Source of the DNA: Flavobacteriia bacterium | Lineage (GTDB): Bacteria; Bacteroidota; Bacteroidia; Flavobacteriales_D; Crocinitomicaceae | Assembly (NCBI GenBank): GCA_947455515.1 | Contig: CANGOF010000010.1 | Coordinates: forward strand, 1 to 46,587 | Direction of reading: 5' to 3' | DNA: 46,587 nucleotides | In this document: in pieces, positions 1-46,587 of the stretch | Layout: every line of letters starts with the position of its first letter | How positions within the stretch are numbered: the stretch's first letter is position 1 | The notes under the pieces: generated by a model | Database searches by the model: none | What the model was told of the DNA's origin: nothing | What the model saw: the letters and a program-made list of their open reading frames with translations, nothing else | Program-made: the position numbers and the translations under genes

Positions 1-2
1 TA

Positions 3-1265
3 ATGAAATTTAAATCTAAATTAGTAAGTGCAGCTTTCGTACTTGCGTCCAGTCTTGCTTTTTCTCAAGCAGATTCAACAAAAAACGAAGAAGGAAAACT
101 GTCGATTAATGGATTCATAGATAGTTATTATTTCACCAATTTTAATAACCCAATGTCGCAAGATAATATGGGTCAATCAGGTGTTGGTCGTGGATTTGAT
201 CGTAAAGTAGACCAATTTAACCTTGGGATGGTACAAACAGTTTTTAAATACACAAACAAACGTTCAGAAATGGTTGCGGACTTAGTATATGGTCCTTCTG
301 GGCAATATGGTAATTACGGTAATGTTCCTGACTTAAAAGATGCAGGAGGAGGAACAGGTGGTTATAAAATAGGATACGATATTGTTTCTGGTATTATGAT
401 CAAACAAGCCTATTTTAAATACAATGCAACAGAAAAACTTTCATTTTCAGCTGGTCAATTCTCTACACACATAGGGTACGAATACATCGAATCTTCTTTA
501 AATTTCCATTATTCTATTAACCACACCTTTAATAGTGGTGTTCCTTTCTATCACACTGGTGTTAAAGCAAATTATCAATTCAATGAAAAGTTTGCTGCAA
601 TGGTTGGTATTGTAAATGGTTTTGATCATTTAGATGATAATAACCGTGCTAAGGGAATTATCGGTCAAGTTGCATTTACACCGAAAGAAGGATATGCAAT
701 CTATGCAAATTACTTCTCTTCAAACGAAGCAAATCCAACAGCATCAGGTTACCTTCCTAAAGCAAATTTTTCTATTTATGACTTAAATGGGTCTTTTCAA
801 GTTACTGAAAAATTGAACTTAGGTTTCTGGACTTTGTTAGGAACTCAAAAAGGGAACCAAGATGCATCCTCTCCTGGGATAGCTGGATTAATTGATAAAG
901 CAGACACAATTAAAACAAAAAACTGGAGTGGATATAATATATATGCTGCTTGGAAATTCACCGACAAATTTTCGTTAGGTCTTCGTTCTGAGTATTTTAA
1001 TAACAAACAAGGCGCAAGAGGGTTAAGAAATGTAGATGCTGTTGCTAACAAACAAATAGGTGCAGATGTATACACTTTCACTTTGACTGGTCAAATTACC
1101 TTAGCAGATGGTCATCTTTTATTGAAACCAGAACTTCGATACGACCAATGGGCTAAAGTAACAGGAGTAGGAAATGAAAATAGCCAACAATTCATGGATT
1201 CTAAAGGTGTTTTTAATAAAAACACTCAAACAACCTTAGGAATGGCAATGATTTATAAATTCTAA
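3..1265 (+). CDS. Outer-membrane beta-barrel protein, porin-like (BBP2/OmpL-like)
   Basis: The 420-residue product opens with a clear signal peptide (MKFKSKLVSAAFVLASSLAFSQA). The rest alternates short aromatic-rich strands with glycine/asparagine turns and ends in a terminal aromatic (MAMIYKF), as expected of an outer-membrane barrel. Stretches such as NGFIDSYYFTNFNNP and FSAGQFSTHIGYEYIES match the pattern of the Bacteroidota putative beta-barrel porin-2 family as I remember it. The ATG lies two bases from the window edge, so its promoter and upstream neighbour cannot be seen. The substrate is unknown. The following sensor gene starts 85 bases downstream and may or may not be co-transcribed. 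The barrel call is firm; the exact family is moderate. Confidence 0.8.
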   Translation: MKFKSKLVSAAFVLASSLAFSQADSTKNEEGKLSINGFIDSYYFTNFNNPMSQDNMGQSGVGRGFDRKVDQFNLGMVQTVFKYTNKRSEMVADLVYGPSGQYGNYGNVPDLKDAGGGTGGYKIGYDIVSGIMIKQAYFKYNATEKLSFSAGQFSTHIGYEYIESSLNFHYSINHTFNSGVPFYHTGVKANYQFNEKFAAMVGIVNGFDHLDDNNRAKGIIGQVAFTPKEGYAIYANYFSSNEANPTASGYLPKANFSIYDLNGSFQVTEKLNLGFWTLLGTQKGNQDASSPGIAGLIDKADTIKTKNWSGYNIYAAWKFTDKFSLGLRSEYFNNKQGARGLRNVDAVANKQIGADVYTFTLTGQITLADGHLLLKPELRYDQWAKVTGVGNENSQQFMDSKGVFNKNTQTTLGMAMIYKF

Positions 1266-1267
1266 TA

Positions 1268-1288
1268 GGGGTTAGTCGGGAAAGACCC
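1268..1288. repeat. Small hairpin with core GGGTTAGTCG, copy A
   Basis: GGGTTAGTCG is followed by GGAAAGACCC and can form a weak 4-base-pair GGGT/ACCC hairpin just after the barrel gene stop. A related element with the identical 10-base core occurs at 37389-37409. It could be a weak terminator or a dispersed intergenic element. There is no strong T-run. Confidence 0.35.
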
Positions 1289-1350
1289 ATTTTAATGTTT
1301 AACGTACGGATGTTGCAATGCAAAATCCATTTTATCAAAGATAAAACACG

Positions 1351-3768
1351 ATGCTAAAAAACCTATCACTCAAAAAACTTAAAATTGCACAGCAATTATT
1401 GTACACCTCCATTGTAATTATGGTTACTGTATCTCTATTAATTATTGGATACATTACGGTATCCTCTTTAAATAGTACTAACGAACAGTATGCAATTCAA
1501 GCAAAAGCAAATGCAACTTCTGTAATCGAAAAAATTGACCGTAACTTTTACGAGCGTTTTGGGGATGTACAAGCTTTTGCATTTAATAAATTGGCAGTTA
1601 GAACTGCTTACACAGATTCTGTAAAACAAGATGCGCAAGATTTTATCAATACAATGGTAAGTTACTATGTATTGTACGATTTGATGATGATTACAGACAT
1701 AAACGGAAACGTTGTAGCTGCAAATACTTTAGATAAAACTGGAAAAGCAGTAAACTCTTCCCAATTAATAGGAACTAATTTTGCAAACGAAGATTGGTTT
1801 AGAACATGTATCTCTGGTGCAGGTCCCCAAGGTGGAGCATGGTTTTCAGATTTTATTGTGAATAAACAATCAGCAGAATTAAATGGGAATAATGGTTGGG
1901 GTATGGCTTTTGCTGCTCCAATTAAATCTCCAGATGGAACCGTTGTAGGTACTTGGTACAATTTTGCAAACTGGGCAGAAGTTACACAAGGTATTCGAAG
2001 AGAAACACAAGCGGCTTTAAATGAAGTGCTGCCAGGAACTTTTATGTTGGTTTCTAATGCTACGGATGAAATTATTGACGCAGATGATGAAGGGTTGGTT
2101 AATAACAAAACTCCTATGTCTGAAGCTGATTTCAATAATGGATCAACTTTCACGTATAAAGGTCAATTAATTTCAAATGATGATTATATCGTTGGTAAAA
2201 CAACAGGACATGGTGCATATATCTACAAAGGAAAAGACTGGAATGCACTAACATTTATTCCTAAAGCGAAATTTAATTTTGCATATTTTATTGAAAATTT
2301 ATTGATACTATTTATCGCAGTTATTTTAATTACAATATTCGTTTGTTATATATTCTATCTACTAGCAAGAAGTATTTCTTCAAACATTAATCGTTTAAAA
2401 GAAGATTTAGAAGTCTTGGCTTCAGGAAATTTAGTGGAAATAAAAGAAGTAAATACAGAAGATGAAATAGGGCAAATGTCAGTAGCACTTAAAGGTCTAG
2501 TTGATGGATTAAAAGAGAAATCTGAATTTGCTGAAAAAATAGGCTCAGGTGAATTACAAGTAAATTACGAAACTTTAAGTAATCAAGATATTTTAGGTCA
2601 TTCATTATTAAACATGCGTGATAATTTAGTGAAAGTTGCAGAAGACGATAAAAAACGTAATTGGGCTACCGAAGGGATCGCTAAATTCGGGGACATTCTT
2701 CGTGCAAATAATGAAGGTATTGAAGTGCTTTCTGAAAATATTATCTCTAACCTAGTAAAATATTTAAATGCAAATCAAGGTGCGTTATTCGTTGTCAATG
2801 ATGCAGACAGAAATGATGAGTTTTTGGAATTGACTGCATGTTATGCTTGGAACAAGAAAAAATATTTACACATGCGTGTAGATAAAGGAGAAGGATTAGT
2901 GGGCCAAGCTTGGCAAGAAAGTGATACAATTTACATCACGGACGTTCCAGAAGATTTCGTAAACATTACCTCTGGTTTAGGTGGTGCTACACCAAATTCG
3001 TTCTTAATCGTTCCGTTAAAAGTGAATGATGAAACCTTTGGTATCATTGAAATTGCTTCTTTCCAATTATTTGAACAATTCCATATTGAATTCGTGAATA
3101 AATTAGCGGAGTCCATAGCTTCTACACTTTCAACCGCAAAAACAAACGAACGTACAAAAATCTTGTTAGAGCAATCGCAACAACAAACGGAAGAAATGCG
3201 TGCGCAAGAAGAAGAAATGCGTCAAAACATGGAAGAGATGCAAGCTACGCAAGAAGAGATGGAACGTAAAGAAGCAGAAATGTCTCGTATGGTGGAGCAA
3301 ATGCAACAACAAGAAGAAGAAATGCGTCAAAACATGGAAGAAATGGTTGCTACGCAAGAAGAGATGGATAAGCAAAATGCAATTATCATCGAAAAAACTG
3401 CAGAAACAAGTGGAATCTTGGATGGAGTCAATGCTTCCATGGCAACAGTTGAATTTACTTTAGATGGATACATTATCACAGCCAATCAAAATTTCTTAAA
3501 TACAATGAAATGTGAGTTAGCGGATATCTATGGAAAACATCATCGTATTTTTGTAAAAGAGGATGAGAAAAATTCGGATGAATACCAACATTTCTGGAGT
3601 GATTTAGCTGCAGGAAAATCGAATAACAAAAGAAGATTTGAAAGAATTAACTTACAAGGAGAAAGTGTTTGGTTAAATGCAATTTACTTCCCTATCTTTA
3701 ATTCAAGTGGTGAAGTAGTGAAAATCTTAAAATACGCTACGGACATTACAGATTTAATCGTCGGTTAA
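1351..3768 (+). CDS. Membrane sensor: cache-like ectodomain, HAMP, GAF, coiled coil, PAS; no output enzyme
   Basis: The 805-residue protein has TM1 at about 16-38, a cache-like ectodomain of roughly 270 residues, TM2 at about 314-338 and a HAMP-like linker at about 338-390. A GAF domain follows at about 437-595 (GEGLVGQAW, SGLGGATPNSFLIVPL), then a Glu/Gln/Met-rich coiled coil at about 595-685 and a C-terminal PAS domain at about 693-803 (ending KYATDITDL). No histidine-kinase, diguanylate-cyclase, PP2C or MCP signalling tip is visible, so it must signal through a partner. CheR and CheB genes follow after a terminator and a probable promoter. The coiled coil carries a 35-codon internal repeat. 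A role as receptor for the downstream adaptation enzymes or phosphatase switch is inferred from position and from the shared GAF subtype. Confidence 0.8.
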   Translation: MLKNLSLKKLKIAQQLLYTSIVIMVTVSLLIIGYITVSSLNSTNEQYAIQAKANATSVIEKIDRNFYERFGDVQAFAFNKLAVRTAYTDSVKQDAQDFINTMVSYYVLYDLMMITDINGNVVAANTLDKTGKAVNSSQLIGTNFANEDWFRTCISGAGPQGGAWFSDFIVNKQSAELNGNNGWGMAFAAPIKSPDGTVVGTWYNFANWAEVTQGIRRETQAALNEVLPGTFMLVSNATDEIIDADDEGLVNNKTPMSEADFNNGSTFTYKGQLISNDDYIVGKTTGHGAYIYKGKDWNALTFIPKAKFNFAYFIENLLILFIAVILITIFVCYIFYLLARSISSNINRLKEDLEVLASGNLVEIKEVNTEDEIGQMSVALKGLVDGLKEKSEFAEKIGSGELQVNYETLSNQDILGHSLLNMRDNLVKVAEDDKKRNWATEGIAKFGDILRANNEGIEVLSENIISNLVKYLNANQGALFVVNDADRNDEFLELTACYAWNKKKYLHMRVDKGEGLVGQAWQESDTIYITDVPEDFVNITSGLGGATPNSFLIVPLKVNDETFGIIEIASFQLFEQFHIEFVNKLAESIASTLSTAKTNERTKILLEQSQQQTEEMRAQEEEMRQNMEEMQATQEEMERKEAEMSRMVEQMQQQEEEMRQNMEEMVATQEEMDKQNAIIIEKTAETSGILDGVNASMATVEFTLDGYIITANQNFLNTMKCELADIYGKHHRIFVKEDEKNSDEYQHFWSDLAAGKSNNKRRFERINLQGESVWLNAIYFPIFNSSGEVVKILKYATDITDLIVG
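3205..3368 (+). repeat. In-frame 105-base coiled-coil repeat (two copies)
   Basis: A 59-base segment starting CAAGAAGAAGAAATGCGTCA occurs at 3205-3263 and again at 3310-3368, differing at only a few positions, with an exact period of 105 bases (35 codons, five heptads). It encodes EEEMRQNMEEM-type coiled coil. The in-frame spacing suggests a recent internal duplication that preserved heptad register. Confidence 0.85.
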
Positions 3769-3788
3769 GTAAACTTTAATTTTATATC

Positions 3789-3820
3789 AAAAACCGACTT
3801 CCCATGGAGGTCGGTTTTTT
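3789..3820 (+). terminator. Rho-independent terminator after the GAF/PAS sensor gene
   Basis: AAAAACCGAC pairs with GTCGGTTTTT across an 11-base loop and runs into a T-tract. It sits about 20 bases after the sensor stop and separates that gene from cheR. Confidence 0.85.
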
Positions 3821-3885
3821 ACTTTCTGTTTAGAATTATTCTAAATAGAAAGCATATGTTTTATAACGTATTCAAAATACAGATT

Positions 3886-3893
3886 TAACTTTG
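3886..3893 (+). promoter_or_regulatory. Candidate Bacteroidota -7 box (TAACTTTG) upstream of cheR
   Basis: TAACTTTG fits the Bacteroidota housekeeping -7 consensus TAnnTTTG and lies 57 bases before the cheR ATG. No good TTG -33 element is seen at the expected spacing, so the call is moderate. It would drive cheR, cheB and the cytochrome-b5-like gene after the preceding terminator. Confidence 0.45.
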
Positions 3894-3949
3894 TATTTTT
3901 GGTAAATAGATTTGGAAGATACCTTAGTTGAGGCAAAACAAAAACTTTT

Positions 3950-4768
3950 ATGGAGCAAGAAATTGACATTATAGATATTCGAAAATTGGTAAACACTATT
4001 AAATCCGTTTATGGTTTTGATTTTGGTGAATACGCATTATCTTCTTTTAAAAGAAGGTTGGCTAGAATAATTGAAGTCTATAAGTTCGCTAACATGACGG
4101 AAGTTATTGAAAAGGTTAGGGTAGATAAACCTTTTTACGAACTTTTCTTGAAAGAAGTAACGGTGAATACAACGGAAATGTTTCGCGATCCATCCATGTG
4201 GAAAAAACTGAAAGAAACTGTTTTTCCGGTGGTAAAAGACTATTCAACCATCCGAATTTGGCATTCTGCATGCTCCACAGGAGAAGAGGTCTACTCTATG
4301 GCAATTGCATTGAAAGAAGCAGGTTTATACGATAAAGCAAGAATTTTCGCTAGTGATATCAATGAAGATGTAATTGCAAAAGCGTTAGAAGGAAAATATC
4401 CAGCTAGAAATATGGAACTCAATGGATTTAATTATGAAAAATTTGAAGGGAAACTCAAATTGAATAATTATTTTAAGTCAACTGGAGATTATGTGTTTAT
4501 GGATCAAGACCTACTACGTAATGTAACATTCAGAAAATTTGATTTAGTACAAGGAGAACAAACGATGCGTTTTGATATTATTCTATGTCGAAATGTGTTG
4601 ATTTACTTTAATCTTCCTTTACAGGATCAAATCGTTGGTAAATTTGCTAAATGTACTTCACAAGGTGGTTTCTTAGCTTTAGGGTCTAAAGAAACGATTG
4701 CTTGGTGTAAATCTGTAGAAAATTATAATACTTTTTCTCTAGAAGAGAAAATTTACCAAAGAAAATAA
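3950..4768 (+). CDS. cheR: CheR-type protein-glutamate O-methyltransferase
   Basis: The 272-residue protein has the CheR layout: a helical N-terminal domain (IRKLVNTIKSVYGFDF) followed by a SAM-dependent methyltransferase domain. Diagnostic motifs are WHSACSTGEEVYSMAIAL (SAM-binding loop) and FDIILCRNVLIYFN. The family methylates glutamates of chemoreceptors. No TPR or C-terminal receptor-tethering extension is seen. The gene is two bases upstream of cheB, so the two are almost certainly co-expressed. No cheA, cheW, cheY or classical MCP gene lies in the window, so the methylation substrate is open. The upstream GAF/PAS coiled-coil sensor is one positional candidate. Confidence 0.93.
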   Translation: MEQEIDIIDIRKLVNTIKSVYGFDFGEYALSSFKRRLARIIEVYKFANMTEVIEKVRVDKPFYELFLKEVTVNTTEMFRDPSMWKKLKETVFPVVKDYSTIRIWHSACSTGEEVYSMAIALKEAGLYDKARIFASDINEDVIAKALEGKYPARNMELNGFNYEKFEGKLKLNNYFKSTGDYVFMDQDLLRNVTFRKFDLVQGEQTMRFDIILCRNVLIYFNLPLQDQIVGKFAKCTSQGGFLALGSKETIAWCKSVENYNTFSLEEKIYQRK

Positions 4769-4770
4769 GT

Positions 4771-5337
4771 ATGAGTAATTATAAAGCGGTTGTTATAGGG
4801 GGGTCAGCAGGAAGTTTTCCGTTAGTAGTGAAAATTTTAGCAGCATTACCGAAAAATTATCCTTTTCCAGTATTTTTAGCATTACATCGCCTCAAACACA
4901 TCCGTAATGGGTTCGTGGAAGCATTAAGCCTTAAATCTAATATTCCTGTCGTCGAACCGCAGGATAAAGAGGTGATTAAGCCTGGAATAGCTTACCTTGC
5001 TCCATCCAACTATCATATGTATGTGGAATTAGGTAATACGATAGCGCTATCTACGGAAGATATGGTCAAATTTTCAAGACCTTCCATTGATCTGACCTTC
5101 GATACAGCATCGTATATTTATAAAGATAAAATGGTCGGTGTCATTGTTTCTGGGGCGAATACAGATGGTGCAGAAGGTATTAAGCGTTCCAAAGAAAGAG
5201 GAGCTTTTACGATTGCGCAAGATCCAGAGGAAGCAACGATTAAAACAATGCCTGATGCGGCAATCAAAGCTGCAGAAATGGATAAAATTTTAACAATCGA
5301 TGAAATTTGTAAATTTTTAATTTCAATTTCAAAGTAA
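4771..5337 (+). CDS. cheB: CheB-type methylesterase, catalytic domain only
   Basis: The 188-residue protein is only the CheB methylesterase domain. Putative catalytic residues are Ser12 in IGGSAGS, His39 in FLALHR and Asp132 in GVIVSGANTDGAEG. RPSIDLTFDTAS and AYLAPSNYHM match other conserved blocks. The usual N-terminal response-regulator receiver domain is absent, so activity cannot be controlled by CheA phosphorylation in the classical way. Start ATG follows the cheR stop by two bases and the next gene starts two bases after its stop, indicating a tight operon. It presumably reverses CheR methylation on a shared target. Confidence 0.92.
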   Translation: MSNYKAVVIGGSAGSFPLVVKILAALPKNYPFPVFLALHRLKHIRNGFVEALSLKSNIPVVEPQDKEVIKPGIAYLAPSNYHMYVELGNTIALSTEDMVKFSRPSIDLTFDTASYIYKDKMVGVIVSGANTDGAEGIKRSKERGAFTIAQDPEEATIKTMPDAAIKAAEMDKILTIDEICKFLISISK

Positions 5338-5339
5338 AT

Positions 5340-5582
5340 ATGGAAAATAATTTACCAATATATACTATTGAGGAACTTGCACTCAGAAATGGGCAGGAAA
5401 TGCCTGAAATTTGGGTTGGGTATAAAGGTAAAATTTACGATGTGACTACTTCTGAATTATTTAAAGATGGTTATCATTACTTTCACGCTACTGGAATTGA
5501 CTTAACAAACGATATGCCAGATGCTCCTCATTTGGAAGATGTAATGAATGATTTTGAAATTGTTGGAATATTAATGAATTAA
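5340..5582 (+). CDS. Small cytochrome-b5-like heme/steroid-binding domain protein
   Basis: The 80-residue protein is a single cytochrome-b5-like domain of the small soluble type (COG4892-like, from memory). Visible hallmarks are YTIEELALRNGQ, WVGYKGKIYDVT, GYHYFHATGIDLTND and DAPHLEDV. Histidines in the HYFHATG and DAPH segments could ligate heme. There is no signal peptide or TM segment, so it is cytosolic. It lies two bases after cheB and is the last gene before an AT palindrome. The position suggests a redox, gas or small-ligand input to the signalling cluster, but that is inference. Heme binding is not certain for this subfamily. Confidence 0.8.
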   Translation: MENNLPIYTIEELALRNGQEMPEIWVGYKGKIYDVTTSELFKDGYHYFHATGIDLTNDMPDAPHLEDVMNDFEIVGILMN

Positions 5583-5583
5583 T

Positions 5584-5603
5584 AATTTATTAATTAATAA
5601 ATT
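5584..5603. repeat. Perfect 20-base AT palindrome
   Basis: AATTTATTAATTAATAAATT is its own reverse complement and is followed by AAATATTTTTTG. It sits between the cytochrome-b5-like gene and the GAF gene. It could be a weak AT-rich terminator, a cruciform or a dimeric regulator site. It contains no G or C, so a strong RNA hairpin is unlikely. Confidence 0.5.
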
Positions 5604-5662
5604 AAATATTTTTTGTAAGTTTATAAGCAATAATACGTATAAATTAAAACTGCAATACGAAT

Positions 5663-6139
5663 ATGAGTTCAGAAAGAATGGATAAGATTATAGCGAAAGT
5701 AAAAGATGCAACTTCCTTGAAAGATTTTGCGAAAGATTTACTTTGGTCAATTGCAAAAGAATTAGATGCATCTCAAGGTGCTTTTTTCACAACTTCAACA
5801 AACAAGGAAGGTATTCATATTATTCAGTTTTTAGCTGGGTATGCATACCATTTACCTGAATCGGAAACAATTGAATATGAATTTGGTGAAGGACTTTCTG
5901 GTCAAGTTGCAAAAGAAGGTAAATTGATTAATATCCAAACAGTTCCAGATGGATACATTCAAATCCTTTCTGGCTTAGGGCAATCAAGCCCAAATTCTAT
6001 TATCATCTTTCCGATTATCAAAGACAATAAGGTGATGGCAGTTGTTGAGTTAGCATCATTTAAATTATTCTCAAAAGAAGAAGAAAACTTTTTAATAGAG
6101 CTATCTTCCAATGTAGTAACTTTAATGGATAAGTTTTAA
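5663..6139 (+). CDS. Stand-alone GAF-domain protein
   Basis: The 158-residue soluble protein is essentially one GAF domain. It shares the block GEGLSGQVAKEG, then VPDGYIQILSGLG and SPNSIIIFPI with the GAF domains of the 805- and 879-residue sensors in this cluster, so all three belong to one subtype. There is no transmembrane segment and no output domain. It begins 80 bases after the cytochrome-b5-like gene and ends 15 bases before the phosphatase gene, so it is probably translated with the latter. It may be a ligand-binding or dimerisation partner for the larger GAF proteins. The ligand is not predictable from sequence alone. Confidence 0.85.
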   Translation: MSSERMDKIIAKVKDATSLKDFAKDLLWSIAKELDASQGAFFTTSTNKEGIHIIQFLAGYAYHLPESETIEYEFGEGLSGQVAKEGKLINIQTVPDGYIQILSGLGQSSPNSIIIFPIIKDNKVMAVVELASFKLFSKEEENFLIELSSNVVTLMDKF

Positions 6140-6154
6140 GTATATTTCTATAGT

Positions 6155-8794
6155 ATGACACAAGTAGCTCGTAATAAACACAAACAAAAAGTATTAGTAA
6201 AGTATTTTACTAAATCCTTTTTAATTGGTTCCGCAATTTTATTAATTCTATTAATTAGTTTTTTAGCTGGTTCTAAACACCCTTTTTCATTGGAGGGTTT
6301 AAGTCTTTTGCATAAAGATAATTCCATATTATATTTTGTGGATTTAATGCCTATTATGTTAGGGATTTATTCTCTAACAGTTGGGATAAATTTTTATCAA
6401 AAAATTTCCAATTTAAATAAAACAGTTGAAAATCAAACGGAAGCGATTCAACGAACAGCGCAATTTGCCGAACAAATTGGAAAAGGAGAATTTAATTCCG
6501 AATTTACGCCAAACGGGGAAAAAGATCTTCTTGGTAATGCATTATTGGAGATGCGTACAAGTCTATTGGAAGCGAATAAAAACGAAGAAGAACGTAATTG
6601 GATTATTTCTGGGATAGCTGAAGTAAGTGAAATTCTGAGAAGAAATACAGAATTAGTGCTTTTAAGTGAGGAAGTTACCGCTTTCTTGACTAAAAAGATT
6701 GGTGCTATTCAAGGTGCATTTTACATAGTTAACGATGATAATGAAGAGGATATTTTCATTGAAATGGTTGGAAGTTATGCATACAATAAGAAAAAATACT
6801 TAAATGCTAAATTTCGTTTTGGCCAAGGCTTAGTTGGTCAAGCGTGTATTGAGCAGGATACCGTTTTCAGAACAGAAATTCCAAACGACTATGTAACGGT
6901 GACATCTGGTTTATTAGGAGATCGTAAACCTTCAAGTATCTTGATTGTTCCTCTAATCACAAATGAGTCTGTTTATGGTGCCGTAGAATATGCTGGATTT
7001 GAAAAATTCACGCCTTTACAAGTGAAATTTATTCAAGAACTAAGCGACATCGTTGCTCGTACTATTTTTAATGTTAAAGTAAACGAGAAAACAGTTCGAC
7101 TGTTAAATGAATCTCAAAAAATGAGTTCGGAGTTAAGTGAACAAAGTCAACAATTGATGGAAAATGCACGTCAAATGCAAGAAAATCAAGAAATGATTGA
7201 GCGCACAAATAAAGAACTGGAAATTCAAATCGAAGAGGTAAATAAGAGTCAGGAGCGTACACAAGTATTGTTGGAAAATGCCTCTGAGATTATCAATATT
7301 TACGATGAGGAAGGAAATGTGAAGTATGCCAGTCCTTCTGTACGCAACATCTTAGGGTACCAACCAGAAGGTCTTGTTGGCACTTTAGAAACAGATCGTG
7401 TTCACCCGAAAGGAAAAGATACTGTTAAGAAATTATTTGAAGATTTAAAATACAATCCTGGAAATGTTTATACAGCTCAGTATACCTATTTGAAACCGGA
7501 TGGTAGTAGAACTTGGGTAGAAACTACTGGTCGTAACTTAGTGGATAATCCTTCGATTAATGGTATTTTGTTTAATATTCGCGATATTACGGAACGTAAA
7601 AAAGCGGAAAAAGAACAACGCGAAAGAGCAAAAATGCAAGCACTTTCTGAAAACTCCTTAGATATCATTTTACGTTTCGATTTAGTTGGAACAATTAGTT
7701 ATGTGAATCCAGCGATTGAAAAATACACAGGATTTGCATCCTCTGAATTCTTAACCGCAAATATTGATACGATTTCTTTAGATGCAAGCATCGTTGAAAA
7801 ATGGAAAGAATTTTTAGAAGAAGTAAAAGCAAAAAATAGCCACGTTAGTACTGAAATGGAATTTATTGACTTAAATGGAAATAAATTGTTCATGGAGGTA
7901 AATGCATTACCTGAATCAGGTGAAGACGGCGAATTAGAGTCTATCTTAATGATTCTTCACGATATTTCTGAAGCAAAAGAGGCGGAACATAAAATTAAAG
8001 AAGCAAATCAAAAGGTTCAAGATAGTATTAACTACGCTAAGCGTATTCAAAATTCTATTTTACCAAAAGAAATCGTTTTGAGTGATGTATTTCCTAACTC
8101 ATTCATGATGTTTCGTCCGAAGGATATCGTAAGTGGAGATTTTCCTTTTATCGTACAAAAAGAAGGATTTATTTATTTTGCAGCTGCCGATTGTACAGGA
8201 CATGGTGTACCAGGGGCGTTGTTATCCGTAATTGGTTCTTTGATTTTAAATGAAATTATTACCTATGAAACTCCAACTCCTTCGGTAATGTTGGATAAAT
8301 TACATAGTTCCATGGTAAAAACATTACGTCAAGGACAAGAAGGTGGTGAAAATGAACGTGATGGTATGGATGTTGGTATGTGTCGTTTAAATTTAGAAAC
8401 GGGTGAATTCTGTTTCTCTGGTGCGCACAGACCTTTATATATTGTTCGTCACAACCAAAAAGCAGACGAAGAATTGGAAGAATTAAAAGGAGATAAATAT
8501 CCTATCGGTGGAGTTCAATATCGTGGTAGAGATGTCTTTACAAATTTTGAAACTGTTCTTAAAAAAGGGGATAGGGTATATGTTTGTTCAGATGGATTTC
8601 CAGACCAATTTGGAGGACCTTACCCAACGGATGATTTGAAAAAATTTGGTCCGAAAAGAATTCGCCAAATTTTAGTGGAAAATAAAGATAAATCGATTGC
8701 TGAAGTAAATGTAGCCTTACAAGGTGCATTTGATGAATGGCAAGGACCACATAAACAAATGGATGATGTTTTATTTATCGGGATGGAGTTTTAA
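6155..8794 (+). CDS. Membrane GAF-PAS-PAS-PP2C (SpoIIE-type) serine/threonine phosphatase, SiaA-like
   Basis: The 879-residue protein has two N-terminal TM segments (about 21-41 and 66-85) with a short loop and a HAMP-like linker. A GAF domain follows (about 150-300), then a coiled coil (about 305-365), two PAS domains (about 365-480 and 485-615) and a C-terminal SpoIIE/PP2C phosphatase (about 630-879). Metal-binding blocks VSGDF, AADCTGHGVPGA, CSDGFPDQFGG and MDDVLF are intact. The family dephosphorylates anti-sigma-antagonist-like or SiaC-like proteins. With SiaB- and SiaC-type genes directly downstream it occupies the SiaA position, though its sensory half differs from the HAMP-only SiaA architecture. 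The likely target is the SiaC homologue at 9524. Confidence 0.9.
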   Translation: MTQVARNKHKQKVLVKYFTKSFLIGSAILLILLISFLAGSKHPFSLEGLSLLHKDNSILYFVDLMPIMLGIYSLTVGINFYQKISNLNKTVENQTEAIQRTAQFAEQIGKGEFNSEFTPNGEKDLLGNALLEMRTSLLEANKNEEERNWIISGIAEVSEILRRNTELVLLSEEVTAFLTKKIGAIQGAFYIVNDDNEEDIFIEMVGSYAYNKKKYLNAKFRFGQGLVGQACIEQDTVFRTEIPNDYVTVTSGLLGDRKPSSILIVPLITNESVYGAVEYAGFEKFTPLQVKFIQELSDIVARTIFNVKVNEKTVRLLNESQKMSSELSEQSQQLMENARQMQENQEMIERTNKELEIQIEEVNKSQERTQVLLENASEIINIYDEEGNVKYASPSVRNILGYQPEGLVGTLETDRVHPKGKDTVKKLFEDLKYNPGNVYTAQYTYLKPDGSRTWVETTGRNLVDNPSINGILFNIRDITERKKAEKEQRERAKMQALSENSLDIILRFDLVGTISYVNPAIEKYTGFASSEFLTANIDTISLDASIVEKWKEFLEEVKAKNSHVSTEMEFIDLNGNKLFMEVNALPESGEDGELESILMILHDISEAKEAEHKIKEANQKVQDSINYAKRIQNSILPKEIVLSDVFPNSFMMFRPKDIVSGDFPFIVQKEGFIYFAAADCTGHGVPGALLSVIGSLILNEIITYETPTPSVMLDKLHSSMVKTLRQGQEGGENERDGMDVGMCRLNLETGEFCFSGAHRPLYIVRHNQKADEELEELKGDKYPIGGVQYRGRDVFTNFETVLKKGDRVYVCSDGFPDQFGGPYPTDDLKKFGPKRIRQILVENKDKSIAEVNVALQGAFDEWQGPHKQMDDVLFIGMEF

Positions 8795-8869
8795 AAACTA
8801 ACATTTTGATTTTAAAAATTATATATAGTATATTAGTATTAACAATTAACAAATAAGTAACTTTATCGT

Positions 8870-9490
8870 ATGGAAGAGTTAAGAAGCAATTCAGAATTAC
8901 ATAGTAAATCTGATTACATGAAATTCGTTGTGAATTTCCACAGAATGATGGTAGATAAGAAACTTACTCTTGCCTATGAAGGGGAGGTGACGCAAGAAAT
9001 CACTAAAGCATTTACTTCAATGACAGAAAAAAATCTGGAGAAAATTGAAGAAGATGGAAAAATCAAGAAAAAAGTATACCACGTAATGGTAGAATGTTTG
9101 CAAAATATAGCAAAACATGCAGATGATGATACGGCTACAGCTTCTGATACCTTAGAAGAAGGTTTGGCTAAAACAGGTATTTTTATTATTGGTAGTGATG
9201 ACCAAGAATATTTTATAACTTCTGGAAACGGAATTTTAAATGAAAATATTCCTGCTTTGAGAGAAATGATTGATAATATCAATATTTTAGATAAGGATGG
9301 ATTAAAAGAATTGCATAAATTCAAAATGCGTGAAACAGCTATTTCAGATAAAGGTGGAGCTGGTTTAGGTTTTATTGATATCGCTCGTAAAACTGGAAAC
9401 CCATTAGAATATCACTTCGAACCAATTGACGCTAATAGTTCATTTTTCTTGTTAAAATCAAGAATTACTAAAGGAGCTTCTGAAGATTAA
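8870..9490 (+). CDS. siaB: SiaB-family protein kinase (GHKL-like ATPase fold)
   Basis: The 206-residue soluble protein matches SiaB-family kinases. It has an N-box-like segment VMVECLQNIAKHADDD, a GNGI turn and a G-box KGGAGLGFIDIARKTG, the expected ATP-binding features of GHKL kinases related to anti-sigma factors. In Pseudomonas aeruginosa SiaB phosphorylates SiaC, opposed by the PP2C phosphatase SiaA. Here the PP2C gene is 75 bases upstream and the SiaC gene 33 bases downstream, in the same order. The pairing is therefore well supported, but the partner controlled by the switch is not encoded nearby. Confidence 0.88.
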   Translation: MEELRSNSELHSKSDYMKFVVNFHRMMVDKKLTLAYEGEVTQEITKAFTSMTEKNLEKIEEDGKIKKKVYHVMVECLQNIAKHADDDTATASDTLEEGLAKTGIFIIGSDDQEYFITSGNGILNENIPALREMIDNINILDKDGLKELHKFKMRETAISDKGGAGLGFIDIARKTGNPLEYHFEPIDANSSFFLLKSRITKGASED

Positions 9491-9523
9491 TTAATTTTTT
9501 TAAATTGTAAATAGATACCTAAT

Positions 9524-9898
9524 ATGGAACCATTAATTATAAGTAAAACAGACGATACACCTGCAATCACGTTAGATAAAGCAGCGGGTAAATTTGAATT
9601 TTCTGGTAAATCATTACCTGAAGATGTAAGTACTTTTTATGCACCAGTGTTTGCATGGATTTCTGCTTATGGCGAGGATGCAAATCCTGAATCTACGTTT
9701 GTATTTAAAATGACGTATTTTAATACTGCATCTTCTAAAATTATCTTAGACGTATTAATGCGTTTAGAAGAGTTACATGAAGATGGAAAAAACATTACAG
9801 TAGAATGGCACTACGAAGAAGATGATGAAGATATGCAAGAAGCAGGTGAAGAGTATTCTGAAATCGTTGAAATTCCATTCAAGTTTATAGAAGATTAA
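9524..9898 (+). CDS. siaC: SiaC-family regulatory phosphoprotein (DUF1987)
   Basis: The 124-residue acidic protein fits the SiaC/DUF1987 family: PAITLDKAAGKFEFSGKS near the N-terminus, FYAPVFAWISAYGEDANP in the middle, and KMTYFNTASSKIILDVL. The threonine in YFNTASS is residue 68, the same number as the SiaB-phosphorylated Thr of Pseudomonas SiaC as I recall it. In Pseudomonas, unphosphorylated SiaC binds and activates the diguanylate cyclase SiaD. No GGDEF gene is present here, so the effector must be elsewhere or of a different kind. It is the last gene of the run and is followed by a hairpin. Confidence 0.9.
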   Translation: MEPLIISKTDDTPAITLDKAAGKFEFSGKSLPEDVSTFYAPVFAWISAYGEDANPESTFVFKMTYFNTASSKIILDVLMRLEELHEDGKNITVEWHYEEDDEDMQEAGEEYSEIVEIPFKFIED

Positions 9899-9920
9899 TA
9901 ACAATTCGTTGTTATTTGTT

Positions 9921-9952
9921 AATGCTAGGTTGTTGTATTACAATCTAGCATT
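9921..9952 (+). terminator. Hairpin after siaC, probable terminator
   Basis: AATGCTAGGTTGT pairs with ACAATCTAGCATT (13 base pairs with one G-T wobble) around a 6-base loop, followed by a T-rich but not uniform tract. It separates the signalling cluster from the ABC transporter. A two-fold operator site is an alternative reading. Confidence 0.6.
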
Positions 9953-10041
9953 TGCTGTATTTTAGAGTTTTATTTTATTCAAAAAATAAGTATTTTAACT
10001 AATCTTTTTAGATTCAGTGATTTACTTGAAAATTTTATACA

Positions 10042-13000
10042 ATGTCTGAGGAAATATTAAAGGCCCTGATGCAATTATTTGCCATTATTGCTAAGCAAGA
10101 TGGCGGCGCTTCTCAAAGTGAACGTAAGTTTGTTGAGGAATTCTTAGTGTTCCAATTAAGTGAAGAATTGGTTAGGGAATACCTTGCCCAATACGATGAA
10201 TTTGTTGGTCCGGTCGAATTAGATGAGGATGGAAATCCAATTCAAAAATTGACATCGGTGAAGGATTCGGTAAAGACTTTAGGTATTTGTAAAAAGATTA
10301 ATAAAACACTTACACAAAAACAAAAAGTTATTGTACTTGTTCGTCTATTAGAGTTGATAGCTGCTGACCGTTCTTTCTCGGAACAACGTATGGCAATTAT
10401 CCACACTGTATCGGAAGTATTTAAATTCGAAGAAGCTGAATTTCAAGCTATCGTTGATTTTTGTGTAAATGAAACAGAAGATTTGAAATCGGTTCCAGAA
10501 ATAATGGTAATCGATAGTTCCGATGAGGATTGGAATTTTGAATGCAAACACATATCATCTCAATTAGATGGAAATATTGTTATTCTAAAAGTTGTTTCGG
10601 AAGATTTATATTTTTTAAAGTATACGGGTAAAAGCGATATTTTCTTAAATGGTTTACCTGTAAACCCTATGAGAATGTACTTGTTTGCAGCTGGTAGTAC
10701 GGTAAAAGTTCCAGGTGGTAAACCTGTATTCTACTCCGATGTTGTTGCAAATTTCATGGCAGACGGAGATGGATTAAAATTGTCATTCCATGCCGACAAC
10801 GTTAGCTTTAAGTTTCCAAATGGAGCAACAGGTTTGCGTGACATTAATATTTCTGAAGGTTCAGGGAAATTAGTTGGATTAATGGGTGCTTCTGGAGCAG
10901 GAAAAACAACTTTGCTCAATGTACTTTCTGCGATAGAACCAGTTACAGAAGGACAAGTTCTAATCAATGGAATAAATATTCATACCGAAAAAGACAAGGT
11001 AAAAGGTTTAATTGGGTATATCCCTCAAGATGATTTATTAATTGAGGAATTGACCGTTTTTGAAAACCTTTTCTACAATGCCAAATTATGTTTCAAAGAT
11101 TTAAACGACGAAGAAATTACCGAATTGGTAATGAAAGTCTTAAACAATCTTGGTTTAGCAGAACGTAAAGATTTGAAAGTGGGTAATCCTCTGCAAAAAA
11201 CAATTTCAGGAGGCCAACGTAAACGACTAAACATTGGTTTGGAGCTAATTCGTGAACCTGCTGTGTTGTTTGTGGATGAACCTACCTCTGGACTTTCTTC
11301 TCGCGACTCAGAAAACGTAATGGATTTATTACGTGAGTTGACTTTGAAAGGAAAATTGATTTTTGTGGTGATTCACCAACCATCTTCAGACATCTACAAA
11401 ATGTTTGATAAAATCATTTTCTTAGACGTTGGTGGATATCAAATTTACTACGGTAATCCTGTGGAAGCTGTGGTGTATTTTAAACATGCAGATCACCAAG
11501 TAAATGCAGAACAAGGCCAATGTTTGGTCTGTGGTAATGTGAATCCTGAAATTATCTTCAACATCATCGAAGCGAAAATCGTCGATGATTATGGTAATTA
11601 CACAAAAAACAGAAAGGTTACTCCGGAACAATGGAAACAACTGTACGATAAAAACTCAAGCTATGTTCGCTCAGAAGATATCAAAGAGGTTCCAGAATTT
11701 GGCTTAAACATTCCTTCTTGGTTAAAACAAACAAAGATTTTTGCAACGCGTGATTTATTTTCTAAAATCAGTAACAAACAATATTTGTGGATCAATTTAT
11801 TGGAAGCTCCACTATTAGCTTTGGTACTTTCTTACATTATCCGTTACGTTGAAATTCCAGGTACAGACTATATTTTCCGTAATAACGAGAACATTCCTGC
11901 ATTTATTTTCATGAGTATTATCGTGATGTTGTTTGTTGGATTAACCGTTTCCGCAGAAGAAATTTTCCGTGACCAAAAAATATTGAAACGTGAAAAATTC
12001 CTGAATTTAAGTAAGTCAAGTTACTTAGTATCCAAAATTGGAATTCTATTTACCCTTTCCGCAATTCAATCGTTATTGTTTGTAGTAATTGGTAATTCAG
12101 TGGTTGGAATACATGGTATGTATTGGGATTACTGGTGGATGTTATTTACCGTTTCTTGTTTTGCTAATATGTTAGGTTTAAATATTTCTGCAAGTTTTAA
12201 CTCTGCAGTTACCATCTACATATTAATCCCAATCATTGTGATTCCTCAAATGATTTTGGGTGGTGCAATGTTTAGTTTCGATAAATTAAACGATTCTATC
12301 GGTGGTGGAAAACAAGTTCCTCCGATGATTGCTGAAGTAATGGTTTCTCGTTGGGCATACGAAGGTTTAGTTGTAGATCAATTTAAAAACAATCCGTTCG
12401 AACGTGAAATTTTTGATTTGGAACAAAAAGAAAGTATGTGTAGCTATAAACAAGCATTTTTTATTCCTAAATTACAAGAGTATGCAGATGAAAGTATTTC
12501 TTTAATTAATGTAATTGGAGATTCTGCAGATAGTATAATGAAGGATCGTTTATGGGTGATAAGAAAATCTTTAGCTTCGGAAAAGAAATTAATTCCAAAT
12601 GTACGCGTGGCGATTGACGATATCGAAAAATTTAATTTTAATGAGTTTGATGATGTGCAAGGAGAAAGGTTGAAAACTATATTGGACAACTTATTGAGTT
12701 ATTACTCAGAGATTTTCAATTCTGTGAATGGTAAAAAAATGTTGTTATTATCCAAGTTGCAAGATACTCCGGAGAAACAAAAAGAATTTGTTCAAGCCAA
12801 AGATGATTATTTAAACGATTACCTAACAGAAGTAGTAACAAAATCAACAGATAAGGACAAAATCATCATAAAAAATCATGAAATAATCCAAAAAAAGGAT
12901 CCGATTTTTATGGATGCGAATACGGAAAGCGTGTTAAGTTTTAGAACACATTTTTATGCACCAACCAAAAATTTCTTTGGATCTTTGATTGGGACGTATG

Positions 13001-13107
13001 GTTTTAACATTTTGATGATATGGATGTTTACTTTCGTGTTATATGTTGTTTTGTATTACGATGGATTAAAAAAAGCTTTGAATTTAGTTGGAAACAAAAA
13101 TCATTAA
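10042..13107 (+). CDS. ABCG-type ABC transporter with N-terminal TerB-like domain and large TM5-TM6 loop
   Basis: The 1021-residue protein fuses four parts. Residues about 1-150 are helical and TerB-like (FAIIAKQDGGASQSERKFV). Residues about 155-235 form a small beta-rich, possibly FHA-like, segment. The ABC ATPase lies at about 254-480, with Walker A GASGAGKTT, signature TISGGQRKRLNIGLEL and Walker B AVLFVDEPTSGL. An ABC-2/ABCG-type membrane domain follows from about residue 580. Five TM helices come first, then a soluble stretch of roughly 220 residues and a last TM near the C-terminus. The NBD-before-TMD order and signature are ABCG-like, so it probably works as a homodimer. The substrate is unknown. 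It starts after a hairpin, and the adhesin gene begins only 16 bases after its stop. Confidence 0.85.
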   Translation: MSEEILKALMQLFAIIAKQDGGASQSERKFVEEFLVFQLSEELVREYLAQYDEFVGPVELDEDGNPIQKLTSVKDSVKTLGICKKINKTLTQKQKVIVLVRLLELIAADRSFSEQRMAIIHTVSEVFKFEEAEFQAIVDFCVNETEDLKSVPEIMVIDSSDEDWNFECKHISSQLDGNIVILKVVSEDLYFLKYTGKSDIFLNGLPVNPMRMYLFAAGSTVKVPGGKPVFYSDVVANFMADGDGLKLSFHADNVSFKFPNGATGLRDINISEGSGKLVGLMGASGAGKTTLLNVLSAIEPVTEGQVLINGINIHTEKDKVKGLIGYIPQDDLLIEELTVFENLFYNAKLCFKDLNDEEITELVMKVLNNLGLAERKDLKVGNPLQKTISGGQRKRLNIGLELIREPAVLFVDEPTSGLSSRDSENVMDLLRELTLKGKLIFVVIHQPSSDIYKMFDKIIFLDVGGYQIYYGNPVEAVVYFKHADHQVNAEQGQCLVCGNVNPEIIFNIIEAKIVDDYGNYTKNRKVTPEQWKQLYDKNSSYVRSEDIKEVPEFGLNIPSWLKQTKIFATRDLFSKISNKQYLWINLLEAPLLALVLSYIIRYVEIPGTDYIFRNNENIPAFIFMSIIVMLFVGLTVSAEEIFRDQKILKREKFLNLSKSSYLVSKIGILFTLSAIQSLLFVVIGNSVVGIHGMYWDYWWMLFTVSCFANMLGLNISASFNSAVTIYILIPIIVIPQMILGGAMFSFDKLNDSIGGGKQVPPMIAEVMVSRWAYEGLVVDQFKNNPFEREIFDLEQKESMCSYKQAFFIPKLQEYADESISLINVIGDSADSIMKDRLWVIRKSLASEKKLIPNVRVAIDDIEKFNFNEFDDVQGERLKTILDNLLSYYSEIFNSVNGKKMLLLSKLQDTPEKQKEFVQAKDDYLNDYLTEVVTKSTDKDKIIIKNHEIIQKKDPIFMDANTESVLSFRTHFYAPTKNFFGSLIGTYGFNILMIWMFTFVLYVVLYYDGLKKALNLVGNKNH

Positions 13108-13123
13108 AAACAAAAAACAATAG

Positions 13124-16100
13124 ATGGCAGTTAACAAACTACATATCTTTTTTTTTAAAGAAAAAATTACTTTTTTGGTAGTTTTATGTAGTTTGTTTTG
13201 CTTCCAAAAAAAATCATTTTCTCAATGTACTCCTATAATTGAGTTTACAACTACTTCAGGTACACTAAGTGGATGTGCGCCATTTAGTGTTTCATTTAAA
13301 GATCCAAATACTACTTCTTCTCGTTCATGGGATTTTGGAGATGGAAAATCAACGTCAGGAGCTCAAAGTCCATTTCACACCTTTGATGGAGGTGTAATCG
13401 GTGATACAACCTATACGGTTACTTTAACAAAAGCTTGTAATGGAGGGGTTTCTACCGACGTGACTGTAACAGTATACGCCAAGCCGAAAATTAATTTTAA
13501 GGTAGATACTACTTCTGTGTGTGCTATTAATGACCAAGCTAAGTTCACTAATTTATCAGAAGCAGGAGCTTATTTATGGAACTTTGGAGATAATACTTCA
13601 TCTACCACGAAGCACCCAACTAAAGCATATAATTCTGGAGGTAAATACGATGTTTCCTTAAAGGTTACCAATGTTCATGGTTGTGAGGACACGAAAGTGA
13701 AACCAAAAATGATGACGGTAAACTCTTTACCTAGTCCAGATTTTACGTTAAACAAGTATTCAGGTTGTACTCCTTTGACATTGAATATAAAAAACACTAC
13801 CGATACGACCAATGTGCAAATCAAATATTGGAGCTGGAACCTAGGAGATGGAAGTAAATTAGATTCTTCCAGTGTCCCGGCATCCCATGATTATACTATT
13901 CCTGGCACGAAAACTATTGTCTTAACGACAACTTCTGTATTAGGGTGTAAAAGTAGTACTTCTAATACAATTAGTGTCTTAACTTCTCCCAGTTCGGATT
14001 TTAGTATTTCCCCTACTGAAATATGTTCAAGTGATTCTTTAAAAATTACTTATTTAGGAAGTGCAGGACCAAATGCAAACTATGCTTGGAGTTTAAATGG
14101 TGGTATAGCTACTCCTGGAATTGGAAAAGGACCTCATTGGGTGAATTGGATTAAAGGGGGGGTAAAAACGTTAAGCTTAACGGTCACAGATAGTACATGT
14201 TCTTCTATTTCAACCAAACAAGCAACAGTTTTAGTTAGTCCTATTATTTCTTTTGTAGCATCCAATGATACAATTTGCATAGGGGATGAAGTTACATTTA
14301 CTACTTCGCCGGCATCGTTAGTCGATTATAAGGTGTACAAAAACGGAAGTCTATATCAGACGATGGAAGAGAATGAATTTACAACTTCCTTACTGTCTAC
14401 TGGAGACGTATTTTATGTAGTTGCAACTGATGTGAAAGGATGTAAATCAAAGAAAAGTAATTATGAACGAATGGTAGTAAAAACCAGACCTGTAGTTTCT
14501 TTGTTAAGTTCTGATTTAGATAATATTATATGTTCTGGAGATTTAGTTACGTTTAGTGGTATACCCACAAATTATTCAAGCTATACGTTTTATAATTTTA
14601 GCCAACCTCTACAAATAGGTGTGTCAACGAATTTAAATACAACTACCTTAACAGATAATGACTCTATTTTTGTTGAGGCTACCAATTTCAATGGATGTGC
14701 AAAAATGTCGAGTAATGCTTTTGTAATGAAAGTACTCCCACCATTGCCTAAACCTGTTGTAAATTGTGGAGCATCTACTGATAGTCAAGTATCGTTTGTA
14801 TGGGGAGATATTCAAGGTGCTTCTGGGTACCAAGTGAGTGTAAATGGTGGAGCATTTCAAGATCCTAGTTCGGGCTTGACTGGTTTATCCCATGTTTTCG
14901 GAGGACTTTCCAGTGGAGATTCTACAAAAATTGTAGTAAAAGCAATCGGCTCGTTTTCATGTGCTACAAGCTTAGTTTCCAAAGCAAAATCGTGTGTTTC
15001 GAAAGTTTGTACTCCTTTTACTATGAAGTATACTCCTTTCGATACAATATGTAGTGGTGAAGCAGTTAAATTACGTGTTGACAATATATCTGCTACCAAT
15101 TATTCTGTATCATGGAATGGTGGAGCTCCAAGTAAAGATACAACGTTTACTTTTCATCCAGCATTAGATTCGGAAATTACTGCTGTAATTAAAGATTCAT
15201 CTCAATTATCTTTTTGCTCAAATTTTGATGCAACATTTAGGATTAAAGTTTATCCACTTCCACTTGTAACACTTAATTCAAGTTTATCTCCAATTAATTG
15301 TAAAGGAAATGTAGCAAAATTAACTGCAACACCTTCCAATTATGATTATTATACATTTTATAGTGGAAATCAAATTTTACAATCCAGTTGGAAAAATTAT
15401 TTTACTTTGAAAAATGTAAAGAATGGGGTTCCATTAACCGTTGTAGCAGAAAATTTTGGTTGCAAAGCGACTTCAACAAACACCATTATAAATACGGTTA
15501 TAGAACCACTTGCACAACCAGTTGTGAACTGTGGAGGTTCAACGACTTCTTCTATGGAGTTCACGTGGGATGCGATTCCAAATTCCATTGGCTATGAAAT
15601 CAGTGTGGAAGGGGGGAATTGGATAACACCAAGTTCAGGTGTTACAGGATTGAAACATTTGATAAATGGGTTAACTCCAGGGACAGCATCTTATGTTTCT
15701 GTTCGTGCATTAGGTGCAACGGTTTGTGGAAATTCAAAAGTTTCAGTTCAAGCAAGTTGTTTTACGAATCCCTGTACTGCAATTACTTATAACGCTCCAA
15801 CAACAGTTAGTATCTGTCAAGGTGCCAAAACAAATATTGCGGTTACCGGTATTAATATCCCTAAATACGAAGTTGCATGGAATAAAACTACGTTTGCAAA
15901 AGCTACTTCCTTTAATGTTAAACCTACAAAGGATACTATTATTACTATTAATGTTAGAAATGCGAATGAATTAAATTGTCCTTATGTAACAAAATACACA
16001 CGTATTGAGGTGATAGAACAACCAAATGTTTCCTTAGCGATTTCTCCTACTTCTAATTGTTTTGGGGATTCTGTTTCTTTAATTGCTAAACCAGTTACCT

Positions 16101-19100
16101 ATGAAGCTTATAAATTTTATAATGGATCTTCTTTATTGTATTCAGGTATTAAAAGTACTTTTAAATCCGATAAATTTAAGTCTGGCGCTCAATTAAAAGT
16201 GATTGCACGTAATGGTTCTTGTGTCGATACATCCTCAGTCATTCCATTAGTAGTTTCCATTCCTTTGGAGAAACCTGTTGCAAATTCCGGTCATATTGAC
16301 ACATCTACTATCGATTTTGTTTGGGATGCAATTCCAAACGCTGCGGGTTATCGTGTAAGTGTAAATAATGGGCCATATAGTATGCCAAGTTCTGGTAATT
16401 TAGGTTTGAAACACACGATTACAGGATTAGCTCCAGGTCAATCGCGTATTTTTAAGGTCATGGCCTTAGGAAATACTGCTTGTGGTGATAGTCCAGAATC
16501 AGATACAATTATTAGACATACAACCTACGTTCCAGATTCAGTATGTACAGCAATTACATTTAATAAATTTTCAACTACGTCGATTTGCGAAGGGGATAGT
16601 ATTACTGTGTCCATTAATTCAATAAACGCACCGTTCCACAAGATTTCTTGGGAACATGGAGCATTGGATACAATAACTTCCTATCGTGTAGGTCCAATTG
16701 TAAATGATACTATACCAGTAAGTGTATACAGAACAAATGAACCATTTTGCCCTGCAGTAACCAAATTTATTATTGTAAAAGTTAATCCTAAACCAATTGT
16801 TGACATAATAGCTTCTATTATTAATGATAGTATTTGTGAAGGAGATGCAATAACATTTACAGCGGAGCCAAATGGTTATGCATTATATGATTTTAAGAAT
16901 AATGGAATTACTTTGCAATCTTCGAATGGAAATGAATATGCACAACCAACTATTGCATCTTCATTGACTTTAACTGTTTTAGTAAAAGACGATATAGGAT
17001 GTACAGCAACAAGTGATCCATTTAAAATGACGGTTGTTCCTAAACCTGTAATTTCTTTGACGAGTAACGCGATTAACGGGGGTATATGTATTGGCAGCGA
17101 TTTGATGGTTTCGGCTAAACCAACCAATTTTAAAAAATATAATTTTTACGAAAGTGGTAATCAAGTGCAATCATCTGTTAGTACCATTTATAGCCAATTT
17201 TCAATAAATAAGTCCTATTCTATAACTGCGAATGCAATTCATCCTTTTGGTTGTGTCGGCGATCTAACTCCAGCTCTACCAATTCAGTTATTTCAATTAC
17301 CTATCTTAACCATATTGTCATCTGATTTAGATAACAGTATCTGTGATGGGGATTCCTATTCAATTACTGCTAGTCCAAGCAACCTACCTAAGTATGTTTT
17401 CTATGAAAATGCAACAGCAGTTCAAACTTCTAATTCAAATGTTAAAACCTATTCATCCTTGACGGTCAATAAAATGATTCATGTTGTGGGTACTGATATT
17501 AATACATGTGTTAGTAAAAGTTCGGATACAATCTCTGTAATTGTTAATCCTATACCATCGATGACAAGCCCAACTGCATTAACACTTTGTAGTGGTTTTG
17601 AAGTGAATATCCCATTAAAAAGTACGATACCTTGTACCTTTACATGGCAGGCATCGAATAATCCAAACATTCAAGGAGAAAGTACGATTAAACAAACAAC
17701 AAACACATTGAAAGATTCGCTAAAAAACACAAATATTTTAAAAGAAATTGTGAGCTATTCTGTTATCCCTACATCCCTGCCAGGTTGTACAGGAGCAACC
17801 CAAACTGTTACTATTTCAGTTAATCCTACACCAAAAATTCCTAATCTTTTAGATACTGTTTGTAGCGGGTTAGCATTTACCATTCAACCTCAAAATGGAA
17901 TACCTTTAGGTACGATTGTACCAGCAAATTCTACGTACACTTGGACTGCTCCATCTTTCTCTGCTCCTGGAACAATAACTGGTGCAAGCGCACAATTTTC
18001 AGGTGTAAATAAAATTTCTCAAACATTAAATAATACTACAAACACTGCATCTATTGTGACTTATGTTGTAACTCCAAAATCTGGAGCAACAGGTGGTTGT
18101 ACTGGTAAACCATTTAATGTGGATGTTTTAATTAATCCAACTCCATCGATAACTTCATTTAGCTCAGATTCTCTATGCAGTAATTCAAAATTTATTAAAT
18201 TACCATTAAATGGTGTGCCTTCTAGTTCAAACATAGTACCTGCTAATATCATCTACACTTGGCCTATGCCAATCATTCTTCCTAATGGTGCAATAACTGG
18301 CGCGAATGCTCAATCGATTGGACAAACCAGTATTTCAGAAACTTTGGTCAATAACACCTTAGACTTAGCAAACATAAATTATGTTATCACTCCAAAAGCT
18401 GGTAAATGTACTGGGCCAAATTTTACAATACCTTTAGTAGTAAAGCCAGTCCCTACAATGACGAATGAACTTACCAAAAGTTTTTGTAGTGATAACACGG
18501 TGAATATTGCATTAACTCCTTCCGTTTCTTCTAGTTTGAGTTGGTATGCAAATGAGAATTCTTCCATATTAGGAGAATCTACGACTAATCAAATTAGTAA
18601 TTCAATTAAAGACAAATTAACGAATCAATCCAATACTGTTCAAACAGTAGATTATTTTGTCACTCCAATTTCTGATTATAATTGTAAAGGAGTAAAAACC
18701 CCAATTTCGATTACAGTTTATCCAAAACCTGTTATTTCAGACGTAACTAAAGCATTGTGTTCTGGGGATTCTATTATAGTAAAACCTGTAAATTTTGTTA
18801 ATGGGGATATTGTTCCTCAAAACACTTCCTACACTTGGTTAAATCCTGTGGTAAATCCTGTCGATACGATTACTGGATGGAAAGGACAACCAACGCCAAT
18901 TTTGAGTTTATCCCAACAATTAAATACTACTTCGGTTTCTGGTGACATTACATATACGATTTCCCCTGTTTCAGGAGATTTAGGTAAATGTATAGGTAAA
19001 AATTTTACGGTAAAAGTTAATGTACATCCTGTCCCAAATCCAAAAGTGTCAGCAGATTTAAAAGGAATTTGTATAGGAACATCTGTTACTATTACAACAA

Positions 19101-19774
19101 GCTTTGATGAAACAAATTATCCAAGTACTTCTTACGTTTGGAGTGATGGACAGAAAAAGAAAAATATCACAGTGAAACCTACTGTTACTACAGATTATAT
19201 TTTAAATGTTACAAGCAATGGTTGTAAAAGTATCGACGATACCATACATGTGGAGGTAGATGTAAACGTACCAAAAGCTGATGCAGGTAAAGATTTTGTG
19301 TTATGTCGTTATGATACTGCAACTTTACATGCTACTGGTGGTAAATCTTATATTTGGGAGGATCAATTGGGGATTGCAAATAAGACTACTGCGTCTCCAA
19401 AAGTTGCACCTGTTGTAACAACAATTTATAAAGTTCATGTTCTGAACGATTTCTGTGAAACAACCGACGAAATAGAGGTGATCATCGATAAATGTTTGAA
19501 GGATTTACCAGATAAAGTACCACAAGTTTTTACACCGAACACGGATGGTACAAATGATGTTTTTACTATTGTTGACGTGGATTATTTTCCTAAAAATTCA
19601 TTGATAATTTTTAATAGATGGGGAAATATTGTGTACCAAGCTTCTCCTTATAATAACACGTGGGATGGTAAAAATGAAAATGGAGATGATCTTCCAGATG
19701 GAACTTATTATTATTCTTTAGATATTGGAAATGGACATGAACCATACAAAGGGTTTGTAGTAATTACGAGGTGA
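13124..19774 (+). CDS. Giant PKD/Fn3-like cell-surface protein with T9SS type B sorting domain
   Basis: The 2216-residue protein has an N-terminal signal segment ending near FSQC. Three PKD domains follow (about 46-286; SWDFGDGKS, LWNFGDNTSS, SWNLGDGSK), then Ig-like segments. Three Fn3-like modules lie at about 542-626, 795-881 and 1048-1130, each with P-V-NxG, W..I..A.GY..SV and SSG..GL.H blocks. About five PKD-like repeats span roughly 1480-1970 (PTPSITSFSSDSLCS style). The last 85 residues (FTPNTDGTNDVF, NRWGNIVYQ, LPDGTYYY) are the gliding-motility-associated C-terminal domain, i.e. a type B T9SS signal. It is likely exported by T9SS and surface-anchored as an adhesin or filament. The next gene, a PorP/SprF protein, overlaps its stop and is probably a dedicated partner. 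Confidence 0.92.
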   Translation: MAVNKLHIFFFKEKITFLVVLCSLFCFQKKSFSQCTPIIEFTTTSGTLSGCAPFSVSFKDPNTTSSRSWDFGDGKSTSGAQSPFHTFDGGVIGDTTYTVTLTKACNGGVSTDVTVTVYAKPKINFKVDTTSVCAINDQAKFTNLSEAGAYLWNFGDNTSSTTKHPTKAYNSGGKYDVSLKVTNVHGCEDTKVKPKMMTVNSLPSPDFTLNKYSGCTPLTLNIKNTTDTTNVQIKYWSWNLGDGSKLDSSSVPASHDYTIPGTKTIVLTTTSVLGCKSSTSNTISVLTSPSSDFSISPTEICSSDSLKITYLGSAGPNANYAWSLNGGIATPGIGKGPHWVNWIKGGVKTLSLTVTDSTCSSISTKQATVLVSPIISFVASNDTICIGDEVTFTTSPASLVDYKVYKNGSLYQTMEENEFTTSLLSTGDVFYVVATDVKGCKSKKSNYERMVVKTRPVVSLLSSDLDNIICSGDLVTFSGIPTNYSSYTFYNFSQPLQIGVSTNLNTTTLTDNDSIFVEATNFNGCAKMSSNAFVMKVLPPLPKPVVNCGASTDSQVSFVWGDIQGASGYQVSVNGGAFQDPSSGLTGLSHVFGGLSSGDSTKIVVKAIGSFSCATSLVSKAKSCVSKVCTPFTMKYTPFDTICSGEAVKLRVDNISATNYSVSWNGGAPSKDTTFTFHPALDSEITAVIKDSSQLSFCSNFDATFRIKVYPLPLVTLNSSLSPINCKGNVAKLTATPSNYDYYTFYSGNQILQSSWKNYFTLKNVKNGVPLTVVAENFGCKATSTNTIINTVIEPLAQPVVNCGGSTTSSMEFTWDAIPNSIGYEISVEGGNWITPSSGVTGLKHLINGLTPGTASYVSVRALGATVCGNSKVSVQASCFTNPCTAITYNAPTTVSICQGAKTNIAVTGINIPKYEVAWNKTTFAKATSFNVKPTKDTIITINVRNANELNCPYVTKYTRIEVIEQPNVSLAISPTSNCFGDSVSLIAKPVTYEAYKFYNGSSLLYSGIKSTFKSDKFKSGAQLKVIARNGSCVDTSSVIPLVVSIPLEKPVANSGHIDTSTIDFVWDAIPNAAGYRVSVNNGPYSMPSSGNLGLKHTITGLAPGQSRIFKVMALGNTACGDSPESDTIIRHTTYVPDSVCTAITFNKFSTTSICEGDSITVSINSINAPFHKISWEHGALDTITSYRVGPIVNDTIPVSVYRTNEPFCPAVTKFIIVKVNPKPIVDIIASIINDSICEGDAITFTAEPNGYALYDFKNNGITLQSSNGNEYAQPTIASSLTLTVLVKDDIGCTATSDPFKMTVVPKPVISLTSNAINGGICIGSDLMVSAKPTNFKKYNFYESGNQVQSSVSTIYSQFSINKSYSITANAIHPFGCVGDLTPALPIQLFQLPILTILSSDLDNSICDGDSYSITASPSNLPKYVFYENATAVQTSNSNVKTYSSLTVNKMIHVVGTDINTCVSKSSDTISVIVNPIPSMTSPTALTLCSGFEVNIPLKSTIPCTFTWQASNNPNIQGESTIKQTTNTLKDSLKNTNILKEIVSYSVIPTSLPGCTGATQTVTISVNPTPKIPNLLDTVCSGLAFTIQPQNGIPLGTIVPANSTYTWTAPSFSAPGTITGASAQFSGVNKISQTLNNTTNTASIVTYVVTPKSGATGGCTGKPFNVDVLINPTPSITSFSSDSLCSNSKFIKLPLNGVPSSSNIVPANIIYTWPMPIILPNGAITGANAQSIGQTSISETLVNNTLDLANINYVITPKAGKCTGPNFTIPLVVKPVPTMTNELTKSFCSDNTVNIALTPSVSSSLSWYANENSSILGESTTNQISNSIKDKLTNQSNTVQTVDYFVTPISDYNCKGVKTPISITVYPKPVISDVTKALCSGDSIIVKPVNFVNGDIVPQNTSYTWLNPVVNPVDTITGWKGQPTPILSLSQQLNTTSVSGDITYTISPVSGDLGKCIGKNFTVKVNVHPVPNPKVSADLKGICIGTSVTITTSFDETNYPSTSYVWSDGQKKKNITVKPTVTTDYILNVTSNGCKSIDDTIHVEVDVNVPKADAGKDFVLCRYDTATLHATGGKSYIWEDQLGIANKTTASPKVAPVVTTIYKVHVLNDFCETTDEIEVIIDKCLKDLPDKVPQVFTPNTDGTNDVFTIVDVDYFPKNSLIIFNRWGNIVYQASPYNNTWDGKNENGDDLPDGTYYYSLDIGNGHEPYKGFVVITR

Positions 19775-20730
19775 TAAAAGAGAAAAGACATAGCTTATTT
19801 TTAATGCAATTTTCATTGTTTTTAGGAATGGTATTGTCTGTTTTTACAAGCCTCGGTCAACAGGAACCGATGTATACGCAAAATAATTTTGACCGTTTGA
19901 CTTTTAATCCAGCCTATGCTGGAAGTTCCAATTGGATTGTCACATCTGTTAAACATCGAAGTCAATTTGTAGGTTTAGATGGTGGACCAAATACAGACAT
20001 AATCACCATTCATGCACCTTGGCAAGCAAGATCTGTAGGTTATGGAGGTAAAATTGTTTCCGATAGACTTGGAGTAACAAATCAAACAGGAGTTAGTGGA
20101 ATAGGTGCTTATCACTTAGGTTTGGGTAAAGGAAAAATGTCAGTTGGTTTGGAATTAGGATTATATATGCAAAGTATTGATTTTTCTACGTTGTATAAAC
20201 TTGAAAAAATTGACAATGCAATTCCTCCAGGTAAAACGACTAAGGCTAAATTAGATGGTGCTTTTGGATTACAATATCAAACTAAAAACTATTTTTTAGG
20301 ATTATCTGTTCAGCATTTGTATGGAGGTAGTTTAAATTTTTCAAATTACGATAGATCGATTGTTGCGCATTTATATAGACATTGGTTTTTGTCAGGTGGA
20401 TATGTAAAGGACTTATCAAAAAATTTATCCATGCAACCATGTTTTCTAGTGAAAAAAGTATCTGGTGCACCTATGCAGGTTGATTTATATGCAAATTTTA
20501 TATATAAAGAAAAATATACTTTGGGAATTGGATATCGTACTGGAGATGCTTTAACTTTTTCCATGAAAATTCATATTACAGATGCTATTCGATTGTCATA
20601 CTCGTATGATTTTAGAATTTCTCAAATCGCTAATTATTCTGGTTCAGCGCAAGAATTTATGTTGCGCTATGGGATTAAATTACTACCTCCACAACAAATA
20701 AAAGAAATTAATCCAAGATACTATTTCTAA
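19771..20730 (+). CDS. PorP/SprF-family type IX secretion membrane protein
   Basis: The 319-residue protein has a signal peptide and the family opening QQEPMYTQNNFDRLTFNPAYAGS, followed by a beta-barrel-like pattern typical of PorP/SprF. These outer-membrane proteins help secrete or attach specific type-B-signal adhesins (SprF with SprB is the known example). The start chosen is GTG, whose GTGA overlaps the TGA stop of the adhesin gene, indicating translational coupling. An internal ATG at 19804 would still leave a shorter signal peptide and is the alternative. The gene between the adhesin and the OmpA protein completes a three-gene surface module. Confidence 0.92.
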   Translation: MIKEKRHSLFLMQFSLFLGMVLSVFTSLGQQEPMYTQNNFDRLTFNPAYAGSSNWIVTSVKHRSQFVGLDGGPNTDIITIHAPWQARSVGYGGKIVSDRLGVTNQTGVSGIGAYHLGLGKGKMSVGLELGLYMQSIDFSTLYKLEKIDNAIPPGKTTKAKLDGAFGLQYQTKNYFLGLSVQHLYGGSLNFSNYDRSIVAHLYRHWFLSGGYVKDLSKNLSMQPCFLVKKVSGAPMQVDLYANFIYKEKYTLGIGYRTGDALTFSMKIHITDAIRLSYSYDFRISQIANYSGSAQEFMLRYGIKLLPPQQIKEINPRYYF

Positions 20731-20732
20731 AT

Positions 20733-23576
20733 TTGAAATATAAAGAAAAACATAGTAGTTCTATATTAAAATACATTGTCGGTATGATGATGTGTTTGTG
20801 TTTTTCTTCCTTAGGTTTTTCTCAAAAAGGGAACATGGAAAAAGGGGATCGTTATTACGATTTAAACTTATTTACCGAAGCGATTGAATTTTATTTATTG
20901 GCAACGAAAGAAGGTAAAGCGCAAGAAAAAGAAGCGGCAATGATACAATTGGGTAACTGTTACCGTATTACAGGGCAGTTTGAAGAAGCAGAAAAAACGT
21001 TTCAGAAAATTCTGAAAAATAAAAAAACACCAGCTTCGAGTTATTTGAATTATGCTTTAGCGCTAAAAGCCAGTTCCAAATATACAGAAGCAATTGCAAG
21101 TTTTGAAAAATATAGGACGAAAAACCCATCGGATTCATCGACTGCAAATAGGATGATTAAATCGTGTTTACTTGCACAGCATTGGTTGGATGAAGAAATT
21201 GAATACGATGTAAACTTAGTGGATAAATTGAGTGGTGAAGCACCTGATTTTGCCGCGAATTATTATGAAAATGGTGTGTTTTTCTGCTCTTCCAGAGAGG
21301 GAAGTTTGAAGCCGTTAATTAATTTTAGTGGAAGTGAAGCTGCAGCAGCGTTGGATTATTACTTTACAGATATATCAGGTCCTGTTGATTCAATTAAACC
21401 ACCGATTCAATTTCCAGGAAAGTTAAATACGATTTCGCATGAAGGGCCTGGAACTTTTACGAAAGATTTTAGTACCTTATATATCACTAAAACAGTAACA
21501 AGTGCAAAATCAAAATCACAAAAACGTTTAAAAACATTACAAATTTTCGTGTCAAAAAAAGATTCTATTGGAAATTGGAAATTGCCAATTAGTGCATTTA
21601 CATTTAATAGTTTTCAATATTCGACAGGTCATCCATCTATAAGTAAAGATGGTAATCGAGTATATTTTATGTCGGATATGCCTGGTGGACTTGGCGGAAC
21701 AGATATTTACTATACGCAAAAACAAAAAAATGCCACTTGGGGTAAACCTATAAATTTGGGTAAGCCAGTCAATACAGCAGGAAATGAGTTGTTTCCATTT
21801 ATTAGTGATGATTCGGTATTGTATTTTTCGTCGAATATGCATCCAGGGATGGGTAAATTAGACATTTTTTCTACTAAGCAAGTTTCCGATTCATTATGGA
21901 CTGAACCAGAAAATATGCGTCCTCCAATAAATACGATTGGGGATGATTTTGCGTTTGTCAAAGATTCTAAAGGTAATCGCGGTTTTTTAAGTTCAGACAG
22001 ATTTAATGGTAAAGGTGCGGATGATATCTATACATTTAGTCACCATGATCCTTTTGAAATCAATGTGGAAGGACCCAAAATTCAAATATTAGACCAAACA
22101 TTTTACGATGGAGTAGTGTACAAGTTGGTGAACGACAGTACAAAATCCGAACAAATTCTTCAGACTGAAAAAGGGATTTATTCTGCTTCTATGGAGCCAA
22201 ATACAAGTTATACTTTAGTTGCTCGTAAAAATGGATTTCGCTATGCAAAAGTGAGTTTAATGCGACAAATTCCTCCAGTGGGTAATCAAATTTCATTTTT
22301 GATACGTCCTTTGGATAAAACGGTGAAGGTTGCTGGAACACTTTATAAATTGGATAGTTCTCAAACCAATATTGTCGCTAAATTAACCGATTCTCCTATT
22401 AGTTTATTAGAGAATGATGCTGAAATTTCTAATAAGCATTCCGATTCCTCTGGAAGATTTTCGTTTAATTACGAGTTAACATCTGGTAATGCTTATTTGC
22501 TGATAGACAATGAAAGTATACAAGTACCTGAAACAATTAGTAATGATACTAACAAGGTAATTGATAGTGTAGCTATTTTAACCGATTTTTCGGATACTTT
22601 AATACGTGATACTTCTATAATTACTCCGCAAACTTTAGATACGACTAAAATAGTACCACTACCAAAAGTATTCAAAATTGACACAAATATTGTTGCTGAA
22701 AAATTACTTTTTAAGGGTATGTTAAATTCAGACGGAAAAAAGATGAGTAACGTAGCATTGAAACTTTATAATGGAGATTCGTTACAACAAAGCGCAAAAT
22801 CAGATGGAATGGGAATGTTTCAATTTATGTTAAATTCTCAGGTCCCGGAATATACCATATTTGCTTCCAAACCGGGGTATGAAAGTAAAGAAATCACCAT
22901 AAAAACCGCAGAATATAAAAATGCTACTACTGCTATACTTCGAATTGAAATGATTGAAAAGGAACGAGTAGATGTAAATGGAGTTATTAAGACACGAGAT
23001 ACGGTAATAGTAAATGCTCAAATCGATTTATATTCCAGTATTGAGGATGTAAAAACACAGTTGACCGATAATAACGGAGCTTTTAAATTTTCTTTAAATC
23101 CAGATGGTGAATATAGTATGACTGTAAATAAAAAAGGGATGCTACCTAAAAAGGTAGATATTGCCATGGAAAATATTGGAGAAAATGGAGACTTAGATTT
23201 AGCAATCGAAATGGATTCAATCAAAGTGGATGAGGTTTTGACAATGAATATATATTATGAATTTGATAAGTCTGACATCAAACATGCTTCTGAATTAGAA
23301 TTAGATAAATTCATCTCATTTATGAAAATTAATCCCAATGTCAAAATTGAAATAAGTGCCCATACAGATGAAAAAGGTACAGATGCGTATAATTTGAATT
23401 TATCTAAAGAACGAGCAAGAAATGTAATGAACTATTTATTAGAAGAAGGTAGAATAGACAAAAAACGCATTGTCTCTAAAGGATATGGTGAATCTATGTT
23501 AATTGTAAAAAATGCACAAACGGAAGAAGAACATCAAATGAATCGTAGAACAGAAATCAAAATAGTTGGTTTGTAA
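20733..23576 (+). CDS. PorE-like TPR/PD40/OmpA peptidoglycan-binding protein
   Basis: The 947-residue protein has a signal peptide and TPR helices at about 36-150 (NMEKGDRYYDLNLFTEAIEF). PD40/WD40-like blades follow at about 170-437 (GHPSISKDGNRVYFMSDMPG). Carboxypeptidase-regulatory-like beta domains lie at about 535-820. The C-terminal OmpA domain (about 836-946) carries ISAHTDEKGTDAYN and LSKERARNVMNYL, the peptidoglycan-binding motifs. This is the architecture of PorE of the T9SS. The likely start is TTG two bases after the PorP/SprF stop; ATG codons at residues 18-20 are alternatives but would remove the basic N-region of the signal. It probably anchors the adhesin/PorP pair to peptidoglycan. 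Confidence 0.88.
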   Translation: MKYKEKHSSSILKYIVGMMMCLCFSSLGFSQKGNMEKGDRYYDLNLFTEAIEFYLLATKEGKAQEKEAAMIQLGNCYRITGQFEEAEKTFQKILKNKKTPASSYLNYALALKASSKYTEAIASFEKYRTKNPSDSSTANRMIKSCLLAQHWLDEEIEYDVNLVDKLSGEAPDFAANYYENGVFFCSSREGSLKPLINFSGSEAAAALDYYFTDISGPVDSIKPPIQFPGKLNTISHEGPGTFTKDFSTLYITKTVTSAKSKSQKRLKTLQIFVSKKDSIGNWKLPISAFTFNSFQYSTGHPSISKDGNRVYFMSDMPGGLGGTDIYYTQKQKNATWGKPINLGKPVNTAGNELFPFISDDSVLYFSSNMHPGMGKLDIFSTKQVSDSLWTEPENMRPPINTIGDDFAFVKDSKGNRGFLSSDRFNGKGADDIYTFSHHDPFEINVEGPKIQILDQTFYDGVVYKLVNDSTKSEQILQTEKGIYSASMEPNTSYTLVARKNGFRYAKVSLMRQIPPVGNQISFLIRPLDKTVKVAGTLYKLDSSQTNIVAKLTDSPISLLENDAEISNKHSDSSGRFSFNYELTSGNAYLLIDNESIQVPETISNDTNKVIDSVAILTDFSDTLIRDTSIITPQTLDTTKIVPLPKVFKIDTNIVAEKLLFKGMLNSDGKKMSNVALKLYNGDSLQQSAKSDGMGMFQFMLNSQVPEYTIFASKPGYESKEITIKTAEYKNATTAILRIEMIEKERVDVNGVIKTRDTVIVNAQIDLYSSIEDVKTQLTDNNGAFKFSLNPDGEYSMTVNKKGMLPKKVDIAMENIGENGDLDLAIEMDSIKVDEVLTMNIYYEFDKSDIKHASELELDKFISFMKINPNVKIEISAHTDEKGTDAYNLNLSKERARNVMNYLLEEGRIDKKRIVSKGYGESMLIVKNAQTEEEHQMNRRTEIKIVGL

Positions 23577-23613
23577 TTTGAGATTTCAATACGAAAAAAA
23601 ACGCAAAGAAAAA

Positions 23614-23643
23614 TTGCATACTTACTGTAGTATATTACTTTTG
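23614..23643 (+). promoter_or_regulatory. Bacteroidota-type promoter TTG-N19-TACTTTTG
   Basis: TTG at 23614-23616 and TACTTTTG at 23636-23643 are separated by 19 bases, an excellent fit to TTG-N17-23-TAnnTTTG. Transcription would begin near 23650, giving a leader of about 35 bases for the gene at 23684. It separates that gene from the upstream OmpA operon. Confidence 0.75.
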
Positions 23644-23683
23644 CATTTAAATATTTTTTAGTTAATCTCACAAAATAAAGTGT

Positions 23684-24148
23684 ATGACAAATCAATTGAA
23701 AAAAGTAGGAAATCTACTAAGTTTCCGTAAATATTTCCTTGCAATGGGGCTTATTTTAGCTACAGGTGCTGCTGTAAATGCACAATGTAGTTCGGATGCA
23801 TTTATGGATAATTGCTCAAGTGCATTAGAAGATTTTAATTTTATTAAATCTTTTGAATATGCTAATCCAAAAGGTGGTGCTAAAGCGGAGTATTCATACG
23901 TTTTTTCTAAAGGATCTACTTACCGAATTGTTGTTTGTGATGAAAACATTGCAGGTAATAAAATGATTATTTCACTTTATGATCGTAATCATAAGTTGAT
24001 AGCTTCCAATTTTGATAAAGCATCTAAAAAAGTTTTCCCTGCATTAACTTATCCTTGTTCTGCTACTGGTGTTTATTACATTGAATATTCTTTCCAGGGA
24101 GACAAAGCTAAATGTGGTATAAACATCTTAGGATTTACAAAAAATTAA
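23684..24148 (+). CDS. Small secreted protein of unknown function
   Basis: I do not recognise a named family. The 154-residue product has a long N-terminal signal peptide ending near GAAVNAQC. The mature part holds six cysteines, consistent with a disulfide-containing extracytoplasmic beta domain. Phrases such as YSYVFSKGSTYRIVVCDENIA and GVYYIEYSFQGDKAKCGI resemble pre-peptidase/jelly-roll-like secreted domains, but this is only a fold impression. It has its own good promoter and lies nine bases before a lipoprotein gene, so the two are likely co-expressed and act together in the envelope. Confidence 0.75.
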   Translation: MTNQLKKVGNLLSFRKYFLAMGLILATGAAVNAQCSSDAFMDNCSSALEDFNFIKSFEYANPKGGAKAEYSYVFSKGSTYRIVVCDENIAGNKMIISLYDRNHKLIASNFDKASKKVFPALTYPCSATGVYYIEYSFQGDKAKCGINILGFTKN

Positions 24149-24157
24149 TAAATAGAA

Positions 24158-25066
24158 ATGATGAAAAATAAATTTTTAAAAATATACTTACCATCTTTTA
24201 TATTAGCTGCAATGATGGTTTCTTGTGGTGGTGGTAAAAGTAACTCGTTAGACAGTGAGTTAGGAGATCCATCCTTAATGGTAAATTCTAAAAAACAAGC
24301 AAAACTTTTAGACGATTTGATTCAATCTATTCCTTCACCAGTTGAAATGAATACTGTTATTAAATCTACAGGTGCTGCTTTTAATGCAAACATTATGCAT
24401 AAAACTGCATCGGCTAAAAAATACACTACCAATTATCAACAAGCTTTCAATGTAGGTGTTTATACAGCAGATATGGGTTACATAAACGTCTACGATAAAA
24501 CAATGTATTCTATTTCTTGTATTACTGCAGTAAAACAATTGTCGGATGCGATTCAAGTTGGTCAATTTTTTGATTTCGAAGCGTTACAGCGTTTGTCTAA
24601 AAACAGTAATAATGTAGATTCATTACAATACATTAGTATCAATAGTTTCAATAAAATGGATTCTTACTTACGTTCTCAAAATAGAGGTGAGTTGAGTGTG
24701 TTAATAGTTTCTGGCGCATGGTTAGAAGGATTACATATTGCTACGCAAACGATGAAATCTAAATCAAACGATGAGTTACGTGAAAAAATCGGAGAACAAA
24801 AAATCGTTTTAGAAAGTTTGTTGAAAGTTTTAAAAATGTGTGATAAAATTGAATACGTAAAAAATATTTTAACGCAATATGAAAAATTAAACGCACTTTT
24901 TTCAAAAGTTAAAATTGAGTATATTCAAGGAGAACCAGTAACCAAAATTGTGGATGGTCAAATGATTATTGAAGATAGTTCTACTTCTGAAATCAAAATG
25001 ACGGATGCTCAATTAGCTGAAATTACAGCATTAGTTGAAACTGTTCGTACTAATTTATTGAAATAA
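24158..25066 (+). CDS. Lipoprotein of unknown function
   Basis: The 302-residue product has a lipoprotein signal ending AAMMVSC with Cys23 as the lipidation site, followed by GGGKSNS. The mature region is largely helical (LLDDLIQSIPSPVEMNTVI, LREKIGEQKIVLESLLKVL) with no domain I can name. It follows the small secreted protein by nine bases and is followed by a strong terminator, forming a two-gene envelope operon. A Gly-rich tail after the Cys is common in surface-exposed Bacteroidota lipoproteins but does not prove surface location. Confidence 0.8.
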   Translation: MMKNKFLKIYLPSFILAAMMVSCGGGKSNSLDSELGDPSLMVNSKKQAKLLDDLIQSIPSPVEMNTVIKSTGAAFNANIMHKTASAKKYTTNYQQAFNVGVYTADMGYINVYDKTMYSISCITAVKQLSDAIQVGQFFDFEALQRLSKNSNNVDSLQYISINSFNKMDSYLRSQNRGELSVLIVSGAWLEGLHIATQTMKSKSNDELREKIGEQKIVLESLLKVLKMCDKIEYVKNILTQYEKLNALFSKVKIEYIQGEPVTKIVDGQMIIEDSSTSEIKMTDAQLAEITALVETVRTNLLK

Positions 25067-25113
25067 TAGATTCAATAGGTAAATACCATATTTTTATCTC
25101 TACTAAAATATTT

Positions 25114-25147
25114 AAACGGGCGACTTTTAGCTGCCCGTTTTTTTTTT
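25114..25147 (+). terminator. Rho-independent terminator after the lipoprotein gene
   Basis: AAACGGGC pairs with GCCCGTTT across an 11-base loop and is followed immediately by a run of T. It ends the secreted-protein/lipoprotein operon. Confidence 0.9.
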
Positions 25148-25234
25148 GCGCAATATTTTAGTGGAAAGCAACGTTAATAACGATAGACACGTCTTATAAT
25201 TAGAAGGATATACAAATACTTAATACTACGAGCC

Positions 25235-25591
25235 ATGAGACCTTATTTCTATTCCGATTTTCTATCTACCTATGTTAAATCTATTTTTAGTGATAGAAAT
25301 GTTCCTGTAAACGAGCAGTTTTTAGAAGAATTATACGCTTATATTTTTGCGAATAAAGACACATGTGTTAATAAATATGGAGAATTTTTGGAATCAACGA
25401 TTCATGCATCCATCGTTTTCAATTACTTGAAAAATTACTTCATTCAAGATATAGATAACGAAAAATATACGTTTTTAGTTCGATTGGCTTCTGAAAAACA
25501 ATTAAAATCGTTAACTGCAAATTTGCTGTATGGAGGTGATTTTACAAATCGAATTCAAAAAGCACTTTATGAAACCTATGCTTTAAATTGA
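25235..25591 (+). CDS. Small hypothetical protein
   Basis: The 118-residue product has no signal peptide or membrane segment and no family I recognise. It is predicted helical, with aromatic-rich stretches (MRPYFYSDFLSTYVKSIF, YAYIFANKDTCVNKYG). The gene stands alone between a terminator and a repeat-bearing convergent junction. The codon use looks like that of neighbouring genes and no overlapping better ORF is present, so it is probably real. Function unknown. Confidence 0.65.
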   Translation: MRPYFYSDFLSTYVKSIFSDRNVPVNEQFLEELYAYIFANKDTCVNKYGEFLESTIHASIVFNYLKNYFIQDIDNEKYTFLVRLASEKQLKSLTANLLYGGDFTNRIQKALYETYALN

Positions 25592-25626
25592 AATTTACCA
25601 ATTTTTTTTGAGTCTTGTAATTTACA

Positions 25627-25654
25627 ATTCATAATTCATAATTCATAATTCATA
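25627..25654. repeat. Four tandem copies of ATTCATA
   Basis: Four perfect 7-base units lie at 25627-25654 in the convergent gap between the 118-residue ORF and the prenyltransferase gene. Similar AT heptad runs occur in intergenic DNA of Bacteroidota. This copy probably has no coding role. Confidence 0.85.
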
Positions 25655-25656
25655 AA

Positions 25657-26646
25657 TTAAAGTAACCACCAATAGAATGGGGTCATAATTCCAACTAACA
25701 TTGCGAGCTTGAGGATTTTATCTATTCGCTTTAGATTTTTCGGTGTAGAAGCAGTAAGGATTAATAAGATTAATCCTAAACACACAAATAGCGAAGAAAG
25801 AAAAACAGGTAAGGTAGCCAATAGGTGAAGTAGATGATTTTGATTAATATGCATAGATAAAAACCATACATATAACAGGGGAACACTACTCAAAATAGCA
25901 AATGCAATCCATTTTGCAGCAATTTTTCCAAGAACAATTGGAATTGTTTTTGCTTGTAGTAACTGATCTCCCTCTACATCTTCCATGTCTTTCACAATTT
26001 CACGACCTAAATTGAGTACAAATGCAAAAAAACAAAGCAGAAAAATAAAGTTTCCAGCATCTAAAAATCTTTTTTTCCAATAACTTACAGCATGATCAAG
26101 GGAAATTGGAATGGTGATTTTGGAATGTAAAGACGGATTTATTTCATACGAACAGATCTGATAAAAATGAAATCCGCTTAATAAAATCACTAAGGACGTT
26201 AAAGAGGCAATTAATACATTTCCGACAATAAATTTTCGTTTAAAATAAACGGAATATAACCACAAAGCATTGATGGAAATCAGTTGGATAAAAACATACA
26301 AAAAGGTGTGGTAAAAAATACTTAAATAAATACCAAGGCTAAATGCAATCGTATTAAAAGCCCAATGCCAGATGATTGCGCGACGTTTGGTCATGTATTT
26401 TGTTACTACCAATTTTTCTGGTCGATTCACTTTATCTGCTTTGACGTCAAAATAATCATTGATGATATTTCCTGCAGCCGCAATTAACAATGTAGAGATA
26501 GTTAACAGAAAATAATTAAACTGTTCAAAAAGAATATCTACTGAAATCTTACCTCCAATCGTGAAATAAAAGAAACGTACCGCATACATTGTTAAGGCAA
26601 TGATGAACAGATTTTTGATACGTATTAGTCTTAAAAAATGTGTCAT
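25657..26646 (-). CDS. UbiA-family prenyltransferase (geranylgeranylglycerol-phosphate geranylgeranyltransferase-like)
   Basis: The 329-residue integral membrane protein has about eight or nine hydrophobic segments and the two UbiA aspartate-rich motifs: NDYFDVKADKVNRPEK and REIVKDMEDVEGD. These bind Mg-diphosphate of the isoprenoid donor. The NDYFD and DMEDVEGD forms resemble the Bacteroidota digeranylgeranylglyceryl-phosphate-synthase-like subgroup more than menaquinone MenA, but the acceptor cannot be fixed by eye. Its start overlaps the upstream OmpA gene stop by four bases (ATGA), so translation is coupled to a cell-envelope gene. The C-terminus ends at the ATTCATA repeat. Confidence 0.85.
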   Translation of the reverse strand: MTHFLRLIRIKNLFIIALTMYAVRFFYFTIGGKISVDILFEQFNYFLLTISTLLIAAAGNIINDYFDVKADKVNRPEKLVVTKYMTKRRAIIWHWAFNTIAFSLGIYLSIFYHTFLYVFIQLISINALWLYSVYFKRKFIVGNVLIASLTSLVILLSGFHFYQICSYEINPSLHSKITIPISLDHAVSYWKKRFLDAGNFIFLLCFFAFVLNLGREIVKDMEDVEGDQLLQAKTIPIVLGKIAAKWIAFAILSSVPLLYVWFLSMHINQNHLLHLLATLPVFLSSLFVCLGLILLILTASTPKNLKRIDKILKLAMLVGIMTPFYWWLL

Positions 26647-28634
26647 TTCACTAAGAATTTGTATTCTGTTCTTCGATTAGATTGATGTGCTTTTTCAATT
26701 TCGTTCGCAACAGTAAGTTTGGCGATTTGTTCATCCGTAATTTTCGGTTGACTTTCACCATAACCTTTTGCGAATAATCGTGTAGCATCAATTCCTTGTT
26801 GAATTAAGTAATTAAGAACAGAATTGGCACGACCTTCCGAAAGTTTCTGATTTTCTACCGCATCCCCACGTGTATCGGTGTGACCACCAATTTCAATACG
26901 TAGACTGGTGTTTTTGACTAATAAATCACGTAATTTATTTAATTCCACGAATGATTCTGGGCGTAATTCCGTTTTATTTAAATCAAAAAACACGTTTGCT
27001 AATACTACTGGAATATCACTTCCAATTGGAACCATCTCGATATTCATATGAACCGCTTCTTGATCTTGTCCTGGTAACATGTTAAAGTTTGAAGAGTAGA
27101 AGTTATATCCTGGATAAGAAACACTCAAAGCGTATTCTTGATTGATTGGAAGGGAAACCAAAAATTCTCCTGTCAATTGATCCGCTTCTGAACGAATAAC
27201 TTCTTTTCCTGTTTTCACATCAACTAATTGAAACTTACCAGAAATTGGCTTTTTGGTAGTTGCATCTATTACCAATCCTTCAAAATAAAGTGTTTTTATT
27301 GGTTTCATTTTTTCTGGCATTTCAAAGTAATAAATATCTAGATCACCATATCCACCTTCACGATTGGATGCAAAAAATCCAATTTCTCCATCCGGACTCA
27401 CTAATAATGAGTTTTCGTCATTTTTTGTATTAATTGGATAACCTAAATTTTGAGGGTCGGCCCAGTTACCATTTTCATCTTTTCTCGTTACAAAGATGTC
27501 AGACCCACCCATATTAGTGTGTCCCCTGGAAGCAAAATACAAAGTTTTTCCATCAGGGTGTATAACTACGGATTCCTCCTCAAAAGGAGAGTTAATGTTA
27601 TTTGGCAATCTTTTTGGTTGTGACCAAGTTATTCCATCTTCTAAAAGCGTAGATACAAAAATATCAGAGTTCGGTAATTCATTCCTTTTACTTACTCTCT
27701 TGATAAAATATAATGTTTTTCCATCAGAAGAAAATGAGGGTTGTGTTTCCCAAGAAGACGAATTTACAAAACCAGGTAAATTTTTTGGATTTGTCCATGT
27801 TCTGCCAATTTTTTTTGATATGAATAAATCACAACTTCCGTAGCCAGTTCTATTTTCTCCATAACTATCACTAGATTCAGCACAACAAACAAAGATCAAA
27901 GACCTACCATCTGCTGAGATAGTAGGTGCACCTTCATTAGCCGAAGTATTTATATTTGCTGGCATAGGAAGTGCTTTTGTCCATGCTGAGTTAACTAAAT
28001 TAGAAACAAAAAAATCTTCTTGTAAAAATTTACCTGTACTAACTCTTCTAGTAAACAATAGCGTTTTTCCATCTACAGTTAGTGTAGGAAAATATTCAGG
28101 GTCTGCAGTATTAATTGCCGGACCAATATTAATAGGATTAAATTTAGTGGGATTTTTCATTGCATTCAATGCAAAATAGCTTGATTGTAAGGCTTGATTT
28201 GCTTTAGGAATGTTTTGTTGATTTGCTTGCTTATTATTCACGTAAGACTCTAACGTTTGAATGCATTCTTCATAGTTACCAACAGTATATTGTAGCATAC
28301 CTAAATAATAATATGTACTTCCGGTTTGACTGTGGTAGGGATTGATTTTAATTGCTTGTTTGTAATAATCTATTGCTAATTTTGGTTGATTTGTATATTC
28401 TGCAAATTCACCTGCCATAACATATGCTTCCCAAAAGTTTGGATCTTTATCGATAGCTTTATTTAATATTTCTAAGCCAAGTTGATAGTTTTCTTGTCCA
28501 TATTGATTTTTATTCAAACGAGGAGCTTCCATACCTTCTTCATAGAGCGATATCGCTTTTTTGCTTTTGGTTGAATATTTTTGTTGTGCGAAAGTCGCAG
28601 AAGTAAATAGTAGTAAAAGAAGTAGTAATTTCAT
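26643..28634 (-). CDS. Second PorE-like TPR/PD40/OmpA protein
   Basis: The 663-residue protein has a short signal peptide ending ATFAQ, TPR repeats (about 30-150), PD40 blades (about 175-430; GGSDIFVTRKDENGNW), a carboxypeptidase-regulatory-like domain (about 447-520) and a C-terminal OmpA domain. The OmpA domain carries IGGHTDTRGDAVENQ and LSEGRANSVLNYL. The order is the same as in the 947-residue protein at 20733, with fewer beta domains. Peptidoglycan-binding Asp and Arg positions look intact. It overlaps the prenyltransferase start by four bases and lies 81 bases downstream of queE. Which of the two paralogues is the T9SS PorE component cannot be decided from this window. Confidence 0.88.
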   Translation of the reverse strand: MKLLLLLLLFTSATFAQQKYSTKSKKAISLYEEGMEAPRLNKNQYGQENYQLGLEILNKAIDKDPNFWEAYVMAGEFAEYTNQPKLAIDYYKQAIKINPYHSQTGSTYYYLGMLQYTVGNYEECIQTLESYVNNKQANQQNIPKANQALQSSYFALNAMKNPTKFNPINIGPAINTADPEYFPTLTVDGKTLLFTRRVSTGKFLQEDFFVSNLVNSAWTKALPMPANINTSANEGAPTISADGRSLIFVCCAESSDSYGENRTGYGSCDLFISKKIGRTWTNPKNLPGFVNSSSWETQPSFSSDGKTLYFIKRVSKRNELPNSDIFVSTLLEDGITWSQPKRLPNNINSPFEEESVVIHPDGKTLYFASRGHTNMGGSDIFVTRKDENGNWADPQNLGYPINTKNDENSLLVSPDGEIGFFASNREGGYGDLDIYYFEMPEKMKPIKTLYFEGLVIDATTKKPISGKFQLVDVKTGKEVIRSEADQLTGEFLVSLPINQEYALSVSYPGYNFYSSNFNMLPGQDQEAVHMNIEMVPIGSDIPVVLANVFFDLNKTELRPESFVELNKLRDLLVKNTSLRIEIGGHTDTRGDAVENQKLSEGRANSVLNYLIQQGIDATRLFAKGYGESQPKITDEQIAKLTVANEIEKAHQSNRRTEYKFLVK

Positions 28635-28676
28635 AAGTATCGTCTTAAATAAGGAGTGTATTTTTCAGTCAATCAG

Positions 28677-28716
28677 GCTCAGTGAAGTCGAACTATGCTG
28701 AGCGAAGTCGAAGTAT
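28677..28716. repeat. Tandem 20-base repeat GCTSAGYGAAGTCGAASTAT, two copies
   Basis: Copies at 28677-28696 and 28697-28716 match at 17 of 20 positions. The segment also contains an inverted match (GCTCAG with CTGAGC), so it can form a hairpin. The sequence TTCGACTTCGCTCAG on the minus strand resembles a dispersed intergenic element common in Bacteroidota. It lies between queE and the OmpA gene and touches the last base of the queE stop codon. Confidence 0.8.
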
Positions 28717-29339
28717 CATGGTATATCTAAATATTTATGTGTTTGCAAAGAAATTCGCCATTTCGGATTGTTCTTCACATATTCAACGATGATTGGTAGG
28801 TTTTTATTTTGTTTAGACCATTCGGTTTGTAAATAAAGTTTACAAGAAGGCTTCACTTTTTCGGCATGTTTTTCCGCCCATTCTATGTCCGAAGGATGAA
28901 AAATCACTACTTTCAATTCGTCTGCTTTTTCATAAGCATCTGAAACAGGATCTTTGAATTTTTTCGGGGAAAAACAGTACCAATCTATGTTTCCTTTCAA
29001 TTCGTAGCATCCAGATGTTTCGATGGCAACTTCATAGTTGTTAGCATGTAAGGCATTGACCAAATCATGTAAGTCATACATTGCAGGCTCTCCGCCGGTA
29101 ATTACAACAAAGTCTGTAGGTGTTTTTTTTATTTCTTCGATTAAGGTAGCGATGGAAAGTAGTTTGTGTTTTTGCGCTTCCCAACTTTCTTTGACGTCGC
29201 ACCATACACAGCCTACATCACAACCCGCAATTCGTATGAAGTATGCAGAGCGACCCGTATAGTTTCCTTCTCCTTGAATCGTGTAAAAATGCTCCATAAT
29301 TGGTAGCGACAAAGAAGTTTTGAGTTGATTTGTGTCCAT
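28716..29339 (-). CDS. queE: 7-carboxy-7-deazaguanine synthase (radical SAM)
   Basis: The 207-residue protein converts 6-carboxytetrahydropterin to 7-carboxy-7-deazaguanine in queuosine/preQ0 synthesis. Evidence is the N-terminal FYTIQGEGNYTGRSAYFIR block, the radical-SAM cluster motif CDVGCVWCDVK (Cx3CxxC), VVITGGEPAMYDL and the C-terminal WRISLQTHKYLDIP, all typical of QueE. The second half, including YCFSPKKFKDP, fits the same family. No other queuosine genes lie nearby. It is divergent from the DksA-like gene and heads a leftward run with the OmpA and prenyltransferase genes. Confidence 0.95.
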   Translation of the reverse strand: MDTNQLKTSLSLPIMEHFYTIQGEGNYTGRSAYFIRIAGCDVGCVWCDVKESWEAQKHKLLSIATLIEEIKKTPTDFVVITGGEPAMYDLHDLVNALHANNYEVAIETSGCYELKGNIDWYCFSPKKFKDPVSDAYEKADELKVVIFHPSDIEWAEKHAEKVKPSCKLYLQTEWSKQNKNLPIIVEYVKNNPKWRISLQTHKYLDIP

Positions 29340-29434
29340 AAAGTAAAAATACGAAAAAAAGAGGTCTTAGGTTTCACTCTATTTTTATTCAATGAAGTAT
29401 TTTGAATTAGTATTTTAAAACAAAAAAATTCATT

Positions 29435-29442
29435 TATATTTG
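29435..29442 (+). promoter_or_regulatory. -7 box TATATTTG that overlaps the annotated TTG start
   Basis: TATATTTG matches TAnnTTTG 27 bases before the ATG at 29470. The TTG called as start in the ORF track at 29440 lies inside this box, so the real translation start is the ATG. A -33 TTG at correct spacing is not evident. Confidence 0.55.
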
Positions 29443-29469
29443 TTTCTCAAAAAAGAAAACAATATTCCA

Positions 29470-29850
29470 ATGGAAAAAGAAAAAAATAGATATTCAGACG
29501 TTGAATTACAAGAGTTTAAAGAATTGATTTTAGAAAAATTAAAAGAAGCAGAAAACGATTATTCTTTATTAAGCAAATCTCTTTCTTTATCGGATGATCA
29601 CGGTACAGATGATACAGGACGTACGTTCAATATGATGGAAGATGGTTCAGAAACGTTATCCAGAGAAGAAGTTGCTCAATTAGCTGCACGTCAAGAACAA
29701 TTTATTCAAAGTTTGAAAAATGCATTGATTCGTATTGAAAATAAAACATATGGAGTATGTAGAGAAACAGGTAAATTAATTCAAAAAGAACGTTTACGTT
29801 TAGTTCCTCACGCAACGTTAAGTATTGAAGCAAAAAACGCTAAGAAATAA
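29470..29850 (+). CDS. TraR/DksA-family zinc-finger-like protein, degenerate cysteines
   Basis: The 126-residue protein has an N-terminal coiled-coil region (LQEFKELILEKLKEAENDY) and the conserved DDTGRTFNMMEDGSE block. Its C-terminal pseudo-zinc-finger YGVCRETGKLIQKERLRLVPHA keeps only one of the four usual cysteines, a form I associate with Bacteroidota DksA-like proteins. DksA-type proteins bind the secondary channel of RNA polymerase, and a similar role is likely but untested here. The start was moved from TTG 29440 to ATG 29470 because the upstream TTG is part of a -7 box. lspA follows one base after the stop. Confidence 0.88.
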   Translation: MEKEKNRYSDVELQEFKELILEKLKEAENDYSLLSKSLSLSDDHGTDDTGRTFNMMEDGSETLSREEVAQLAARQEQFIQSLKNALIRIENKTYGVCRETGKLIQKERLRLVPHATLSIEAKNAKK

Positions 29851-29851
29851 T

Positions 29852-30538
29852 ATGTTTCGAAAAAAGTTATTCATTGTAGGGGCTGTAGTGGCCCTTATTT
29901 TGTTTTTAGACCAAGCGATGAAAATTTACATGAAATCATCCATGGTTGCTGCTATTGAACCAATCAACATTTTCGGTTCTTGGTTACGATTACAATATAT
30001 TGAAAACCCAGGAATGGCTTTTGGAACCACCTTTGGTAGTGGTATTATTGCCAAATTATCACTAAGTATTTTTAGAATTATAGCGATTGGAGGAATCGCA
30101 TGGTATTGGGTAAAACAAGCGAAAGCAAATGCAAGAATCGAGTTTTTAATAGCTATTGGATTCATTTTTGCCGGTGCTTTAGGAAATTTAATCGACTCCA
30201 TGTTTTATGATTTTATATTTCCTTTTGATCCTTGTTCAAGCTATAATCAATTTCCAGGTTCGGGAGTAAAAGCAATCTGCAATTATTTTGGGACAAATCC
30301 AGTCGAAGTGGAAGTTCGTTACCAAGGATTTTTATTAGGAAATGTGGTAGATATGTTTCAGTTTAATGGAAATTGGCCGAATTGGGTTCCATTTGTTGGT
30401 GGTAACGAACTTTTTCCTGCCATTTGGAATTTAGCGGATGGATCCATCACGATTGGAGTGATAATGGTTTTACTTCGACAACGCACGTATTTCCCAAAAG
30501 AAAAGAAAGTAGAGGTATCAGTATCTTCAGAAGAATAA
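29852..30538 (+). CDS. lspA: Lipoprotein signal peptidase LspA
   Basis: The 228-residue membrane aspartyl peptidase cleaves lipoprotein signal peptides at the inner membrane. Motifs are DQAMKIYMKSSM in the first TM region, ENPGMAFG, GALGNLIDSMFYDFIF (first catalytic Asp) and GNVVDMFQF (second catalytic Asp). A loop of about 40 residues between the last two motifs makes it longer than the roughly 160-residue E. coli protein, as is usual for Bacteroidota. The ORF-track TTG at 29825 lies inside the upstream gene; the ATG at 29852, one base after the DksA-like stop, is the better start. Confidence 0.93.
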   Translation: MFRKKLFIVGAVVALILFLDQAMKIYMKSSMVAAIEPINIFGSWLRLQYIENPGMAFGTTFGSGIIAKLSLSIFRIIAIGGIAWYWVKQAKANARIEFLIAIGFIFAGALGNLIDSMFYDFIFPFDPCSSYNQFPGSGVKAICNYFGTNPVEVEVRYQGFLLGNVVDMFQFNGNWPNWVPFVGGNELFPAIWNLADGSITIGVIMVLLRQRTYFPKEKKVEVSVSSEE

Positions 30539-30548
30539 AGTTTAAATT

Positions 30549-31805
30549 ATGTTACTCGCGCCCGGTGCTCACGGTTGGATTACCAAATACGAAGATTTAC
30601 TGAATAAAGGTGAAATCATTGTATCTGTAGAAAAACCAATAGGGTTTAGTTTGGAGCATTTCGCTCACTTGCATCTTTCACAATCGGGAATAGTTTTTGG
30701 ATTCCCTACGGAACTTTTATTTGCAACGGAGGTAGATGGTAATTCATGGACCACTGAAGAAAAATTAACCTTACTTTTGTTTGAATCCCATTTATTTATT
30801 TTTGTTTTAAATGGGGGAGATGCTGTAAACGATTTTGACAATTTTATCGCTTCTCTTCTTGCTTTTTATGGAAAGCACAACGCACCTACCGTTAGTAAAT
30901 TAATGGGTTTTTTCAAGAAAGAATCTTCGGTCGAAAAATTAGAAAATATTCTAGAAAAACGAACAGATATTAAATTGAATTTTAGAGATAATGCTTTCTG
31001 GGTAAATTATTTAAGCAATTCGTTTGTTTACCTTGATGTGATTCTTTATCATGAATATATAAAAACCCAGAAAACTATTATTGAATCTAATTACGAAGAA
31101 TTAGCATTAGATGTATTGAAGACAATTGTTTTTACAGGCTATTCAGATGGAGAATTACAACCAGCAGAAAAAGCAATGTTTGATGTTTTCTTGGCTTCTG
31201 CTAACTTAAATGATCAACGTAAAAAACAAGCGTTATATTACATTAAAAACGGAGCTTCTTTAACAGATTTATCTGCAATTTTCTCCCACATTTGGATGTT
31301 TAAACGTTTCTTAATTGATATTTCTGTTTTAACCATTTACACTAACCAAGAAACGTTAGTTAACGAGAAAGATTTTTTATTGAAATTCTGTGATTTCCTT
31401 CATGTTCCTAGAGAAGAATTGAATGAAACTATTGTAACAATTGAGCAATTTGTTTTGAATCACACCGATAAAATCTCCTTTCTTCAAAATAAAAATGCTG
31501 TAGAACATTTGTATGGAAATGTATCTAAACGTTGGATTAAAATTTTAGGAAGAAACAAAGATAAATTAGCTTTGGAGTTAAAACAAAGCAAAGAGTTGAT
31601 GCTTCTCATTAAGAAGTCTACGATTCAAGAATTAACCAAAGAAGAGAAGGAAAAAGTGAAAACGCAGTTTTTGGACTTGTTAAAAACGATGCCAGCGATA
31701 ACTATTTTTATGTTGCCAGGTGGCGCCTTATTACTACCTATCGTAATGAAAATAATTCCGGATTTGATTCCTTCTGCTTTTAGAGATAATGAAATTGAGG
31801 AATAA
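30549..31805 (+). CDS. LETM1-related protein with central TerB-like segment, cytosolic-facing copy
   Basis: The 418-residue protein has no signal peptide. Its C-terminal block LTKEEKEKVKTQFLDLLK followed by hydrophobic FMLPGGALLLPIVMKIIPDLIPSAF closely resembles the LETM1 membrane segment of mitochondrial ion-exchange proteins (P..FLLPV..K.FPN.LPSTF). A central stretch (FTGYSDGELQPAEKAMFDVFL) looks TerB-like. I recall the family being called LETM1-related biofilm-associated protein in Flavobacteria. The biochemical role in bacteria is not established. It starts 10 bases after lspA and is followed by a paralogue, so it is part of a run of closely spaced genes. Confidence 0.78.
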   Translation: MLLAPGAHGWITKYEDLLNKGEIIVSVEKPIGFSLEHFAHLHLSQSGIVFGFPTELLFATEVDGNSWTTEEKLTLLLFESHLFIFVLNGGDAVNDFDNFIASLLAFYGKHNAPTVSKLMGFFKKESSVEKLENILEKRTDIKLNFRDNAFWVNYLSNSFVYLDVILYHEYIKTQKTIIESNYEELALDVLKTIVFTGYSDGELQPAEKAMFDVFLASANLNDQRKKQALYYIKNGASLTDLSAIFSHIWMFKRFLIDISVLTIYTNQETLVNEKDFLLKFCDFLHVPREELNETIVTIEQFVLNHTDKISFLQNKNAVEHLYGNVSKRWIKILGRNKDKLALELKQSKELMLLIKKSTIQELTKEEKEKVKTQFLDLLKTMPAITIFMLPGGALLLPIVMKIIPDLIPSAFRDNEIEE

Positions 31806-31806
31806 A

Positions 31807-32940
31807 ATGCGTAAATTATTCGTTTGCATCGTATTTAGTGTTTTTTTATTTCATTCATTTGGACAAAATGCAGCTTTGACTTCGTTATATCCAAATTCTA
31901 GAGGTTGGATTAATAAGTATGAAGATTTATTTATTAAAGGAAATATCAGCTTTACGCAATACGTGAAAATTCCATCTCTGGTAGAAAAAACAATTGCCTT
32001 AGAACGTGTTTACCTTCCGGAAAGTTATCCTACTTTGATTTATGCAACTCGCATTTCAGACCAATATTGGACTAAAAAAGACAAAAGTAAACTGTTGTTA
32101 TTTGAATATTTTTTAAATGCTTTTATAGAAAAAAAAGGCTTGCCAAAAAATGACTTAGATGATTTTATTAATTCTTTAAGTGTTTTTTATCATGCAGATA
32201 CAACTAAATTATTCAGTAAACTTTTAAAAATTGATTTTTTAGAATTGAAAATTGCCCATAAAATCCAAATTCGCCGAAATTGGTTACGGAATCCAATGTG
32301 GTATCGTTCAGAAGCTAACGCATTATTGATGAATGAAATAACACAATTTAAGGGATTTCTTGAAAGTGGAGTTGAATTTTCAAAGGAATTAGCAGATACA
32401 TTAGAAAATTCGATTATTTCTTTTGTTGTGAAAGAATCTCGAAAAGATTTTATTATTAATTGTAAGGAGAAAGAATTAGTTGATTTTTATCTTGCTTCAT
32501 CTCGTTTATCAAAAAAAAACAAAAATGATTGGAGAAAAAAACTTGAAAATTCGGATACTAATCATTATTCAAATGGGTCAATTAAAAAAGGTGAACAAAC
32601 TACTTCTGCTTTTGATTTATGTGAGGATAATTTAACGAAATGGCAAAATGAAGCTGGTTTTAAGTGGTCTAGAATAAAACATCGTAATTTGTATAAATTC
32701 AAAATCGAAGTTGTCGAAACGAAAGAATTTTTTTCGCTTTGTAAAAAATCATTTAAAACAGACTTATCCTCAGAAGAACGTATCAAAGTAAAGAATCAAT
32801 CAATAGATTTATTAATGTGTATTCCCTCTACAATAATTTTCATAATCCCTGGTGGATCAATCATTTTACCTTTCGCTTTAAAATACATTCCTGTTTTATG
32901 TCCTTCTGCATTTAAAGACAACTCCTTAAAAGTACACTAA
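31807..32940 (+). CDS. LETM1-related protein, signal-peptide-bearing paralogue
   Basis: The 377-residue protein is a diverged paralogue of its upstream neighbour. The N-terminal RGWINKYEDLF parallels HGWITKYEDLL, and the C-terminal LSSEERIKVKNQSIDLLMCIP, IIPGGSIILPFALKYIP and CPSAFKDN parallel the LETM1-like tail. Unlike the first copy it begins with a signal peptide (MRKLFVCIVFSVFLFHSFGQ), so it would face the periplasm. The TerB-like middle is shortened and degenerate. The ATG at 31807, one base after the previous stop, is preferred over 31789 because it gives a normal signal peptide. Its stop overlaps the next start by one base. Confidence 0.75.
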   Translation: MRKLFVCIVFSVFLFHSFGQNAALTSLYPNSRGWINKYEDLFIKGNISFTQYVKIPSLVEKTIALERVYLPESYPTLIYATRISDQYWTKKDKSKLLLFEYFLNAFIEKKGLPKNDLDDFINSLSVFYHADTTKLFSKLLKIDFLELKIAHKIQIRRNWLRNPMWYRSEANALLMNEITQFKGFLESGVEFSKELADTLENSIISFVVKESRKDFIINCKEKELVDFYLASSRLSKKNKNDWRKKLENSDTNHYSNGSIKKGEQTTSAFDLCEDNLTKWQNEAGFKWSRIKHRNLYKFKIEVVETKEFFSLCKKSFKTDLSSEERIKVKNQSIDLLMCIPSTIIFIIPGGSIILPFALKYIPVLCPSAFKDNSLKVH

Positions 32941-33782
32941 TGTTAAAAAACGTTATAGTTATTTTCCTTTTTATTAATTGTTATTATCTAAATGCTCAGA
33001 ATATCGTTAGAATTGGATCATTACCTGAATCTATTTCAGAAACCTCAGGTTTAGTTTTTTATAATGATTCACTTCTTATAACTCACAACGATAGTGGAGA
33101 CAAGCCAATACTTTATTTTATAAATTTGAAAGGTAAATTAGTCCATCAAGTATTAGTTGAAAACGCCTCCAATACGGACTGGGAAGATGTATGTACAGAC
33201 AATCAAGGAAATTTGTATGTAGGTGATATAGGTAATAATCGTAACGATAGAAAATCACTTACTATTTATAAGATTTTGATGGATCGACTTATTGGAAAAG
33301 TGAAAGTGAATGCGGAAGTTATAACTTTTTCATATCCAGATCAAAAGTTATTTCCTCCAATGGATTCATTGAAAAATTTTGATGCAGAAGGATTGGCCTT
33401 TCATAATGATTCATTATTAATTTTTACAAAATGTAGAGCGACTCCTTTCAATGGATATTCCTATTGTTATAAGTTACCTACAACACCTGGGAAGTATTTA
33501 GCCAAAAAGAGTTTTGAATTATTTATTGGAAAAAAAGGCTTTATGAGAGATGCTGTTACTGCAGCAACAATCTGTAATAATAAACTTTATTTATTGACGT
33601 ATAATCGCTTTTTAGTCTACAATTACCAAATAGGACGTTGGGTATTTCAAGAGCAACATTTTACCAATCCTTATTCTCAGAAAGAAGCGATAATTACAAA
33701 AGACAATAGAACAATCTATCTAACAGATGAATTGCAAAAAATTGTTGGAGGTGGTAAATTGTATAAAATGGAACTCAAATGA
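32940..33782 (+). CDS. Secreted beta-propeller-like protein of unknown function
   Basis: The 280-residue product has a signal peptide (FLFINCYYLNAQ) and repeated short strands. Conserved-looking blocks include ETSGLVFYNDSLLITHNDSGD, NTDWEDVCTDNQGNLYVGDIGNN and NFDAEGLAFHNDSLL. The pattern of HNDSGD then DWEDV then GDIGNN fits a widespread secreted propeller-like family without a firm function. It starts within the stop of the LETM1-like gene (TAATG) and overlaps the HAD phosphatase start by four bases. Co-translation is likely. Confidence 0.72.
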   Translation: MLKNVIVIFLFINCYYLNAQNIVRIGSLPESISETSGLVFYNDSLLITHNDSGDKPILYFINLKGKLVHQVLVENASNTDWEDVCTDNQGNLYVGDIGNNRNDRKSLTIYKILMDRLIGKVKVNAEVITFSYPDQKLFPPMDSLKNFDAEGLAFHNDSLLIFTKCRATPFNGYSYCYKLPTTPGKYLAKKSFELFIGKKGFMRDAVTAATICNNKLYLLTYNRFLVYNYQIGRWVFQEQHFTNPYSQKEAIITKDNRTIYLTDELQKIVGGGKLYKMELK

Positions 33783-34453
33783 ATAATCAATTAACTATTA
33801 CCGATTTTGAAGCTGTAATTTTCGACATGGATGGCGTTTTAATCGATTCCGAACCTGTGTGGAAAATTGCGATGGGAGAAGTGTTTCAATCCGTGGGGTG
33901 TCCATTAACAGTCAAAGATTTTCAACAAACCGTTGGACTCCGTATTGATGAGGTAATTGCTTATTGGTACAAACATAGTCCATGGGAAGGAGTTAGCCCT
34001 GAGGAAGTCGAACAACGTATTGTAGATAAAATGGTTGAACTAATTTCATCCAATGGCAAACCTTTGGTTGGGGTAATTGAAACGTTGTCTTTTCTGAAAC
34101 AAAAAGGGATTAAAATTGGATTAGCTACATCATCGTATTCAGTATTAATTGATTGTGTATTAGAGACCTTATCCATTAAACAGTATTTCGATTTCACCCA
34201 TTCGGCAGAACATGAATCGTATGGTAAACCACACCCAGCAGTATATTTGACTACCGCTGAAAAATTAGGGGTAAATCCTTTGAAATGTTTAGTCATAGAA
34301 GATAGTATCAACGGAGTTATTTCAGGAAAAGCTGCTCGAATGATGGTAGTTTGTATACCTGAAAAAACACATTATCCAAACCCTAAATTGATACTTGCTG
34401 ATTATAATTACGACACCATGGAGGAGATGTTGAATCATCTAAAAATTTCCTAA
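33779..34453 (+). CDS. hxpB: HAD-superfamily phosphatase, HxpB/YniC-like
   Basis: The 224-residue cytosolic protein is a subfamily-I HAD phosphatase. Motif I is FDMDGVLIDSEPVW, followed by a cap domain (GLRIDEVIAYWY), motif II LATSSYS, then GKPHPAVYLTTAEKLG and motif III/IV IEDSINGVISGKAARM. The TVGLRIDEV and SINGVISGKAARM stretches are strikingly like E. coli YniC/HxpB, which dephosphorylates 2-deoxyglucose-6-phosphate and hexitol phosphates. The exact substrate here is inferred. The start overlaps the propeller-like gene by ATGA. Confidence 0.85.
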   Translation: MNNQLTITDFEAVIFDMDGVLIDSEPVWKIAMGEVFQSVGCPLTVKDFQQTVGLRIDEVIAYWYKHSPWEGVSPEEVEQRIVDKMVELISSNGKPLVGVIETLSFLKQKGIKIGLATSSYSVLIDCVLETLSIKQYFDFTHSAEHESYGKPHPAVYLTTAEKLGVNPLKCLVIEDSINGVISGKAARMMVVCIPEKTHYPNPKLILADYNYDTMEEMLNHLKIS

Positions 34454-34493
34454 GTGTAATTTTTATTAATTTTACAACAAATCTATCTCCATT

Positions 34494-35096
34494 ATGCTTT
34501 TAGAAATCCAAGATAAAATAGTTTCCCTAGACCTTTTCGAAAAAAAATTCGTGTGTGACTTAAGTGCGTGTAAAGGTGCTTGTTGTATCGAGGGTGATTC
34601 TGGCGCTCCATTGACCTTTGAAGAAGTTTCTATCATGGAAGATAACTTGGAAGTTATTAAACCATATATGCGTCAAGAAGGAATAGATGCTGTTGAAGAG
34701 ACGGGGGTGTTTTATATGGATTGGGACAATGAACCAGTGACAACTTTAGTCAATGAGAAAGAGTGTGCTTTTGTTGCTTTTGACGACAAAGGAACTGCAT
34801 TGTGTGCGATTGAACAAGCGCATAAAGACGGAAAGTTAGATTTTAAAAAACCTATTTCGTGTCATTTATATCCTATTCGCGCAAAGAAGTTTAAGGAATT
34901 TGAAGCCTTGAATTACAATACCTGGGATATTTGTTCACCTGCCTGTGCTTGTGGCGAACAGTTAGATGTAAAGGTGTACAAGTTTTTAAAAGAACCGATT
35001 ATCCGTGCTTATGGGGAAGAATTTTTTCAAGAATTAGAAGTGGTGGATAAGGACATCGAAGAACAAAAGAAAAACGGGGAATTTCCACAGAGATAA
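34494..35096 (+). CDS. DUF3109 family cysteine-rich protein
   Basis: The 200-residue cytosolic protein has cysteine clusters consistent with metal or Fe-S binding: CDLSACKGACCIEGDSGAPL, ISCHLYPIR and DICSPACACGEQ. This is the pattern of DUF3109, conserved in Bacteroidota and related to YkgJ-like zinc/iron-chelating proteins. The reaction is unknown. It lies 40 bases after the HAD gene with no terminator between, and its stop is two bases from the convergent toxin gene. Confidence 0.88.
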   Translation: MLLEIQDKIVSLDLFEKKFVCDLSACKGACCIEGDSGAPLTFEEVSIMEDNLEVIKPYMRQEGIDAVEETGVFYMDWDNEPVTTLVNEKECAFVAFDDKGTALCAIEQAHKDGKLDFKKPISCHLYPIRAKKFKEFEALNYNTWDICSPACACGEQLDVKVYKFLKEPIIRAYGEEFFQELEVVDKDIEEQKKNGEFPQR

Positions 35097-35098
35097 AA

Positions 35099-35401
35099 CT
35101 ATCTCTTTTTCAATTTATTTGGATTTTTACGTGTATCAAAAACATGAGTGATTATTACGCAATCATCTTTAACGACATAAATTATTTTGTTGTGATTGCT
35201 TAAAAGATATCTATGTTCTTCTTCATAGAATGAAAGTAAAGGTTCAATTTGACCTAAATACAAACCAAGTTTTAGCGTATTTGTTGCATGTAATATTTCC
35301 TTAATAATTTTTTTTGCAACTTTTTTATTCGAAGTATTAAGATAAAATTGAAAAATAGTTTCTAAATCCTTTTCAGCAGAAACTGTCCATTTTAGAAGCA
35401 T
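35099..35401 (-). CDS. ParE/RelE-type toxin
   Basis: The 100-residue basic protein has the ParE/RelE layout: an N-terminal helix pair (KWTVSAEKDLETIFQFYLN), a central HRYLLSNHNKIIYVV strand, and the terminal VIITHVFDTRKNP. The lysine-rich C-terminus fits a toxin. The start was moved to 35401, because that ATG follows the antitoxin stop (TAACATG) and the longer 35425 start would extend into the antitoxin. Target (gyrase or ribosome) cannot be told apart by eye. It ends two bases from the convergent DUF3109 gene. Confidence 0.85.
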   Translation of the reverse strand: MLLKWTVSAEKDLETIFQFYLNTSNKKVAKKIIKEILHATNTLKLGLYLGQIEPLLSFYEEEHRYLLSNHNKIIYVVKDDCVIITHVFDTRKNPNKLKKR

Positions 35402-35402
35402 G

Positions 35403-35630
35403 TTACCACTTTTTGATTTTCTCAACTAATTCTTCTTGGGATATAAGTTTACCGTCTTGAATTTCTTGACGAGTGACTAATACACGATCAATAATTTCTT
35501 TGTCAGACATGGATGGATATGTAGAAATCTCATCCTCAATTACTTTTACAAAATCCAATGATTTAACGTATTCCATAAAAGCAAGTACTTTAGGATTTGT
35601 CGAGTCATTAATATGTAGTGTAAAAGCCAT
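35403..35630 (-). CDS. Antitoxin partner of the ParE/RelE-type toxin
   Basis: The 75-residue acidic protein precedes the toxin by one base on the same strand. Its C-terminal tail EIQDGKLISQEELVEKIKKW is the amphipathic type used by many addiction-module antitoxins to wrap the toxin. No ribbon-helix-helix or HTH domain is evident in the N-terminal half (AFTLHINDSTNPKVLAFMEYV), so the DNA-binding class is unclear. The start was moved from 35675 to 35630, since the longer start falls inside the promoter elements. Confidence 0.8.
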   Translation of the reverse strand: MAFTLHINDSTNPKVLAFMEYVKSLDFVKVIEDEISTYPSMSDKEIIDRVLVTRQEIQDGKLISQEELVEKIKKW

Positions 35631-35645
35631 GTTTTCTTTTTTAAT

Positions 35646-35675
35646 CAAATATACTAAATAGATTATTTTTTTCAA
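35646..35675 (-). promoter_or_regulatory. Promoter of the toxin-antitoxin operon (TTG-N19-TATATTTG)
   Basis: Read on the minus strand, TTG at 35675-35673 is followed after 19 bases by TATATTTG at 35653-35646, a textbook Bacteroidota promoter. The start codon at 35630 lies 15 bases beyond the -7 box, so the leader is very short. Confidence 0.75.
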
Positions 35676-35697
35676 AATATTTTTAAGTCCTTACTTT

Positions 35698-35728
35698 TTG
35701 ATATTCTAAACCAAAAGGTATAACTTTG
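35698..35728 (+). promoter_or_regulatory. Promoter of the aldehyde dehydrogenase gene (TTG-N20-TAACTTTG)
   Basis: TTG at 35698-35700 and TAACTTTG at 35721-35728 are 20 bases apart. The ATG at 35750 follows a short AT-rich leader. It is divergent from the toxin-antitoxin promoter, with only 22 bases between the two -33 elements. Confidence 0.78.
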
Positions 35729-35749
35729 TTTTAACTAAAAAACAAAATT

Positions 35750-37306
35750 ATGGCTGAAGTACAAGCAGGATTAGAAATTCAAGAAATATTAGATCAATTA
35801 GGGATTGAAGCTACGAATAGTGGTGCATCTACAGGTAGTTTTTGGTATGAAACTAAAGGTGAAACGATTGATTCTTACTCTCCAGTAGACGGAAAATTAA
35901 TCGCGTCTGTTACTGCTGCTACAGAAGCAGAATATCAAAAAATTGTTGACAAAGCGCAAAAAGCGTTTAAAGAATGGAGACAAGTTCCTGCACCAAAACG
36001 TGGTGAAGTTGTTCGTCAATTAGCAGAAAAATTAAGAGAATATAAAGAGCCACTTGGAAAATTGGTTTCTTACGAAATGGGTAAATCCTTACAAGAAGGG
36101 TTGGGTGAAGTTCAAGAGATGATTGATATCTGTGATTTCGCTGTAGGTTTATCACGTCAATTATATGGTTTAACAATGCATTCTGAGCGCGCTGGACACA
36201 GAATGTACGAGCAATACCACCCACTTGGATTGGTAGGTATCATTTCTGCATTCAATTTCCCGGTTGCAGTTTGGAATTGGAATACAGCGTTAGCATGGGT
36301 GTGTGGTGATGTTTGTATTTGGAAACCATCTGAAAAAACACCATTAACAGCAATTGCTTGTCAAAAAATTACAGAAGAAGTATTTACAGACAATGACGTT
36401 CCAGAAGGAGTATCTAACTTAATTATTGGTGGAGCTGAAATCGGAAAATTATTAACTGCAGATACACGCGTTCCTTTGATTTCTGCAACTGGTTCTACGC
36501 GTATGGGTAAATCTGTTGGTGAAGTTGTTGGTGCTCGTTTAGGTAAATCATTATTGGAATTAGGAGGTAACAATGCAATTATAATTACTCCAACTGCTGA
36601 CTTAAAAGTGGTTGTTCCAGGTGCAGTTTTTGGCGCTGTTGGAACTGCTGGTCAACGTTGTACTTCTACGCGTCGTTTGATTATTCATGAAGATGTATAT
36701 GATGTTGTTAGAGATGCAATCGTGAAAGCGTATGGTCAATTAAAAATTGGTAATCCCCTAGATACAAATATGCACGTTGGACCACTTATTGATAAAGATG
36801 CTGTTGCTGCGTATGAAAATGCGTTGAAACAAGTTGTTATTGAAGGAGGTAAAGTGTTAGTAGAAGGCGAAGTGCTTTCTGGTGAAGGATATGAATCAGG
36901 ATGTTATGTGAAACCAGCGATTGCGGAAGCATCAAATTCATTTAAAATTGTTCAACACGAAACTTTTGCACCAATTCTTTACATTATGAAATACTCTGGT
37001 GGTGTAGAAAATGCAATAGAAATGCAAAATGCAGTGCCTCAAGGGTTATCTTCTGCAATCATGACAAACAACTTGAAAGAAGCAGAAGCATTTTTAGCAG
37101 CTTCAGGTTCGGATTGTGGTATCGCAAATGTAAATATCGGTACTTCTGGTGCTGAGATTGGAGGTGCTTTTGGTGGTGAAAAAGAAACTGGTGGTGGACG
37201 TGAGTCTGGATCAGATGCTTGGAAAGTGTACATGCGTCGTCAAACAAATACGATTAATTACTCAGACAGCTTACCTTTAGCACAAGGGATTAAATTTGAT
37301 TTATAA
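35750..37306 (+). CDS. Aldehyde dehydrogenase, ALDH7/antiquitin type (alpha-aminoadipic semialdehyde/piperideine-6-carboxylate dehydrogenase)
   Basis: The 518-residue cytosolic enzyme has all core ALDH features: FNFPVAVWNWNTALAW, the cofactor-binding KPSEKTPLTA, the general-base block LLELGGNNAII and the catalytic cysteine block GTAGQRCTSTRRLI. The GQRCTSTRRL and FNFPVAVWNWN forms are characteristic of ALDH7 (antiquitin, AmaB/Pcd), which oxidises alpha-aminoadipic semialdehyde in lysine degradation with NAD(P)+. No other lysine-pathway gene is next to it, so the pathway assignment rests on subfamily resemblance. It is a single-gene unit with its own promoter and a strong terminator. Confidence 0.9.
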   Translation: MAEVQAGLEIQEILDQLGIEATNSGASTGSFWYETKGETIDSYSPVDGKLIASVTAATEAEYQKIVDKAQKAFKEWRQVPAPKRGEVVRQLAEKLREYKEPLGKLVSYEMGKSLQEGLGEVQEMIDICDFAVGLSRQLYGLTMHSERAGHRMYEQYHPLGLVGIISAFNFPVAVWNWNTALAWVCGDVCIWKPSEKTPLTAIACQKITEEVFTDNDVPEGVSNLIIGGAEIGKLLTADTRVPLISATGSTRMGKSVGEVVGARLGKSLLELGGNNAIIITPTADLKVVVPGAVFGAVGTAGQRCTSTRRLIIHEDVYDVVRDAIVKAYGQLKIGNPLDTNMHVGPLIDKDAVAAYENALKQVVIEGGKVLVEGEVLSGEGYESGCYVKPAIAEASNSFKIVQHETFAPILYIMKYSGGVENAIEMQNAVPQGLSSAIMTNNLKEAEAFLAASGSDCGIANVNIGTSGAEIGGAFGGEKETGGGRESGSDAWKVYMRRQTNTINYSDSLPLAQGIKFDL

Positions 37307-37329
37307 TAAAATAAAAACAATGTTTTTAT

Positions 37330-37359
37330 AAGGCGATTGCGATGCAATCGCCTTTTTTT
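37330..37359 (+). terminator. Rho-independent terminator after the aldehyde dehydrogenase
   Basis: AAGGCGATTGC pairs perfectly with GCAATCGCCTT around a 3-base loop and is followed by a T-run. It lies about 25 bases after the stop. Confidence 0.95.
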
Positions 37360-37388
37360 ATATAATTTTATTGTGTTCTATTTAGTTC

Positions 37389-37460
37389 GGGTTAGTCGCG
37401 ATTAAACCCTTCACACCCTTATATCCGTCCTTCATCTATCCCTTCTCACCCCTTATATTC
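37389..37460. repeat. GGGTTAGTCG hairpin (copy B) and pyrimidine-rich repeats upstream of the efflux operon
   Basis: GGGTTAGTCGCGATTAAACCC at 37389-37409 can close with GGGTT/AACCC and shares its 10-base core with 1269-1278. It is followed by a C/T-rich stretch with two similar segments, CACACCCTTATATCC and CTCACCCCTTATATTC. The segment resembles a degraded intergenic repeat. A regulatory role before the tolC-type gene is possible but unproven. Confidence 0.45.
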
Positions 37461-37512
37461 TGCTCTTCGTCGATTATTTACAGGCTAAATTATTTACACG
37501 ATTTTTAATATT

Positions 37513-37520
37513 TATATTTG
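37513..37520 (+). promoter_or_regulatory. Candidate -7 box TATATTTG upstream of the efflux operon
   Basis: TATATTTG fits TAnnTTTG and lies 43 bases before the ATG of the TolC-type gene. A matching TTG -33 element is not found at the normal spacing, so this may be an activator-dependent promoter. Confidence 0.5.
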
Positions 37521-37563
37521 TTCTGAATAATACATTGATTGAATACTAATTAATTGTAAGTAC

Positions 37564-38862
37564 ATGAAAAACAAATTGTTATTTTTAACCATTGCCTTTT
37601 ATGCTTTTTCAAGTAAAGCACAAACGCTTAATTTGGAACAATGCCTTAAAATGGCAGATACTGCTAATGTAATCATACGAAATGCGCGTGTGGACGTGGC
37701 AATGAGTGCAAGTCAAATAGATGCTTATCAATCTGCATTATTACCTAAATTAATTTATGCTGGCGATTATAAGTACAATGCTATTATTCCAGGACAGTTA
37801 ATTCCAGGACAAATTGCAGGTGGAGCTCCAGGTACCTATGTTGCGGTGCAATTTGGTGTTCCAGTAAATATTAGTAATACAGTTCAATTGAACCAAGTAT
37901 TGTTTAATCCGCAATTGAATGCAGCGATTAAAACTTTGAAAATTAATCAGGAAGTTTCTGAAATTCAAGCGGGTTTGACAGAACAAAATATAAAATACCA
38001 ATTGATTCAGACGTATTACAATTTGCAAGCGGTTCACAAACAATTAGCTTTTGTGCAAGAAAATGGTCTCAATATGGATAAAATGATTGCTAATATGAAA
38101 GCGATGTATGAGCAAAAATTGGTGATTTCTACGGAATTAGATAAATTAAACATTACACGTTTAACTCTGAAGAATCAAGAACAAACCTTGATTTCAACGA
38201 AGGAAAAAACTGAGAACTACTTAAAATTAATGATTGGTAAAACAATCAATGATAAAGTCGAATTTCAACAAGAAGGTGATGTACAACGTACTCTTTTGAA
38301 GGAACAAAAAGGAGTAAACGCATTGGATATACAGTTGCTACAAGCGCAACAACGTTTAAATTTAGTAGAGCGTAAAGGGATTAACATGGCATATTTACCA
38401 GTACTTTCTTTTTACGGAACTTATTTATATAGCTATAATTACCGTCCTGAAAGTTCATTTGGAAAAGGTATCAATGGGGCTTTTGTTGGATTGAAATTAG
38501 ATTGGACATTATTTGATGGCTTCGAAAAATACCATAAATCAAAAGTGAATTTATTTCAACGTGGAAAAATCGCTGACCAACTCGATTATTCTAAAAAACA
38601 GTTGGATGTAAACATTATTAACGCGAAAAAACAAGTGGAGATACAAACCCAATCGCTACAAATTTCGCAAGAACAATTGGTTTTAGCTGAGAAGGTTCAA
38701 AAACAAGCGAAGTTTTCATTTGAACAAGGAGTTATTAGTTCAAATGATTTATTAAAAAGTGAAAATGATTTATATCAAGCTCAAACAAATGTAGTTGTTG
38801 CCTATGTTCAATTACGTCAAGCAGAATTGGAATTATTAAAATTAACTGGAAATATAAAATAA
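37564..38862 (+). CDS. TolC-family outer-membrane efflux protein
   Basis: The 432-residue protein has a signal peptide (FYAFSSKAQ) and two long helical repeats typical of TolC/OEP proteins. Examples are LNLEQCLKMADTANVIIRNARVDVAMS near the start and SFEQGVISSNDLLKSENDLYQAQ near the end. It forms the outer-membrane tunnel of a tripartite RND pump. The adaptor gene follows six bases later and the pump eight bases after that, so the three are one operon. No lipobox is seen, unlike many Gram-negative homologues. Confidence 0.92.
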   Translation: MKNKLLFLTIAFYAFSSKAQTLNLEQCLKMADTANVIIRNARVDVAMSASQIDAYQSALLPKLIYAGDYKYNAIIPGQLIPGQIAGGAPGTYVAVQFGVPVNISNTVQLNQVLFNPQLNAAIKTLKINQEVSEIQAGLTEQNIKYQLIQTYYNLQAVHKQLAFVQENGLNMDKMIANMKAMYEQKLVISTELDKLNITRLTLKNQEQTLISTKEKTENYLKLMIGKTINDKVEFQQEGDVQRTLLKEQKGVNALDIQLLQAQQRLNLVERKGINMAYLPVLSFYGTYLYSYNYRPESSFGKGINGAFVGLKLDWTLFDGFEKYHKSKVNLFQRGKIADQLDYSKKQLDVNIINAKKQVEIQTQSLQISQEQLVLAEKVQKQAKFSFEQGVISSNDLLKSENDLYQAQTNVVVAYVQLRQAELELLKLTGNIK

Positions 38863-38868
38863 ACGAAT

Positions 38869-39924
38869 ATGAATAAGAGAGTAATAACAATTATAGGTAT
38901 TGCAATTGTATTGGTAGCAATTAGTGTCGTAAAACTAAAAAGTAACAAGCAAAAAGTTCAAGCTAAATTGTATATCCATGATACGACAACGGCTATTTTA
39001 GTGAATGTTGCAAAACCTAAATTTCATTCCTTTGAAAATTCATTTTCCTACTTAGGAACGTTCGACCCAAATAAACAAAACTTAATAGGTTCAGATGTAG
39101 CAGGAAAAATCATTCTTATGAATATACAGGATGGAGACAAAGTATCTAAGGGTCAAATTTTAGCAAAATTAGATGATGAAATGTTGTCTTTACAATTAGA
39201 AAATGCAGCAATTCAAGTAGAAAGTCAAAAAAATGATGATGCACGTAATAGCTATTTAATTAAAGAAAATGCAATTACGGGTGTTCAAAATGAAAAAACG
39301 AAATTAGCGTTGAAAGCAGCTGAAGCGAATTATAAATTGATTAAGAAACAATTCAAAAACACATCAATCACTTCTCCATTTGCTGGTGTGGTTACTAAAA
39401 AAATGGTCGACTTAGGAAGTGTGATCGGTATCGGAACTCCTTTGTTTGAAATTACAGACATTTCTTCTGTAAAATTAAATATTTCTGTACCAGAGCGAGA
39501 CATTCTAAAATTCAAAGAAGGTCAAAAAGTTATAATTAATGTAGATGTGTATGACAATATTGATTTTCAAGGAACGGTTTCTTCTATTGGAGTAAAAGCA
39601 GATGCAAGTCATAATTTCAAAGTAGAAATTGCGGTTAAAAATTCTGGTAAAAATCGTATTATGGCTGGAATGTACGGTTCTGTGAAGTTGGCAAATGCAA
39701 CCGCTAAAAATGCGCTATCTGTAGCACGTAAAGCACTTGTAGGTTCAACGAAACATCCTCAGGTATACATTGTTCGCAATGGTAAAGCGAAATTGGTTTC
39801 GTTTACAGCTGGTACAAGCGATGGTGAATTTATTGAAATTGTAGATGGTTTGACTGCCAATGATGTAGTAATTGTGAAAGGTCAAATTAATTTACAAAAT
39901 AATTCAAACGTTCTTATTAAATAA
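38869..39924 (+). CDS. RND efflux periplasmic adaptor (membrane fusion protein)
   Basis: The 351-residue protein has one N-terminal membrane anchor (ITIIGIAIVLVAISVV). A lipoyl/biotinyl-like half follows (IGSDVAGKIILMNIQDGDKVSKG), then a short alpha-hairpin, and the second lipoyl half and beta-barrel (TSITSPFAGVVTKKMVDLGSV). The C-terminal SVARKALVGS and VDGLTANDVVIVKGQ match HlyD/MFP adaptors. It links the RND pump to the TolC-type tunnel. Position between those two genes in a tight operon supports the call. Confidence 0.92.
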   Translation: MNKRVITIIGIAIVLVAISVVKLKSNKQKVQAKLYIHDTTTAILVNVAKPKFHSFENSFSYLGTFDPNKQNLIGSDVAGKIILMNIQDGDKVSKGQILAKLDDEMLSLQLENAAIQVESQKNDDARNSYLIKENAITGVQNEKTKLALKAAEANYKLIKKQFKNTSITSPFAGVVTKKMVDLGSVIGIGTPLFEITDISSVKLNISVPERDILKFKEGQKVIINVDVYDNIDFQGTVSSIGVKADASHNFKVEIAVKNSGKNRIMAGMYGSVKLANATAKNALSVARKALVGSTKHPQVYIVRNGKAKLVSFTAGTSDGEFIEIVDGLTANDVVIVKGQINLQNNSNVLIK

Positions 39925-39932
39925 TTGATATT

Positions 39933-42900
39933 ATGACAATTACGGAAATTGCTATCAAACGACCTTCCTTAATTATTGTAATTTTTACAATACTTATTGG
40001 AGGAGGGATGCTAAGTTACAATCAACTTAGTTATCAATTATTACCTGATTTTTCACCTCCCTTATTAACCATTACAACTCCATATCCAGGAGCTTCTCCA
40101 TCCATTGTTGAGAGTCAAGTATCTGAACCTATGGAGGATGCGTTAAGTGGTTTGGAAGGGATTAAAGAAGTAACTTCTTTCTCTTTGGAAAATGCTTCGA
40201 TGGTTTTGTTAGAGTTTGAACACTCAACAGATATTGAACAAGTGATGCAGGATGCCCAACGTAAAATTGAAGGTTTAAAAAAGAATCTTCCAGACGATGC
40301 GGAAACACCTGTTATTTCAAAAATTGAGCCTAATGCTTCTCCTGTTTTACAAGTAAGTGTAACAGCTAAAAATTTGGAAGACCGTGCATTTTTTGAATTG
40401 ATGAAAGAGGATGTGCTTCCAATGTTGAAACAAACGCAAGGTGTTGGTGAAATAAATGTTCTTGGAGGTGAAGAACGCGAAGTGCGTGTTAACATCGATA
40501 AGCAAAAAGCGAAATTAGCTGGGTTGTCGTTAACTTCAATCAACCAAGCCATTGCTGCTGCGAATATTGAATTCCCTACTGGTAAAGTGAAAGATTTAAA
40601 CGAGCAAATGACAGTTCGTTTGGCTGGAAAATACAAAACGGTAGCCGAACTTCAAAATTTAGTATTAGGTTCAAATGGAACCTCGACAGTTAAATTGAAG
40701 GATGTAGCAGATGTTTATGATGGTTTAAAAGACCAATTAACGATTAGTCGTTACAATGGAATTAATGGAATTGGTTTACGTATTAAAAAACAATCCGATG
40801 CAAATGCAGTGATTCTTTCGAAGTTGACTCAAGAGAAATTCAAATCGTTGGAAGAAAAATACAAAAAAGAAGGCTTGAAATTTGAGGTTGCAACAGATAC
40901 TTCTGTTCCAACAATTCAAGCGGTAGACGCAGTATTCCACGATTTAGAATTAGCAGTTTTCTTAGTGGCGCTGGTAATGATATTATTCTTACATAGTTTG
41001 CGTAATGCATTCATCGTTTTAGTTTCTATTCCAGCATCGTTGATTTCAACATTCATTGCCATGTATTTACTTGGATATACCTTAAACTTAATGACTTTGT
41101 TAGCAATGTCATTAGTGATTGGTATCTTGGTGGATGACTCGATTGTGGTATTGGAAAATATTTACCGCCACTTAAGCATGGGAAAAGACAAGCGTCAAGC
41201 TGCATTGGATGGAAGAAATGAAATTGGGTTTACTGCCCTTGCCATTACGTTTGTGGATGTCGTTGTATTTACTCCTGTTGTATTCGTTCAAGGTACGATT
41301 TCGGATATCCTTCATCAATTCTCAATTGTTGTTGTGATTTCTACTTTGATGTCTTTATTTGTATGTTTTACATTAACACCATGGTTAGCTTCTCGTTTTG
41401 CCAAAGAAACAGTGTTAAAACAATCCAATCCATTCCATCGTATTTTGATGTGGGTAGAACGTCGTATTACGATTTTTACGGATCAATACGTGTTGTTGGT
41501 TGCTTGGGTATTGAAACATAAAATAGTAGCTTCAATTGGTGTTTTGGTATTGTTCATTGCTTCCATTGTAGTGATGGGGACAGGAATTGTTGGTCAAGAG
41601 TTTGTTGCTCAAGGTGACCAAGGAAAATTCATGGTGAAATTGAAATACGATAAGAGTACTCCATTTGAAGAAAACAATGCCACTACATATGCAATAGAGC
41701 AGTTTATCTTAGCACAAAAAGATGTGAAGATGGTATTCTCTAATGTAGGTGGGCCTAGTGCTGGAATGGGAGCTGCTTCTTTTGGTAATGAGTCGCGTTC
41801 AGAATTGACTGTGAAGTTGAAAGATCATGTACAAGATCATTATCCAACCGCAGAATATATGAGTAAAATTCGTGAGAAAATTGAGCATAAATTCCCAGGA
41901 ATCGAAGTGAAAACAATCAATATCGGAATGGTGGAATCTGAAGAGGCACCAATCGAAATTTTCTTATCAAGTAACGATACAGATTTATTAATGGAAGAAG
42001 CAAGACGTTTGAAAAAAGCGATCTTATTGATGCCAGGAGCAAAAGATCCAACGATTTCTACAGATGATATTACGCCTGAAATTCGTGTTGAATTAGACCG
42101 TGAAAAAATGGGTCAGTTAGGATTACCAATTGCTGTTGTGGGAGTTCAATTGCAAAATGCGTTGTCAGGAAACTCGTCCTCTAATTTCTCTGAAAATGCA
42201 AATGAGTATGACATCCGTGTGATGATGGATCAAGGAGATCGTAAAAATGTAGATGATATCAAAAACATGAGTTTTACTACAACGAAAGGGAATGTAGTAG
42301 AATTGGAAGAGTTTGCAAATATTGCGATTGAGAATGGTTTTGGTTCGTTAGAACGTAAAAATAGATTAAGTTCAACAACCGTTCGTGCGTATGTATTGGG
42401 TACAGCAGGAGGGACCTTAGCTCAAAAAATCAATGAATATTTGGAGAAAGAACCTTTGAACGAAAACGTAAGATTGACTTGGGGTGGTGAGGTTAAACGT
42501 CAGAAAGAAGGTTTCGGAGCGATGGGTACAGCAATGTTGATTGGTTTAGTACTTGTGTACTTAATCATGGTAGCTTTGTATGACAACTTCATTTATCCGT
42601 TTGTGGTATTATTCTCCATACCAGTTGCATTAATTGGTGCTTTGTTAGCATTAAATTTCTCATCTTCAAATATCGGTATTTTTACCATGTTAGGTATGAT
42701 CATGTTACTTGGATTGGTTGCTAAGAATGCAATCTTAATTGTCGATTTTACCAATCATTTGAAAACAACAGGTAAAAATACCACTGAAGCATTATTGGAA
42801 GCAATTAAAGAACGTATGCGACCAATTTTAATGACAACGATTGCGATGGTAATCGGTATGGTTCCAATTGCAATTGCAAAAGGTTCTGGTGCAGAATGGA

Positions 42901-43025
42901 AAAACGGTTTAGCATGGGTATTAATAGGTGGTTTGTTAAGTTCTATGTTCTTGACAATCATTGTGGTTCCGATGATGTATTATATCGTGGATGCGGTAAA
43001 ATTCAGAATTTCAAAACGAAATTAA
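39933..43025 (+). CDS. RND-family (HAE1/AcrB-type) efflux transporter
   Basis: The 1030-residue inner-membrane pump has the twelve-TM RND layout with two large periplasmic loops. Proton-relay residues are present: the double aspartate in VIGILVDDSIVVLENI (TM4) and the lysine in GLVAKNAILIVDF (TM10). IKRPSLIIVIFTILIGGG and YPGASPSIVESQVSEPME are typical N-terminal blocks. It would export hydrophobic compounds or drugs using proton motive force; the substrates are unknown. No TetR-type regulator gene is adjacent. A strong terminator follows. Confidence 0.95.
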   Translation: MTITEIAIKRPSLIIVIFTILIGGGMLSYNQLSYQLLPDFSPPLLTITTPYPGASPSIVESQVSEPMEDALSGLEGIKEVTSFSLENASMVLLEFEHSTDIEQVMQDAQRKIEGLKKNLPDDAETPVISKIEPNASPVLQVSVTAKNLEDRAFFELMKEDVLPMLKQTQGVGEINVLGGEEREVRVNIDKQKAKLAGLSLTSINQAIAAANIEFPTGKVKDLNEQMTVRLAGKYKTVAELQNLVLGSNGTSTVKLKDVADVYDGLKDQLTISRYNGINGIGLRIKKQSDANAVILSKLTQEKFKSLEEKYKKEGLKFEVATDTSVPTIQAVDAVFHDLELAVFLVALVMILFLHSLRNAFIVLVSIPASLISTFIAMYLLGYTLNLMTLLAMSLVIGILVDDSIVVLENIYRHLSMGKDKRQAALDGRNEIGFTALAITFVDVVVFTPVVFVQGTISDILHQFSIVVVISTLMSLFVCFTLTPWLASRFAKETVLKQSNPFHRILMWVERRITIFTDQYVLLVAWVLKHKIVASIGVLVLFIASIVVMGTGIVGQEFVAQGDQGKFMVKLKYDKSTPFEENNATTYAIEQFILAQKDVKMVFSNVGGPSAGMGAASFGNESRSELTVKLKDHVQDHYPTAEYMSKIREKIEHKFPGIEVKTINIGMVESEEAPIEIFLSSNDTDLLMEEARRLKKAILLMPGAKDPTISTDDITPEIRVELDREKMGQLGLPIAVVGVQLQNALSGNSSSNFSENANEYDIRVMMDQGDRKNVDDIKNMSFTTTKGNVVELEEFANIAIENGFGSLERKNRLSSTTVRAYVLGTAGGTLAQKINEYLEKEPLNENVRLTWGGEVKRQKEGFGAMGTAMLIGLVLVYLIMVALYDNFIYPFVVLFSIPVALIGALLALNFSSSNIGIFTMLGMIMLLGLVAKNAILIVDFTNHLKTTGKNTTEALLEAIKERMRPILMTTIAMVIGMVPIAIAKGSGAEWKNGLAWVLIGGLLSSMFLTIIVVPMMYYIVDAVKFRISKRN

Positions 43026-43043
43026 TTGTCTTGGTATTTGTAT

Positions 43044-43063
43044 AGACGCAATACATTGCGTCT
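43044..43063. repeat. Inverted repeat AGACGCAAT-AC-ATTGCGTCT
   Basis: A 9-base perfect inverted repeat around two bases lies between the pump stop and its terminator. The AGACGCAA/TTGCGTCT arms resemble a palindromic element that recurs in intergenic DNA of Flavobacteria. It may be a dispersed element or an extra stem protecting the 3' end. Confidence 0.7.
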
Positions 43064-43095
43064 CTAAACGGCTCAACAATAATATAAAATTATTT

Positions 43096-43117
43096 AAAGG
43101 GGCTTCGGCCCCTTTTT
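43096..43117 (+). terminator. Rho-independent terminator of the efflux operon
   Basis: AAAGGGGC and GCCCCTTT form an 8-base-pair stem capped by a stable TTCG tetraloop and followed by T residues. Confidence 0.95.
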
Positions 43118-43169
43118 TGGCACTTAATTTGATTAACATTTCCTATGTGAAACTCAAAATCTATTCGCC

Positions 43170-43976
43170 ATGAAAAACATTGTTCTATATACTTCCATTT
43201 TTGGTTTATTATCATTCACAAACAAAACAACAGATCCAGTTACTACTGGTTTGTCTTCGAAAGAACTCCGTAAAATCGAAAACCAATCTTTTCGTTCTGG
43301 CGAACAATTGGATTACGTAATTCATTATGGAATCATTGATGCGGGAACTGCGCGTTTAGAACTTAAAAAAGAGGATGCTAAAATCAATGGAAGAGAGATT
43401 TTACATAGTGTTGGAACCGGAAGAAGCCTTGGAGCGTTCGATTGGTTTTTTAAAGTACGTGATAAATATGAAACCTTTCTTGATGAAGAAGGTGTATTCC
43501 CTCATGTTTTTAAACGTGACATTGATGAAGGCGGGTACAAAATAAACCAAGAATACAAATTCTATCAGCATGCAAACTTGATCGATAATGGGAAAGAAAA
43601 AGTGAAAGATGCTCCAAGTTATGTGCAAGATATGCTTTCTTCTTTCTATTATGCTCGTACATTTGATTATGAAAATGCTAAAAAAGGAGATGTGTTTGTG
43701 ATTAATTCTTACGTGGATGAAAAACTCTTTCCTATTAAAATAAAATTCAAAGGCATCAAAACGATTTCCATTCGTACAGGGAAATATAAATGTTACCTAT
43801 TCAATCCAGTTGTTCAAACGGGTCGAATTTTCAAACATGAAGAAGATTGTAATTTTTATATTACCGCGGATGCAAACAAAATTCCTTTATTAATTGAAGC
43901 CAAACTAATGGTTGGCTCTATCAAAATGGAATTAAGTGGTTACAAAGGATTATTAGAACGCTTGACAAAAGTTTAG
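43170..43976 (+). CDS. DUF3108 family exported protein
   Basis: The 268-residue protein has an N-terminal hydrophobic signal segment and the DUF3108 pattern: FRSGEQLDYVIHYGIIDAGTARLEL near the start, DWFFKVRDKYETFLDEEGVFP in the middle and LLIEAKLMVGSIKMEL near the end. The family is envelope-associated in Bacteroidota and Proteobacteria with no confirmed activity. It is a single-gene unit between two terminators. Confidence 0.87.
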   Translation: MKNIVLYTSIFGLLSFTNKTTDPVTTGLSSKELRKIENQSFRSGEQLDYVIHYGIIDAGTARLELKKEDAKINGREILHSVGTGRSLGAFDWFFKVRDKYETFLDEEGVFPHVFKRDIDEGGYKINQEYKFYQHANLIDNGKEKVKDAPSYVQDMLSSFYYARTFDYENAKKGDVFVINSYVDEKLFPIKIKFKGIKTISIRTGKYKCYLFNPVVQTGRIFKHEEDCNFYITADANKIPLLIEAKLMVGSIKMELSGYKGLLERLTKV

Positions 43977-43997
43977 AATCTTACCTATTATTTTTGC

Positions 43998-44027
43998 GGC
44001 TATCCATAACAGGATAGCCTTTTTTTT
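43998..44027 (+). terminator. Rho-independent terminator after the DUF3108 gene
   Basis: GGCTATCC pairs with GGATAGCC around a 6-base loop, followed by eight T residues. Confidence 0.93.
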
Positions 44028-44121
44028 GCCCTAAATTTTTGTCAAATTTAAAATTCTATTGGATGTTTTTTATTAACTTAAATAGTACATATATTTATAA
44101 TTAACTGAAAAACAATATTAT

Positions 44122-45384
44122 ATGAAAGAAGAGTTCTTGCATTATTTATGGAAAACTAAAAATGTACCAGGGAATAATTTATCTTTAACAGATGGTAGAA
44201 AAATTAAAATAAACTCTTATGGACAGCATAACTATGACAGTGGACCAGATTTTTCAAATGCATCTATAAAACTCGATGGAATAGATTGGATTGGAAATAT
44301 TGAAATGCATATAAAATCATCCGATTGGTATGCGCATAACCATCATTTGGATAGCGCATATGACAATGTAATTCTTCATGTAGTGTATGAACACGACAAA
44401 GAGGTTTTTGTTAATCAAGAGGTTATGCCTACTTTGGAATTGATAAATTTTATTCCTTTATCTCATTTCGAACATTACTCTAAAATTATTTCTAATCAAA
44501 AATGGATTCCTTGTTTGGATTTGTTAAAAACTGTGGAAACGTTTCATATTGAAAATCAAATCGAATTTGCAGTTTTTCAACGTTTAGAAAGAAAAGTAGA
44601 GCTGATTTTACAAAGATTTAAAGAACTAAATTTCGATTTGAATAAATTAATCATTGAAAATACTGCTGCAATTTTAGGTGCTAAAGTGAATCGTTTACCA
44701 ATGATCGAACTCACACAAGCTATTCCTACTAATTTATATTTCAAAGAAAGTATAGAAAATCTTACAGCACTAATTTTTGAAATAGCAAATATACTACCTG
44801 AAAATTCTGAAGAAAGTTATGTAAATGAATTGAAATTAATAGGTGAATTTTACCGTAAAAAACACCAATTATCTCAACTCAATCCCTCTTCTTGGAAATA
44901 TTTTGGAATTAGAGCACCCGGATTCCCTCCGTTTCGTTTAGCTCAATTCGCAGTTTTAATGAGTAACCCTAAATTTTTCGATTTTTTAGTTTGTCCGATT
45001 GAAGAGTGGATTACGTGGTTTTTAAATGAAAAATTTAACTTAGATACATACTGGGAAACTCATTACCATTTTGATGTTTCTACTAAACCACATAAAGGGC
45101 AAATCTCAAACATTACAAAAGAATTAATTCTTATAAATGTGATTGTTCCAATAATGTATTGTTGGGGAGTTTACCAACAAAAGGACAGTTTAACTGATAA
45201 TGCATTGCAAATTCTTGAAATGTGCACCTCTGAATCCAATAATTGTATATCAAATTGGAAAAAAAACGGTTTAAATCCAATTTCAGCCAAAGATTCTCAA
45301 GGATTATTGGAATTAAAAAACGAATTTTGTGATAAGAAAAAATGTTTGTCTTGTAAAATAGGACACCAATTATTCAAACAATGA
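44122..45384 (+). CDS. DUF2851 family protein
   Basis: The 420-residue soluble protein matches DUF2851: EEFLHYLWKTKNVPG at the start, INSYGQHNYDSGPDFSNA, NIEMHIKSSDWYAH and GIRAPGFPPFRLAQFA further on. The GPDF, E-x-H and DW residues resemble a nuclease-like active site, but no activity is established and I only note the likeness. C-terminal cysteines (CDKKKCLSCKIG) may bind metal. Its stop overlaps the pspC-like start by four bases (ATGA). Confidence 0.87.
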   Translation: MKEEFLHYLWKTKNVPGNNLSLTDGRKIKINSYGQHNYDSGPDFSNASIKLDGIDWIGNIEMHIKSSDWYAHNHHLDSAYDNVILHVVYEHDKEVFVNQEVMPTLELINFIPLSHFEHYSKIISNQKWIPCLDLLKTVETFHIENQIEFAVFQRLERKVELILQRFKELNFDLNKLIIENTAAILGAKVNRLPMIELTQAIPTNLYFKESIENLTALIFEIANILPENSEESYVNELKLIGEFYRKKHQLSQLNPSSWKYFGIRAPGFPPFRLAQFAVLMSNPKFFDFLVCPIEEWITWFLNEKFNLDTYWETHYHFDVSTKPHKGQISNITKELILINVIVPIMYCWGVYQQKDSLTDNALQILEMCTSESNNCISNWKKNGLNPISAKDSQGLLELKNEFCDKKKCLSCKIGHQLFKQ

Positions 45385-45617
45385 AACTAATACAAAAGAT
45401 TGCTTTTTTCTTTGAAATGCGCTCCTATGGTGTGTGTTCTTGGATTGCAAGAACATCTGGTATTAGTTCATCTAAAGTGAGAGTTGGATTTATCTATGCA
45501 TCTTTTATCACCTTAGGATCTCCTTTATTATTGTACTTTGCAATGGCTTGGATTTTAGAACACAAACATTTCTTTGGATTCAAAAGATTAAAAAAACCAA
45601 CTGTTTGGGAGCTGTGA
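45381..45617 (+). CDS. PspC-domain membrane protein
   Basis: The 78-residue protein is one PspC domain: YGVCSWIARTSGISSSKVRVG followed by one TM segment (ASFITLGSPLLLYFAMAWIL). PspC proteins sit in the inner membrane and take part in envelope-stress responses in other bacteria, though stand-alone PspC domains in Bacteroidota have no fixed role. It overlaps both neighbours, DUF2851 by ATGA and the potassium-channel gene by GTGA, so the three are translationally coupled. Confidence 0.85.
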   Translation: MKLIQKIAFFFEMRSYGVCSWIARTSGISSSKVRVGFIYASFITLGSPLLLYFAMAWILEHKHFFGFKRLKKPTVWEL

Positions 45618-46587
45618 GGGATATAGTTGAAAACTTAAAACTCTTTAAGAGGGTATACATATTCTTAGGAATAATTATTGCAATCGTCACTATTGGAACG
45701 ATTGGATTCATGCTTATTGAACATTGGTCTTTTTTAGATGCTTTTTACATGACGGTTATCACAACTGCTACTGTAGGTTTTGAAGAAACACACCAATTAA
45801 GTACATTAGGTAAATTATTTACCATTTTTCTAATTATCATAAGTTTTGGTACATTCGCATTAGCAATATCGTCGATTACCAAATACATAATGGGTGGAGA
45901 CTATAAAGTAAACCTTAAACAATACAGAACCAATAAAATCTTAAATGCTATGGAAAATCATGTTGTAATTTGTGGATTTGGACGCGTTGGAAAACAAGTT
46001 GCGGAAGACCTTCATAGTAAAAAAACTTCGTTGGTCATTATCGATAATAATGAAGAGGAGTTTGAAAAAAGTCATCTCATCGAAAATTATGTTTTCATTA
46101 AAGGAGATTCAACAGACGACGAAATTCTTGCAAGCGCTAATCTTGGGAAAGCCAGTGCGGTTATTTCTTGTCTACCAAAAGATGCCGATAATTTATATGT
46201 GGTTCTCTCAGCGAGAGAATTCAATAAATCGCTAAAAATTATTTCTCGTGCGACACATTCAGCTTCTGTTTCAAAATTAAAACTTGCTGGAGCGGATAAT
46301 GTAATTATGCCAGATTCAATTGGAGGCACACACATGGCTTCGTTAGTAGCTAATCCAGATGTAGTTGAATTCCTAGACTCCATCCGCTCACAAGGAAATG
46401 AAGGTGTGAATATTGAATCTATAGCATTTAATGAACTTCCAACAGAATACCAATTCAAAAAATTAAAAGACCTTAAAGTGTTGAAAATAAGAACAATTAC
46501 TTCAGTTACCATTATCGGATATAAAACTGCGGATGGGAAATACATCATAAACCCAACGGGAGAAGAGGAAATAGTTCCCCATTCTAA
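45614..46587 (+). CDS. Potassium channel-like protein with TrkA-N/RCK domain (3' end cut by window)
   Basis: This open frame is missing from the ORF track because it has no stop before the window ends. From GTG 45614 it reads 324 codons: TM1 (about 14-35), a pore loop with selectivity-filter-like TTATVGFEE, TM2 (about 73-95), and a Rossmann/RCK domain beginning VVICGFGRVGKQVAEDL. A TrkA-C-like region (about 235-320) follows. This is the MthK-like two-TM plus RCK layout of potassium channels gated by a cytosolic ligand. The filter has GF followed by EE in place of the usual GYGD. GTGA overlaps the PspC stop. The end of the protein lies beyond position 46587. Confidence 0.85.
   Translation, partial: MRDIVENLKLFKRVYIFLGIIIAIVTIGTIGFMLIEHWSFLDAFYMTVITTATVGFEETHQLSTLGKLFTIFLIIISFGTFALAISSITKYIMGGDYKVNLKQYRTNKILNAMENHVVICGFGRVGKQVAEDLHSKKTSLVIIDNNEEEFEKSHLIENYVFIKGDSTDDEILASANLGKASAVISCLPKDADNLYVVLSAREFNKSLKIISRATHSASVSKLKLAGADNVIMPDSIGGTHMASLVANPDVVEFLDSIRSQGNEGVNIESIAFNELPTEYQFKKLKDLKVLKIRTITSVTIIGYKTADGKYIINPTGEEEIVPHS

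Follow-up and report, generated by a model that had tools for sequence, protein, structure and literature searches.

An output-less dCache-HAMP-GAF receptor encoded beside cheR and cheB as a candidate non-MCP methyl-accepting sensor

The stretch of DNA analysed here, hereafter the window, is a 46,587-nucleotide contig (C10) from a 2.9 Mb Bacteroidota genome (167 contigs, 86.5% complete), and encodes, next to cheR and cheB, a receptor which is not a methyl-accepting chemotaxis protein (MCP), as the defining tip is absent, and which may work like one. The reading that we favor, with about an even chance of being correct, is that the receptor is a non-MCP methyl-accepting sensor, adapted by CheR and CheB and signalling in trans to a PP2C/SiaBC module. 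The locus thereby suggests a chemotaxis-style memory acting on a PP2C switch pathway, in bacteria most of which have no chemotaxis receptors.

An earlier note on this DNA had described a large receptor-like open reading frame beside cheR/cheB, with Cache-like, HAMP, GAF, coiled-coil and PAS modules all present, but lacking an MCP tip and any kinase, cyclase or phosphatase domain. This description was borne out by the intact reading frame, by Pfam and by an AlphaFold2 (AF2) model searched with Foldseek, giving the following architecture:

1351–3768 (+): receptor, 805 aa, intact reading frame ordered TM-dCache-TM-HAMP-GAF-Glu coil-PAS, without output domain (ORF, Pfam)
1456–2307 (+): periplasmic dCache sensor domain, residues 36–319 (AF2, Foldseek)
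2359–2514 (+): HAMP, residues 337–388 (Pfam, E=1.4e-5)
2719–3129 (+): GAF, residues 457–593 (Pfam GAF_2, E=3.8e-14)
3076–3333 (+): continuous helix out of the GAF, residues 576–661, candidate methyl-accepting coil (AF2 model, conservation profile)
3436–3753 (+): C-terminal PAS, residues 696–801, absent from many relatives (Pfam)

Pfam reported no Cache domain on the full-length receptor; the isolated N-terminal domain matched dCache_1 at E=8.5e-5, short of the curated cut-off, and six of nine relatives match this profile. The AF2 model of residues 36–319 (pLDDT 86.5) retrieved the ligand domains of DctB, KinD and PctA with Foldseek (E about 1e-10, probability 1.0), and the weak profile match together with the fold identifies the domain as a dCache. 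Pfam found neither a kinase nor a GGDEF, PP2C or MCPsignal domain in the receptor. Since PF00015, the MCPsignal profile with the conserved hairpin tip, has no match in it, the protein does not class as an MCP, and with neither histidine kinase nor receiver domains found by Pfam it is not a hybrid kinase; it does have the HAMP-GAF and E-E-h heptad coil beside cheR/cheB that mark the CheR/CheB-linked hybrid kinases. The gene is preceded by one for a BBP2/OmpL-like porin (window 3–1265), as it is in several relatives, with L013 and L015 as examples; the porin may supply the sensed ligand.

The Glu-rich coil, AQEEEMRQNMEEMQATQEEMER, spans residues of about 606–672 and carries its motif twice, at 620 and 655. 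The duplication is offset by exactly 35 residues, i.e. five heptads, so that the heptad register is kept:

3208–3261 (+): coil copy 1, EEEMRQNMEEMQATQEEM, with EEMQAT at 628–633; candidate methylated Glu 629, also 622 and 636
3313–3366 (+): coil copy 2, EEEMRQNMEEMVATQEEM, 35 aa downstream, with EEMVAT at 663–668; candidate Glu 664

In the AF2 model of residues 318–805 one helix runs from the GAF domain through the coil, with a pLDDT of about 90 over most of its length. The methylation consensus of E. coli is E-E-x-x-A-S/T, and the Glu pairs of Tsr at 297/304/311 lie 7 residues apart (PMC1079850). The receptor coil contains this consensus twice and has Glu pairs at 621, 628 and 635, likewise every 7 residues, with the pairs at heptad positions b and c and the A/T at f and g. 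When the coil segment was shuffled 20,000 times, the observed count of (E-E-h-x4)3 heptads was never reached, and that of E-E-x-x-A-S/T was reached in 0.07% of the shuffles. Two points speak against the coil as a CheR substrate. The residues before the Glu pair are R-Q-N-M, where some MCP consensus forms have small residues, and methylation sites in MCPs sit on an antiparallel four-helix bundle, whereas the receptor coil probably dimerizes in parallel and would offer CheR a different surface.

Within the Bacteroidota receptor family no other part is as well conserved as the coil. The window receptor and two receptors encoded on another contig of the same genome (C41) share 31–41% identity overall, and AQEEE-x-RQNMEEMQATQ-x-EMER is almost invariant among them. 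Since loci were fetched by RQNMEEM-like patterns, conservation within that motif is partly selection bias, and only flanking positions were counted as evidence: across 139 distinct coil windows, the positions outside the selection were conserved as A 91%, T 93%, Q 92%, E 97%, E 87% and M 89%. Two c positions swap E and Q (52/38 and 60/25), as is expected where Gln can replace a methylated Glu.

Downstream of the receptor lie cheR, cheB and a set of genes resembling the SiaABC system:

3789–3819 (+): terminator-like hairpin ending the receptor's unit, 14 pairs and a T tail
3950–4768 (+): cheR, stand-alone methyltransferase, SAM motif kept (Pfam 1e-39; PDB 5ftw 3.5e-30; tree)
4771–5337 (+): cheB, methylesterase domain alone, no receiver (Pfam 3e-47; PDB 3sft 2.2e-26)
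5340–5582 (+): small cytochrome-b5-like protein between cheB and the GAF gene (Pfam 5.2e-6)
5663–6139 (+): stand-alone GAF protein, 29% identity to the receptor GAF (Pfam)
6155–8794 (+): PP2C phosphatase, SiaA-like, GAF-(degenerate coil)-PAS-PAS-SpoIIE, probable output (Pfam)
8870–9490 (+): SiaB-family kinase (NCBIfam NF038262 5.6e-50, over the family cut-off; PDB 6kko)
9524–9898 (+): SiaC-family phosphoprotein, phospho-Thr motif N-T-x-S kept (Pfam 3.6e-41, over the Pfam cut-off and under the NCBIfam equivalog cut-off; PDB 6kko alignment)
9921–9952 (+): terminator-like hairpin ending the cheR-siaC unit, 13 pairs

The two terminator-like hairpins set cheR-siaC off as a unit of its own, so that in this genome receptor and cheR, though neighbors, probably do not share a transcript, a point against the favored reading. 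CheR has both the CheR_N and CheR domains with the SAM-binding motif, and CheB, in which Pfam found no usual receiver domain, keeps its catalytic Ser-His-Asp when aligned to 3sft. The PP2C matched NCBIfam SiaA at 1.5e-42, under the equivalog cut-off, and PDB 6k4e at 5e-31. In alignments with solved homologs, CheB, PP2C, SiaB and SiaC show matching catalytic or phosphosite residues, and the window encodes PP2C, SiaB kinase and SiaC with the conserved Thr. A SiaD diguanylate cyclase was not found, there being no Pfam GGDEF among the ten genes at 3–13107; with no SiaD nearby, the ABC transporter encoded after the SiaC gene (10042–13107), which bears a TerB domain at its N-terminus, could be a SiaC target. 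Further along, inspection by eye indicated a 2216 aa repeat protein with a gliding-type C-terminal sequence and PorP/SprF-like and OmpA-like proteins (13124–23576), a gene set typical of type IX secretion/gliding loci, as well as two small overlapping genes resembling a RelE/ParE-type toxin-antitoxin pair (35099–35675, reverse strand).

In the proposed mechanism, ligand sensing would take place in the periplasmic dCache domain, from which the signal would travel through HAMP and GAF to the single Glu-rich helix. CheR would methylate, and CheB demethylate, exposed Glu pairs of the coil, with E629 and E664 as the best candidates followed by E622 and E636, and the methylation level would set receptor sensitivity in the manner of chemotactic adaptation. 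The coil, probably dimeric, would in turn control the PP2C of the locus in trans, the latter having a homologous GAF/coil front end; PP2C would oppose SiaB kinase on SiaC, the output being the SiaC phosphorylation state. We infer the contact between receptor and PP2C from gene neighborhood and fusion, and propose the direction of control. The earlier note overlooked this downstream PP2C/SiaB/SiaC set, which probably carries the output in trans.

A scan of GTDB contigs gave 412 relatives, of which 79 loci, all titled Bacteroidota, were fetched. These fall into two main neighborhoods: the receptor with cheR-cheB-PP2C-SiaB-SiaC, an arrangement seen repeatedly and in many genera, and a receptor standing alone, preceded by a gene of the YfiR/HmsC type. 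In L083, L164 and L169 there is no gap between receptor and cheR, the two adjoining or overlapping, and in L063 the gap is 9 bp. About 49 relatives, mostly from Cyclobacteriaceae/Fulvivirgaceae, lack a cheR within 10 kb and in most cases have the YfiR/HmsC-like gene (PF13689) directly upstream instead, which counts against the favored reading and rules out a universal operon; 12 of 12 such genomes tested encoded CheR elsewhere, with 2–11 matches each. The periplasmic PF13689 protein was seen upstream of most stand-alone coil receptors from L024 to L090 (e.g. L031:8807–9361, L041:8867–9364 and L075:8787–9302), its position suggesting a YfiR-type input to the output-less receptor.

Many relatives stop just after the coil, without a PAS domain, making the coil rather than the PAS the common terminal element. 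The coil also occurs in PP2C proteins: L084, L162, L184 and L210 carry it intact (EEMQATQEEL or near variants) between GAF and PAS-PP2C, and L155, L157 and L159 elsewhere in the chain. In the window PP2C the Glu pairs are lost, which would make it a poorer substrate. That PP2C keeps a Glu coil only where a separate receptor is absent is a suggestive pattern, confounded by lineage. In large CheR-domain proteins (G207:C36, G106:C56, G169:C108 and others), the CheR domain is followed about 0.7–1.2 kb further on by runs of E-E-L-x4 heptads; apparently the Glu coil can also be joined to CheR in cis.

Co-occurrence was assessed in 247 genomes of the class, drawn evenly and, except for the window's own, at least 90% complete, with relatedness partly controlled and a real CheR defined as E<1e-10. 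The coil motif was present in 29 of the 247 and never in the reversed control. All 29 coil genomes encoded CheR, compared to 62 of the 218 others (Fisher 1e-14); at genus level 16/16 coil genera were CheR-positive (p=8e-8), and inside the four genera whose status is mixed the coil went along with CheR (p=0.002; 0.0004 counting one variant coil). SiaC was likewise found in 29/29 coil genomes and in 109/218 others (p=1e-8). An MCP was encoded in only five of the coil genomes and absent from the remaining 24, and 82 of the 91 CheR-bearing genomes of the class had none. With the looser (E-E-h-x4)3 pattern, 15 of the 87 genomes bearing it lacked CheR.

The analysis was also run from the CheR side. 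Among forty loci picked by stand-alone CheR alone, whether the coil was known or not, a HAMP-GAF gene like that of the receptor lay within three genes of CheR in 31. Such genes made up 38/226 near genes versus 2/583 far genes (p=4e-20), background and test coming from different taxa. Most of the CheR partners in this sample are HAMP-GAF hybrid kinases in which the coil after the GAF keeps the register of the receptor coil, with Glu pairs at b and c, the rest being PP2C systems resembling that of the window. Seven CheR-less genomes had a HAMP-GAF relative, in all cases a kinase and often with a poorer coil; related kinases in G041, G033, G075 and G108 retain some Glu pairs, and Glu heptads alone are thus no proof of a CheR substrate. 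Every genome in which an output-less receptor form was seen has CheR. The earlier note had put the coil forward, speculatively, as a CheR/CheB substrate in place of an MCP bundle. CheR in every coil genome, the conserved neighborhood, the in-register E. coli consensus and the 24 of 29 genomes without an MCP strongly support the coil in this role, the methylation step itself being what we infer from the comparison.

Profile and pattern searches, on which all statements about the window's own genome rest, revealed four CheR proteins, one MCP and two CheW-domain proteins (CheA and CheW). The only PF00015 match of the genome is on contig C14, in the cluster CheA-CheW-MCP-CheR-HK-CheD-CheB-CheY, which is apparently continuous with C41, as the end of C41 overlaps C14 in sequence. 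C41 encodes two further receptors of the window type, each adjoining a cheR, and additional coil receptors are encoded on C14 (three), C66 and C93. The split C41/C14 cluster (L009–L011, L008) comprises two cheR-plus-coil-receptor pairs, ParA, a STAS-like protein and CheY, and continues with CheA, CheW, a PAS-rich soluble MCP, CheR, CheD and CheB; components may be common to the chemosensory array and these receptors. The phylogenetic tree of CheR separated the MCP-linked CheRs from the PP2C-linked and HK-linked ones, placing the window CheR within a 16-row set of PP2C/receptor-linked CheRs (support 96/92) and the CheR of the C14 MCP on a distant branch. The possibility, raised in the earlier note, of an MCP elsewhere accounting for CheR/CheB was examined here: the lone MCP has its own CheR/CheD/CheB cluster and a CheR from a distant branch, and consequently does not account for the window CheR/CheB. 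As the true client of the window CheR it was ruled out on these grounds.

A different explanation would be that CheR and CheB stand beside the receptor by coincidence, serving the MCP, and that the receptor is a decayed hybrid kinase minus its kinase. The genome does have an MCP, and related HAMP-GAF proteins are mostly kinases; however, that MCP has its own CheR, CheB and CheD, most coil genomes have no MCP at all, and a decayed protein would not retain the coil as its most conserved part across many genera, all of which renders this reading very improbable. Decay of a kinase was rejected on the conservation of the coil, the restriction of output-less forms to CheR genomes and the finding that the relatives in the seven CheR-less genomes are all kinases. 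It is also conceivable, if rather unlikely, that the coil is an unmethylated docking or assembly element binding PP2C, other HAMP-GAF proteins or CheR, and that CheR/CheB modify another protein of the locus, e.g. the PP2C or the stand-alone GAF protein. Such a role would suit the homologous coils in PP2C proteins, the receptors that end directly at the coil, and a near-total conservation of surface positions including R-Q-N (where selection bias applies) which exceeds the need of a methylation consensus. Nonetheless, Glu pairs at b and c, A-T at f and g and E/Q interchange have the look of methylation sites, and the PP2C without its Glu pairs would be the poorer substrate.

The receptor might also be methylated as proposed while its output is not PP2C/SiaBC but separate kinases or the CheA array of the C41/C14 cluster. 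Two coil receptors of this genome adjoin the CheA-CheW-MCP cluster, many relatives are distant from PP2C genes, and CheR is more often partnered by HAMP-GAF-coil hybrid kinases. The window receptor itself, however, adjoins PP2C-SiaB-SiaC and has no CheW-binding tip, SiaC accompanies the coil in every coil genome, and several genomes carry the coil as part of a PP2C protein, so that we regard this alternative as improbable. Methylation by CheR/CheB coupled to PP2C/SiaBC is the explanation we retain. More generally, and with similarly balanced confidence, CheR/CheB in Bacteroidota may chiefly be a general adaptation module for non-MCP HAMP-GAF sensors, the post-GAF (E-E-h-x4)n coil being the methyl-accepting domain and feeding hybrid kinases, PP2C/SiaBC partner switches or, in the present case, a separate output that is reached in trans. 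If this is true, glutamate methylation would serve as a memory for phosphatase switches and histidine kinases, beyond chemotaxis arrays. For CheR genomes that are largely MCP-free, the locus offers a candidate CheR substrate, single mutable residues and an output module.

In the open-access literature nothing was found linking CheR to SiaABC or to HAMP-GAF coils. With YfiR/HmsC (PF13689) and its membrane partner, the second group of relatives shares a periplasmic YfiR-like gene just upstream of the receptor, whereas the receptor has no GGDEF and the window receptor no such neighbor. With SiaABCD of Pseudomonas aeruginosa the window shares the PP2C phosphatase, the SiaB kinase and SiaC with its phospho-Thr motif; in contrast, it adds CheR/CheB and an output-less receptor, has no SiaD among the neighbors scanned, and has a GAF and PAS front end on its SiaA. 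The Bacteroidota hybrid histidine kinases linked to CheR/CheB (among L171–L209) have a related HAMP-GAF, after it an E-E-[LM] heptad coil, and adjoining stand-alone cheR and cheB, but carry HK and REC domains where the window receptor has none. In common with the MCPs Tsr, Tar and FrzCD, finally, are the dCache/HAMP input, Glu pairs at 7-residue spacing in a coiled coil, E-E-x-x-A-S/T, and CheR with CheB; unlike them, the receptor is without the MCPsignal hairpin tip, and hence without known CheA/CheW contact, and its coil comes after the GAF domain, followed by PAS or by the end of the protein.

Follow-up and report, generated by a model that had tools for sequence, protein, structure and literature searches.

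The locus and its two genes

The window, that is, the whole stretch of 46,587 nucleotides analysed here, is from contig CANGOF010000010.1 of a freshwater bacterium and holds two tandem genes, called A (protein P0001) and B (P0002) in the following. The coordinates given for both genes, for the features within them and for their neighbours lspA and gene C are all on the + strand. Gene A (30549..31805) encodes 418 aa without a signal peptide and belongs to NCBIfam NF040639, "LETM1-related biofilm-associated protein", whose profile matches it with 267 bits over residues 5-416, above the curated cut-off of 250. Gene B (31789..32940) encodes 383 aa, is a tandem paralogue of A and is predicted to be exported by means of a Sec-type signal peptide. 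The same profile scores it at 113 bits, below the 250 cut-off. A preliminary description of this DNA had proposed two tandem genes here, both with a LETM1-like block, and the open reading frames and the Pfam profile LETM1_RBD confirm this. For the biofilm role in the name of NF040639 we found no paper with supporting evidence in the literature searched, nor did that literature yield anything on bacterial LETM1-related proteins or their role in biofilms.

The two frames overlap by 17 nt, with the start of B falling within the last codons of A, and the overlap is kept in close relatives. The first residues of B, MKLRN, are an out-of-frame reading of these last codons (31789-31805). The codons that supply them are conserved, and in two relatives without B (L041 and L042) the open reading frame of the downstream gene begins at the same out-of-frame ATG. 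We considered whether the downstream exported gene had supplied B with its signal peptide, and the junction sequences gave no support for this.

The absence of a signal peptide from A and its presence in B, both part of the preliminary description, were upheld. An in-frame stop lies two codons upstream of the ATG of A, which excludes a hidden signal peptide in this protein. In other genomes a few A frames have an apparently longer N-terminus, in which an internal Met precedes the conserved start; these look like upstream start-codon choice, and hidden signal peptides in the A family were rejected. The members of NF040639 sampled elsewhere are single copies, none of which needs a signal peptide. 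In B the signal peptide comprises residues about 1-25 (31789..31863, ...FLFHSFG/QNAA) and is of a typical Bacteroidota type. A hydrophobic N-terminus of signal-peptide type is found in 8/8 B copies, the seven relatives of the window's B included.

Upstream of the pair are a DksA/TraR-type gene and lspA (signal peptidase II, 29825..30538; Pfam Peptidase_A8, E 2e-30), which ends 10 nt before A and is its operon neighbour in the genus. Downstream follow gene C (32940..33782), which overlaps B by 1 nt and encodes an exported beta-propeller-like protein with a weak SGL/NHL match, a HAD hydrolase gene and a DUF3109 gene. This gene order is conserved within the genus. A homologue of gene C lies at most 5 genes from A in 21 of 61 loci, other genera included, in codirectional or divergent orientation, and this recurrent proximity may reflect a functional link to the envelope. 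At repeated A-gene neighbourhoods the gene C homologue is followed by a HAD hydrolase. TerC was considered as a partner; it occurs in the genus and is not linked to the locus. Elsewhere in the window, two small overlapping genes on the - strand (35099-35675) resemble by eye a RelE/ParE-type toxin with its antitoxin, and only some relatives have them here; an open reading frame of 2216 aa (13124-19774) has other large frames on its flanks.

The TerB-like middle domain

Residues about 181-310 of A (31089..31478) form a TerB-like helical domain. The profile of A matched TerB chains over residues 179-291 (2ou3, E 0.006; 2jxu, E 0.39). The TerB match for P0001 alone is weak (E 0.17), and the profile and the relatives are clearer: Pfam matches were obtained to TerB in 25/51 A members and to DUF533 in 24/51. 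Compared as a single sequence with solved structures, A gave one match, which was dismissed as chance. The AlphaFold2 model of A is all-helical (pLDDT 77.8, pTM 0.72), and Foldseek related it to 2h5n (P. gingivalis PG1108) with probability 0.90, TM 0.61 on the target and 4.7 A, at an E-value that is not significant. On the profile evidence, then, the middle of A is a TerB domain.

The model of B is likewise all-helical (pLDDT 75.0, pTM 0.59), with residues 2-29 as one high-confidence helix, and a fold search with it returned no match. None of the 8 B members had a Pfam TerB match, and a single DUF533 match was obtained at 0.14. The region remaining in B, residues about 197-285 (32377..32643), is shorter than in A. 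The Asp and Glu of the TerB first half are kept (8/8 each), and the five closest B copies have lost most of the second half. The degenerate TerB-like middle that had been proposed for B is thus borne out, as a region no longer recognised by the domain profile. The known TerB/DUF533 family (COG3793) resembles the middle of A in profile and, to a weak degree, in fold. It differs in that A joins the domain to a helical region at the N-terminus and to a membrane block, and that B has lost much of it. B also has two cysteines, Cys 225 and Cys 278, which are conserved among the five closest B copies and absent from A, and which would suit an oxidising compartment.

Relation to LETM1

The LETM1-like block comprises residues 362-415 in A (31632..31793), including the proline-rich transmembrane segment P382-K401, and residues 326-379 in B (32764..32925), where it is the best-conserved part of the protein. 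In A1, P382, P390, P397 and P404 are invariant. Pfam LETM1_RBD (PF07766) matches A with 31.2 bits and B with 25.3 bits, at a cut-off of 25.3, and in both proteins only profile positions 1-54 of 229 are covered, with 55-229 unmatched. Judged by these matches, the relation to LETM1 is limited to about 54 residues around the transmembrane segment. Both proteins end within about 18 residues of that segment, and since they end so shortly after the block, the matrix LETM domain is missing.

In human LETM1 the corresponding segment has conserved P211, P219 and E221, and mutation of E221 abolishes Ca2+ uptake in liposomes (PMC7761412). The spacing of P382 and P390 in A, 8 residues, is the same as that of P211 and P219. 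At the position equivalent to E221 there is Gly in 80/82 A-type sequences and in 8/8 of B, the remaining two A-type sequences having Arg, and none of the 90 has an acidic residue there. The two with Arg are A-type homologues (L121, 1486-2754; L122, 391-1653) in which PQR replaces PGG in mid-block. The LETM domain, K230-L466, is required for yeast complementation by LETM1 (PMC7058069).

The likeness to the mitochondrial LETM1/Mdm38 proteins (PF07766) thus consists of the proline-rich transmembrane block with equal spacing of two conserved prolines. Unlike A and B, the mitochondrial proteins have E221 and a matrix LETM/ribosome-binding domain, and their bulk lies C-terminal of the block, while that of A and B lies N-terminal. 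Of the features of the exchanger family, the proline-rich block is therefore present and the acidic residue and the matrix domain are absent; A and B thus fail two tested features of membership in the exchanger family, while kinship through the membrane segment stands. Because the LETM/ribosome-binding domain is C-terminal of the shared segment, a comparison with the LETM1 fold is uninformative for this kinship.

The block also occurs in a minimal form. Five short proteins of 104-143 aa, from other families and in one case from the window's family (L055, 5462-5776; L056, 5597-6007; L057, 2625-3056; L058, 5550-5966; L059, 5339-5749), consist of little beyond a helical stretch and the LETM1-like block; their PF07766 matches are mostly weak or none, and the basic residue preceding the block is kept.

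Distribution, origin and selection

The homology of A and B extends through almost all of both proteins, with an hhalign E-value of 2e-67 and 27% identical residues in an alignment of 373 columns. A-type genes were found in 220/240 genomes of the window's family and in all 24 genera sampled there. In the wider class A occurs as single copies, with any match in 45/395 genomes. Among the genomes searched, B is restricted to 8 genomes of the window's genus. Close orthologues, 60-64% identical to B, are found in G000, G001, G004, G005 and G010; the copy in G006 is 33% identical and those in G007 and G011 are 29% identical. In four related genomes (G002, G008, G009 and G012) there is no B and A directly precedes the next gene, which argues that A works without B. 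Other Bacteroidota were searched for such tandem pairs, as had been suggested, and the arrangement was found only in this genus: candidate tandem copies outside it were rejected, the genomes with two matches having contig-end fragments, distant single-domain matches or copies on separate contigs. Eight genomes of the genus share the arrangement, with contigs of 77 kb and 181 kb among those that carry it; this is more than chance, and a chimeric metagenome-assembled genome was rejected because five separate assemblies have the same order.

In a maximum-likelihood tree the B sequences form a single clade (support 97/96), and one label change suffices. On this tree, B has one origin, by tandem duplication of A. 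The branches of B are long, which makes the exact point of attachment unsure, as well as whether the duplication took place before or within the genus.

When both proteins are compared between the same pairs of genomes, identity is 92-97% and dN/dS about 0.015-0.03 for A, against 61-88% and 0.12-0.21 for B. B is accordingly under purifying selection and roughly 5 to 10 times less constrained than A. Among the five B orthologues mean identity is 87% in the block (residues 337-378), 63-70% elsewhere outside the signal peptide and 39% in the signal-peptide segment. The main regions of A are all similar in this respect, at 93-96% identity.

Signs of inverted topology

The layout predicted for A (30549..31805) is an N-terminal bulk in the cytoplasm and a C-terminal tail anchor. 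In B the signal peptide extends the N-terminus: the median distance between the start and a conserved Trp (Trp10 of A) is 37 residues in B against 9 in A.

A further sign is the residue three positions before the transmembrane block, K379 of A (codon 31683..31685). A basic residue, K or R, occupies this position in all A-type sequences (82/82) and in 5/5 of the short LETM1-only proteins, whereas the counterpart in B, M343 in the window (codon 32815..32817), is M or T and basic in none of the 8 copies. By residue class, 83 positions reach a conservation of at least 95% in A. Only three of these are missing from every one of the 8 B copies, and K379 is the sole charged one among them. The loss of this charge was probably one event on the B stem and not eight independent ones.

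The tail behind the block differs as well. In A it is acidic (SAFRDNEIEE, 31773..31802, net -3; mean -2.0 over A), and in B it is basic (SAFKDNSLKVH, 32905..32937, net +1; +1 to +2 in the window's B and its four orthologues). In the more distant copies it is not basic (0 in G006, -1 in G007 and G011), and by these counts a clear inversion of tail charge is confined to the five closest B copies. The loss of K379 and the shift in the tail, two signs of topology beyond those of the preliminary description, agree with what the positive-inside rule predicts when the N-side of a segment is transferred from the cytoplasm to the periplasm. Both changes, however, belong to a single lineage.

The mean hydropathy of the block, about 2.1-2.2, is within the transmembrane range. 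Its summed insertion energy is poor, with a median of +1.8 in A and +2.8 in B on a simple scale applied without position weights. The prolines and glycines of the block account for this, and passage of B through the translocon is conceivable for that reason. Human LETM1 is likewise proline-rich, a feature that has been associated with its special sorting route (PMC8954634), and the orientation of mitochondrial LETM1 is debated, with two topologies or sorting through the matrix proposed (PMC8954634, PMC8012663).

Discussion

That the two proteins have opposite topologies, as first proposed, gains independent support from signal peptides in 8/8 B copies with none needed by A, from a basic residue before the block that 8/8 B copies have lost against 0/82 A-type sequences, and from the inverted tail charge of the closest B copies. 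For B itself, a span across the membrane competes with release into the periplasm. The latter is the main rival to a spanning B, and we regard it as unlikely though by no means negligible. The block would then pass SecYEG and B would be a periplasmic protein, either soluble or peripherally attached, that has a function of its own. In favour of this are the insertion energy, which is marginal for the block and less favourable in B than in A, the rapid divergence of B, the partial loss of its middle domain and its additional conserved cysteines. A segment that merely passed through would, on the other hand, hardly be expected to be the best-conserved part of the protein, prolines and PGG included, or to have lost a basic residue in front and gained basic residues behind, as matches a spanning segment. 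Distinctly less probable is a signal peptide that remains uncleaved as an N-terminal anchor, with B held at both ends and its bulk in the periplasm. The N-terminal hydrophobic segment is long enough to suggest this, and AlphaFold2 models it as the confident helix 2-29, but most copies have typical cleavage motifs of a small residue and Gln (xAQ, xGQ), and the segment drifts as fast (39% mean identity) as is expected of a cleaved signal.

Two other explanations we consider very improbable. The preliminary description had hinted at cation exchange, and A and B could be a cation/proton exchanger like mitochondrial LETM1, with which they share the proline-rich block and the 8-residue spacing of human P211 and P219. 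This hint gained no support: only the block of about 54 residues is LETM1-like, all 90 sequences of A and B type have Gly or Arg in place of E221, and the LETM domain needed for yeast complementation (PMC7058069) is absent. Cation exchange by A and B is thus unsupported by their sequences. The least probable explanation is that B is a decaying duplicate without function. Its fast divergence, its partly lost middle domain and its absence from several relatives are what such decay would produce, but the dN/dS of 0.12-0.21, the open frames in 8/8 copies and the strong conservation of the membrane block speak against it.

The explanation that we prefer, and to which we would give about an even chance, is that A and B are an inverted-topology pair of paralogues like YdgE/YdgF, in which the inversion came about by gain of a signal peptide. 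A would be an inner-membrane protein whose helical bulk with the TerB domain lies in the cytoplasm, anchored by the LETM1-type segment, with the short acidic tail outside. After tandem duplication of A in the ancestor of the genus, or within it, B would have gained a Sec signal peptide and been threaded in reverse, its bulk becoming periplasmic and its short basic tail cytoplasmic. The flanking charges of B would have changed to suit, and the TerB half-domains would have degenerated while the membrane block was kept. As the most likely working mode, we infer that A and B meet through this same block, as an antiparallel pair or in a mixed oligomer, and that B extends the assembly of A on the cytoplasmic side by a part in the periplasm; the whole would act as a scaffold or sensor and not as an ion exchanger itself. 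Homology, duplication, the signal-peptide sequence, the inverted charges and selection come directly from the computations, whereas membrane insertion, orientation, pairing and function are the interpretation placed on them.

YdgE/YdgF and YdgQ/YdgL are polytopic proteins that are not known to have cleaved signal peptides. Like A and B they are homologous inner-membrane proteins with opposite charge bias, but in B a single tail segment was apparently turned by way of a signal peptide, which would have moved a large soluble domain across the membrane. The genes of YdgE and YdgF overlap, as do those of A and B, and these two homologous proteins of opposite charge bias are said to form antiparallel heterodimers (PMC3962082). 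A and B, for their part, are homologous products of adjacent genes with opposite flanking-charge bias. It is tempting to speculate, though we hold it to be rather doubtful, that two homologues here meet antiparallel through one proline-rich segment and so connect a TerB domain in the cytoplasm with a domain in the periplasm. Equally tentative is the suggestion that an antiparallel assembly of A and B would be a transmembrane type not previously described in bacteria, within the literature searched.

If the preferred reading is true, A and B would represent topology inversion by gain of a signal peptide in a single-span protein with a large soluble domain, in contrast to the charge drift of small polytopic proteins. 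If the block truly sits in the membrane both ways, the pair would also be a test case for direction-independent function of a proline-rich segment.
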